Shown here: in pieces, positions 1 through 64,000 of the stretch
Layout: each line of letters opens with the position of its first letter
Numbering within the stretch: position 1 is the first letter of the stretch
From: Apostichopus japonicus
Lineage: Eukaryota; Echinodermata; Holothuroidea; Aspidochirotida; Stichopodidae
Length of the DNA stretch: 64,000 nt
Assembly (NCBI RefSeq): GCF_037975245.1
Contig: NC_092570.1
Coordinates: 389,501 to 453,500 of the forward strand
Direction of reading: 5' to 3'
The notes under the pieces: generated by a model
Seen by the model: the letters and a program-made list of their open reading frames with translations, nothing else
Database searches by the model: none
Told to the model about the DNA's origin: nothing
Translations under genes and position numbers: made by a program

Positions 1-275
1 ATAAAATATCTGGTCATAACACAAAGTGTGTTTTCTGTGTGTGTATTTTCACTCATGGGCTATTCTACTTATTAACCCCACAAGGATTTTTAGTTTACTT
101 CCACTCACCATATATTACTGTATCTTATTTAGCTTTGTGATAAAAAATTGATACAAATGAAGTTTTAAGTGCAATTTTCACAGAATGAATTTGTATTTAC
201 CTCATACTCTCACCAGAAATCACAAAACGAGACCAACTGAAGTAGCTGAATGTTTTGACCCTTGACCTTTGGACC
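1..275. other. Upstream flank of the first Ig-TIR gene
   Basis: AT-rich sequence with no gene recognised. A nuclear-receptor-like direct repeat with one-base spacing (TGACCC-T-TGACCT, positions 256-268; AGGTCA-A-GGGTCA on the other strand) lies just before the proposed start codon at 276, so it would fall in the promoter or 5' UTR. Confidence 0.4.
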
Positions 276-3200
276 ATGCTTATGATGCATTTGTGTGACT
301 TATTGGCCATTCTTGTCTATGGGCTGCATCACATGCCTACTGGATGGTGTCTTAATTGTACAGCATCAGAGGGCTTTGGTAAGTTGCCTGCCAGTGGCAG
401 ACAATAAGACACATGAAAGAGATATATTTACACAGCTGGTTGAAAACCATCTCAATATCTTGTTCCAAACTCTGGACTTAGAGTTGTTTGAATTTAACAA
501 AGGGCCTCAGGGGAGATTTTCACTTTGCTTACCGAGTCTCTCAACCCTTTTAAGAGATTGTTGTAATACTGTAATAAAACTCTTTTCATCATCTTTGTTG
601 GTACTTGATGCTTGGGTGGTATACATCAGGTCCGAAAATAATTCTTGGTACTGCAACAGAAACTTACAGCCTGTGCCACTAGTACAGTACAGTACTTGCT
701 TTACTGCCCTTAAAATACATGTATTTGTTATCGGCAGCAACAACTATACCATTCCCCTTTAGTCATGTTGTTGTATATGCCTTCATAACGATTTCAATCA
801 ATACACTTTGACTTTCTTAAATCAGACATCTGAGGATATAGATGCTATATTATAAGCAGGAAAACATTGATAGATTCCTGCCTGTCTTTATAGAGAAGTA
901 GATTTGGTCAAAACGTTTTGTATCCAAAGACAAATTTTACTGTGTGGTCGGATGTCAAGCAAAAAGCAAAGTGATGGAGTACAGTAACAGCTAGCGATTG
1001 GTAGGTACAGTAGCTTATGATATGTTTGCCTGAAGTTTGAGTGGTGGCATTTTAGAATCATAAAAAAGATGTTCCTTACTTTCCACTGACGATGGGATAT
1101 TTCTTACAGAAATATTAATTGTACTTCTATAGAAGAACATCAATTGGAATAATTCTGAGGCTGAGAGGAAAGCCATTTAAGGGCCCCAGCCAATATCAGC
1201 ACAATTGTGATACTCTTAAATAAAATTATTTTCCCATCAATTTATTCATTCATCTCGTCTGGGTATTTTGTCTTGAGGTGGAAAGGAGGTTGGATTTGTA
1301 TTTTACCACATCAATGGCAAACAGATGCTCTACGGGTCAATATATTGTATTATGTCATATCATATTACATCATGTTATACTATTCATCACTGCTTTTTCT
1401 AACATCAGTTTTAGGCCTCATGTTGTAACGTCAGGCCTCATCACACTTTTAATCATTCCACCTTCTATAAAAACATGATATTGTCAATTTTGTTCATAAA
1501 AGCATCATACCATTTTTTGATATCTATGGCTCTACAGGAGATAGAAAGGTAGAGTGGGACTATATAAATGAGGAATACATGCAATTTATGAGCACAAACA
1601 CTATACAATTACCTTGCTGCCCATTGGCATTACTGCAGTAGAATGTTTCATCAAAATGGTCTACCAGTCAAAAGCCGGCGCTATTTCCCATGATTAAAGC
1701 ACACAACAAGTATCTTGGACTCTCTTAAACTTTCCATCCAGCTTACCAACCTTCTATTCTCTTCCACATTTCTTTGCATCTGACTTCTCATCCAGGACCT
1801 TTAGAATTCTTTGACGGAGACTGCTGTAAGGACATAATTTGCCATACCCTGACTACCGAAGTTTTATGCATTTCTTGTTCAGCCACCAACCTTTGCTCAG
1901 TAAGATGGTTCAAAGATGATGAGCTGTTTACTCCGCCTAGTTTAGATGGGGCCGTCTACAGTAATGCTGATGGAAGTATACTTCAAATAGATCCCCAGAC
2001 TCCCAGTTTGTCCTACGTAGGGAAGTACACATGCAAAGTATGTAACAGAACACACACTGTGGAAAAGACATTCTATGTACAAGGTATAGAGGGTAAGTTC
2101 AAGTGAAATTTAGGATGATTTAGAATAACTTAAATGAAAGTAGTGCAACACACATCAGATGATTCAGTTACTTTCAAAAGCTAAGGAATGATCAAACATT
2201 TAGTTCATGCCTCACATAACTGCATCCTGACAACAAATGTAAATGTCAAGAACAGACTATATTGATTGCAAAATAATAATGAATAATATGCCAAATGAGC
2301 AAGTTGTTACATAAAACACAAATGATGAAGAATAAACATCCGTATCCGTGTCAGTGTATCCATGTCAGTATTTATTGCAAATAAATCTCATCAAGTGCAA
2401 AACTGCTGTATAAAATGTGTCTATGTATAGCAATTGTAGAGGTACTTCTTCAATGTTGTTATAGTAGTCAAGTCTTTTGACAATAGCTTATCTGTCTTGA
2501 TTTATGATGACAGAACCTCCATATACAGACCCCCCTTTAGAATGTCGGATCAGTAGCTGCAGTGACCAGCAGGAGAATTTGGGTGATAATGCTACCTTTG
2601 TCTGTTCATTCTGCGCCCAAGAGAAAACAAATGAGTTGAAGATGGACTGGCAGAAAATGGAGGATGGTAACTGGACATCTGTCACCGATTTAAACATCAC
2701 AGGAACTATGTTTACAACTTGGAAATCAAATGTCAGCCAAGAGCTATGGTAAGCAACTTGAAATATTATCCGATATTAAATGTAGCCAAATCCTTGTTAT
2801 TCTCAGCTTATAAGTCTTCATTCTGCAATAAGTAATCTGGAATTTACAAAACCAAATCTCTCCATCTCCAAAGTGTGAATTACAGATTTACAGCTTTTTT
2901 TCACGATTTCACTCTTTAACATGCAGTGTTTCAACCGTTTGTGCAGAGTTCTTTCTGGTTATTACTAATGTAACAATAAAAACTTATGGATCATACAGAT
3001 TGGTTACTTACGTGGAATCAACAAACCAGTCCAGTGCAACCAACCCTCTACAGCTCCTTCAAGGTAAGTATGGTATCCTTGTTCTTAGCATTATGTAACT
3101 ACAAAGATGTGGGAAAACATTCAAGTACTTTGAAACATTTATATTTAAGAAATCAAAGACATTTGCCACCTTATGCCATATCTATTCACAGTGATAACAG

Positions 3201-6200
3201 CTGGAGAACTGTGCGACCTTTAGGCCATTGACAGGATTCCAATTGAAACAACTGTTTATTATACCACCAAAACAAGACTATTTATTTGTGCTTTGATTTG
3301 TAATGGACTCTCATGGAACTCTCTTTTACCATTTATTACACAGAGAAGGCTAGTAATATTTAGCTGTGACAACATGCATGTTCAGCCCCACAAGTTTGGG
3401 CCAAAAGTCACAAGAATACAGCCTTTAGTTGTTGAAAGTTCTCTAAATAATGTCATTTTCCACAGATATCAATTAATGACAAATTGTCACTCTAAATTCT
3501 TTATAGTTAATTTTGGTATTACTGTTTATTTCTTCTTTATGTTTGCCAGGCCCTGGAGTTTCTGATGTGACCATAACAGTAGTCATTTCAATTGCTGGTG
3601 TTACAGTTGTAATATTGCTGATCATTCTCCTTTGGCATGCCATAAATCTTGAAGTTAGACTATTTCTCAAGGACAGATTTGGTACAGTGGAAGAAAAAGG
3701 TAAACTTGCACCTGTCAGTGATAAATAGATACATCTTCACAAGTATTGTGAAAAATATCAAATAAATCTCATTTTTATTATTTAACATTTGTATTAATAG
3801 ATGTATATTTATGTATTAACTTATAAAGGGAAAGTGCATTCAGCCACGCTGTACCAAAAAATAATAATAAGTACATACAGTACAAAAAGTTCATACAGTC
3901 CAGAAATGTCTAAATAAAATGCTTTCTTAAAGAGGTGAGTTTTTAATTCACGCTTGAATTGTTCAAAACTATGAATATTTTGAAGAAAATCAGGTAAGCT
4001 ATTGCAAGTCATTGGGCTGTGACGGGAAACGATCTGTCTTTAACTGTTTATTTTAGTTACTGGAATATGAAGGACAATGCCCAAGTCAGTAGATAAAGAA
4101 CGTAAACCTGGACGAGCTTTGCGAATATTGATAAGTTCTGTTAAGTAAGGAGGAGCTAGATCATGAAGACATTTGATTGGGAGCCAATTAGAGTGAGCAG
4201 AGAGATGTACACGAGAAAAGAAATAAAAAGATAAAAAGTCCTCATAAGCATTAAACCCAGATGAACATCAAACTTGTCCATGCATTCTAACATCAAATAA
4301 CATGTATCGTCGAAATCAACTCCAGATCTGCTCCAAATCAAAACTCCAAATATGTGTAACTTAATTTCATTAAAAGTTAATCAAATCCCTCATATCAGTA
4401 TTCCAGGCCTACAGCCTCATTTACATATTAAACCTTAGACTTCCCTTCCAGCTGATTGCAACTCTGTGAGGAATCAATTTTCCATACACTGTAGATCATT
4501 CGAAACCACCCATATCAGTCCCGGTAGTATTTTTGTATAGATGCTTTTAATTTTGAGAAATTACCATTTTATAATCGGTTAGTCAATTAAAGAATATATA
4601 GTCTAACACACAGATCAACTAAAAAAAAACTTGCAATCTCACCAAAACTGAGTAAACAACTCTTACATAATTATCTCTTCTCATCAGGTCAAAGAAGCCA
4701 CGATGCTTTTGTAGCATACGACAGCTCGTCAGAAGAAGACAGAGCTTTTGTTCTAGAATTCATCCGTCCTAAGTTAATGGCATGCGGCTACGTTGTTTAT
4801 GTGAAGGACATTGATGTAAATGGTGGTGCTTGTGAGTATCAGACAGAACAACTGAGAAAACGGTTGATTGTTCCAGTAATTACCACCAACTTGAAAGTAC
4901 CAACAGTTGTTAACAGTCTATTCTGAATATTCTGTTGTAAATAAGCATAATCAGTAGAACAATGATAAGTGATGGTGGTTAATTTAAGTGCTCCGATATG
5001 ATGATGATAAGATCTAGGAAATCATATTGTCACAATCCCATCAGAACTGCAATTATACAAGTCAAACTGAGTTTTAATATATTTCCGCACAATATAAATG
5101 GTGTGAAGGCTTTCACATGCAGCCCCCATATACAAATACTGTAATTAGACTGACGGACCAATATAGAGTACCAAACAAAGATTTGATACCAGGAAATTAA
5201 CTTTTGATAATACATGTTCAGTAAATGACATTGAAATTTGCATATATAGGAGAGTAAAGTTTTAGCATTCTTTATGTTTTTATTGAAGTCATTCCAGAGA
5301 ATGACACCTCTTTCTATAAAATGGTGACGAGATATTTACACTGGTGGTAAGATTCGAACACAAATTATTTAAAATATGTGTTGTACTTGTGATTATCTCA
5401 GTTTAACTGATTTTCAGAGTTGTGTGGTGACACATCTATACTGGAACATAGAGCATTTGTAAATATCAAATATATTCAATACTTTTAGATTCGAGAAAAG
5501 TAGTGTAGTGTGACAAAGGTACTCTAAGTGGTCAAGAATGGAATAGCTTTCTTTTATAAAATTACTGAATGATAACAACAAGTTTGGAAGAAGTTTCCCG
5601 AAGTAATTAGGACAACTTTGAGGTAATTAGGGAATCATAAACTGTTTTAAGACTCACCTAGTAGGACTGTCCCTGAGCTTTGTATGGTTTTGATCAAGAT
5701 CATTAATGATGTCAAATGTTGCTCATCTGAACCGAAATTTAACGAGGAAATAAGCTGCTGGTTATGGCTGTCTTTGTACCATTGATAAATCTGTTACAAG
5801 GCTTAAATATAGACAAACCTTACTTAATTAATGAATTATAGAGACAAACCTTACTTAATTAATGAATTATAGAGACAAACCTTACTTAATTAATGAATAG
5901 CAGAACTTCAAGGTTCCAGATTCTCTTACTGATCTCTAATGAATCTCTCAACAGCTTTTGCAGAAGAGATTTTAGAAGCAGTAGAAGTGAGCCTGCGTTG
6001 TGTGCTGGTAATCTCACCAACATTTATGTCCTCACGCCTGATGGGACTTCAAGTAAACGCTGCGTTGGACCAGATGACAGAGCATCAGACAAAGATTATA
6101 CCCATCCTCTTTGGAGATATCAAAGAGAAAAAGTGGCAACAAATCAAAGGCCTGTCAGCTCTCCTGGCCATCTTGAGATGTATTCACTACAAAGAAGGTA

Positions 6201-6328
6201 AAACCAACAGAAACAAATTTATGAAACGTCTTCTGCTACGCATGCCGAAAAGGTCCAAGCGAGAGCGCACCTCAGATATTCTGCTCAACTCAACGAGCGA
6301 CACCACCCCCCTGACTCCAGATTTATAG
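276..6328 (+). CDS. Ig-Ig-TM-TIR receptor, IL-1 receptor-like (copy A)
   Basis: Predicted single-pass surface receptor of the IL-1R/TIR family, signalling through a cytoplasmic TIR domain; the ligand is unknown. Exons: 276-378, 1796-2092, 2514-2748, 2927-3063, 3550-3699, 4688-4831, 5955-6328; total 1440 nt, 479 aa. Exon 1 gives a hydrophobic leader (34 codons, phase 1). Residues 36-133 form an Ig domain (Cys cluster, VRWFKDDE, GKYTC). Residues about 144-257 form a second, divergent Ig domain split over two exons. The transmembrane segment is about 264-286, followed by the juxtamembrane EVRLFLKDRFG. The TIR domain runs from about 309 (DAFVAY box 1) to about 460, with a box-3-like KFMKRLLLRMP. 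Box 2 has KDIDVNGG instead of the usual RDxxPG. A possible AATAAA lies at 6570. The start exon is the least certain part, but it is exactly the same length (103 nt) as exon 1 of the paralogue at 46275-52382. Confidence 0.85.
379..1795 (+). other. Intron 1 of Ig-TIR copy A
   Basis: Starts with the strong donor G|GTAAGT at 379 and ends with a pyrimidine-rich acceptor (CATCCAG) at 1795. The interior is AT-rich unique sequence. The longer open frames here (for example 295-762) overlap exon 1 in another frame and show no recognisable domain. Confidence 0.55.
3825..4255 (-). mobile_element. Non-LTR retrotransposon fragment (RT C-terminus), intronic
   Basis: The minus strand encodes remnants typical of the C-terminal end of CR1/L2/Jockey-like ORF2 proteins: NWLPIK, then LHDLAPPYLTELI, ARPGLRSLSTDLG and finally NSLPDFLQNIHSFEQFKREL with THLFKKAF. 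The blocks lie in the expected order, but stops, frameshifts and a deletion between NWLPIK and LHDLAPPY break the frame, so it is a dead 5'-truncated copy. It lies antisense inside intron 5 of Ig-TIR copy A, between the transmembrane and first TIR exons. The clade cannot be fixed from this piece. Confidence 0.75.
4832..5954 (+). other. Intron 6 of Ig-TIR copy A, with a 31-bp triplication
   Basis: Splits the TIR domain after the KDIDVNGGA segment (donor T|GTGAGT). It is AT-rich. Near the 3' end, positions 5811-5899 hold three near-perfect tandem copies of a 31-bp unit (core ACAAACCTTACTTAATTAAT), ending about 55 bp before the last exon, where the branch point would be expected. Confidence 0.6.
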
Positions 6329-9300
6329 CCAATGATTGATGAATCGATAAGAAAGGGCAGATCTGTAAGACTTGATCTTTGATTCATTTCTTGGTATGGC
6401 TAAAGAAGCTGTAAAGTGGTCCTCTGGATTCTATGTTAGACACACTCAGTTGACTTCAATCCTGACATCTTGTGTCATTTCCTTTCGGTGCTAACAGGTT
6501 TAAGAGAATCATGGTATAATAAGGTACTTTGTGTGCCCAATACTTAATGCCTTTGGCAAAGAGTGAACTAATAAATAGGCTAGGGGTGTGAAAGGCTGGA
6601 AATAATGACACATACTCAGGTTTGCAAGGACACACCAAAGAGACTGTATAATATCAAGAACTCTACTCAAACATGTGGGCTAGTTCCTTGCATACAATTA
6701 ATGACACAACAGTTTTGCATGGGCCTTATCTGAATCCAAGAAAGTGTATGGAACCTTATTGGCCTTACAACAGGACTCTGGGTTGGATTTATTCATGACA
6801 TAGCAGGTTTATGCATTATAAATTGATAACATCTGATATTGGCATTAGATATAAACGTGAATGTCTCTCAGTTTAATAGCACTCTTCTGCCATTGTGAGA
6901 ACAATTGAGACTTCGACCAACGTTTGCAAACAGTTTCGATGTCCCAACAGAATATGGTAACATATTATAATTTCCTTTTTGGCTAAATTGCTGTCACTTA
7001 GATATAAATGGTGCTTTAACTTGATACTGCCAATATTGCAGCAAGTTACTCATGTTTAGGGATTACTGAAATTGATGGAATGTCAGACAGTAATGCTGTA
7101 AATGTAATTGATAGGATGCTAGGAACAAAGCTATCATGTATGAATAGTAAACATGTTGTGTAATGTATATTTGGGTTGCACAGAAATATGTTTGTTCCAC
7201 TTACAAAAATGTTAATTTTGTCTAAGAACAGAGAAACTGTGTGGTTTGTATCAAAAGACAACAAAAGACTGCCAGAAACGAAAGACAACGAAGACTGAAA
7301 CAAAAAACTGAAACAAAAGACTGAAACAAAAGACTGCCAGTCAGTTTGAATACCCACACATTTTGTGATTTGTTTTGTGTTTTGCAGAAGTATAAATCAA
7401 TATATATGTTTCTTTTCTTACTGCATAAAATCAGTAATTATTTTTGGCAAGTTGGGGGAAGGGGGCAGCATGTGGCACCTAAATTAATTTGCTTTTGTTC
7501 AAGGGAAATTATACAGCTTTCGAGAAACCCATGTTAGAACACTTTGTGAAGTCTTTACGTCATAGATTTTGAACTTTGATTGCAGTTCCTGACGATGTGT
7601 CAATTTAAGGTAAAGCTTTCGACAGCGGGCTGGGATGGAGGGATAGGAATGTGAATCTGAATGTGAATTAGAAGGGCCCTATTGTTTCCTGTGGAGGTCA
7701 AATGTCATCTGAGGTAAAAAGTCTGAAAACCTTGTAAACATGATAACTCAAACCCAGTAAGGTGGATGAAATTCATATATAGTATGTGGATGCACCGTAA
7801 CTAGGGCAAGAACCAGATTGTTTTCTGCAGCGGTCAAAGGTCATTTTAGTTCACCAGATGCCAAAGTGTTTCGACAAGGAAGTTATTTACCTTTGCAATT
7901 TTGTCAAGTTATCTGGAACTCTTTTCTGATGAACTTGACTTTAGGACATATTTTCCTCAGTTGCTCAATCAATCAGGTGATTCCATATATATATACTATT
8001 ATATAGCCGAAGGAATCACAATGCCTATGCTACAAAGAAATATTTTATATCACACATATATACTTTATTTTCACTTGCATTTCTGTAACTTTTATATTTT
8101 TATACATTAGCGTGCACCAACGATATTATCAGAAAGCAAAAAGCATGTACAGTTAGATACATATTAAATATATAGTATATACATATATCATTCCATTATT
8201 GTTTATTACCTTGCCAATATTTTGTTAACATGTGCTTACTTATGTTTATATAGTACTTATTATGTCATTGCCAATATTGAATCAAATTCTTGCCATTGAA
8301 TAATGAATATGCATGATACGTGAGAAACTTATCATTTATTTAAATCAAAAAAGAATACAAAATCACTATTTGTTTAAGCTTAGATAACAATAAATACATT
8401 CTTATTTAGTTTATTCTATAGTTACAGATTAAATATCATTGTAATATTTGATATACTGTTTCAAAGTGTCACATTTGCTTTCCTCATTTTTTCTTCTTAT
8501 TTGTGTTATTTTAATCCATTTTTGCACCAAATTAAGTTTACAAAGAGTATCCTTCTGACAAACTTCTTGTATGTTAAGTTCCTTTTCAATAATTTTCCAG
8601 AAATTTGGTTTTGTTTTAAGTTGAACCTGTTAAGATCTCTGTTTTTTTTTTAACAGGTTGGAACTTGGTTGCATTCTGACCTAGCCATGTCATGCTCATG
8701 TAATTTGGTCCATCTTATTCCAAATTGTCAGAATTGTTTAATTTTAGAAAAAATAGTTTCTGTCCTCACCCTCCCCCACCCACCCCCCCCCCCTCCCCCG
8801 TCAGAAAAAGTATTCAGCTCCCCTAACAAGAAGTTATGCCAATGTTACCCCATATTGGTTGCTTCATCGTAGAAACCTACTATTTAAATCGATTGCAGAA
8901 TTTTGGTTTTGGTTTTGCGTTGATCAAAAGCCTTGCCTCCTATTTCATACTTTGTGAGGTTCTCTTGGACCTAGTCTTTCTGTAAATATTGTTGAGTATT
9001 TTCAAACCAGATTGTAAGTAAAACAGCCCAAGGTACCACTTTCATTTTGCATGCTAATCATTCGTAGTAAAAGACAGTACCAATCTTTCCTTTCTTTTAA
9101 TGTATTTCTTCCTTTTATTTTGGGGTTTTTAATCCATTATACCAAGTTCGTCTGTTGTCGTTCTATCTGAAATATTAACTTTCTGTAAATATTCTGTTGT
9201 AATACTCAAGACAAGTTAAGAAGTCTTTAAAGGGAAGGTGTATTCAATTAAAGAGCTAATAAAATGAAGTTGAAAGTAAGTTTGATTTGATCTTAGCATA

Positions 9301-10956
9301 ACTAGATACCTTTTTGTCACTATGGTAATGGTAGTATTAAAAAAAAATTAAATTGTAATTATTAGTGGTAACGCATTTTGAATTGACTCTTACCAATAAG
9401 ACGTTTATTACAATCAAGGCAGATTAACCTTTTGCAGTCATTATAGTTAACATTCCAATATATCTATTTTACAGTCAACCAATACTGCTAGCTGCCTCTA
9501 GACATACTAGAAATAACGAAAAATGGTGACTGTAATATACATTTATTAATAACAAAATATTTTTGGTGCTGTTGATGGGTCTTACAGTTATTTCATCGTT
9601 CTAAACATTGCGGTTAATATACATAGGGGAGCTGAAGTAATATACAGCATTTCATTCACTATGGAACGCCAAAATTGCTTTAGAAATGATTCATGCTAAA
9701 ACTGAATTGTTATTCTGCTTGCCTAATATTGACTGTGATGTCACAATTGATATCTGAGTTTATATGAAAGTTTGTTTTATCTTTCTGCACCCTCTAACAG
9801 GTTTTCGTTGCGATTGGGAGTAATGTTACAAAGTGTGATTAAGGTGACTAAACTGAGTGCGTACATCCAAGGACACTCTTCAAAATATTCATTTTAATTT
9901 CCTAGTCCGTTTTCCATTGTTCATTTTGCTTATAGATATGAAAGTTTAAAAAAGGGTTAATTCTGAGGTGACTAGTTCGAATCTCGCTCTAACCAAAATT
10001 TCTTTCCAAAAAGATGTCAAAGATGTAAAGGTTTTATCACTAAAACGTAGAAACTTAAGAAGTAAGATAACTAATGACATGCTACAAGGAAACAATTAAA
10101 ATGAAGTTAATGAAGTATAGCGTAATATATACACAAAAAGTGAATAAAAGTTAATGGTTAAAATTCACAATTCGTCATCACAATTTAAAAAAAATAACAG
10201 TGTAGAGAGCTATGCCTTGATGTTGAATTAATAATCAATGCTATGCAATAAAACAAATACACATGGTAGTTTATTACGTAATCAAAACCTCTGTCGTACT
10301 TTTCTGGTTGAGTGTCGTTAAGTCATGTGGAAGGGGGAATAATTAAAGGCCTGGGAAGAGTTAAGGGAAGAACAAGGGAGAGTTATTTCCAACCCTATAC
10401 GTGTTATAAGGTAAGTGGTATCTAACACCTGTGTATCAGCCGCCCATCCCCCCCCCCCCGAACCCCTTTTCTCTTCCATCCCTAGCCATGCCACCGAAAT
10501 GTGGGTCCCGAAATCTATTCGGTGGGTCGCAAGATTTCGAAAACAATATTAGACTTTTGAAGCTTGCCGACGGAAATCAATTACCGTAATTTTTTGAATA
10601 ACATTATAAGTCAGTGGTTTTCATGTATTCTTAGCATCGACTTTGAGAGGGTTGAATTCTATTCCGTGGTGGCAGTCAACTTCCTGTCAAAGTTTGATCA
10701 TAGATGAACATTTATTTGACATTGTAGCATGTTTTTTTCCTCTTGCTTCCAATGTAAATTACACACCATATATTATCCCTTGAATAAAACTATAAAAGGT
10801 GCGGATTGAAAAAAAAACTAAATCGAAAACACAAATTTGGAGTGTACATTCATTTCACTGAAGAAGATATTATCTGGTGGGTTTCCCATATTTGAAGTCT
10901 GCAGTCCCATTCCTCTTTTATATGTTAATTGTTATATTCTAATCGGTTCATTTCTA
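6329..10956. other. Convergent intergenic region / 3' UTRs
   Basis: About 4.6 kb of AT-rich sequence between the 3' ends of Ig-TIR copy A (+) and the SH3-SH2 adaptor (-). It contains a possible poly(A) signal for the receptor (AATAAA, 6570), a short AAAAGACTG repeat near 7280-7340, a C-rich tract at 8765-8800, and a small fold-back around 10488-10545 (CCACCGAA/TTCGGTGG). No coding exon or RNA gene was recognised. Confidence 0.5.
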
Positions 10957-13900
10957 CTAGTAAGCTAATTGCCTACACGGAATAGTAAGTAACAGATTTT
11001 TCTCTTTAGTCAGGCTGTTTTTCTTGTAGTAATCCAGCAGGGTCTCAATAGAAAGGAATGTCCGAGTTCGTCCGCAGGAAGATTCGATGTAGAAGCTGGA
11101 TTTATTTACTGCGATTGTAAATTTCCCTAATTGCTCCTGACATTTGACAAGTAAAGTCAAGTACTCTGGCTGTGGAATTCCAAGAGAAAGGAAACTTAAA
11201 ACAAAATGGGTTTGGGTGTTAATAAAAAATATTTGTATAGATTGGAGAAGGAAATACAATTTCTGTATTAGATAGATGCCTCACTTTATGGATAATAACA
11301 AGTAAAATCGTTGGGTTTGATAGAAAAAAAGTAAAACTTTCTGTTTTTAAACATTTAAGCAACAAAGAAAGTACAAGTGATTAAGAAGAAAAATGACTGG
11401 CACGTTAGAAATGAATGAACAAAAGGATATATACTGACTATCAAGCATGTATACTTACTGTAAAAGATATATACTTACTATATAGGATATTACTTACTAT
11501 AATGGATGTATACTTTATAAAGGATATATACATAAAGGATCTATACTTCTATAAAGGATATATACATACTATAAGGGATATACTTACTATAAAAGATATA
11601 TACTTACTATAAAGGATATATACTTACTTTATAGGAAATTACTTACTATAATGGATATATACTTTCTATAAAGGATATATACATACTATAAAGGATTATA
11701 CTTACTATAATGGATATATACTTACTATAAAGGATATATACATACTATAATGGATATATACTTACTATAAAGGATATATACTTTCTTTATAGGATATTAC
11801 TTACTATAATGGATATATACTTACTATATAGGATATTACTTACTATAATATGGATGTATACTTCTATAAAGGATATATACATACTATAAGGGATATACTT
11901 ACTATAAAGGATATATACTTACTTTATAGGATATTACTTACTATAATGGATATATACTTACTATAAAGGATATATACATACTATAATGGATATATACTTA
12001 CTATAAAGGATATATACATACTATAAAGGATATATACTTTCTTTATAGGATATTACTTACTATAATGAATATATACTTACTATAAAGGATATATACATAC
12101 TATAAGGGATATACTTACTATAATGGATATATACTTACTATAAAGGATATATACTTACTTTATAGGATATTACTTACTATAATGGATATATACTTACTAT
12201 AAAGGATATATACATACTATAATGGATATATACTTACTATAAAGGATATATACTTACTATAAAGGATATATACATACTATAAAGGATATATACTTACTAT
12301 AATGGATATATACATACTATAAAGGATATATACTTACTATAATGGATATATACTTACTATAATGGATATATACTTACTATAAAGGATATATACTTACTTT
12401 ATAGGATATTACTTACTATAATGGATATATACTTACTATAAAGGATATATACATACTATAATGGATATATACTTACTATAAAGGATATATACATACTATA
12501 AAGGATATATACTTTCTTTATAGGATATTACTTACTATAATGGATATATACTTACTATAAAGGATATATACATACTATAAGGGATATACTTACTATAATG
12601 GATATATACTTACTATAAAGGATATATACTTACTTTATAGGATATTACTTACTATAATGGATATATACTTACTATAAAGGATATATACATACTATAATGG
12701 ATATATACTTACTATAAAGGATATATACATACTATAAAGGATATATACTTACTATAAAGGATATATACATACTATAATGGATATATACTTACTATAAAGG
12801 ATATATACATACTATAAAGGATATATACATACTATAATGGATATATACTTACTATAAAGGATATATACATACTATAAAGGATATATACTTTCTTTATAGG
12901 ATATTACTTACTATAATGGATATATACTTACTATAAAGGATATATACTTACTATAAAGGATATATACATACTATAATGGATATATACTTACTATAAAGGA
13001 TATATACATACTATAAAGGATATATATACTTTCTTTATAGGATATTACTTACTATAATGGATATATACTTACTATATAGGATATTACTTACTATAATATG
13101 GATGTATACTTCTATAAAGGATATATACATACTATAAGGGATATACTTACTATAAAGGATATATACTTACTATAAAGGATATATACATACTATAATGGAT
13201 ATATACTTACTATAAAGGATATATACATACTATAAAGGATATATACTTACTTTATAGGATATTACTTACTATAATGGATATATAATTACTATAAGGGATA
13301 TATACTTACTTTAAGGGAAAATAAACTTACTATAAAGGATACTATAATTGATATATACTTACGTTATGCTTACTGGTTCTAATATAATATGCTCCAATGG
13401 GTGCGTTTAACAGTATTTCGGCCGAATTTCTGTCAGAATCTTGTTTCTTCACGAACCATTCTTTTTGCCAGAGGATAGGATCTGCTTTAGGCAGTATTTC
13501 ACAATTTTCTTTTGGTACCAGACCAATTTCACTCTCGGGATTTCTTGCGATATACATCTCATTTGGCTTTCCATGATTATAGAAGCCAATGACGTCCATG
13601 CGTTCTCCTCGCACAAGTGTCAATTGTCTGTATTCGTCAAAAACAAGTTCAGTTCCATGCAAGGGGAACAAATCAGCAGTGATTTCGATCACAAAGTGAA
13701 AACGATGCGTTGTCGGTGGATCTATGAAGAAGAAACATGAACAGTGAGTCATTTCGTGATGGATATAATTCTGAGTAAAATGTCAACTGCTGGAGTCTTT
13801 TTTTTTCTTCAAGTTGTTACAACTCTGATAAATTTCGCTGCTTATAATGATGTCGTAACTGATATCTATCCTATATTTTGATGTAATTGCATATCGTTCT

Positions 13901-16900
13901 TTCTTTTGTTTTTGCTGTTGTTGTTTTGCCTGTTGACATTACTATCAGCATTTAACTTTTGTTTCTATATTATTGTTACAACTCTGATCAATTTCGCTGA
14001 TAATATGTCGTGACTGATATTTCTTTTTCATGTTTTGCTGTTGTTGTTTTGCCTGTTGACATTACTATCAGTATTTAAGGTTTGTTTCTTCATCATTGTT
14101 AATATAGTCGTGGTTGTCCTTCGTGACGTCACAGTTATGTTGTTGTAGATGTTCTGATGTTATTCGTCTCGTCCAAGTACGGCGTCGACAGTCCAGTCTA
14201 TTCTCTGGGATAAGTATGTCACCAGTCTCCGTTTTGTAAGTCTAATATTTACGAATATATTAGGAATACATTTCTTATCCCACATTACCATGAGCCCTTT
14301 TTTACTCCAGTGCCCCCCCCCCCCCCATCACCCTTCCCCTCTAATAAGACCTGCCATGTCGAATTGTTGCTTGTGTTATTCGAAATGGACAAAACTGGTT
14401 GTATATGACGCAGGGTCGACGTTCGGGGCAGTGTTGTTTACCTTCTACTGGACTAGAGCGACCAGAACCGGGTCGTGAGGATGAACCCGAGGAAAGAAAG
14501 CCGATGAACTTTGTAAATCCTCCACGAGAACCTGTATAGGAAATCAAGATATCACATAGCAAACTTTGGAACAGATATAGCAGTGATTCAAATCGTTCAA
14601 TATTTGAAATAAGGCCTGAAGTGATACTCTGACGTCATCATCGAGTGAGTTAACGAAAGTTCGTTGTGCAGCCAAGAGAATATTTTAAAGCAGAACAGAG
14701 GTGGAATGTGTATACCACCTGCACTCAAATCTGTCTCCTTTTGTGTTATATCAAAAGCCTTCTTCATTTCTACTAATGTTTACTTAGATCATCGGCGAAT
14801 AATGATTGGGGAACGCATAAATGATAACAACTCGTTTTATTTTCTGGATGTTATGAACGTCGTTAGAGAATATGCTATGATTGTATAGCTAGTTATAGTC
14901 TCTTACCCGACGTAGGACTCATTAATTTCCCGCTTCCTCGTCTGTCAACCGATTGTTGTTTTCTGGTAATTTTAAATTCATCTCCCCATCCATATATTCC
15001 CTCCCGAATATCTTTCACACCATCATGAAGATCGTACAATTTGTTCTCCTTTAAGATTGTCAAGAGATGGTTTAGGTCATTTTTGAAGATGTATTCCTCC
15101 ATAAGGACACGAAGTTTCTCTTTATTTTCCACGATGCTCTTTTTAACTTTGGACGATTCCATAGACTTTGCAACTGCCATCGCTTGATCTGTTGTCATTG
15201 TGTCACAAAGATATGCAATAACCTGTGACGTCACATCCGTTTCACGAACGTTGGAAGTTGGAGAATGTTCGTGAGGTATTACATTGTAAACGTTATCTAA
15301 AGGCGTCAAAAAACAATAAAAACATCAACATGTAACATTGGAGTTAGTTACTTAGTTTGAGAAACTTGGAAGACTTACTCGTATCCCGAATCTTCCTGCA
15401 GGATCAGGTCGACCTCCCCCTCCCAGCCCCACCCCCCCCCCCACCGTTACTCGTTAAAATAATCTCGTATTATCGGAATCGGATTTGTAAAGTAGCATTT
15501 GTAACAAAAATCATTGACAGATTCTTATGTTTGCGTAACATTGAATTTCGTTAGATATGTGATCAAAGAACTTAGTAGCCGTTGTCCTCGATTCGACATC
15601 TCCTGAAACATTAATATTATATTATTAACACCAGCCCCTTCCCCCGGCTAGTTCAGGGAGTGTGGGGTTTACATCCCCTCACCCATTCAACCTCACCCAT
15701 TCAACCCCAGAATGGGAAGTAGTTATCAGCACAAGGCTTGTGTTTAAACCGAATGGTCATTTCTCCCACCCACAAGAAAAGCACCCTTTCCTATAAAAAC
15801 CACTCAATTAAACTGGGCCCACCAGCGATCATTCACATTAAGACGAGCTATGCAAGGATGTAATGTTTTAACCATAAAGAGGCATAGAACATTTAAAACA
15901 AAGATCTTTACACGAACAATATTAACCCAAAGACGCTCATTTCAATTCTGTGAAGAAATCGTATTGAAACCTACTTGCATCACTACTAATTTCGCCTGAA
16001 TTCGTCGTGGCCGTGCTATTCATATGGTAGGGCGTTTTGTAGGAGTTCCGCGATTGAGCTGCGCGAAGGTGTTGCTCGTCTCTCCTGGTAGTTTTAGGCG
16101 AAGGTGGTGGTGAGTAAACATCGTCTCTGGGCAATGGCGGCAAAGGTTTTTTAGGGGGTCCTTTATATTGTTCAACTGTGGAATAATATCAATCATTTTA
16201 TATTAAAGTACGCAGGTTGAAAATAAAGCGTACTTCGAAACTATGGAATTGAAAGATCATTATATTCAATTTCATATCTCACATAGATCTAGGCCTAAGT
16301 GAGGGCCAGGAATTGTGTCATGTTCCACTGAACCATTGGATGTGTATTTGTGCAGACGAGGTGTCCATTAATACATATATTTGGTAATTCCTACCATCAA
16401 CCATCACGGGGTTGCCCACCTTAAGAAAAATGTTGCCCCCCCCCCCCTAACAATAGAATGTTGGCTACGCCACTGAGTCATTTAACAATATCTCGCGTTA
16501 TAGAAACAAATTATTGATACTGACAACTAGGAGGGGTGAAATATATTTCTGTTTAAGATAAATATAAAATTTCCCCTACCCTCTATCCCCTTTAAATAAA
16601 CCCATCACACCCTGACTCTTAACCAAATAATGTCCAATTTATTATTGGTAATTATTATCTTGGATTTTAAAAGAAAATGATTAGTCTGAATATATATATA
16701 TATGCCCTACATATTTTGCCTAAAGATGGCATAAGCGGTGCTTTGTTGAACGATGTTGAAATCACTATAATATAATTCAGCGGGAAACAATTATTTATTT
16801 AATTAGTAAACTTCATCTGATTAGAAACATTTTAACCTTGGCATGTACTGGCCACTTCCAAAATGTTTGGACGTTGACCCGAAAATTAAAAGGATCGTCC

Positions 16901-18802
16901 AAGTACAAGTTTATATTTGACATATGAAAGAGGAATTTATTCTAAGCATTCTGGTGAAAATTGACAATTTTGGGAGTTAACAACGTTTTCAAGTTGACAC
17001 GTTTTGCAGCATCAGTGACTTGATCAGAAGACATGTGCGATGTCACTGAAGCACACTAGCAAACTGTATTATATCTGTCTTCAAACTTTAAATATATGTT
17101 TTCTACTTTAAAAGTGTGATGCTTCTCAGTATGAATAACTTTGCCGTCACTTCACATCCCATTAGATAAGTAACATGTCCATTCCAAGATCAAAACAATA
17201 AAGCAACACAAAACATTTTACTCTCAGTACATGTACAACTATTGTGACATCACAACCGTTTGTTTTAAGTTCATAGTTGGTGCAAACATAATTTACTAGC
17301 TGATGTGATGGCCGATGCTATAGAGGGTGACGAAAAACTCATTCCTCGTCGGTCGTGTAGCTGTGACAATTTCAATGATCAATATTTCTAGAACTCCATG
17401 TAGGAAGCTCACCAGGATGTTAAGAGGAAGTTCCTCTACCATCATTAAATCATAAAATCTTTTAGCATATCACGTCGTATACTATCAAATTTCGCTAACA
17501 ATACGGTATTGTCCCTTTCACCTTTAATATTGACACCTCGTGTTGACATTATTACCTAGTGACCGTTAATGCAGACAATGGTATCAATCGACCCACATAA
17601 GGTAACGGTTAATTCAATTGTCTTCTTATGAAATTTGGGTTTTCCCCCATTTCTCCCGCAAAGTTTTATGTTATTCATTTTGTTATATTTTGTTATAACA
17701 TTATCAGTATAACTATATTTTTCTTTATTTCCTTCTGCATTTTAAGCGACGTCAGGCTTGTGTCTATTAAGTTTATTCTGCTATGGAGAATTTAAAATAT
17801 TACATGCTAAATAAATCACTAGTAAAAATAACATTTTGTAGGAATTTTAATGATTCTTAATTACCAAACCTCTCGCCTTATATATTCTGTTTTGTATAGT
17901 ATTCCATATCATTGAATCGGTCCCTCTCTAACCCGATGACAGTCAGACACGTCCCACTATCTCCACAAGTCACTGTAGACCCTGGTCCCTCTCTAACCCG
18001 ATGACAGTCCGACACGGCCCACTATCCCCAGAGTTGAAATGAACGAGGAAATCAATGTTGAAATTTATACAAGAAGGTAACACTAAGCATGTGAAGGAAG
18101 TCGGAAATTTGCTTGGAAGTACAGCAACACCCCCCCCCTACCACACACCACCCCTCCCTTGATACACTTCCCCTTCATAGACCACCATCTCTAGGCTACA
18201 ACAGCGCACTGTATTCTTTTTTTTGTGACCTTCAGAAAAGCTATATTGAATCATAAAAAAACATGTAGCTTACCATTTTCGTACTTAGGTTCCTGAGATG
18301 TATGCAGCTTACGGAGTAAATCAGCTCGAGTCAGATCAGTGCAGTTATCTTGGCCCTGGTTGTTTCTAAATACCCCATCGCTTCCCCTACGAGGTAACAA
18401 TTTAGGAGGAGTTCCGAAAGGGGTGGAAATCAAGCTGCAAGACCTTCGACAGCTATTTCTGATTCTTTGCAGGTTTTCATAATTTTCTTCTTCTCCGATA
18501 TCGTCTTTGAAATGGCTTTCGTCTTCTCCAGTGTTTTCCTGGCTTTCTTCGATGTCGTCTGCTTGAATCGATTCTTTTCGTTCATTTAACCAAGAAAGAC
18601 AAAACTGGACTTGATCTAGTTCATCCTCGAGTTCTGTTTTCCTTGAATTCAGATTCAAGATGTCGCTTTCAATAGCAGGGAGATCTTCGTTGTTAACACT
18701 ATTCCGTCTTAACTGATCTATGATATTCAACGACGGCGGATTTTTGCTCGGAAAATGTCTTTTCCAGTTCAGATTAAATTCATATAATTGTTCCGTAGCC
18801 AT
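10957..18802 (-). CDS. Adaptor with Bcr-like oligomerisation segment, PxxP/pTyr motifs and SH3-SH2
   Basis: Predicted cytoplasmic tyrosine-signalling adaptor. Exons (minus strand): 18802-18274, 16175-15975, 15296-14907, 14531-14442, 13721-13363, 11169-10957; 1782 nt, 593 aa. The ATG at 18802 has A at -3 and G at +4. Residues 9-23 show F-x3-W-K-x2-F-P-x3-P-P, followed by a coiled coil (about 41-80), as in the Bcr oligomerisation domain. Y108 (YENL) and Y174 (YENV) fit the GRB2-SH2 pattern YxN. Residues 182-203 are proline-rich (PPLPR, SPPPSPK). Residues 245-373 are helical and unassigned. SH3 is about 420-480, with GERMDVIGFYNHG and GLVPKEN. SH2 is about 492-590, with WF at 492, the phosphotyrosine-binding Arg518 in YYIR, and FTIAV. 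A stop follows the SH2 and there is no kinase. The SH3-SH2 spacing recalls ABL; the C-terminal YYKKNSL also recalls Vav. SLAP-like adaptors are the alternative by architecture. Confidence 0.83.
11170..13362 (-). repeat. 20-bp satellite filling the SH2-splitting intron of the adaptor gene
   Basis: From about 11418 to 13360 the intron is a nearly continuous tandem array of a roughly 20-bp unit, on the order of 90 copies. In transcript orientation the unit is GTAAGTATATATCCTTTATA, with variants such as GTATGTATATATCC and short 17-18-bp forms. Mixed variants recur in the same order, for example around 12520 and 12890, showing segmental amplification. The array reaches the genuine 5' splice site of exon 5 (C|GTAAGTATATATC, 13362), which is itself a copy of the unit. 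The remaining 11170-11417 is ordinary intron leading to the acceptor TTCCACAG. Confidence 0.9.
13816..14092. repeat. Direct duplication of about 160 bp in an adaptor intron
   Basis: Two adjacent copies share the blocks GTTACAACTCTGAT-AATTTCGCTG (at 13816 and 13975) and GTTGTTGTTTTGCCTGTTG (near 13918 and 14042). They are diverged, with small gaps. The duplication lies in intron 4 of the adaptor gene, between the 90-nt Gly/Ser exon and the SH3-SH2 exon. Confidence 0.65.
16176..18273 (-). other. Intron 1 of the adaptor gene
   Basis: Donor G|GTAAGC at 18273 and acceptor TTCCACAG at 16176. It is AT-rich with a C-run at 16435-16448 and a second near 18128. A two-copy tandem repeat of about 65 bp (17919-18031, core CCCTCTCTAACCCGATGAC) is present. 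No exon was recognised inside it. Confidence 0.55.
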
Positions 18803-19315
18803 ATTGATTATATTAAACGTTTGTTCTTTTGCTTTCTTTAACAAGCCAACGAGAAGCAGAAGTTAAACCAAACAAAAATGAAGATAATTTCTGCCAAGCT
18901 CATATATCTAGTAGTCGCAAAAGTTAATTCACTTCCTTTATAGTACACTGCTTTCTTAACATCTAGAAATGAGGAAACTATCTTGCGTTCAGTACAGCAC
19001 GGTGTTTCGTACTTTGTAGATCTGTCTATAAACCAGTAAGAACAGGTTGACGGAATGACACAAGATTCATTCAAACATCACTTTATAAACATCGTTTGGG
19101 ATGATTGATTTTATAAACTGACTCTTTTGTTGTTGACCTTGATTTTCTAGGTTCCTCTGACCTTACTATTGCGTTGAGTAAATATTTCATAAGCTAATAA
19201 CTGTTGGAAATCCACCATGTAGTCACCTGCTAAATAAAGACACTTTCCAACCTTTACAATGAGTTTATCGCCTCCAACCCCCTTTTTTTTTTCCATTACA
19301 CCAACGCAGCATACG

Positions 19316-20162
19316 CATGGGCGGCGATCCTGGGGGGAAGGGGGGATATATCCCCCCATGAAAATGGGTGGAGGGGATGTAATACACCATATCCCCCCCC
19401 CCACCAAATGCCAGGGATAAGAATATTTTCATGCCTACATTTATGCATCATCGTGAATGTACAGCTATTTTTTAGCTTCATTTCTCGCCTACCATAAACG
19501 CAGTGCGATCTTTTCAAATAAACCGTCTTTATAAAGCAAGAATAGTTGACTGTAGGCTTCATTGGCCCTATAACAACAAAATGTATTATTGCGCCCACGG
19601 TATTGATATAGTACATATATGCACCCTAATAGTATTCATATAGGCCCTATAGTAGGCCTACACACGTACATGTTCCCTCAAATAGCTGAGAATCTCATGT
19701 AACCAGGGTAATGCTTAATACACGTTTCACCTGGATGCCCTAGCAATCGGTACCTAGGAATGTAACTGTGTAATTGTGTATTGCATTTGTATAGGCCTAT
19801 AATAGCCTGAATGAGACCATTTTCTTCATCGAATAATATAAAAGTGCTCTCGAACATTCTAACTTAGCGCCTGAAACAAGATTGAAAGGGGCAATTTTCC
19901 CAAAATAACACCCGAAATTAAAAAAAAAAAGTATTTTGGATCCTGATTATGAGATATTTCGGACATGATATACCTATTTTAAAGTTGGGTATATGCCGCT
20001 TGGAAACCTCGGGAAGTGCCGTTTCCGGCCATCTAGAGGGTTTGTAAATCCCAAAATTTTCTTGTACGCTTCGCGCCAACCCATGGTGGCGCTACGCTTA
20101 GATAGTCAACAAGGTCATATCCCCCCCCCCCCCCCACTCGAAAGTACGGATCGCCGCCCATG
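19316..20162. mobile_element. Inverted-repeat (MITE-like) element, about 850 bp
   Basis: The left end CATGGGCGGCGATCC (about 19316) is repeated in inverted form at the right end (about 20148-20162). Each end is followed by a homopolymeric G-run and GATAT, so the ends match beyond the core. The interior has no open frame. It carries a block around 20030-20095 with the palindrome-like GCGCCAACCCATGGTGGCGC. No clear target-site duplication could be seen, so the exact boundaries are open. Confidence 0.6.
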
Positions 20163-20261
20163 ATCATACAGCTGGGCTTCTTCGGCTACTGAATGTACAG
20201 AGCAGTTTCCTATATATATGTGACAATATTACCATACAAGAAATATTTATTACGTTTAGTC

Positions 20262-20515
20262 TTGTACTTGTATGTATGTATGTATATGTGATCTTCCCGC
20301 AAGCAGGAACTCGCGAAAGAAGCCATGGAGGCTTGTAGACTCGCAAGCTGACCGAAGCCAATCTCTCGGCACACATCCATTTAACGTCCATGTCAGGAAG
20401 TTGTTATTGAACAACACCCTTGCCAGACGACACACATTGCTGTCGGCGGGGAATCGAACCGGGGATCTCATGACTGGGAGACGCCGGCGTTAACCACTAG
20501 GCTATACACTCCGCC
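20262..20515 (-). mobile_element. tRNA-derived SINE
   Basis: On the minus strand the element begins with a tRNA-like head, GGCGGAG at 20515. It has an A box (TAGCCTAGTGGTTAACGCC) and a perfect B box (GGTTCGATTCC), and then CCCCGCC, which can pair with the 5' GGCGG. A tRNA-unrelated body of about 170 bp follows, and a CATA/TACA simple-repeat tail lies near 20262-20282. The internal pol III promoter plus simple-repeat tail are diagnostic for a SINE rather than a functional tRNA; the anticodon arm is degenerate. Confidence 0.82.
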
Positions 20516-23346
20516 AAGTTACTTAACATAACTCTGATGGCAGGACAACGTATTTGTTCCTTTGTAATCAAATCTTATCCTTTCTCGTTCTTTTTTGTAA
20601 TATCTATTGCTACAGATATATTTTATGATAGTCGAATGTGTTCTATTCAGATTTACAGCACACACACTTAGTGCATTCAAGGTACTCAAATAGCAGATTC
20701 ACTAAGTGATGTCTTTTAGAGTTTCCTTCAACTAGTTGACTTTATTTTATTTTATTTTTTTGGAAGTGAATATCTTTATATAGATGTATATACTGACCTC
20801 TGTGTGCATTTAATTGTCCTTAAGATCGCAACAAATTACGTTGGTTTCGTGGTCAATAAGTTACATAGCCTGGTCACTAAATGTTACTTTGAACTGAACT
20901 TTACCAAACTTTTGGCCAAATTATTTTTTTGTATCCATTACCTATAGTAAAATCTTATAAAATCTATTCAACACATATAAAGCCACAGCGCATTTTATCA
21001 CAAGTACAATAAATGGTTCTTTGTCTAATAAATCTATAATAATAGAGCTTGACATATATTAAATATATAAAACACTGACCCCCCCCCTCCGCCTCCTCTC
21101 TCTCTCCACCTCTCACACCCCACCCCAGGCACCACACACCCATATCAGGACACGCTGTCTCAATTTCAACTGTGCAAATCAGGTTCATTTGCCTGTTCCC
21201 CTTATCCCTTGCATATCCACTGCAAAGTAGATGCTGACGTCAGGTCTGTCGCTTTTGCACTAAATGTGTCATAATGTAGGGGACACTCTCTTGTTTTTGA
21301 TTTTTATTCGACTTATAAAAGAACTAAACCTGCAAGGTGTTTGTGCATACCTCCTGTAAGCGTTGTCTGTTTTTAAATGCAGCCAACCATGGACTGCAAA
21401 GTTCACGTCTTATCGTTGTTATTATTATTATTACTTAATAATTCAAACCCATGCAAATTCCCCAATAGTGTACCTGCATATATGGTGCAATAGCGACATT
21501 ACAGAATGGTCTTTATAGAAATGTGATTATGTTTTTTATTTTCAAATGTAATACGCACACATGCATATACAATAAGAATACCGTCATTTCTATATTTGTT
21601 GAATGATTTTTTTTTAAAATAAAATATGTATGTCTCACATTGACAGTTTTAGCCTTCAATGGAAACCAGTTCAGAGCATCCGTATGAGCTAGAGTGCTTT
21701 TCACATTGAACGTGAAATGCGTGTGTAATCTTTACAGTGAGAAATAAAAACAGATGGAAGGTTTACATTAGTCTGCTGGTCTAATTTCTATGTTACGGGG
21801 TGCGGGTGAGGCCGGGTGCCGGTGAGGCCGGGTGGGTTACCAGGGAGGCAATAGTTTGCTTTTGTTTTAGGCACGTACTGTAGTAAAATCAAACCTCGAT
21901 TTAGCGGTCTTACTAAGACTAAAACTGACATAAATCACCAGTCAGGCTAACCTCCCGCAAGGTCCATAATTATGGACCCTCTTTATCGGCTTCTGCACAT
22001 TAGGAACGTGAACATTCACAGTGGGCCGTTCTAATACGGATTTTGTCTCATTGTACTGGTTCCTTAGCATGGCATGCAGTAGAGGAACCCGTCCTTCTGT
22101 TGGGATAATACAACTGTGGGCGAATACCTGCTTCTTTCTTTTCACATAAAATTGAGTTTTTAATAAGTTTTCAGTGTGACCTTTATGGTTTTGATAAACT
22201 GATCTTCAGTAGGACATTTCTCGAAGTTTGATTGGCTTCGCGACATCAGCTTGGAGTTGGAGACCTGAGACTTAGAACTTTCAACTGTATTGGATTTTAA
22301 ACATACACATACACTAGCGACTCCAGGTACATATTGGATGTACTCATAGGTTTATAATAATCCTGGATCAATAACATTAATTGACTATAACCACGTGCAT
22401 ATACCGAGGTTAACATTCAATTTTACACTCAATGTTCAGGTCCAAATACACAGGACGTTCCACGGGGAGGTGCGTTTACTGAAACAAATGTAGACCGTTG
22501 TTACCCACCCCACCCCCCCCCAGTTTATTGAGGGATCTACTTTTGTATCATTAAGTGTGGGCAAAGATGCAATTTTTTGGGGCAACCAATTTCTTTTGAA
22601 CATTGGACGCTGTTAGCGTTAACGCCCCAGCAGAACGACAGACCATTCTTAATCCCACTGAAATGTGGAACATAGAAAATGATAGACGACTCACCCAGCC
22701 CCCCCCCCCCGGCCCCGGTGTAAGGGTCTGATATTGACTGATTTTTCTTACTGGGGAATAATCAATTCCATGATATCTGTACTGCGCATGTGCCAGTGGT
22801 ATACCGTATTTTATTGATATGTAGAGTGGTGTACGTGCATAAAGTATGCTGCATATATACGTAGGTTAGTAAACAAATCATAGTCTACGTGGGTTTCTTG
22901 CGGACCTCATACACGTTTCATACCTATAGTATAACCATGACTCTTGAAATCCTATGCATTCCCATTTTTCATAAACCAGGAAAGATTTTGTGAAGCACTT
23001 TCAAACTGACTGATTTCTGTTTATCCTTACCTAACATCTAAACAAAGTACGCATTATGCTTTCAATCAGGGAGTGGACGATACTATCCGCTGTGTTGAAA
23101 GAGAAAAGAGACGATACTCTCATTTAGAAATAAAATCCGTCTTATATCAATGAAAATGTTGTTTTACTTTCGCATGGTTCTGAAAGTTGATTTACATACA
23201 CGTAGATTGGTGTCTCCATAAACGATATGTTTCATCTGGCCAAATGACTACAACAGAACAGGTCTGAATTGATAGTTTTTAGTTTACAATTTCAACTTTC
23301 GTTGTTGAAAACTTCCTTGTCTAAGTGCTAAGGGGAACTAGTCTGC

Positions 23347-24257
23347 CGGCTTGCGAAATTATTTTTCCCACTTTGACGCGGCCACATGGGCGTGGCTTAT
23401 GAAATACGTCACAGGCCGGCAAGTTTGTGACTTCGACTTCGAGCTCTTACGTATAGCTCTTTAATAATATACTCAGCTAATATACTCAGGCCTAATATAC
23501 TCAGGCATGAGACATGACTTCATGAGATCCATGATGATGTGCGACTGCTCCTCCCAGTCAATCGGGTCTTATGGAGCTCTTGAGGTAAATTCCATCACAA
23601 AATCAAACTGTGTTTGTTTATTAGATGTGTTATGAACCTCCCGAGTTTGGAAAAGAACCTCCCGTGACAGCAGGGTCTGGAAAAGTTATAAATGAACCTC
23701 CCGTGGTATTGATTATTACACTTCATATTACACCAGGTAGGCCCACTGACCTTTCAATGCTAGAAACCTACAAAGATACATGTATTGTATTGTGCCCCAT
23801 ATTGTTTTATCCGTCATTCTAAATTATTTGTTCATTTATAAATGAACCCCCTTTTAAACGGCAGTAAGGAGCCTACGTACTTTCATCATTAGTTTACGTA
23901 CGCTACTGGGTATTGTTACGGACTTGAAATATTCTACCCATTTTATTAAACAGTTGTCACTTGCGTCTGTATTAACTATAACCAGGGAGCTGTTACTGTT
24001 AGAGTAGCAGCTCCCTGCTATAACTATGACTAAATAGCAATGTCCCTCTGTACTATACTATTTATTATACTGGTACGTGTACTAGAATCCCTGACATGTA
24101 ACTTAATTGAGAACTTTCAGCACGCAAACAAACACCCGAGAGATATCACTGCATAGTCTGTGACGTGGACCAATAAGCCGTAACAACGACCGATAGTCCA
24201 CGCCCATTATGCTAATGTGGCCGCGTCGAAGTGGGAAAAATAATTTCGCTGCCGGCG
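23347..24257. mobile_element. Inverted-repeat element adjoining the LAMP-A promoter
   Basis: The left end (about 23347-23400) reads GCCGGC, a short gap, then GCGAAATTATTTTTCCCACT, GACGCGGCCACAT and GGGCGTGG. The same blocks occur inverted at 24180-24257, with a 9-bp insertion before GGGCGTGG. The interior, about 750 bp, has no transposase frame, so it is non-autonomous. It contains the hairpin at 23983-24017 and the motif pair TGACGTGG (24161) plus CCAAT (24170). Its right end lies about 150 bp upstream of the LAMP-A start codon. Confidence 0.65.
23983..24017. other. Strong short hairpin
   Basis: CAGGGAGCTG pairs perfectly with CAGCTCCCTG. One mismatch and three further pairs (TAC/GTA) close a seven-base loop, TGTTAGA. 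It lies inside the inverted-repeat element upstream of LAMP-A. Nothing in the sequence shows whether it is transcribed. Confidence 0.6.
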
Positions 24258-24408
24258 ACTTCTGCGCCAATATATGGTGGCGCTGATCGATTATGTTGAA
24301 ACTAAAACCAAACTAACCGATATCTGTAAACCTGAAACACTTTAATAGGAAGATAATTATTGAACGACATTGTAGGATAAAGTTGTTCTCTACGACCAAA
24401 GAATCGAG

Positions 24409-27400
24409 ATGTTCCACAGCAAAGAAAATAACCGGGAATGGCGTTTCTTTGTTATCCTCATGATATGTACAACATTAATTGATCATGGAGGTAAGAATTT
24501 GATTAACTTATATACTTTAAGTCACTAATTGTATTTCATTAATTGTATTACTACTGATGTTTCTGTATATTAAACAACAGACCAGTGTTGGATTGGCTTA
24601 CCGGTTGACCGGTTTAGCAGCTCGGAAGGACTGGTGCGCCGCTGGGTCCGAGGTGTCGATAATTTGTGTTAGTAGGGATTAGGGGGGGGGGGGGTCGAAG
24701 CTAGTTATGTCACTGGTGGAGGGAGCGCTATGACCTGTTTCTTGGGGGTTACATGAGAACATCAAATGGTTGTAGTTAGTAAACTACGCAGAACATTGAA
24801 AATTAAAAGTAGCTGTCTTGGTTTTGATATCCAGTTTACCTCAACTGTTTCCGAATATTTAAAAAGTGGTGTGTCTATATTCAAATCAAGACGACCTTAT
24901 ATATGAAACGAAATGAATGTTAATAAATAAGTAGTTAATGGATTCATTCGGCTCATCAACATCCACATCCACAAACAAAGGGTTTCATGTCAACTTTAGT
25001 TACTTTTTGGTGATTGTTGCAAAAGGAGTAGCTTAGATAGACAACCCAATTGAATAGGCTTTAGCACATACCTTGCTATGTTTGACGACATGAATTAAAC
25101 TTTTTGCCTGTTGATTATTTGTATATAGATGGCGTGTTGGGGTGGGGGAGGGGATAGATCTTGTTCAACTCAATAGCAAAATAGTCAGATTTCAAGTGAG
25201 TGTGAGGGACACTTTCCTACATTTGAGCACATGGACCACGCAAACCTCATTCAAATAAATTAACTAATACTGATAAAGAAAATGTCTAATTGGATTTTAA
25301 TCACTCCGATCATTACCTTTCAATTTGGTGGACCGGAAGTATCTAAATTTGATTTAAACTTTGATGACCTCGATAGGCTGCGTGGCAGTTATAGACACCG
25401 CCACGTAGAGAGCTTATTTTCTAGCTATTATTCTCAGAGGTATTTTATAAATTTAATAGTTTTGATGGAGGTTTCATTTTCGTCGAGACTGAAACCGTCG
25501 ACAATCCCTCACAAAATTACATTGTATTTACAAAGTCCAAGTACTTTGCAGGTTTTATAAAGCCATAAGTTCTTTCAAATATTTTACTGTCCAAATTATA
25601 GAGTTTTAGTCTTTTTAGTATCGAAACTTTTTGTGTAGCCTATTGTATTTTCTTGTTTACTTTATATGAGAACCATGCATACGATATTTATCACCATATT
25701 ACACGTTTTTATAAAGAAATAAAGAATTTTTTTTTGGTCATATACCTCCCAATGATTTACATACAATTGAGAGATGATCAAATATATAGGGAAAATTGAA
25801 CTTAAAAATTAAAAGAACGGGTATACAGGAAGCAATATGGGAGAAAGTGTCCATAGTAAATATAAATAAACATAACTTTTGAAAAGATGAAATATATTCA
25901 AATGATATTAGCTAGATAGTGATAGGCCTGTGCAGCTCCTCTGCGCATTTGCTATAATTACATCATTTCCGGTCGACGGATGTCACATGCATTAAATTGT
26001 AAGTGACATACGTATGTGAGTACATATATATAAATATATATGAAGTTGAAATATATGCAAATTCCGAGAATGCGAAAGTGTATATATTTAGATCATTACT
26101 ATTCTTACTAACTGCGTATACAGGTAATCTTGCATAGCTTTAAAATTGAAACTATAGAATTCGAAAGGAAAAATGATAGTGAAATTATTACTAAGTAGTT
26201 CATGCCTTGCTTAATTAATTTCATTTATAATTTCCTTGTTTCTGTCCGGGGACAAGAAAACATAGAAATCGAAAATAAGGCGATTTTTAAAATTAAAATT
26301 AAAACGAAGAGTTTTTCACCCAGTTATTCTCTAGTATTTTTTTCCTTCTTAATTTGTTTTTTCGTCTCTCGAATTTTCTCTCATTTCCCCCTTTGCCTTT
26401 AGTAAAGCCACGTGGCCTGCAAATTGGGTTCCGTGGGTATGGCAGAGTTAAAGGACGACTAACGCATAAGCAAAACAACTAAAATAAACGATTTAAATAT
26501 GCAACTATGCTGAACGCTGCAACAACCTTGAAATTTTCATCAGGGCCTCTTTCATTTATATCCTTGATTTCCCGGATCCGAAATACAACCATTCATCTCA
26601 TGTCAATCCGCAGGAAACAAAAACCATTCATCTCATGTTAATCCGCAGGAAACAAAACTCCATAGGGTTTCCTATAACCGGTTCATGGTCAAAACTACTT
26701 TCCAGGGCGTACCCCCACCCCCGCCCCTCTCCCATACCATCCCAAATCCACACGGACGCCTATATTACTCCACAATATTCTGATCCTCAGTCCTGTTTTT
26801 CAAAATCCATTGCTTGTTATTTTATCAAATTGTGTTAAAATATCACGTAAATATCTTTGGACATTTTTCTTAATCCCATTCTGTATTTCAGAATAGTAAT
26901 GAAACTGGACTATGTCTAGAAAATTATCGTGGGAAATATTATTTTGTATCATTTTTTGTTTTCATATCTATTTTTGATGCTCCTTTAACCTGAGGGAAGA
27001 GGCCAACTTTAAATGTGTCTGAAGCAGCATGAGTTATCCCGACAGTTTCATTTTATATTTGTTATAATAATTAAATAATAGTTAATATAATTTTATAATA
27101 TTCTCAGGCTACTAATTGTTACTGACTTAAAATCACAATATAGTTCATAAGCATAAATACTTAAGGCCAATGGTATTATTGGCCGAAAATTCGCGACCAT
27201 GCTCTAATATATATAGTCTCTCTCTCTCTCTGTCGACCATGCTCTAATATATATAGTCTCTCTCTCTGTGTCGACCATGCTCTAATATATATAGTCTCCC
27301 TCTCTCTGTCGACCATGCTCTAATATATATAGTCTCCCTCTCTCTGTCGACCATGCTCTAATATATATAGTCTCTCTCTCTCTGTCGACCATGCTCTAAT

Positions 27401-30400
27401 ATATATAGTCTCTCTCTCTCTCTGTCGACCATGCTCTAATATATATAGTCTCCCTCTCTCTGTCGACCATGCTCTAATATATATAGTCTAACTCTCTCTG
27501 TCGACCATGCTCTAATATATATAGTCTCTCTCTCTGTCGACCATGCTCTAATATATATAGTCTCTCTCTGTCGACCATGCTCTAATATATATAGTCTCTC
27601 TCTCTGTCGACCATGCTCTAATATATATAGTCTCTCTCTGTCGACCATGCTCTAATATATATAGTCTCTCTCTCTGTCGACCATGCTCTAATATATATAG
27701 TCTAACTCTCTCTGTCGACCATGCTCTAATATATATAGTCGCCCTCTCTCTGTCGACCATGCTCTAATATATATAGTCTCTCTCTGTCGACCATGCTCTA
27801 ATATATATAGTCTCTCTCTCTCTCTACTTCTCTCTCTTGGAATATTTCAGCATTTCTTCATCGCTACAACCGATAAAACAAGAAATTGCAGTTTATGTTA
27901 CCCTTAGTATTTATTTATTCACACTCGTGACAAATCAAATGTTGAGTATTTCTTCACATTCCTGACATGTTATATGTAGCTTTCCTTACATGTTATATGT
28001 ATCTTTCCACATTCCTCACATGTTATATGTATCTTTCCACATTCCTTATGGCATGTTATGTGTATCTTTCCACATTCCTTACATGTTATATGTATCTTTC
28101 CACATTCCTTACATGTTATATGTATCTTTCCACATTCCTTACATGTTATATGTATCTTTCCACATTCCTTATGGCATGTTATGTGTATCTTTCCATATTC
28201 CTTACATGTTATATGTATTTTTCCACATTCCTTATGGCATGTTATATGTATATTTCCATATTCCTCACGGCATGTTATATGTATCTTTCCACATTCCTTA
28301 CATGTTATATGTATATTTCCACATTCCTTATGGCATGTTATGTGTATCTTTCCATATTCCTTACATGTTATATGTATTTTTCCACATTCCTTACATGTTA
28401 TATGTATTTTTCCACATTCCTTACATGTTATATGTATCTTTCCACATTCCTTACATGTTATATGTATTTTTCCACATTCCTTACATGTTATATGTATTTT
28501 TCCACATTCCTTACATGTTATATGTATTTTTCCACATTCCTTACATGTTATATGTATATTTCCACATTCCTTACATGTTATATGTATTTTTCCACATTCC
28601 TTACATGTTATATGTATATTTCCACATTCCTTATGGCATGTTATGTGTATTTTTCCACATTCCTTACATGTTATATGTATATTTCCACATTCCTTACATG
28701 TTATATGTATCTTTCCACATTCCTTACATGTTATATGTATCTTTCCACATTCCTTACATGTTATATGTATATTTCCACATTCCTTACATGTTATATGTAT
28801 ATTTCCACATTCCTTACATGTTATATGTATATTTCCACATTCCTTATGGCATGTTATATGTATCTTTCCACATTCCTTATGGCATGTTATATGTATCTTT
28901 CCACATTCCTTACATGTTATATGTATATTTCCACATTCCTTACATGTTATATGTATATTTCCACATTCCTTATGGCATGTTATATGTATCTTTCCACATT
29001 CCTTATGGCATGTTATATGTATCTTTCCACATTCCTTACATGTTATATGTATATTTCCACATTCCTTACATGTTATATGTATATTTCCACATTCCTTACA
29101 TGTTATATGTATATTTCCACATTCCTTATGGCATGTTATATGTATCTTTCCACATTCCTTATGGCATGTTATATGTATCTTTCCACATTCCTTACATGTT
29201 ATATGTATATTTCCACATTCCTTACATGTTATATGTATATTTCCACATTCCTTATGGCATGTTATATGTATCTTTCCACATTCCTTATGGCATGTTATAT
29301 GTATCTTTCCACATTCCTTACATGTTATATGTATATTTCCACATTCCTTACATGTTATATGTATATTTCCACATTCCTTACATGTTATATGTATATTTCC
29401 ACATTCCTTATGGCATGTTATATGTATCTTTCCACATTCCTTATGGCATGTTATATGTATCTTTCCACATTCCTTACATGTTATATGTATATTTCCACAT
29501 TCCTTACATGTTATATGTATATTTCCACATTCCTTATGGCATGTTATATGTATCTTTCCACATTCCTTATGGCATGTTATATGTATCTTTCCACATTCCT
29601 TACATGTTATATGTATATTTCCACATTCCTTACATGTTATATGTATATTTCCACATTCCTTACATGTTATATGTATATTTCCACATTCCTTATGGCATGT
29701 TATATGTATCTTTCCACATTCCTTATGGCATGTTATATGTATCTTTCCACATTCCTTACATGTTATATGTATATTTCCACATTCCTTACATGTTATATGT
29801 ATATTTCCACATTCCTTATGGCATGTTATATGTATCTTTCCACATTCCTTATGGCATGTTATATGTATCTTTCCACATTCCTTACATGTTATATGTATAT
29901 TTCCACATTCCTTACATGTTATATGTATATTTCCACATTCCTTATGGCATGTTATATGTATCTTTCCACATTCCTTATGGCATGTTATATGTATCTTTCC
30001 ACATTCCTTACATGTTATATGTATCTTTCCACATTCCCTACGTTCTACCAGTAGAAATAGATGCGGTTTATTATCTTTCCTGTTTGGTATACCCAGACTC
30101 GTACTCATATTCAGGATTCATCTGCTTTGCTTCGGTTCTCGCACCATTGGATTTTTTACTCGTACTCGGTGTATTTTGAACTAGAATAGTCACAGATTGA
30201 TAGAGATAGTTTATAGACGTAGTATAGGCCTATATACTAGTAATCGCCCCTATAGCATTGTACTCGCATTGGTACTCATACTTGTACCGGCACTCATCGT
30301 ACCGTACTATAATAAGGAGACCTCATACTTGTACCCGCACTCATCGCACTACAAGGAGACCTCATACTTGTACCGGCACTCATCGTACTATAATAAGGAG

Positions 30401-33400
30401 ACCTCATACTTGTACCCGCACTCATCGTACTATAATAAGGAGACCTCATACTTGTACCGGCACTCATCGTACTATAATAAGGGGACCTCATACTTGTACC
30501 CGCACTCATCGTACTATAATAAGGAGACCTCTTACTTGTACCCGCACTCATCGTACTATAATAAGGAGACCTCATACTTGTAACGGCACTCATCGTACTA
30601 TAATAAGGAGACCTCATACTTGTACCCGCACTCATCGTACTATAATAAGGAGACCTCATACTTGTACCCGCACTCATCGAACTATAATGAGGAGACCTCA
30701 TACTTGTACCGGCACTCATCGTACTATAATAAGGAGACCTCATACTTGTACCGGCACTCATCGTACTATAATAAGGAGACCTCATACTTGTACCCGCACT
30801 CATCGTACTATAATAAGGAGACCTCATACTTGTACCGGCACTCATCGTACTATAATAAGGAGACCTCATACTTGTATCCGCACTCATCCCATAATACTAA
30901 TAAGGAGACCTCATACTTATACCAGTACTCTATAGTACTACGAATCGAGTGATTCCTCCACCAGATTGTGCATTTTTATATTATTTTGGACGACATATTT
31001 ATTTTTCAAAGTTTTACCAACTTTCCGAGTATCATTCGAAATAAGATATCTCGATTGATTAAAGATACCTTACTTGAGTAATTCACTGAATCAATCGAGT
31101 TAAATAAGCGAGTTTTTTTCATATCTGAAACCTGGGTGTAGCAGGTTAATTGCCTGGCTAATGACTATATTGTTCGTCTTTTTAGTATCGCATAAGGTAT
31201 CGAAAGCTTGATCAATAAAATGCTTCAAATTAATAGTGTTACTTCAACTGAATTTATCGCACTTTCATTATTCTAAAAATCTAAAAATTCCGATTGAGTA
31301 TGGTAAGGGTTTAACCTATATGGAAAGTGACGCAGGCAACCGCAAGGGTATTATAAAGGTGGAGGATGTGGCCCTACAGTCGTTAAAGCTGACATCATGT
31401 AGGGGAGGGGGATCTGGAAGTCCTCTGCCAGAACAAGTACGTAAAACGGTGGCGCAAGGGGGTGGGGTCCTCCCCTCCCCTCCTCACCACATACACACAC
31501 AGTCAGCAGAAGGGAAACGGTTGAGTCGGGGGATATCTTACATTCATCCGGGGTATACTAGACCACTGGTATACGGGTATAGGTCCCATTTCAACCTTAC
31601 ACAAAGTCAAGAGTATTAATAATTACCACAACACAATATATATATAATACCCAACACACGATTAATATACAACACAATACATAATCTGCATAAAGCCATC
31701 CTTCAATGCAATAATAAAGAGTAGCAATTTTCAGTAATATTGTCAGAAAATTTGAAGCTACCGTCGGTTTGCCTAAAGTTTATTTTATATCAAAGTACCA
31801 CTTGACAAAATTTAAGCGTTTAACTTCTTCGGGCTTTTATATAATTTTCATTCTTTTTCCCCATACCATATAGATTCGATGAATGTTCCTTCAAGCTTTA
31901 CCCCAAGTACAGCGGATGGGGTATTCGTTTATACAGAAGATACAAACCCAGGCATTAATGACTTTTCAACAACTGGACCGCAGACCAAGCCGAAGAAGAC
32001 AATAAAACCATCGCACGCCACGACTATTGGAACAACAGATGCACTGCGTACATCGGCTGAGATGCCAACAACTGGACCGCAGACCAAGCCGAAGAAGACT
32101 ACAAAACCATCGCAAACCACGACTATTGGAACAACAGATGCACTGCGTACATCGGCTGAGATGCCAACAACTGGACCGCAGACCAAGCCGAAGAAGACTA
32201 CAAAACCATCGCAAACCACGACTATTGGAACAACAGATGCACTGCGTACATCGGCTGAGATGCCAACAACTGGACCGCAGACCAAGGCGAAGAAGACAAT
32301 AAAACCATCGCAAACCACGACTATTGGAACAACAGATGCACTGCGTACATCGGCTACAAAACCATCGCAAACCACGACTATTGGAACAACAGATGCACTG
32401 CGTACATCGGCTACAAAACCATCGCAAACCACGACTATTGGAACAACAGATGCACTGCATACATCGGCTGCGATGCCAACAACTGGACCGCAGACCAAGC
32501 CGAAGAAGACTACAAAACCATCGGAAACCACGACTATTGGAACGACAGATGCACTGCATACATCGGCTGCGATGCCAACAACTGGACCGCAGACCAAGCC
32601 GAAGAAGACTACAAAACCATCGCAAACAACGACTATTGGAACAACAGATGCACTGCGTACATCGGCTGAGATGCCAACAACTGGACCGCAGACCAAGCCG
32701 AAGAAGACTACAAAACCAGCGCAAGCCACGACTATTGCAACAACAGATGCACTGCGTACATCGACTGAGATGCCAACAGCGCAACCCCCAAGTCCTCAAA
32801 CTATGAATAAGTTTAACTTTACACAGAATGGTACAAGTTGCATCCTGGAAAATATTTCCGCAAAGTTTAGCTTACATAATGAAACGACTAACGTAAGTGT
32901 CCTTTATCTATATGTTTCGAATGTTGAAGTTGATGGCTTAAAAAAATGGCTGAAACTGTTCTTTTATGTCAAGCCTATAGATTGCACTGGATGGATTCTA
33001 CGGAATTGAAATTACAGTGATAATCATTTGTAGGAATAAGACGGTGAATAACTCGGTACTGAAACCACATTACCTTAATAACTTTTGAAACAATTGATGG
33101 GAATGGAACAATACGAGACCAGGTTTCATTCCAGAAATTCAAACTTATAAGCTTTTTACATCACAGTGGAGATTTGTATGTCACTGTGGATGACTCAGAC
33201 ATTGTAGACAGATATACAACTAACTTTATTTCATCAATAAGTCGGTAATCAAGATTTTTAAACTTGAAGTAATCCTTCCAAAGCAATCTTTACATGCGGG
33301 TGTTATAGCATTGATAAGCCCCTAGGGCGTACTCCAGAAAATTTGAACTTATGCATCATCATATTTGAACATGAAGTGCTCGAAACTAAAATATTACCAC

Positions 33401-36400
33401 CGTTCAAAATTATGTCATTAAAACAGTAAATGCATTTCTTGATCCAATGTCGGTAAAACACCGATTTCTTTATAAATCGTAATCAAACCATTGTTCCAAA
33501 TAAGTTGAAGAATAGTTAGTCTTTGATCAATAGCAAATGTCTCAATAAATTAGTAGATAACGTATTGATGAAATGCGTTAAAAGCATCCTTCCAAAGGTG
33601 ATTTGTAATCACACCAGCAGCTTGTTTGGACAACTAATCACCGTTTATAAGCATATCATGAACTAAAACATTTCTTTCCAGTACTGTTGTCGAATAGACG
33701 ACATAAACATGTAACTTGCAGAGTAATAATATTTTTAAAAGTAACGTTCATTTTCAGACCGCCATCTGCATATAATCACGAATCACTTGCATCCTACTTA
33801 TACGCTCAGGCTGATTTTTCCATACAAAGTTATAAAAATAGAAAATTGATTTCATTCAAAATGTCGAGGTCAAAAGCATGCTCTTAGAAAGATCAATTCT
33901 CAGTTTAGCATGCATAATTAATAAGATCATTCGTTCGATGTCGAAATATCATTTTTCTTTATGCGAACATGTTGGAAGTGTCAATATTTTTGTTTATAAT
34001 TTAATAGACTACTTCGTTGACTGAGATGACCAACGCTATCGTAGATACTAATCGCAGCCAATGTGGTATCAAAACCTCGAAGAAGGAAGCCATTTTAACT
34101 GTCTCCTGGAAGTCACCTTTTGGAGGCAACAACTCTCTTGCTCAAAAGTTTTCCGTTGATGGAAATTACTATTATCTTTCAGATTACAGCGTGTCCTTGG
34201 TTATTAACGTTAATAAAGGTGGAGTGGATTAGTAACTTCAGATCAGTTTTAATGTTAAAGTTAATTTCACCTGAAATAATAAATATTCGTACAAAGCAAT
34301 CTAAAAATTCATATTCACGAGGTATCTGTTTGAATGTGGATTATATATTAATGTAAGTTAAAAATCCGGCCAGCTGTTCCTTAATTTCATAGCAAGGATA
34401 CTAAGAATAGTGATATCATAGCAAGGATAGTGATAGCATAGAGAGAATAGTGATATCATAGTGAGAATAGTGATAACAGAGAGAGGGTAGTAATATAATA
34501 GAGGGAATAGTGGTATCAAAGTGAGAATAGTGATATCATAGAGAGGATAGTGATATCATAGAGAGGATAGTGATATCATAGAGAGGATAGTGGTATCAGA
34601 GTGAGAAAAGGGATAGAGAAGATAGTGGTGTCATAGAGAGGATAGTGGTGTCATAGAGAGGATCGATAGTGATAGAGAGGGTAGTGATATCATAGAGAGG
34701 ATAGTGGTGTCATAGAGAGGATAGTGACATCATAGAGAGGATAGTGGTAGAGAGGATAGTGATATCATAGAGAGGATAGTGGTGTCATAGAGAGGATAGT
34801 GACATCATAGAGAGGATAGTGGTAGAGAGGATAGTGATATCATAGAATGGATAGTGGTGTCATAGAGAGGATCGATAGTGATAGAGAGGGTAGTGATATC
34901 ATAGAGAGGATAGTGGTGTCATAGAGAGGATAGTGACATCATAGAGAGGATAGTGGTAGAGAGGATAGTGGTAGAGAGGATAGTGATATCATAGAATGGA
35001 TAGTGGTGTCATAGAGAGGATCGATAGTGATAGAGAGGGTAGTGATATCATAGAGAGGATAGTGGTGTCATAGAGAGGATAGTGACATCATAGAGAGGAT
35101 AGTGGTAGAGAGGATAGTGATATCATAGAATGGATAGTGGTGTCATAGAGAGGATAGTGGTGTCATAGAGAGGATAGTGACATCATAGTGCAAATAACTC
35201 ATCAACGTCATACTGCAAAACGTCAAACAAAAACGTATTACAAATGAAGTTTAGGGCAGGTCGGATGTCCTTTCTTAATGAATTTACCTATTGAAACCAA
35301 AGTTTCAATCTGGTCAAAACGGTTGGGAAAGAAGTTCAATATACCAGCTTCTCCGGTGATTTCACAAGGGATAAAGCATCATATTTCTAACATCTTTGCA
35401 AACAGTTGTTGGAGAAAAATCGTGTAAAAACATGTAAAGTATGACATCAAAGAAGCCGTATTCTGCACCAAGTTTCTCCAAACTTTAAAATATATATGAT
35501 ATCCCTCACTTTTTGGTAAAACTTGAGGCAGTGGCGTAGGAAGGTACTTTTGAGTGGGGGGCTGAAGACTGATGGCCGGCCTGGGGAGGGGTCTAAGGGG
35601 TCCCCCTCCCCCTTTGGAATTTTTTGCATTTCCAGGTGGCCTCAGATGCAATTTGGTGCAATATAGCACACTTCAACACCCACTCCATTTTGTAAACTTA
35701 ATTTTGTATTTTCACCTGGCCTTAGATGCAATTTGGTGCTCCAAATGAGATTTTTTTTCTCATTTGGAAATGAAAAAGGGGTTTTCTGACTTGCGGAGCG
35801 GGGGGGGCGGAATGATACTTCCGCCCTCCACATTTTTCACTGGGGGGCTGGCGCCCCCCCCCCCCAGCCCCCCGGTTCCTACGCCCTTGACTTGAGGCAA
35901 TTGTTTGGGCAACATACATTTATCCTTTGATTATGATTATTTTTTTCTTCCGTAGACATTTTGAATGCTAGTGCAACCGTAGAGGACAAGGATACCTTTC
36001 GGACGCCCTTTGGGAAATCTTTAATATGTGATCGTGGTACAAATATAACATACAAAAGAACTGATTCGCAAATCACATTGCGTCTTTACGATGTTAAACT
36101 GCAAGCGTTTGATGCTGGGAAAGATTTTAGTGACGGTAAGTTGTATATTTCTGCTTTCTTCGTTACATTTGCAGCATCGCTCCACCTTAATCACCCCATT
36201 CCAATACATTCAAAGCCTAAGCGATAGTCACTCCATATGTTCATTAGATCACAAAAGAAGCGGGACCATTCGCTGACCCACTCCGAGTGATGATCTACAA
36301 TATACGAGAGATCATTCGCGGTCTGTAAACAAAGTTAATAGACGGAGAATGCTTTAGGAGTAAGCTGAATAGCAACTTGATCATCTGTAATTGTACGAGC

Positions 36401-36908
36401 TAGTCTGTATATTATAAATGTAGACATTTGCGGAATACTTAATACGTACTGATCTTACTCTCCCTCCTAATCCTCTTCTAATTCCAGGTCGAAATGAAAC
36501 TGAAAATCACATCTTCGGTGGATGTTGTATCATTTTCAGTCAAGATACTCTGTTTCACACTGTAACGCAACTGTTTGTATTTTGGTGACAATAACCCAAC
36601 AGTTTTAACAAACGTCGACCGCATGTTACTCAAAATTAAAAATCAATTTGTTAATCAGTCGAAGTGGAAAGAGATCCCGTAGCTTTACTTCTTACTGTGA
36701 TCTATTCATATTTAGTGTCCGTTTCTTAGCTTCTGTTTAATTGTTTTCTTTAACAGATCGATACGAATGCCCAAAGAAGAATAGCCAAGTATACCTCATT
36801 GTGGTCATACTTTTCGGCGTTACTGTCCTCGTTGCTTTAATGCTGGCGATCTTTGTTTACCGACGTAACACTGAGCACACCAGGCAAGGTTATGGATCGA
36901 TGCAATGA
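24409..36908 (+). CDS. LAMP-family membrane glycoprotein with repetitive stalk (LAMP-A, CD68-like layout)
   Basis: Predicted type I glycoprotein of late endosomes/lysosomes. Exons: 24409-24490, 31874-32892, 34008-34218, 35956-36135, 36757-36908; 1644 nt, 547 aa. Exon 1 encodes a signal peptide (VILMICTTLI core) and ends in phase 1. Exon 2 encodes a Thr/Pro/Lys stalk with 33-residue tandem repeats (about residues 60-335), then the start of a single LAMP domain. The domain has the four expected cysteines in two pairs: TSC(ILE) with SQCG, and LICD with YECP. The YYYLSDYSVSL and ITLRLYDVKLQAFD segments resemble LAMP beta strands. The transmembrane segment is about 509-532. The 15-residue tail contains GYGSM (542-546), a GYxx(hydrophobic) sorting signal. 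One LAMP domain after a mucin-like stalk matches CD68/macrosialin or LAMP3 rather than LAMP1/2. The exon 3 donor (AAAG|GTGGAG) is weak. Confidence 0.8.
27193..27830. repeat. Minisatellite, 37-40-bp unit, 17 copies
   Basis: Each unit has a constant part, GTCGACCATGCTCTAATATA, followed by TATAGTC, and a variable (CT)n microsatellite. Copies therefore differ mainly in CT length. I counted 17 copies of the GACCATGCTCTAA core. It lies in LAMP-A intron 1. Confidence 0.9.
27961..30040. repeat. 30/33-bp satellite with a 282-bp higher-order repeat
   Basis: About 2.1 kb of a unit with core ACATGTTATATGTATCTTTC. It occurs in a 30-bp form (L) and a 33-bp form with an inserted TGG (W). From about 28843 the units follow the order WWLL-WWLLL, repeated. 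The starts of the WW pairs at 28843, 28969, 29125, 29251 and 29407 are spaced 126, 156, 126 and 156 bp, giving a 282-bp higher-order period. Four long open frames on both strands here are products of the 3-divisible unit, not genes. Confidence 0.93.
30260..30936. repeat. 42-bp minisatellite, about 15 copies
   Basis: The unit contains ACTATAATAAGGAGACCTCA followed by TACTTGTACC(C/G)GCACTCATC. Copies are highly alike except for a C/G switch, with degenerate edge copies. It lies in LAMP-A intron 1. Open frames on both strands reflect the 3-divisible length only. Confidence 0.9.
31965..32790 (+). repeat. Coding 99-bp minisatellite (LAMP-A stalk)
   Basis: Within LAMP-A exon 2, a 33-codon unit is repeated about seven times, with two truncated 19-codon copies (around 32355-32460) between full ones. 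Each unit reads TTGPQTKPKKTTKPSQ, then TTTIGTTDALRTSAEMP, with few changes. The array is in frame and has no stop. It is rich in Thr/Pro/Ser, so it probably forms an O-glycosylated extended stalk. The regular KPKK clusters are unusual for a mucin stretch. Confidence 0.9.
32893..34007 (+). other. Intron 2 of LAMP-A
   Basis: Phase-0 intron between AAC|GTAAGT and TTTAATAG. It is AT-rich unique sequence; no repeats or exons were recognised. Confidence 0.6.
34384..35195. repeat. Degenerate AGAGGATAGTG minisatellite
   Basis: About 0.8 kb built from short units such as CATAGAGAGGATAGTGATAT. They are arranged in a longer block of roughly 160-170 bp marked by GGATCGATAGTG, which recurs near 34661, 34870 and 35018. 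It lies in LAMP-A intron 3, starting about 165 bp after the exon 3 donor. Confidence 0.85.
35531..35889. mobile_element. MITE with 10-bp target-site duplication
   Basis: The element begins GTGGCGTAGGAA and ends TTCCTACGCCCTTG, so GGCGTAGGAA is inverted at the ends. G-rich (left) and C-rich (right) subterminal tracts follow. The direct repeat ACTTGAGGCA flanks it at 35521-35530 and 35890-35899. Inside, a block containing TTAGATGCAATTTGGTGC is duplicated in tandem (about 35640 and 35720). It lies in LAMP-A intron 3, ending about 55 bp before exon 4. No open frame of its own was recognised. Confidence 0.78.
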
Positions 36909-39480
36909 AATGTTTAAAGAAAAACATAAGTTATAAGATTACATGCATTGATGGGATGGGCTGGGGTGAGTCAGGAGTGCGAGCAGACAGACTAATAGTT
37001 ACGAGAGGTTTCTTTTCGTAGTAGATAATTGACAAATACACATGACACGTGCAGAAACATGGTTTGTGTGTTTGCACCCCCCCCATCCCCACCCCCACAC
37101 ACACACCACCACCCACCATATTCACCTCATCAAGTGTTTATCAGCATATCTTTACAATTAGAGCTCATCACAGACCTACTTGAGTAAGCGACCACAGGGC
37201 CACACCCCTCCGTGAAATCCTAGAGCCACCTATGCATGAGGTGCCAAACATAATCATCTAACCAAAAACTTCATCTTATTCTTATCTACATTTTATTGGT
37301 GGTAACATCATATTACTTTCTTGTACAAAGTTTGATTTTAAAGATTTGAGAACGGAACTTGGGGATACATTAGAACACAGAATGTTTGCGTTGGACTGTT
37401 GGCGGAGGACATCCTACAATAGCATAAACGTTAAAAAAAGGGGGGGGGAGGCTTGGTTCATGAGGTTTATGGTAGAGGAAACCACTGACGGACCCCTCTC
37501 TGCAAAGTTCTCACTCCCTCTTCCACAATTCCTCTCGTCGTGGAGAGCTTGCATATATCAAAGTTATATGATTGAAGATCGCACTTCTTGATTCACATAA
37601 TGCAACTTTCATTATAAAAAGGTATTGTGTTTTGAGTTTGGTTAGGCAACGTCTTTATTAATCTTAATTAGTGGTATGTTGTATAATAATTGACTCATCT
37701 CTGCAACCTTCTAAACATTGTCTTGAAGCTGCTAAAAGAGGTAATAGGGTTTTAGGTATGATCATGAGGAACTTCAGTTTTCTTAAAGAGGACATCGTAG
37801 TTAGGCTTTATAAGCAGTTTAGGCCTCATCTGGAGTATGCTATGCAGGCAGGCTTGGAACCCATATTTTGCTAAGGATAAGGAAGTACCTGAAAAGGTCC
37901 AGAGGAGGGTTACTAGGATGATTAGTTCCTTAAAGAGTGTTCCTTATTATAGGCGGTTACAACTGTTGAATCTCACCACACTTGAGCTTATAAGGTTACG
38001 TGGGACCTGATCCAGGTTTTCAAGATTGTGTATGATTTCGACAATTTACCCTTTACCGACTTTTTCATGTTTGCTAACAGTAGTTGTACCTGAGGTCATA
38101 GTCTTAAACTCCAAAAGTCACATAGTAGGATTAATATTCGGCATAACTTTTTTCTAATAGGGTTGTGAATGAGTGGAATGGTTTGCCTGAGAAAGTTGTA
38201 CTTGCAGGTAGTGTCAATGGGTTTAAGAATGCTTTGGACAAGCACTTTAAGCATTGTAATCGGGTCTGAGTGTTTGTGTCTTCAGATTTTTCTCTCTATA
38301 GGGTCCTTGATGGGGACTTAAGTGTCCCTCCTGATCCTTTTTTTTTCTACTAAGCTAAACTAACACGCACACAAACATACCAAACGAATGTTTCATTCTA
38401 TGTTCTCCTTCCTTGTCTCAAAGGACAACTTTAAACGCACGCATGTTTTTTTTTTATAGTGAAATTCACCACATATTGTAAACTTCATTACAAAATGTAA
38501 TAAATATGGTTTTCTGTTATTTAAACGATGCGACACTCGTTATTTGTGTGAGTCTTGTGTTACATGACAAACCACATTAGGGACAGATAAAGAGTATAAT
38601 TCAAGTGGGTAAGATTATCAAGTATAAGTCAACAGTGACGTACACGCACGGGATCTCACATGTGTGTGCAGGGTGGGAGGACAAATTCGAACAATATGGA
38701 AGTGGCCGAGGCGGATCCAGAATTTCTTAAAGGAGGGGTGGCCCTGTGGTTCTTGAAGCCCTCCAGTTCTTATATGGGATTTGGGGGGGGGGGAATCCCC
38801 ATATAAAAATATATAGCCGTCAAATGTGCATTCCCAGGCATCATTTTACGGACTAAACATTAATTCATAGCCTAACTATGCCTCACTACGAACGATTTCC
38901 CATCTACAATTTTAATTTTGCTGCAGGAAGACACCAGACGACATGGGAGTACACTTCACAGTCCCAAGGGCCGCACCCTTTCTTCTAGTTAAGGTAGCCA
39001 TATGTGTGTATATGACGATGGGGTGAGACAGGTACAGAACTCTTGTATACTTTTAGGGGACTTGATGAAAACTATTTGATTGCATCTACACGCAAAAATG
39101 TCTTGTGGAGGGTTTCTAACAGAGTTAATTCAGACAAATATGAAACCTTGTCATGATTTTACCAAAATTAAATTTATTTTCTATGAATAAATCAATTTGT
39201 CTATATATATAAATATATGAGTTTATTCACTCAAGTTCCCTTACTATGTAAAATATTTCAAGACTTCATTATGGCAAAGTGTTCTGCAGTACTATAGTAA
39301 TGAAAAGATGCTTAAAAAAATATATATTATTCTAACATATCACAAAATAGATATTTTAATTATACTTGATCACACTAAAGAACATTTAAAATTAAAACAT
39401 TAGTTAAAGAATATCTGATAACAGCACCAAACTTAGACATTTTCATAGACAAGTCTTTCATAGGTTATCACTTTGAGTTT
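36909..39480. other. 3' flank of LAMP-A
   Basis: Includes the LAMP-A 3' UTR, a C-rich tract at 37077-37110, a LINE remnant (37671-38275) and a G-run near 38787. A possible AATAAA at about 38499 lies beyond the LINE. The region from 38900 to 39480 is AT-rich unique sequence. Confidence 0.5.
37671..38275 (+). mobile_element. Non-LTR retrotransposon fragment (CR1-like RT C-terminus)
   Basis: Conceptual translation across frames gives, in order: AAKRGNRVLGMIMRNFSFLK, VVRLYKQFRPHLEYAMQ, KVQRRVTRM, then LRGDLIQVFKIVYDFDNL, RGHSLKLQKS, NFFSNRVVNEWNGLPEKVV and FKNALDKHFK. This is the standard C-terminal order of CR1/Rex-type ORF2 proteins. Several stops and frame changes show it is dead. It is 5'-truncated, as is usual for LINE insertions, and lies downstream of LAMP-A on the same strand. 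Confidence 0.82.
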
Positions 39481-39595
39481 TACAATTCAGCACAAGACAA
39501 TGCAATGGAATGCACTCCAATGTAATGAAACAAAAGACCATGTTAGTAATACAATACAAACCAGTACAGTATGGAACAATACAACACAATGCAAT

Positions 39596-41165
39596 ATGAT
39601 ACGATATAATATGACACAACACAGTACAATATTACAGTAGAATAAAACAACGCAATATGATACGATATAATATGACACAACACAGTACAATATTACAGTA
39701 GAATAAAACACAACGCAATATGATACGATATAATATGACACAACACAGTACAATATTACAGTAGAATAAAACACAACGCAATATGATACGATATAATATG
39801 ACACAACACAGTACAATATTACAGTAGAATAAAACACAATGCAATATGATACGATATAATATGACACAAAACAGTACAATATTACAGTAGAATAAAACAC
39901 AATGCAATATGATACGATATAATATGACACAACACAGTACAATATTACAGTAGAATAAAACAACGCAATATGATACGATATAATATGACACAACACAGTA
40001 CAATATTACAGTAGAATAAAACACAACGCAATATGATACGATATAATATGACACAACACAGTACAATATTACAGTAGAATAAAACACAACGCAATATGGT
40101 ACGATATAATATGACACAACACAGTACAATATTACAGTAGAATAAAACACAACGCAATATGATACGATATAATATGACACAACACAGTACAATATTACAG
40201 TAGAATAAAACACAAAGCAATATGATACGATATAATATGACACAACACAGTACAATATTACAGTAGAATAAAACACAACGCAATATGATACGATATAATA
40301 TGACACAAAACAGTACAATATTACAGTAGAATAAAACACAACGCAATATGATACGATATAATATGACACAAAACAGTACAATATTACAGTAGAATAAAAC
40401 ACAACGCAATATGATACGATATAATATGACACAAAACAGTACAATATTACAGTGGAATAAAACACAACGCAATATGATACGATATAATATGACACAAAAC
40501 AGTACAATATTACAGTGGAATAAAACACAACGCAATATGATACGATATAATATGACACAAAACAGTACAATATTACAGTGGAATAAAACACAACGCAATA
40601 TGATACGATATAATATGACACAACACAGTACAATATTACAGTGGAATAAAACACAACGCAATATGATACGATATAATATGACACAACACAGTACAATATT
40701 ACAGTGGAATAAAACACAACGCAATATGATACGATATAATATGACACAAAACAGTACAATATTACAGTGGAATAAAACACAACGCAATATGATACGATAT
40801 AATATGACACAAAACAGTACAATATTACAGTAGAATAAAACACAATGCAATATGATACGATATAATATGACACAAAACAGTACAATATTACAGTAGAATA
40901 CAACACAATGCAATATGATACGATATAATATGACACAAAACAGTACAATATTACAGTAGAATAAAACACAACGCAATATGATACGATATAATATGACACA
41001 AAACAGTACAATATTACAGTAGAATAAAACACAATGCAATATGATACGATATAATATGACACAAAACAGTACAATATTACAGTAGAATACAACACAATGC
41101 AATATGATACGATATAATATGACACAAAACAGTACAATATTACAGTAGAATACAACACAACGTAA
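39596..41165. repeat. 63-bp satellite, about 25 copies
   Basis: The unit contains CAATATGATACGATATAATA, then TGACACAA(C/A)ACAGTACAATATTACAG and TAGAATAAAACA. Copies are over 90% alike by eye, with sub-blocks sharing CAC/AAC and TAG/TGG variants (for example a TGG block at about 40440-40800). It is directly followed by the 84-bp array. A degenerate ACAATAC-rich lead-in covers 39490-39596. Confidence 0.92.
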
Positions 41166-43660
41166 TACAAAGCAATACAATACCATACAATGCAATTCAA
41201 TACAGTAAGGTACAAAACATTACAATGTGATACGATACGATATAATAAGTGCAAGGCAGTACAAACTATACACATGCAATTCAATACAGTAAGGTACAAA
41301 ACATTACAATGTGATACGATATGATATAATAAGTGCTAGGCAGTAAAAACTATACACATGCAATTCAACACAGTTAGGTACAATACATTACAATGTGATA
41401 CGATACGATATAATAAGTGCAAGGCAGTACAAACTATACACATGCAATTCAATACAGTAAGGTACAAAACATTACAATGTGATACGATATGATATAAGTG
41501 CTAGGCAGTAAAAACTATACACATGCAATTCAGCACAGTTAGGTACAATACATAACAATGTGATACGATACGATATAATAAGTGCAAGGCAGTACAAACT
41601 ATACACATGCAATTCAATACAGTTAGGTACAATACATTACAATGTGATACGATACGATATAATAAGTGCAAGGCAGTACAAACTATACACATGCAATTCA
41701 ATACAGTAAGGTACAAAACATTACAATGTGATACGATATGATATAAGTGCTAGGCAGTAAAAACTATACACATGCAATTCAGCACAGTTAGGTACAATAC
41801 ATAACAATGTGATACGATACGATATAATAAGTGCAAGGCAGTACAAACTATACACATGCAATTCAATACAGTAAGGTACAATACATTACAATGTGATACG
41901 ATACGATATAATAAGTGCAAGGCAGTACAAGCAATACACATGCAATTCAATACAGTTAGGTACAATACATTACAATGTGATACGATACGATATAATAAGT
42001 GCAAGGCAGTACAAGCAATACACATGCAATTCAAAACAGTTAGGTACAATACATTACAATGTGATACGATACGATATAATAAGTGCAAGGCAGTACAAAC
42101 AATACACATGCAATTCAATACAGTTAGGTACAATACATTACAATGTGATACGATACGATATAAGTGCTAGGCAGTAAAAACTATACACATGCAATTCAAT
42201 ACAGTAAGGTACATTACATAACAATGTGATACGATACGATATAATAAGTGCAAGGCAGTACAAGCAATACACATGCAATTCAATACAGTTAGGTACAATA
42301 CATTACAATGTGATACGATACGATATAATAAGTGCTAGGCAGTACAAGCAATACACATGCAATTCAATACAGTTAGGTACAATACATTACAATGTGATAC
42401 GATACGATATAATAAGTGCAAGGCAGTACAAGCAATACACATGCAATTCAATACAGTAAGGTACAATACATAACAATGTGATACGATACGATATAATAAG
42501 TGCAAGGCAGTACAAGCAATACACATGCAATTCAATACAGTTAGGTACAATACATTACAATGTGATACGATACGATATAATAAGTGCAAGGCAGTACAAG
42601 CAATACACATGCAATTCAATACAGTTAGGTACAATACATTACAATGTGATACGATACGATATAATAAGTGCAAGGCAGTACAAGCAATACACATGCAATT
42701 CAATACAGTAAGGTACAATACATTACAATGTGATACGATACGATATAATAAGTGCAAGGCAGTACAAGCAATACACATGCAATTCAATACAGTAAGGTAC
42801 AATACATTACAATGTGATACGATACGATATAATAAGTGCAAGGCAGTACAAGCAATACACATGCAATTCAATACAGTTAGGTACAATACATTACAATGTG
42901 ATACGATACGATATAATAAGTGCAAGGCAGTACAAGCAATACACATGCAATTCAATACAGTAAGGTACAATACATTACAATGTGATACGATACGATATAA
43001 TAAGTGCAAGGCAGTACAAACTATACACATGCAATTCAATACAGTAAGGTACATTACATAACAATGTGATACGATACGATATAATAAGTGCAAGGCAGTA
43101 CAAGCAATACACATGCAATTCAATACAGTTAGGTACAATACATTACAATGTGATACGATACGATATAATAAGTGCAAGGCAGTACAAGCAATACACATGC
43201 AATTCAATACAGTTAGGTACAATACATTACAATGTGATACGATACGATATAATAAGTGCAAGGCAGTACAAGCAATACACATGCAATTCAAAACAGTTAG
43301 GTACAATACATTACAATGTGATACGATACGATATAATAAGTGCAAGGCAGTACAAGCAATACACATGCAATTCAATACAGTAAGGTACAATACATTACAA
43401 TGTGATACGATACGATATAATAAGTGCAAGGCAGTACAAACTATACACATGCAATTCAATACAGTAAGGTACATTACATTACAATGTGATACGATACGAT
43501 ATAATAAGTGCAAGGCAGTACAAACAATACACATGCAATTCAATACAGTAAGGTACAATACATTACAATGTGATACGATACGATATAATAAGTGCAAGGC
43601 AGTACAAACTATACACATGCAATTCAATACAGTAAGGTACATTACATTACACTGAAGTAA
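41165..43660. repeat. 84-bp satellite, about 29 copies
   Basis: The unit contains AAGTGCAAGGCAGTACAAGC, AATACACATGCAATTCAATAC and ACATTACAATGTGATACGATACG. Variants include CTATAC for CAATAC and short copies lacking ATAATA. The 14-mer GATACGATATAATA is shared with the adjoining 63-bp array, which suggests a common origin. The 28-codon open frames on both strands are a consequence of unit length. Confidence 0.92.
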
Positions 43661-46274
43661 GGAACAGTACAATGATTATAGATAGGATACAACACAATGC
43701 AATACAATATATGGTATGACCCATAATTAGCATTGTGTACAAACCATTTACTAATTATGCACAGCAACTAAAAGTGCATGTCTGTGTTTTGGATGCAAAC
43801 AATGGACATAAAACATCCCATAAAACAAGCAGCAAAAAATTATATGAAAAGACAGGTTTATGAACAGTACATGAAACTAACCTTTATTCATATATTTTAT
43901 TTATGGAAAATATCCCTTCCTGCTAAAACCAATGATAACTTCAAATGTAAGAATGAACTCTGTAATTATCAAAGCGAAAGCAAAACGAAAAGATTAATTT
44001 ACTTTTCTTTAAAAATAAAAGATAACAATGGAAACAAATGCTATTTCAGTCTGTGTTTCTCATGATAAATGCCTTTGTGCCATTTCAAATGTGTGAAATG
44101 TACCTTCACTTCCTTTGAAATGCTGCAATATTGATGTCGGTAGTAACCTGCCATTTCAATGAAACTCCAAAGCAATTTCTATAAATTTGACCTGAAATGG
44201 TTGCCTTGTATCTCTTGATCCTTAATTCAAATCCTGTAAGAAAGCAACAATTCTAGGCAGTTAACATTTAATAGTGTAGCAAAGTTAAACAGTAACCCTC
44301 AACAGTAGACAAATGGACCACATATCCACCAACGGGTGGACCACATATCCACCAACTGATGAACCACATATCTACCAACTGATGGACCACATATCCACCA
44401 ACTGATGGACCACATATCCACCAATGGGTGGACCACATATCCACCAACTGATGGACCACATATCTACCAACTGATGGACCACATATCCACCAACTGATGG
44501 ACCACATATCCACCAACTGGTGGTACCTGATTGTGGTTCATTTGGAATGCTCTGAAGTGAAGTTAACCTTCCTTCACCTCTCTCTCTCTCTTTAACAATC
44601 ACTTCTCTGCGTCTATCCCATCCATTGGAACAAACATCCCCCTCCCACTCCCCAATCCAGTATGTATAAAGGTATTTAGTAACGCTCTTGAGAGGTTATC
44701 TTCCACAATCCAAGTTAGGTTTCCTCTTGGTTGCAAAAGTGCTAGTTTCTTTCTAGGGGCCAAATGCAATGCTTGTGTCCAGGCTGGTTGGATCATTGAG
44801 CTGGAAACATTCACACCCCAATTCATCTCTTGGCAACCCAACAATATGTAATACTTTCCTAAAGCATCATCTTTGCGGAGACTGAAAACTTGCATCATTA
44901 CATGGGCTAACAACCATTTTTGTGCATAGAATACTCTTGTGCCCCTTCACAAGAGTTCTTGCTGGTTGAGAATAAATGAGTTACTCCACATCAAACCTAT
45001 ACCTATCTAGAATGCTTTTGATGAATCTAAGAGACCCGCCTACTTATTTTCTTTCTCCATAAACTTCCTATTAATTAGCAAGTAAATTACTGATTGTCTT
45101 GAATTCTAAACAATGTGTCACTTAGACAACTTGACATGTTAGAATTACTCACAGGCAAACCTAGCAATTATATATATAATATTATATATGCCCAGACATT
45201 ATATTACGTTTTTTTTATACTTTCAAGTGAAACATATTACTTATCATGTTAATGAATGAGTTGCACAGTTTACATCATTTTAACTAATCAAGCAGTATCA
45301 ACAAATTTATTTATTAAGCAATATTAATTAAAATCTAACTGCTATCATTTCCTGAATAAAGACACTGCATCCCTCAAACTACAAAATCATTTTGAGTTGT
45401 CAAGGAGATGCATTTCCTTTACGTTATGAATAACAAAAGAATCGGCTTTCAAGAATCAGTGAAATCAGTGTATATATTTTACCGATAAACATTTCCCTAA
45501 TTATCAGGCCTGATTTCCATTCTTTCACCTATCATCAATAAAACACTAACAATATCGTGTGAATTATTCAAGCTGCATTGTTGCCATAGTAGCATAAATG
45601 TCCTCCTCTGTATATCAACAAAACATCCTCATTACCGAATTCAATATAAATCAAAAACATTAAAATGGAAGACATAAAATGGTAAGCTTAAACCAGTGTT
45701 CATAGATGAGAAAAGGAAGCACTGTCTTGTTAGGCCACAGCCTAACCTCAATCTGTTTAGGACTCTATCTAACATTTACATTTCAATGGGTAATGAATAC
45801 ATATATGGCTAATAAATACATGAATATACAAATACTTCTTGCAAATTCTACACCATCTACACAGTGCTAATCTGCATGAAACCATGTCGACCTGTAAAAA
45901 TCCATGTCAACCCACTGATACCGTAAACTGAATCCATAGTTAGACTGCAAGAAAGAGCAGCTTTCTGGTCAGCATTAAACTGGCAAACTCTATGCTAATG
46001 TGACAGTAACTTGAAGATTATCAACTTACAAGACTTAAATGTCAACTGCTTGTGTTATTGAGACCTCAATATTGTTTCACAATGCAAGGGAAATGGATCT
46101 ACTTGTACACATAAGTATGCACCATGTCAGCTTGCTACACTCTCAAATCAAGCACAAATTTTCAAAATCAGATACTGTACAAATTCCTGTGCTCAACTAT
46201 CAACTCCCCCCCCCTGCCAACTTCCCCTATCCCCTATCTCCTACCCCCTCCTCCCTCTGACTATTAGTTATCAA
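43661..46274. other. Intergenic / 3' flank of Ig-TIR copy B
   Basis: AT-rich sequence containing a 23-bp minisatellite (44302-44522). A 104-codon minus-strand open frame at 44599-44913 shows no recognised domain. The 3' UTR of the minus-strand receptor should lie in its right part. A C-rich tract is at 46205-46255. Confidence 0.5.
44302..44522. repeat. 23-bp minisatellite, about 10 copies
   Basis: The unit is built around GGACCACATATCCACCAACT, with alternating GATG and GGTG joints and a few point changes. It lies downstream of Ig-TIR copy B. Confidence 0.88.
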
Positions 46275-49200
46275 TCAGAGACCTGCGATTGGTTCCTGGT
46301 TTCTTAAAAGTATGTCTCCAGGCTGAGATGGTTCACTTACCCTCCGAGGCATTCTTAAAAGTAGCCTTTTCAGGAATTTACTTTGCTTTGTTTGTCCTTC
46401 CTTATACCTCAGGCAGCGTAGGACCAAGAGCAACCTACTCAATCCGTGGTGCCCTCCCGTTTCCATGATATTGACGTCCCCGAATAATACTGGGATGATC
46501 TTGGTTCGTTCTTGACTCATATCATTGATAGCTTTGTTTATTTGGAGTATGGTGTGCTTGGATGAGAGAAAACTCTGTGAGATCAGCAAGATGCACCTTA
46601 GGCTGTTGTCCATGGCTTCTAAGAGCTCCTCGGCATAAACTAGTAAATGAAAGATACAAAACTATTCAACTAAAAAACTGCAATTTAACATAAACAATTG
46701 ATTTCACAAGTACATATTTGACTGATGTCTTCATATATCTTCACGATATACACATGGGGCAGAACCTGGGGTAGGAGGGGGGCAGAACCTGGGGTAGGAG
46801 GGGGGCAGAACCTGGGGAAGGAGGGGGCAGAACCTGGGGAAGGAGGGGGAAGAACCTGGGGAAGGAGGGGGGAAGAACCTGGGGAAGGAGGGGGCAGAAC
46901 CTGGGGAAGGAGGGGGCAGAACCTGGGGAAGGAGGGGGGTTCACAATTCCCCTCCCTGTTAGGTCAGTTGATTAATTTCCTTGGTGTTTTACAACACAAA
47001 TTTGTAGACTGAGGAACAGGTCATTGTGACTCAGGGCAAAAATATTTGCAGACAATTAACACAAAGATCTGTAGATCCATATATAGAGATAGCACCTAGA
47101 AATCCTTTGAACAGGTCAAAGTTCAAACTGTCAATGGTATGGTCTAGCAACGGTAGTAGTCTTTACTTTCACATATCAATAATAATGATGATGATCATAG
47201 TGCATAGTATGTTCATGTTCTCATGGCAGTATTCTTTCGTGAGATGTCAATAAAAAAATCCTGTTTAATACGGTCATCAACTTTTGTATACTGGAAAGAG
47301 CAAACAGGTTTAATGAGGTTGACTAAATTTTGCCTCGAATGTGTTCCGACATACAAATTACATTCCTTGGCTACATGAATAGATTCACTACTTGAGAGCA
47401 CAATATTTTTGAACCAGAGTGACCATTTGGAATTACTTCCGGCAATTGTCTAAGTTTTTTAAAGTCACATGTGCTGAGCAGAAGTAGCTTGATGTTTCCT
47501 TTCTTGCCTTCCAATAGCTTTGTAAATTTGGATATTTACTGACCTGCATGACCTGACCTGACCGAACCAATGACCTCACCAATCACACCGTTAACGTACA
47601 GACACTTGTCTTTAGAGTAGAAGTACTTACAACTGCCCCCGATTGTGTCTATATCTTTAATAAACACTTCATAATTGTTTTCCGCAAACACTGGTCTGAT
47701 AACCTTCAACACAAAATTTCTGTCCTCATCTGAAGCACTGTCATACACAATGAAAGCATCATTACTTCTCTGACCTGTTGGCGAGAGGAAGGAAAGTTAT
47801 TCAAGAATCATGATTAACTATTATGATGCACAAAATAGTTTTGGATTGTCCCAAGTGTATACATATAGGGAACAGAATGCGAGCTTCCAACACCTTCCCT
47901 GTTACCCCATCACCTTCCCTGTTCCCCCATCACCTTCCCTGTTCCCCCATCACCTTCCCTGTTCCCCATCACCTTCCCTGTTCCCCCATCACCTTCCCTG
48001 TTCCACCATTACCTTCTCTGTTCCACTGTTACCTTCCCTGTTACCCCATCACCTTCCCTGTTCCCCCATCACCTTTCCTGTTCCCCAATCACCTTCCCTG
48101 TTCCCCATCACCTTCCCTGTTCCCCCATCACCTTCCCTGTTCCCCAATCACCTTCCCTGTTCCCCATCACCTTCCCTGTTCCCCCATCACCTTCCCTGTT
48201 CCCCCATCACCTTCCCTGTTCCCCATCACCTTCCCTGTTTCCCCATCACCTTCCCTGTTCCCCATCACCTTCCCTGTTTCCCCATCACCTTCCCTGTTCC
48301 CCCATCACCTTCCCTGTTCCCCCATCACCTTCCCTGTTCCCCCATCACCTTCCCTGTTCCCCCACCACCTTCCCTATTCCCCCATCACCTTCCCTCTCCA
48401 CCCCTGCCAGGCCTGACAAAGTAAAGGCCAAAATAATTAATACAAACAAAGAGTAAACATGGAATGTTGTTCCACCTCTGTACCTGCACCTTATGAGAAG
48501 ATGTTACCCCAACAAACATTTCTCCATTTATTACTAATACTTCCAATAGTTTGACATCAAATACATGTCTCTCTACATTTTCCAAAGACAGCTAACAGAT
48601 GGTGGAATTCTTCTACCTTTGTTCTCTGTTTCACCGAATCTGTCTCTGATGAACAACCTCACATCAAGATTAAAATTATGATAGAGTACTGCGGCCACTA
48701 GTATAACTAGCAGACACCCGGCCAGTGACCCCAGAACTGCACCAGTTCTGTCATGGATGGGGTGAGTTTCTAACAGGAACAGACAGATAGAGAGGAAATA
48801 TATGTCAGCTAAAATAATCTGTTATTAAAGTTAGCATGATTAAGACATTTTTCTTTTGCCAAAACTTTTTTATTTAAACTTAGCCATGCAAATTTGCATC
48901 ACAATTTGTGCAACAACTTTATCATTTTGTATAAGATTTGCTGTTATTAGACAGATCTATAAATTAAATGAATCTAGTGAAGGATGCCTAGAGCGAAGAG
49001 ATGTAAAAGATATGCAGAAACCTCTCAAGAATCTATCTGTATGGGATAACCTGTGCACAGACAATGTATTTTACTGAATAACGTGGATTCACATACCAAA
49101 TGTGAAGGTGGATTAAGTTTTGCTTTTTCCCGTTGACCTCCAAAGAAAACAATATGGATTTTGTAATCAATATGGTGCATCCACATACCAAGTATGAAGT

Positions 49201-52200
49201 TCATCCTAACTTTCCTTTTAGAATTATCATGTTAACAAAGTTTCAGACTTTGACCTCTGTTGACCTTTGCAGAAAACATCTTCAATTTAATAAGTTTATT
49301 CCACACATCAAGTATGAAGTTAATCCAAGCCTCACTTCTGAAATTATCATCTTAACAACTTTTTTAGATATTGACCTCTGTTGAACTCGATCAAAATCAC
49401 CTTTGAACTCCTAATAAAATCATATGGTTCTTGTACTCAAACTTGTACACATACTCACACACCATCACCATTGGACCAATTCCTTTTGCCTCCACAAGGA
49501 TAAATACAAAATCAAAGTAACACAACATACTCTGTCATAACTTTCCTTAATCTTACCTGGACTGAGCGAAATCGAATCAGTTGATGAAACATTGTTTTCA
49601 TCTTGTAAAGAGGCAAAGACTTTGTACAAGCCATAAGTTTCCTCGGTGACTACATCGATGTACAGGAATGACCCAACACTGTCTGTTTCAGTTTGGCAAT
49701 CAGGACTGTGGAAAATAAAACCAGGAAGCCAACAGACTTAGTCATTTTTTGACAAGTTTTAATATGCGAACATTTAATGTAACATTGTACAAAAGATGTT
49801 AAGTTCTAACCTGAAATGACTTCCAAGTATGACAATGGATTTCTTTCACAAAGTATGAATTGATCTAAGCTATTAAAGTTGTCTCTAAACAAACACTACA
49901 GACTTTACAGAACTGGACTCTGTTGGCCTCCAATGACCTTTGAACTCCACAGAATACAATAAGGTTATTGTGCTCACTTAGGTAAATCCACTTACTAAGT
50001 ATAAAGTTGAGGGACCATATAAATTCTAATAAATTCACAGTTATTGTGTATACTGACTAAGGCGTCAAACACACTCACACACAATCAGGGTCACAAATAT
50101 TCCTTTCGGCTCGGAATGGAATTACAACAATGGTTGTCTCTAGATTGAGACTGGATGAAAGCTCACAGTTTAACAACTCTGGACTTTTCAAGACTCACTC
50201 TAGCTTGAGACTGGATGAAAGCCCATGTTTGACAACTCTGGACTTTTCAAGACTCACTCTAGCTTGAGACTGGATGAAAGCCCATGTTTGACAACTCTGG
50301 ACTTTTCAAGACTCACTCTGGATTGAGACTGGATGAAAGCCCACAGTTTGACAACTCTGGACTATTCAAGACTCACTCTAGATTGAGACTGGATGAAAGC
50401 CCATGTTTGACAACTCTGGACTTTACAAGACTCACTCTAGATTGAGACTGGATGAAAGCCCATGTTTGACAACTCTGGACTTTTCAAGACTCACTCTAGA
50501 TTGAGACTGGATGAAAGCCCAGTTTGACAACTCTGGACTTTTCAAAACTCACTCTAGCTTGAGACTGGATGAAAGCCCAGTTTGACAACTCTGGACTTTT
50601 CAAGACTCACTCTGGATTGAGACTGGATGAAAGCCCACAGTTTGACAACTCTGGACTTTTCAAGACTCACTCTGGATTGAGACTGGATGAAAGCCCACAG
50701 TTTGACAACTCTTTCCGTTCAGTTCTGTAAGAGGTTCCCTTTATATCAAGTTCCTCAACTGGTACCCAATCCCCAATTCCATTGCCGTTCTTGATCCATT
50801 TCTTCCATTCTAGAGATGTCTCATTGTACCTCATTTTCGCACAAAATTCGCAATAGAGGGTTACGTTTGTCCCAACTTCTGCCTGCATATCTGAACATCG
50901 ACCATCGTCTAATTGCTGAGGGACTGGTATGAAGTTTTCATCTTCTATAAAGACCTCTAATTTGGCAGAATCAGAATGCAAATATATTTTTTAGCAAAAG
51001 CATAGGAGAGGCTAAGCCTCTCAATTCTTCAGCACTGATCCTGAAAATGGCTTGGCAGTGCAGAGAAAACTTATGATCAATTTTGCCCTAAAAATAGAGC
51101 TAGATAGTTTCACAAATAATCACATGAAAGGTGAACATTTTCTATTGTTCTAATCTACGTACCCTAACCTTAAAAAAACCCACTCAACCACAAAATTCTT
51201 CTTAGGATGTAGTGCACATATGGATGAAAAACCCAGCTTACTATGACTCAGCCGGGTATCGAACTGATTGCTTCAAATGCCACCGCAGTGTGTTACTTAT
51301 ATACTGCACTGTGTTCTCTAGCCTTTTCTCCTTTCTTCTCCTAAGAAAAATTGGTCCATGCCGGCTAACCAAGATACTGAGGCAATGATAAAATTAAGAA
51401 AATAAAGTATCTGAATTCCTATCAACAGTTCTGGTAACTCCAATTCACCTTCTAAATATATCAGGAAGATCGAGCACACAGTACTTACCACAGATCATCC
51501 CAAGGATGAATTCTCTACTAATGGTGTGAGTACTATTGGATAGCTCACAGGTGTAATTTCCTTTAGCCTTAGGGAACAGTGAGTTGATATATAATGTTGT
51601 ATCCTCATCAAGGCAGTAATAATGGCCATCAGTAGAATTACATAGATATGAAAGTTGGTCGTCCTTCAGCCAGTCTACGGAACAAAAATTTTTGGCAGCG
51701 CAGCTGAAGCAGACACTACCACCCACATGGCCTTCACACTCTCCACCAGAACAACATCCGGGAGATGTAGCAATGAACTCCAATGGGCCTGAATACATGA
51801 GAATATATGAGAATACATGAGAATACATGAGAATAAATACAGTGGGAGAGAGGTCAAATTTGAAATTAGACAACAGACTCACTGATATCATGAAAATATT
51901 TAATGCAAATTGTCCAGAGTAGAAGCTACTTGTACTTAATAAGGTGGATAAGACATAACAACTACAAAATTCATTCAAGCTTTACTTTTGGAGAAATTGT
52001 CATTTCAAATTTTTCGGACATACATACCTGTCGGCCCCAAAGGACCTTTTGATCACACAAATGATGGTGCTATTGTACTTAATAAGGTGGACCCACCTAT
52101 ATATATAAATATATATATACACACTTGTGTCTTTACGAGGCTTAGGTTTTGCGGGAATTAGGTGCAGTATAATATATAAAAATGATTTACGCCACTCCAT

Positions 52201-52382
52201 CCTTACTCAAATTTATAGGTATTTCCTATCAAAATGGCAACATTTGCTAGTGATTTTATTTTCCCATAGTCACATTTACCTTCATTGCATGAGAGATTGC
52301 TTTGTAGTGCATAACATGACACTGAAACAATTATCAGGATATGAATAATCATAGCCTTTGGGGTGGCCTGCTCCGAAGTCAT
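46275..52382 (-). CDS. Ig-Ig-TM-TIR receptor, IL-1 receptor-like (copy B)
   Basis: Paralogue of the receptor at 276-6328. Exons (minus): 52382-52280, 51788-51489, 50944-50671, 49705-49557, 48769-48617, 47774-47631, 46639-46275; 1488 nt, 495 aa. Exon 1 gives a signal peptide (IIHILIIVSVSCYAL). Ig1 is about 36-134, with CSVDWLKDDQ and GNYTCEL. Ig2 (about 145-275) lacks the usual Y-x-C and has ETYGLYKVF instead. The transmembrane segment is about 285-305, then LDVRLFIRDRFG. The TIR domain starts at about 328 with DAFIVY box 1, has KDIDTIGGS in place of RDxxPG, and carries box-3-like KFLKRLLLRMP. All six intron phases (1,1,2,1,1,1) equal those of copy A, and exons 1 and 6 have identical lengths (103 and 144 nt). 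The Ig2 exon ends inside a 60-bp tandem repeat that supplies its 5' splice site. Confidence 0.9.
46755..46940. repeat. G-rich 22-24-bp minisatellite, 8-9 copies
   Basis: The unit is GCAGAACCTGGGGAAGGAGG plus a variable G-run, with C/A and GT/GA variants. It lies in the last intron of Ig-TIR copy B, about 120 bp before the final TIR exon in transcript orientation. Confidence 0.88.
47888..48406. repeat. 20-bp CCCCATCACCTTCCCTGTTC minisatellite, about 26 copies
   Basis: A C/T-rich strand-asymmetric array in intron 5 of Ig-TIR copy B, between the transmembrane and first TIR exons. Copies vary in C-run length (19-21 bp). On the transcribed strand it is purine-rich. Confidence 0.9.
49120..49440. 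repeat. Dispersed repeat fragment carrying TGACCT half-sites
   Basis: Two diverged tandem copies share TTGACCTC, CAAGTATGAAGTT-ATCC and GAATTATCAT-TTAACAA. Related fragments occur at about 49800-50060 (TGGCCTCCAATGACCTTTGAA, then AAGTATAAAGTTGA) and at about 51925-52090 (TTCAAGCTTTACTTTTGGAG, then GACATACATAC). All three sit in introns of Ig-TIR copy B. The family type is unknown to me; a SINE-like or short interspersed origin is a guess. Confidence 0.5.
50127..50716 (-). repeat. 60-bp minisatellite spanning an exon-intron border, 10 copies
   Basis: Ten tandem copies of a 58-60-bp unit containing GATTGAGACTGGATGAAAGC and TTTGACAACTCTGGACTTTTC. The rightmost copy is the 3' end of the Ig2 exon of Ig-TIR copy B. 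On the minus strand each full unit includes CAGA or TAGA followed by GTGAGT, the 5' splice site used by that exon (50670). If the first donor is skipped, the next codon in frame is TGA. Confidence 0.9.
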
Positions 52383-54316
52383 CTTCTTTTTTCTTATCTG
52401 CTAAAAAAAAGGGAATTTAGAACAGATTGATGAGATGAATGATTACAACTGATTGATGAGTTGAATGATTAGAACAGATTGATGAGTTGAATGACATGGT
52501 AGTTGCAAATTATGTTTGCTGATAAATATTAACTTTTTGTTTACAGTCATTGATCAAAAATGTATCTACTGTATTTCTTTATTTGAAAAAAAACTACTGT
52601 AGGTTTCAAACAAACAGCAATTTAACATCAGCCTTGGAAGTATGAAAGTAATCATAAAAGGCAGTATCATATCATTTTTTTTCATCCAACAATTCAGTGT
52701 TTGCAGTCCACTGGCAAACTAATTGCTATGCAGACACAGCTTTCTTTTCATAAATTATTTGTTTGTTCCAAGATAAAGCAAATATGGTCAAATATGTCAG
52801 TATTGTTTTACAAATTTTACCGAGGGGGTGGGCATTCAGTGTAGTATTTATTCTCTCTCTTTGTATGATTTTGTCAGTGCAGACAGGGGAAATTGGCAGG
52901 TATCATTTATCCAGTAACACATTGCAAAATGCTTTCAAAAGAGGTAAATTGCGGTACAAGAGTAAAGATGAATATTGCACTGTTTTCTACACTGGAAACC
53001 ATACTGTTTAAATTGGCAAAGCTTTGAGCCTCTGGAACTGCTACACAAAATACTCTACATTATTCCCTAATGTCATCTGATGTTTATACTGGGCAGTATC
53101 AACATGAAAAAGACAGACCAAGCATGATTTGTTTGAGGGAAGTAAGATTTAATACTCTTCCAGAGTTGAATAGGCCTTTAGCAGGTTTAACAGATCCTGT
53201 GTTGTGTGCTCCAACATGTGACTACCAGATGTAACTGATACTCACCAGCTGTACAAATGTTTCAAGCATTTGACACTAGTAACTTTTTGCACTTTGTCTA
53301 AGTTCCAACAGTCTAAACTCAATTGTCAGAGAGGTATTCTTGTTTCCCTTTTGCAGGATTGTTATCAAAATTTCAGAGAATGTTATTGGCAAATAACTTG
53401 TTGTTTCTTTGTGCAATGATATGCATTGTTTGTACCAATTCCTGAGAGTTCCCTTATTAAATGTGATCACAGTCGGGGCAACAATTATTTGTTAAAACCT
53501 GTAAAAGGATAAGTGTGCATTGCTATATAAGAGCACAAATGTTCTTTCAAATAATAGCAATAGGCCAATGATAATTTCTACCCATAAAAATTTCTACTCT
53601 GTTGCTAACATGATGGTGATATAAGTAACTCTTTATGTAACATATAAGCAAAAGTATTCATTGGAAAAGTATATATGCTCAGGCCTATAGGGTCCATTCA
53701 GTAGCCTCTGTGTGAATGTCATTATTATGATAAGTTCTGCATATTTTCACTGGCAAGGTCCATTGGTATCTATATAAGAAGGCTACATTATTAGTAGCCT
53801 AATAGTAATACTGTTTTAGTGAACAAGAGGTATAACTTTTCACTTTATGCTAAATATGGCCAAGCTATCTGAATACTGTAACATATGACTTACCACTTGG
53901 CAGGCATGTTGCTACAGGGGGATTTTCTTTTTTATCAGATTATGACCTACAGTAGGCCTACAACAGCCTAATTATGCATCATTTGGCATCCAAGCCCAAA
54001 TGAGGTAAGCAAAAATTTCTCAAAGGGGGGGGGGGGGGGTGGGCAGGGGGTATACCACCTCCATCGCTCAGTCAGGATATTGCCATCTTCCTGCACTACC
54101 CCCCCCCCCAAAAAAGTCAATTTGGTTACTCTGGCTGAGGGCCTGCTACTTGGTTAAGTGCTGGAAGCAGAACGCAGCCAGTGCATGGAATCGGTAAGTA
54201 GAATACAACAAGCAGAACAGTGTACCTATAGTATAGACATTTAACTTGACTTCAAAACATTGATGATACGAATTATAATGGTCTAGCCTAGGCCTAGTAC
54301 ATATTTATTATAAGGC

Positions 54317-54593
54317 CGTGGCTATTCTTACTACTAGTCGTAACAATTATTTATAAACTATTCTTACGACAAAGGCGAATTCAAGCGCAGTAAAGTAAAT
54401 AAAGCAACTGCGCTTGTAGCAGGGGTAACCCTAACCCTAAACATAACCCTAAACCTCAATCCTAACCCTAACCCTAACCGGAAATTATTGTTACTCCTCG
54501 TCGTAAAAATAGTACTCCTGGTCATGAAAATAGCAACTGCGCATGCGTAGTCGGAAATAATTCTTACGACTAGTTGTAAGAATAGCCACATTG
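54317..54593. mobile_element. Small inverted-repeat element with telomere-like core
   Basis: The ends are inverted: GTGGCTATTCTTAC, then ACTAGTCGTAA and AATTATTT on the left match the right end read on the other strand. The 12-bp direct repeat TTATTATAAGGC flanks it at 54305-54316 and 54594-54605, consistent with a target-site duplication. The core (54423-54478) is a CCCTAA-type telomeric tract with variants. Next to it, CAAGCGCAGT and ACTGCGCTTG form an internal palindrome. Confidence 0.8.
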
Positions 54594-55785
54594 TTATTAT
54601 AAGGCAGGATTCTTTGATATGTAACCACCTCTGATAACTTAGGGCACTAGTACTTTGTTACGGAGAGTCCATATTTCGCACTTCCGGGTTTCTGTGCAGC
54701 CAAAATTGAGGCACATGTGACCTTCAGTGGTTACTCAAGTTAAGTCTAACTTACAATAGCCTAGGCTAATACTGGCTACATCCACTTAAGTTAAGCCTAG
54801 TCAAGAAATGACTTGTGTATGTTACGTTAGGCTACTGTGTGTCTAATTAATACTTTTGGCTAGAAGCAGGAAGCTTGCAGTCACATAACCCATATGATCG
54901 TCGAATAAATGACGAGAAGTATCAATCTCTCACAAATTATCAGTACAAAGGGCCTATGCAAAATTTCTACGAAAGACGGCCTTCTTTGTTCACATTTTGA
55001 TCAGTTCCGCTTGTTGGTTACCGCATGAAAGGTTGACTTCACGTATAGTTACAGTTACCCCTCTCTACAAACTTTGCTACGATACAACGATTTTGTGAAA
55101 GATTGATTCATGTGCATGATGGAAGCTAACAGCATGTGCATGCAACATAATATTGAATGGGTTTGACTTTGATGCTCCGAAGTTTATCACTAATATACTT
55201 GATGAATGTCACGCAGATGTCATTTTAATGCAGTTTTTTTCTATTATCAGTGGTAACATCTCACTTAATGTCACTTACAGTCCTACACGGAAGTGGCCTT
55301 ATATGGACATATAACCCTAAAAACTAAACAATATTTCTGTTTGATTCCTAGTTGTTGTTGTTGTTGTTTTTTTGCTGTTCGTTTTTTCCCTTGGTTTCCT
55401 TCGTCTCTTTCCTATTTTGTAAAGCGCTTTGAATGGTGTGAAAACTCGCGCAAAAAGAAACGTCTAATGTCTGACCTAGTTTCGAATGAGGTGTAACAGA
55501 AGTGTCAGACACCACCATCGATCCCAGAAAATGCAGACACAGCTTGCTATCGTCGGTAATTAGACATTAGTGTACAGTCAGTACATACAGTTGCGGTCAA
55601 TACCCACAGCACAGTGTATAAACAATACAGAGATGGACATCTCAGGTCCAGATAGAAGATAACAAGGTATCACGTTTCATTACTGTCTGCATTTTGTAGC
55701 GACACGAACAAAACGTCACTCGCAAGCAACAGAAAATTAACTTTTTCAGATCGCCGCACGCGGTTTGGGGCGAGTCTTCAATGCC

Positions 55786-55850
55786 TTTAAGCGCTATATA
55801 AATGTAATTTATTATTATTTTTATTGTTATTATTATTATATATATTTCAT
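55786..55850 (+). mobile_element. Relic of a LINE/SINE 3' end
   Basis: TTTAAGCGCTATATAAATGT followed by an (ATT)n tail is the common 3' end of several LINE-type families. A second similar motif, TTGTAAAGCGCTTTGAATGG, lies at about 55418. No coding remnant was recognised between or before them. Confidence 0.5.
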
Positions 55851-58365
55851 AAAATTACGATATCTTTCCAGCGGTTGAGCGTTCGATATAAAGGGAAAAA
55901 AGAAATGTCTGGAAGCGAACATATTCTTATAGTGTTTACCCTGCTGTAGTTGCATATGCGTCGTTAATTGTTTACATGTTTATCATGGACACAACGAGTT
56001 TAATGAATTCATTTACCTCAATGCATGGACACAACGAAGGTGGCATACTTCTATTAGAGTCTATATTAATCCGCTCGGATGTTCTCCTAGCTCAGGAAAA
56101 GTGCCAAAATGTAGTAGAAACTATACTTATTAATACGTTATCAATCAGGATCTGGTTCTTTTGGCATGCATGTTGAACAACATGAATAGAAGAACATTTT
56201 AGACCCTTGTAGGCTTCCCAGGAGCAGCTTACGAAAATTGATTAGTTCTGAGTGTTTACAACTGAGTTCGTCAGTTGTTTGCAACTGACGAACTTATGAA
56301 AGGCCAACTTGTCAGCTATCCCAGTGATGGGTAGCATTAAGCTGGTGAGAACAGCAACATTTCTTTTCAAGAAGGCAACAAGGCAATTTTCAGTGGGGGG
56401 GGGGGGGGGTGGGGGTCGAGACTTTTTTTTTACGGTTGCCAAAATATTTGGAGGGACGCCAAAAATTCGAAATCGAAATAAAAAAATAGAAGGGGAAAAT
56501 CTTGAAGTAAATTGCTTCAATAGTTACAAATATAACATTTATATTTTGTAACAAAGCAGCTTAATCATATAAACATTTCTTAAAGGGGAACCCTTCCCAG
56601 ACCACAACATCAGCCACTGGAGAGTTGTCAAGATAATGAAGAAGAAAATTTGGATAAAAAAGTGTGAATACCAGGACTTATTTGATCTTCAAAACCTGCC
56701 AACTATTAAAAGATGAAAGCGAAAGAACAAATATAACTAAAGATCAATAAAATTGAAAGACGTTTTATTTGTCAATTTATTCTGTGTAACTATATCTGCT
56801 TAAGATGTTTATTAACTAGACAAAAACGGAAAGCAAACTATTTATTGTTTTCTTTTTACAACTGCATATAAAGCAACAAGAAGTTTAACAAGCCAAACTT
56901 TTCTCCTTTTAAGTATGAAAATCACTAATTACTGAAATATTATATTAGCATGTGACTACGAATATAAATGGAAAATGGAACCAAGATTCAAAGGGTGTTG
57001 TTACAAGAGAGCTAACAGAGTCTTACAGATAATAAAGTGATGATCCAGGATTTAGTACAGGAAAGGCTGTGAAACCAACTCCCACGTAAAGTTGTCCAAA
57101 TACCTACTTTTGATTTATTGTGTAAGATCAAAAGTGGGGTGCATACCTCCGAGACCCACATCCGGGCCTGAGAAGCTATGCTTGTGAGGGTTCCTCACTG
57201 GTAAAGTACTTCATATACCCATCTCTTTTCCAACATTTATCTTTCCAATTTTAAACTTTTCTTCTTGTGACCCACAGAAGAATCCTGCTGCACAGTTATT
57301 GCCATTTTGCTTTAAGTAGTTGTTTGGATGAGGTCTTACTACAAGCAACACCTCAACCACTTAGTCAGGATTGGTAAGTGATAAAGGCCATTAGGTGTTT
57401 GTTCCAACAAGTACTCATACAGATCATGGACAGAACTGTGGGTTTATTACGATCAAAAGAATTAGCCACGACCCTTGTTTTAGCATGGCCATATCTCAAG
57501 TCACCAAATTTCATATATTCAGCAACTATCAAGTCAATCAGGATATGTCTGACAGAGCTTCTCTTGGAAAGGGTAAAGCATTAACCCTTCACTGAACATG
57601 AAACCACTGATAAATCAAGTCACACTAGAATTTACAATTAATAAACCGACCATAACTTCCAAATTAAAAAAACCTTTTGTAAAGCATATTACATTTCTTA
57701 TCAAATAAAACATGTAAAATTACTTAAATCTTAGAAAAGAAGAAAAAATATTTATGCAAAGCTTTTACCAAGTAAAAGAAAGACACAAGGCTGACAAACA
57801 GTTGTTTCCCATTTTTGTTTGCTTCTTTAACAATTTCAGCAGAATTTTAACCATATCTTTGAAAGAATGATAACATCAACATAATATCAATCAATTTGTG
57901 AAATATCATTTCGTTTCTTAAATTCATTCTATCAACAAAATGAGAAGAACAGAGAAAGCAAAACTTTACATATACCAGCTTAAAATTTACACTGAAAAAG
58001 ATATTCAATTGACATTGTAAAAAGTGGATTTGTCATTGTAATTTGTGTGTTTTGTGAATCGTTTTGTTAACTGAAAGAGGGAAACCCTTCTTTGAAGTCT
58101 ACACAGAAACCTCATAAGTTTGTCACCTTTGATGACTCATTGTTTTCCTACTTGGGATACAACAAAACCATCATGGTTGTTTTGGTGTGCATGTGTGGCC
58201 TTCTCACTTTGCATAATGACTACATGCCTTCAAACAGCCCTGAACTATAACTTTTTAGTTTGATCTTCATTTTTACTTAATTGCAAAATTTAGGAATGAA
58301 TGTTCCAGTGGTAAAAATAAAAACAAATTTATTCCCTTTTCATAACACTCTTCTTTGAAGCCATC

Positions 58366-58610
58366 CACATGTTCAAGGCCTGTTATTTACATGTTCATGA
58401 CCTGTTATCCACATCATGTCCATGGCCTGTTATCCACATGTTCATGGCCTGTTATCCACATGTTCATGGCCTGTTTTCCACATGTTCATGGCCTGTTTTC
58501 CACATGTTCATGGCAAGTTATACACATGTTCATGGCATGTTATCCCCATGTTCATTGCCTGTTATCCACATGAACATGGCCTGTTATCCACATGTTCATG
58601 GCCTGTTCAA
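58366..58610. repeat. 22-bp minisatellite, about 11 copies
   Basis: The unit is CACATGTTCATGGCCTGTTA plus TC or TT, with one copy reading CATGAACATGG. It lies downstream of LAMP-B. Confidence 0.88.
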
Positions 58611-59755
58611 TGCACCATGCATTATTTGAAGGAAAAAAACTGAAGGTAATCCTAAACACCAAAAGTGAAATCAAAAGAATTTTTTACAAGAGCTCATAAA
58701 AAAATAATCAAAATATGTGAACAAATACAAGTCTAAACTAAAGTCAAAGTGCATGATTCAATTAAAGAGCAACTGAATCACTCAAACTCTTGATGACATT
58801 TTCCTCAAGGCTGACTTGAGTTACATTACATATGATACGTACACATCTGTTAGTCATCTTGAAGACGTAAAAAAAAACTTAAAAAAAAAAAAAACTGTCA
58901 TAGCATCTCTATCTGCCCTTTACTCTTTTTAAAATAATTATCTTTTTATCATTTCATAGATTTCAATACACCAAAACTTTGTCCTAGGGACACTGCAAGT
59001 TTGTCAGCATTTCTTCACTCTCCTCACCTCCACCCAACCCCTCCACCCAATCCCCTCCAACACTCCCCTTTTAAGCCCATGACTCAGGATCTGCCATGAG
59101 TTTGAGACATGACTCAAAAGACACCCCATCCCCCCACCCCCTCACAAACTCTTCCTCGGAAAACGGTAGTCTGGACTATGGACTCGTTCCATCTGTCGCC
59201 AACTTATGGAAACTGTAGATACAATTCTGATGACGGGCCAACTTTTTAGTTTGCAGACAGTCGCCTGAACAATGTTTGAATGATCGTCTAAAGTACACTT
59301 CCTTTAATCAATTATGGTACAATCTACTTCTTTTTGCCATAGTTACACTTCCAATATCTTGCATGAAATCAAGAAATCTCAGATTACATTGAAATGACAA
59401 TAGACAGTTACATTCTTAGAAAGCTGTAGAAATCTTAACATGGCCTCCCTTCTTTTTACTTGCTCCAATCTCCTCAAACGTTATACCAATAGTTCTATTC
59501 CCACTTCCCCAAGCATCCCACCATCAAGTCCCCCACCCCACTCCACCTAACCCGGCCCTCCAACCCCCCTACCCCCGCCCCACTTCAACTTTTGCAATCA
59601 ACCATTCCCATAATCATATTGAACCTCAAAGCCCAACCCCTCATCTTTTTTCCCAAATGTAGTTTCTCACAATTTCTTATGAAGACCATTAAACAAAATT
59701 CTGGTTTATTACTTAGAAAATTTCCTGTTTCAATCCTTGTTTTGCCTCCAGTACC

Positions 59756-60587
59756 TCACACAGACTCGTAACCAGACCTTGAAGAATTCCTCCTGCCTAT
59801 CAGGTAGGCAATCAGTACGATGATGACTAGAACAGCTAATGCACAGCCCACTGCAATAGGCACAATGTTGCTGATGGCATTGTCAGCTGGGCAATCATAA
59901 CCTGTAAAGGAGACAAAAAGGGTCAAAACTTGGATCAGGATTCATTTCTGTAAGCGATACAAGTTCAGTCATTCTCATTGTCTCCTCATCCCCCCCCCCA
60001 CACCCCCTTCTTGGTTTATTTCACCAGTCAGGGATTGGTTACCCTGAATCATATATACTTCTATGTCATGCGGACCCAATAATTCATCAAAATACATGCA
60101 CACATGAGAAATGCTTTTGAAGGCCCTTCTAATGGTTTAATCGTCTAAAATCGTCTAAAATCGTCCAAACTGTTAAAATATCCTGATGATCCTGCACTTC
60201 CACCACAGAACCGTCATCAACCATCATCCTTCCCACCAACCCACTGCCCTCCTTTCCACCACCCCACTGCCTTCCTTTCCACCACCCCACTGCCCTCCTT
60301 TCCACCACCCCACTGCCCTCCTTTCCACCACCCCATTGCCTCCTTTCCACCACCCCACGGAACCATCAATTGAGCAATCTGTCACCCATATAGGTACTCA
60401 CTGCTGCTAAAACTGCCATTCTCGATTCTGTATGGCTGAAGCTTCACATCGGAGAAGGTAACATCCAGGCTGATGCTTGTGTTCTTCTCCTCATGGTGAA
60501 TTGTCTGTTTGGTATCACACTGCAATGATTTACCGACGGGGGTTCGGAAGGTGTTCTTGTCCTTCATTGTGAATTTAAAATGGAAGA
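59756..60587 (-). CDS. LAMP-family membrane glycoprotein, C-terminal exons (LAMP-B, partial)
   Basis: The last two exons of a lysosome-associated membrane protein gene: 60587-60402 and 59901-59756 (minus), joined in phase 1. The first encodes the second half of a LAMP domain: FHFKFTMKDKNTFRTPVGKS, a cysteine in LQCD, and the strand VTFSDVKLQPY. The second encodes the last LAMP cysteine (YDCPAD), a transmembrane segment (IVPIAVGCALAVLVIIVLIAYLI) and a tail, GRRNSSRSGYESV, ending in the lysosomal sorting signal GYxx(hydrophobic) at the very C-terminus, as in LAMP1/LAMP2. The tFRTPxGKS block is shared with LAMP-A. Upstream exons must lie to the right, beyond the 48-bp satellite and the window edge. 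It is closer to vertebrate LAMP1/2 in its tail than LAMP-A is. Confidence 0.82.
60230..60362. repeat. 22-bp CCACTGCCCTCCTTTCCACC minisatellite, about 6 copies
   Basis: A C/T-rich array in the last intron of LAMP-B, about 40 bp from the donor of the penultimate exon (60401). Confidence 0.85.
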
Positions 60588-61435
60588 CTGTAGGAGAGGA
60601 AAAACGCGGAATTACCAACCTGTGACACTTCAATACAATATACAGAACTTCATTCATGACTTCATGAATAATAAATTTACAAACAAGGCAACACTCGAAA
60701 AGCTGCTTTAAAATACAATTTCAGGTACTATTTCCTATCGCAAAACTACACAAATTATTATCAACAACTTTGAGGGTTCAACAGTGTATTTCTGTACACT
60801 AATTGGCCTTTCAAGTAGATATCTTTCTGACAACCAGAACTTGGAACAGAATTTTTGTAAACACATTAATCCAAACAGGTCTGCCTTCCCTCACATGTCA
60901 TTTAAACAGTTAGTGAGTTATTTCATTGACAACCCCTTGCAGTCATCAAAGAGGAACATGATCAGCAGCATACAGATGGTAGCCAATGGCTAGCCATGTA
61001 GCTGCTTTCTTTACTTTTTAATTGTTAAGTAAAATAAATTTAGTTTAGAACTCAAAGAGGTATTTTCAAACAAAGAATGTTACTTAACTTAATCCATTTG
61101 AGGTCTTGTTTCCTCTAGTCAGTTTTTTATTTTTTTATTTTATGTGACTTTAACTATGATTCTCATTCATGACAAAATTACTGTTTCAGGAATCATACAA
61201 AAGAGCGAAACTACATATCAAATACAGTCAACCATTTACATTCCAATGACATGGAAAGAAAGCTGAGGCCAAAAACAAAACAAAAACATTGTGACAAAGG
61301 AAGCAAGAGTGATAACACCTCCTCATATAACCTCACACTTTCTCCCCCACCAAATGGGTTATTACTTTTTGGTTGTCCAATCAGCAAACTTTGTTGTCTG
61401 GAAAAATACAGCAAAATAACAAAGAATAAACAATA
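60588..61435 (-). other. Intron of LAMP-B (unique part)
   Basis: Follows the acceptor TCCTACAG of the penultimate exon. AT-rich unique sequence. I looked for a further LAMP exon on the minus strand and saw none. Confidence 0.5.
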
Positions 61436-64000
61436 TGTACACTATAGGAGAGATGTGTAGGTTTTATGAATAGAACACCGATATGTACACTCTAGGTGAG
61501 ATGTGTAGGTTTGATGAATAGAACACCAATATGTACACTCTAGGTGAGATGTGTAGGTTTGATGAATAGAACACCAATATGTACACTATAGGAGAGATGT
61601 GTAGGTTTGATGAATAGAACACCAATATGTACACTGTAGGAGAGATGTGAAGATTTGATGAGAAGAACACCAATATGTACACTGTAGGAGAGATGTGTAG
61701 GTTTGATGAGAAGAACACCAATATGTACACTGTAGGAGAGATGTGTAGGTTTGATGAGAAGAACACCAATATGTACACTCTAGGTGAGATGTGTAGGTTT
61801 GATGAATAGAACACCAATATGTACACTATAGGAGAGATGTGTAGGTTTGATGAATAGAACACCAATATGTACACTGTAGGAGAGATGTGAAGATTTGATG
61901 AGAAGAACACCAATATGTACACTGTAGGAGAGATGTGTAGGTTTGATGAGAAGAACACCAATATGTACACTGTAGGAGAGATGTGTAGGTTTGATGAGAA
62001 GAACACCAATATGTACACTGTAGGAGAGATGTGTAGGTTTGATGAATAGAACACCAATATGTACACTCTAGGTGAGATGTGTAGGTTTGATGAATAGAAC
62101 ACCAATATGTACACTGTAGGAGAGATGTGTAGGTTTGATGAGAAGAACACCAATATGTACACTGTAGGAGAGATGTGTAGGTTTGGTGAATAGAACACCA
62201 ATATGTACACTCTAGGTGAGATGTGTAGGTTTGATGAATAGAACACCAATATGTACACTGTAGGAGAGATGTGTAGGTTTGATGAATAGAACACCAATAT
62301 GTACACTCTAGGAGAGATGTGTAGGTTTGATGAGAAGAACACCAACATGTACACTATAGGAGAGATGTGTAGGTTTCATGAATAGAACACCAATATGCAC
62401 ACTCTAGGTGAGATGTGTAGGTTTGATGAAAAGAACACCAATATGTACACTATAGGTGAGATGTGTAGGTTTGATGAATAGAACACCAACATGTACACTA
62501 TAGGAGAGATGTGTAGGTTTGATGAAAAGAACACCAATTTGTACACTATAGAGAGATGTGTAGGTTTCATGAATAGAACACCAATATGTACACTGTAGGA
62601 GAGATGTGTAGGTTTGATGAGAAGAACACCAATATGTACACTATAGGAGAGATGTGTAGGTTTCATGAATAGAACACCAATATGTACACTATAGGAGAGA
62701 TGTGTAGGTTTGGTGAATAGAACACCAGTATGTACACTATAGGTGAGATGTGTAGGTTTGATGAATAGAACACCAATATGTACACTATAGGAGAGATGTG
62801 TAGGTTTGATGAGAAGAACACCCATATGTACACTATAGGTGAGATGTGTAGGTTTGATGAGAAGAACACCAATATGTACACTATAGGTGAGATGTGTAGG
62901 TTTGATGAATAGTACACCAACATGTACACTATAGAAGAGACGTGTAGGTTTGATGAGAAGAACACCAATATGTACACTATAGGAGAGATGTGTAGGTTTT
63001 ATGAATAGAACACCAATATGTACACTATAGGAGAGATGTGTAGGTTTGATGAATAGAACACCAACATGTACACTCTAGGTGAGATGTGTAGGTTTGATGA
63101 GAAGAACACCAATATGTACACTCTAAGTGAGATGTGTAGGTTTGATGAATAGAACACCAACATGTACACTCTAGGTGAGATGTGTAGGTTTCATGAATAG
63201 AACACCAATATGTACACTATAGGAGAGATGTGTAGGTTTGGTGAATAGAACACCAGTATGTACACTATAGGTGAGATGTGTAGGTTTGATGAATAGAACA
63301 CCAACATGTACACTATAGGAGAGATGTGTAGGTTTGATGAGAAGAACACCAATATGTACACTATAGGAGAGATGTGTAGGTTTGATGAGAAGAACACCAA
63401 TATGTACACTATAGGAGAGATGTGTAGGTTTCATGAATAGAACACCAATATGTACACTATAGGAGAGATGTGTAGGTTTGATGAGAAGAACACCAATATG
63501 TACACTATAGGAGAGATGTGTAGGTTTGGTGAATAGAACACCAATATGTACATTATAGGAGAGATGTGTAGGTTTGATGAGAAGAACACCAATATGTACA
63601 CTATAGGTGAGATGTGTAGGTTTGATGAATAGAACACCAACAAGTACACTATAGGAGAGATGTGTAGGTTTGATGAAAAGAACACCAATATGTACACTAT
63701 AGAGAGATGTGTAGGTTTCATGAATAGAACACCAATATGTACACTGTAGGAGAGATGTGTAGGTTTGATGAGAAGAACACCAATATGTACAAGATAGGAG
63801 AGATGTGTAGGTTTGATGAGAAGAACACCAATATGTACACTATAAGAGAGATGTGTAGGTTTGATGAATAGAACACCAACTTGAACACTATAGGTGAGAT
63901 GTGTAGGTTTGATGAATAGAACACCAATATGTACAATATAGGAGAGATGTGTAGGTTTGATGAGAAGAACACCAATATGTACACTATAGGAGAGATGTGT
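61436..64000. repeat. 48-bp satellite, over 50 copies, truncated by the window edge
   Basis: The unit is ATGTACACTATAGGAGAGAT, then GTGTAGGTTTGATGA and (A/G)(A/T)AGAACACCAAT. Variants (CTAGGTGAG, GTAGGAGAG, GAGAAG against GAATAG, and 47-bp copies lacking one G) recur in blocks, for example around 62540 and 63690, showing segmental duplication. It lies in the presumed intron of LAMP-B. Open frames in it give repetitive hydrophobic peptides and are not genes. Confidence 0.93.

Follow-up and report, generated by a model that had tools for sequence, protein, structure and literature searches.

A predicted death-fold adaptor gene of Apostichopus japonicus with a BCR-like head and a probably Nck-derived SH3-SH2 tail

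A gene predicted within a 64-kb window of Apostichopus japonicus DNA (the window being the whole stretch analysed, from contig NC_092570.1) joins an amino terminus resembling that of human BCR to an SH3-SH2 tail, which raises the question of what kind of signaling protein it encodes and where its parts came from. A preliminary description of the locus had read it as a kinase-less counterpart of the Bcr/Abl pairing. Here the gene model, the head, the tail and the intervening region are considered in turn, and the Abl half of that reading is replaced.

Gene model and the BCR-like head

Six exons on the minus strand (Table 1) are predicted to splice into a single frame of 593 a.a. (10957-18802). 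All five introns have a GT donor and an AG acceptor, with phases 1, 1, 1, 1, and 0, and these sites and matching phases support the spliced frame proposed earlier; exon 4 is its least certain exon. No kinase, RhoGEF or RhoGAP Pfam model matched the whole protein at E-values up to 10 in a search whose HMMER filters discard weak matches, in agreement with the original claim that these domains are absent. An Rfam search of positions 9000-20000 at gathering cut-offs returned no match, and ARAGORN found no RNA genes. The AATAAA hexamer is frequent in the window (160 occurrences).

Table 1. Coordinates of features of the predicted gene and its surroundings
Feature	Position	Strand	Content	Basis
Exon 1	18274..18802	-	residues 1-176 plus the first base of 177; BCR-like head, acidic linker, YENL, start of YENV	frame, splice sites
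BCR-like head	about 18563-18802 (residues 1-80)	-		likeness to BCR 1-72; PF09036 13.4-15.6 bits on pieces, cut-off 23.1
YENL (Y108)	18470-18481	-	exon 1	
Exon 2	15975..16175	-	residues 177-244, proline-rich linker with KPLPPLP	frame, splice sites
KPLPPLP	16129-16149 (residues 186-192)	-	class-I-like SH3 ligand, exon 2	
Exon 3	14907..15296	-	symmetric exon (phase 1-1) with a predicted death-fold domain at about residues 258-345 (14992-15255)	predicted fold, phases
Exon 4	14442..14531	-	30 residues (90 bp), serine/glycine-rich linker	GT-AG, phase 1-1 only
Exon 5	13363..13721	-	degenerate Nck-type third SH3 (about residues 409-480), first half of SH2	
SH2 betaB5 arginine R518	13378-13380	-	exon 5	
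Tandem array	11422..13346	+	20-bp unit, about 98 copies; occupies most of intron 5	
Exon 6	10957..11169	-	second SH2 half, stop codon; begins at phase-0 intron site common to Nck-like genes	
AATAAA	10711..10716	-	241 nt beyond stop; possible polyadenylation signal	

The intron between exons 1 and 2 is about 2.1 kb long and exon 4 is small, as might be expected had two adjoining genes been merged, one BCR-like and proline-rich (exons 1-2) and one encoding death fold, SH3 and SH2 (exons 3-6). Against this stand the phase-matched junctions throughout and a paralogue, L008, in which the same head lies upstream of a DED and SH3-SH2, all on one strand and less than 4 kb apart, again with matching phases; we consider a merger quite improbable. 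L008 is predicted as a five-exon, strand-consistent model of 592 a.a. with the order head, DED-like, Death, SH3, degenerate SH3, SH2, and its whole protein exceeds the Pfam cut-offs (in parentheses) for Death at 31.4 (22.6), SH3 at 41.3 (21.8) and SH2 at 48.3 (21) bits. All relatives compared here come from this one genome.

The head begins with F-x3-W-K-x2-F-P-x3-P-P at residues 9-23, and the identical spacing claimed for human BCR is indeed found in 1k1f_A. In the work on 1k1f, the BCR oligomerisation domain is reportedly an antiparallel coiled-coil tetramer. The two share the N-terminal position, the motif and a helix-like stretch after it, whereas the loop between motif and helix is longer in the present head. 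Against BCR 1-72 the head reaches a Smith-Waterman score of 57 (shuffles 24.1 +/- 4.5; 0 of 5000 as high), and hhalign gives a probability of 89% with a score of 34.9, compared with 18.4 for tropomyosin and at most 17.7 among 300 segment-wise shuffles of BCR. With shuffles and three decoy coiled coils as the composition control, these shuffle and profile tests place the likeness above both chance and coiled-coil composition. On the other hand, PF09036 scores 15.6 bits on the head piece, which is under its Pfam cut-off of 23.1 and is exceeded by the unrelated model UPF0242 (16.6 bits), and it is unlisted for the full-length protein. The head of L008 behaves similarly: PF09036 gives 16.2 bits on the piece, again below 23.1 and unlisted for the whole protein, with a match that starts at profile position 3 in both paralogues; its motif alone is only weakly like that of BCR (361 of 10,000 shuffles as high). 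A PDB sequence search with the head of the 593-a.a. protein found nothing meaningful.

A generic coiled coil preceded by a short aromatic/proline motif could have come to resemble BCR by convergence, and the failure of either paralogue's head to reach the PF09036 cut-off is consistent with this, as is the score of tropomyosin, a generic coiled coil, against the head (53, near BCR's 57). We judge convergence rather improbable, given the profile margin above and the match of the first 28 residues to BCR's first 26 (score 45; 1 of 10,000 shuffles as high). Homology of the head to the BCR oligomerisation domain is therefore supported by the shuffle and profile tests and by the paralogue with the same head, and the BCR half of the preliminary description holds in this sense, although the Pfam cut-off was missed.

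When the genome at large was searched for the animal's own BCR head, PF09036 and human BCR 1-72 gave only matches of E 9.1 and E 2.48, the latter keeping FPxSEPP and missing the F-x3-W part. A tblastn search with three heads of the 50 kb upstream of the best match to PF19057, which we take to be a marker of BCR/ABR, returned a best E of only 0.22; the start of a DH-type RhoGEF, judged by eye, lies upstream of the same PF19057 match.

Two motifs of the linker had been singled out. The proline-rich SH3 ligand is borne out by KPLPPLP. YENV is also present, at Y174, divided by the exon 1/2 junction, but its comparison with Y177 of BCR was discarded as evidence of kinship because composition alone predicts 1.4 YxN sites and the protein contains two (Y108 and Y174). 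L008 has its own YANL at Y81, so that a YxN following the coiled coil is perhaps a weak trait common to the paralogues.

Origin of the SH3-SH2 tail

The claimed SH3-SH2 pair stands in its SH2 half, which exceeds the PF00017 cut-off of 21 with 24.9 bits in the whole protein and 26.9 in the tail alone. No Pfam SH3 model matched the 593-a.a. protein at E up to 10, and the SH3 is recognisable solely through alignment to Nck-type SH3s. In that alignment the ligand aromatics (ALYDY Tyr, Trp, and PxNY Tyr) are replaced by A, M, and N, with the proline kept; an AlphaFold model of exon 5 (pLDDT 42) was uninformative on the SH3. This domain probably cannot bind ordinary proline ligands. The SH2 retains its betaB5 arginine, R518, as do all nine aligned Nck-type rows, human NCK1 among them, and it looks functional and may bind phosphotyrosine.

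The degenerate SH3 pocket and the long branch of the protein (1.82 in the SH3-SH2 tree, 2.47 in the SH2-only tree) would fit a duplicate in decay, one that took up shuffled exons and has become a pseudogene or dominant-negative decoy. Yet the 593-codon frame is open, the splice sites are intact, the SH2 arginine is kept, and the same SH3 aromatics are lost in L008, L009 and L012. Because of this common loss, the SH3 change looks like a stable derived state, and we regard decay as improbable. L009 has the order Death, degenerate SH3, SH2; in the L012 interval, no Death match was found among the 150 candidates scored of 204.

The tail had been described as ABL-type, which together with the BCR-like head would make the protein a natural Bcr/Abl-type adaptor that has lost its kinase. 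The head has the support described above, and ABL1 SH3-SH2 does align (score 73, Z 10.1); however, GRB2, CSK, RASA1 and VAV1 do equally well (72-76) and Nck does better (98-103). Approximately unbiased (AU) tests on SH3-SH2 rejected joining the protein with ABL1 (p 9.6e-5) or with kinases (p 0.0039), and on SH2 alone again rejected ABL1 (p 0.004). The phase-0 SH2 intron is common to 8 of 8 Nck-like genes, in position as well, including the present gene and L013, the Nck gene of this genome. The ABL of the same genome reads through this site, and a CSK-like gene likewise has no intron there. In the 22-row SH2-only tree the protein does not group with ABL and pairs with L008 (93/89). Scores, intron position, tree and AU tests, together with the lost SH3 aromatics, thus argue against an ABL origin of the tail, and a Bcr/Abl-type adaptor is scarcely credible.

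That the tail came from a different SH2 adaptor, either GADS/GRB2-like or of no clear placement, deserves more weight, though we think it unlikely. By SH2 alone, GADS scores highest (102), followed by L008 (86), SOCS2 (75), NCK1 (74), ABL1 (53) and the genome's own Nck (52), and the SH2-only tree did not recover a placement beside the Nck genes. PDB sequence searching also put GADS first (E 3.1e-5), with GADS, RASA1 and SOCS2 ahead of NCK1 (E 0.35), and with a three-member profile RASA1, SHP2, p85 and others preceded NCK1. The AU test on SH2 alone did not reject SOCS2 (p 0.14). Against such an origin, the SH2 of the nearest relative, L008, has its highest scores with L009 (123) and the Nck of this genome (122), ahead of GADS (113); the whole SH3-SH2 favours Nck-like rows, being nearer Nck than ABL, SRC, CSK or GRB2 by scores and AU tests; GRB2 was rejected on SH3-SH2 (p 0.018) and GADS weakly on SH2 alone (p 0.028); and the SH2 intron of the genome's GRB2-type genes lies about nine codons further on, as seen on the acceptor side. 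Support in the SH3-SH2 tree is 85/82 for the Nck-like group and 78/48 for all Nck-like rows together. GADS/GRB2 and ABL1 are thus alike in having SH3 before SH2, but tree tests and intron position disagree with them, most clearly for ABL.

A tail derived from Nck is most likely on these comparisons. Like Nck1/Nck2 (three SH3 and one SH2), the protein has the third-SH3-to-SH2 module, the SH2 arginine and the phase-0 SH2 intron. In contrast to them, it has one SH3-like domain with its ligand aromatics lost, an SH2 that alone is not closest to Nck, and an added BCR-like head and death-fold domain.

A predicted death fold in exon 3

The AlphaFold model of exon 3 from its single sequence has six helices (pLDDT 76). 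Foldseek matched it best to the FADD death domain (probability 0.99), with weak E-values (best 0.27). A VIA search gave Z 11.0 to 3ezq_B, where helical bundles may reach Z 13 through arrangement alone, and by title at least 40 of 50 listed entries were death, DED, PYD or CARD structures. Exon 3 is accordingly predicted, from its modelled structure, to form a six-helix death fold. The domain order given in the preliminary description was incomplete because this domain had been overlooked; its statement that the order is undescribed still stands for the literature searched here.

The subtype is less certain. PF01335 (DED) gave no Pfam row on exon 3 at E up to 10, and a PDB sequence search with the domain found nothing meaningful; hhalign of a MAFFT alignment, itself doubtful, likewise found nothing among human DEDs. 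Exon 3 scored 13.9 bits (0 of 1951 scored shuffles as high) with a DED profile including L008's DED and relatives, and 10.5 bits (1 of 1965) with a similar profile lacking L008's DED, but both contain genome DEDs selected for matching L008's DED, and only profiles holding such sequences score exon 3 above shuffles. A human-only DED profile gave 2.2 bits (232 of 1957), and two genome DEDs unselected for L008 likeness with three human DEDs gave 2.8 bits (165 of 1970). Plain Smith-Waterman matched exon 3 about equally to the Death and DED of L008 (Z 3.3 and 3.1). Because the profile free of L008-selected sequences gave so low a score, we hold the DED subtype as unsure, a weaker inference than the fold. 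The corresponding exon of L008 itself reached 18.2 bits, with none of 1964 scored shuffles as high, against a profile whose members had not been picked for resembling it. Its 50.5 bits with a profile including five genome DEDs are partly circular because three of the five (L016, L017 and L018) were picked by likeness to it, and 18.2 bits is the cleaner value.

A candidate link from phosphotyrosine to death-fold assembly

On balance, we favour the reading that the gene encodes a member of a small, probably Nck-derived family of cytoplasmic death-fold adaptors in this animal, with a BCR-like oligomerising head, a flexible SH3-ligand linker, a death fold (possibly a DED), a degenerate SH3 and a functional-looking SH2. 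Its computed support consists of the likenesses of head and tail, the predicted fold of exon 3, the gene structure common to a paralogue, the kept SH2 arginine and the lost SH3 aromatics. FADD is an adaptor composed of a DED and a Death domain. The protein resembles FADD-type adaptors in carrying a death fold without a recognised enzyme, and in L008 a DED-like domain precedes Death; unlike in those adaptors, the death fold here is combined with a BCR-like head and an SH3-SH2 tail. In contrast to BCR, no RhoGEF or RhoGAP model matched after the head.

Marine invertebrates have death-like/TRADD-N proteins in which death-like domains are shuffled onto signaling domains, with SH2 among the tails in the sponge Amphimedon (PMC8195603). 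Compared with those proteins, the 593-a.a. protein has no TRADD-N model listed, its tail is SH3-SH2 and its head BCR-like. No description of such an adaptor was found in the open-licence literature searched.

In the favoured reading, the SH2 would dock on an activated receptor or scaffold at a phosphotyrosine, the BCR-like head would multimerise the adaptor, and the clustered death-fold domain would nucleate or recruit other DED/Death proteins, while KPLPPLP could recruit an SH3 partner, for example the real Nck. The genome offers possible partners: at least 150 Death matches exceed the cut-off, as do 32 of the 84 DED matches. Joining head, death fold and Nck-like tail, the protein could therefore couple signals carried by tyrosine phosphorylation to assemblies of immunity or cell death. 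That it oligomerises, binds phosphotyrosine, has death-fold partners and plays an immune or apoptotic role is inferred.

The N-terminal domain of BCR drives the clustering of BCR-ABL in leukaemia. We know of no described use of this domain outside BCR, nor of direct wiring from tyrosine phosphorylation to a death fold in vertebrates. More tentatively, then, the BCR head might be a mobile self-assembly module, joined in a marine deuterostome lineage to death folds and Nck-type SH3-SH2 so as to turn tyrosine phosphorylation directly into DED/Death assembly, a natural, kinase-free use of the oncogenic clustering of BCR-ABL. A likely homologue of the BCR head in two paralogues with no GEF, GAP or kinase match makes the origin and minimal function of this head testable, and, if expressed, the architecture would be a one-protein bridge from phosphotyrosine signaling to death-fold assembly.

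Gene model and the BCR-like head

The 593-codon frame is predicted from six joined minus-strand exons, with GT-AG boundaries at all five introns (phases 1, 1, 1, 1, and 0). Phase 1 on both sides makes exons 2, 3, and 4 symmetric, a kind that can be shuffled without breaking the frame. An AATAAA hexamer lies 241 nt beyond the stop codon, which counts for little because the hexamer is common in the window. A chance join of two genes is unlikely, since L008, a paralogue in the same genome, repeats the order of head, death fold, SH3, and SH2 with matching phases.

A Bcr-type N-terminus had been proposed for this protein, with the lack of a Bcr-oligomerisation hit named as refuting it. Formally that is the outcome, as no match to Pfam Bcr-Abl_Oligo (PF09036) over cut-off was found: on an 83-residue head piece, residues 7–27 align to profile positions 3–23 with 15.6 bits (cut-off 23.1), an unrelated model (UPF0242) gives 16.6 bits on the same piece, and the Pfam search with the full-length protein returned no PF09036 row. 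Other tests nevertheless disagree with chance. Against BCR residues 1–72, as printed for the PDB chain of the human oligomerisation domain (1k1f_A), the window head scores 57 (reached by 0 of 5000 shuffles) and the L008 head 52 (by 1 of 5000, or 5 of 5000 with segment-wise shuffles), while the two heads score 77 against each other (0 of 5000). As a profile, the pair aligns to BCR with an hhalign probability of 89% and a score of 34.9, against a maximum of 17.7 over 300 segment-wise shuffles and control scores of 18.4 (tropomyosin), 14.1 (APC), and 9.0 (GCN4). Taken by themselves, residues 1–28 of the window protein score 45 against BCR (1 of 10,000 shuffles as high); the L008 head motif alone is equaled by 361 of 10,000 shuffles, and the helix parts alone by 184 (window) and 97 (L008) of 10,000. 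Tropomyosin scores 53 with the window head in an ordinary Smith-Waterman comparison; what sets BCR apart from a generic coiled coil is therefore the head motif together with the profile. The window head is likely homologous to the BCR oligomerisation domain, as judged from sequence.

The predicted death fold of exon 3

A single-sequence AlphaFold model of the 108-residue exon-3 piece has six helices (pLDDT 76). Foldseek ranks the FADD death domain first (probability 0.99, E 0.27) and has death or DED structures in all of its top twelve rows; across its 42 matches, E stays at 0.001 or above. A VIA comparison with 3ezq_B gave a Z of 11.0 over 87 residues at 3.0 Å, a value to be read against the Z of 13 to which arrangement alone can bring helical bundles; going by their titles, at least 40 of the 50 VIA entries listed belong to the death, DED, PYD, or CARD folds.

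The subtype was examined with a DED profile built from the L008 DED, four further DED matches of the genome (L016, L017, L019, and L020), and three human DEDs; L017, L019, and L020 exceed the PF01335 cut-off, L016 is a weaker match, and L016 and L017 were picked through L008. Exon 3 scores 13.9 bits against the full profile (equaled by 0 of 1951 scored shuffles), 10.5 bits with the L008 DED left out (1 of 1965), 2.8 bits with the L008-picked sequences left out as well (165 of 1970), and 2.2 bits against a human-only DED profile (232 of 1957); a Death profile gives 0.7 bits (849 of 1983). The matching L008 exon reaches 18.2 bits against the profile lacking both the L008 DED and the L008-picked sequences (0 of 1964). 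Because the L008 exon passes this clean profile, assignment of the window exon to the DED subtype leans on its kinship with L008 and is less certain than the fold.

Affiliation of the SH3-SH2 tail

The SH2 domain exceeds the Pfam cut-off and keeps its betaB5 arginine (R518). The SH3 domain, which has no Pfam match in the window protein and is missing three aromatics in the alignment (the tyrosine of the pocket, the tryptophan, and the tyrosine of PxNY), probably plays a structural role. Over SH3-SH2, the window scores 160 with L008, 121 with L010, 116 with L009, 103 with L013 (the genome's own Nck), 96 with L012, 90 with L015, and 69 with L014, all Nck-like relatives in the genome. Outside this group, human NCK1 scores 98, CSK and RASA1 76, ABL1 and VAV1 73, GRB2 and SRC 72, and SLA 61. 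The SH3-SH2 tree places the window with the Nck-like genes (85/82) and ABL1 with SRC, SLA, and CSK (92/86); these branches carry no star, and that of the window is long. AU tests on SH3-SH2 reject the window with ABL1 (p 9.6e-5), with the kinases (p 0.0039), and with GRB2 (p 0.018), and are compatible with window and L008 (p 0.43). ABL1 is also rejected on SH2 alone (p 0.004), and the ABL-type SH3-SH2 pair of the preliminary description is accordingly abandoned.

The SH2 domain by itself scores best with GADS (102), then L008 (86), SOCS2 (75), NCK1 (74), and own Nck (52), and in a PDB search GADS, RASA1, and SOCS2 rank ahead of NCK1. In a tree built from 22 SH2 domains, L008 is the partner of the window (93/89), and this pair is not placed with Nck; grouping with GADS is weakly rejected (p 0.028) and with SOCS2 not rejected (p 0.14). 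For the L008 SH2 the top scores are 123 (L009) and 122 (own Nck), ahead of GADS at 113. A phase-0 intron occupies the same SH2 site in all eight genes examined (the window gene, L008, L009, L010, L012, L013, L014, and L015). No intron interrupts this site in the ABL gene of the genome, whose identity to human ABL is 67%, or in a CSK-like gene (so judged by eye), and in two GRB2-type genes the SH2 intron falls about nine codons later, as seen from the acceptor side. Descent of the tail from Nck is probable on these comparisons.

Family, neighborhood, and proposed function

Seven of the eight genes lie on C10, the contig that carries the window at 389501–453500, the exception being L008 on C11. 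L008 (592 aa) has a BCR-like head, DED-like, Death, SH3, degenerate SH3, and SH2 domains; L009 (311 aa) has Death, degenerate SH3, and SH2; and L012, about 15 kb from L009, is SH3-SH3-SH2. By Pfam, L013 is a Nck-type gene (three SH3, one SH2), whose PDB matches include NCK2 and NCK1 chains, with PLC-gamma, GRB2, and others ranking first. It clusters with the diverged L010, L014, and L015 at C10:17.01–17.09 Mb, where L014 and L015 have degenerate third SH3 pockets. The placement of all but one of the eight genes on C10 would fit a history in which the 3′ exons of Nck were duplicated and symmetric 5′ exons were then gained. In L014, a 566-codon open frame (2710–4410) of serine-isoleucine-histidine-proline type repeats lies between the SH2 exons; it appears to be simple-repeat sequence that happens to be open, not a gene.

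Within the window, TIR exons flank the adaptor gene on both sides, on opposite strands, and the flanking genes are possibly of the Ig-TIR (IL-1 receptor-like) kind. Long regular tandem arrays (units 30–84 bp, 91–97% matches) make up a large share of the window.

Other features of the window
Feature	Position	Strand	Remarks
Ig-like exon	1729–2106	+	I-set 20.6 bits, below cut-off 23.7
TIR exon	5936–6328	+	TIR_2 32.0 bits, cut-off 28
Tandem array	27194–30041		
Tandem array	30275–30940		
Open frame, 397 aa	31816–33009	+	33-residue repeats (99-bp unit) rich in threonine and proline; mucin-like; Pfam gave no match with E up to 1
Tandem array	39578–43651		
TIR exon	46278–46661	-	TIR_2 28.2 bits, cut-off 28
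Ig-like exon	51448–51981	-	I-set 26.7 bits
Tandem array	61431–64000		

In the proposed mechanism, the SH2 domain would dock on phosphotyrosine, the head would cluster the adaptor, and the death-fold domain would nucleate or recruit. KPLPPLP (186–192) is a putative ligand for other SH3s; YxN motifs are at chance level. Clustering is established for Nck, which forms membrane clusters with phospho-Nephrin and N-WASP via multivalent binding (PMC4238058). Possible partners are numerous: of 204 Death candidates in the genome 150 were scored, which puts the number over cut-off at 150 or more, and DED gives 84 matches with E up to 1, of which 32 exceed the cut-off. Dense Death clusters occur at C12:19.4–20.0 and 23.7–34.2 Mb and dense DED clusters at C16:1.8–1.9 and 10.2–11.1 Mb, which suggests large tandem expansions.

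Death-like domains joined to signaling tails have been described in marine invertebrates, SH2 tails in the sponge Amphimedon included (PMC8195603). The main text of a sea star egg SH2 survey contains neither “death” nor “Nck” (PMC11593052), and among the open-licence papers searched none was found to describe a BCR-type head in any protein but BCR, or a Nck-type adaptor with a death fold. The window protein therefore appears to vary a known theme, that of shuffled death-fold adaptors, through its unusual head and its Nck-type tail.
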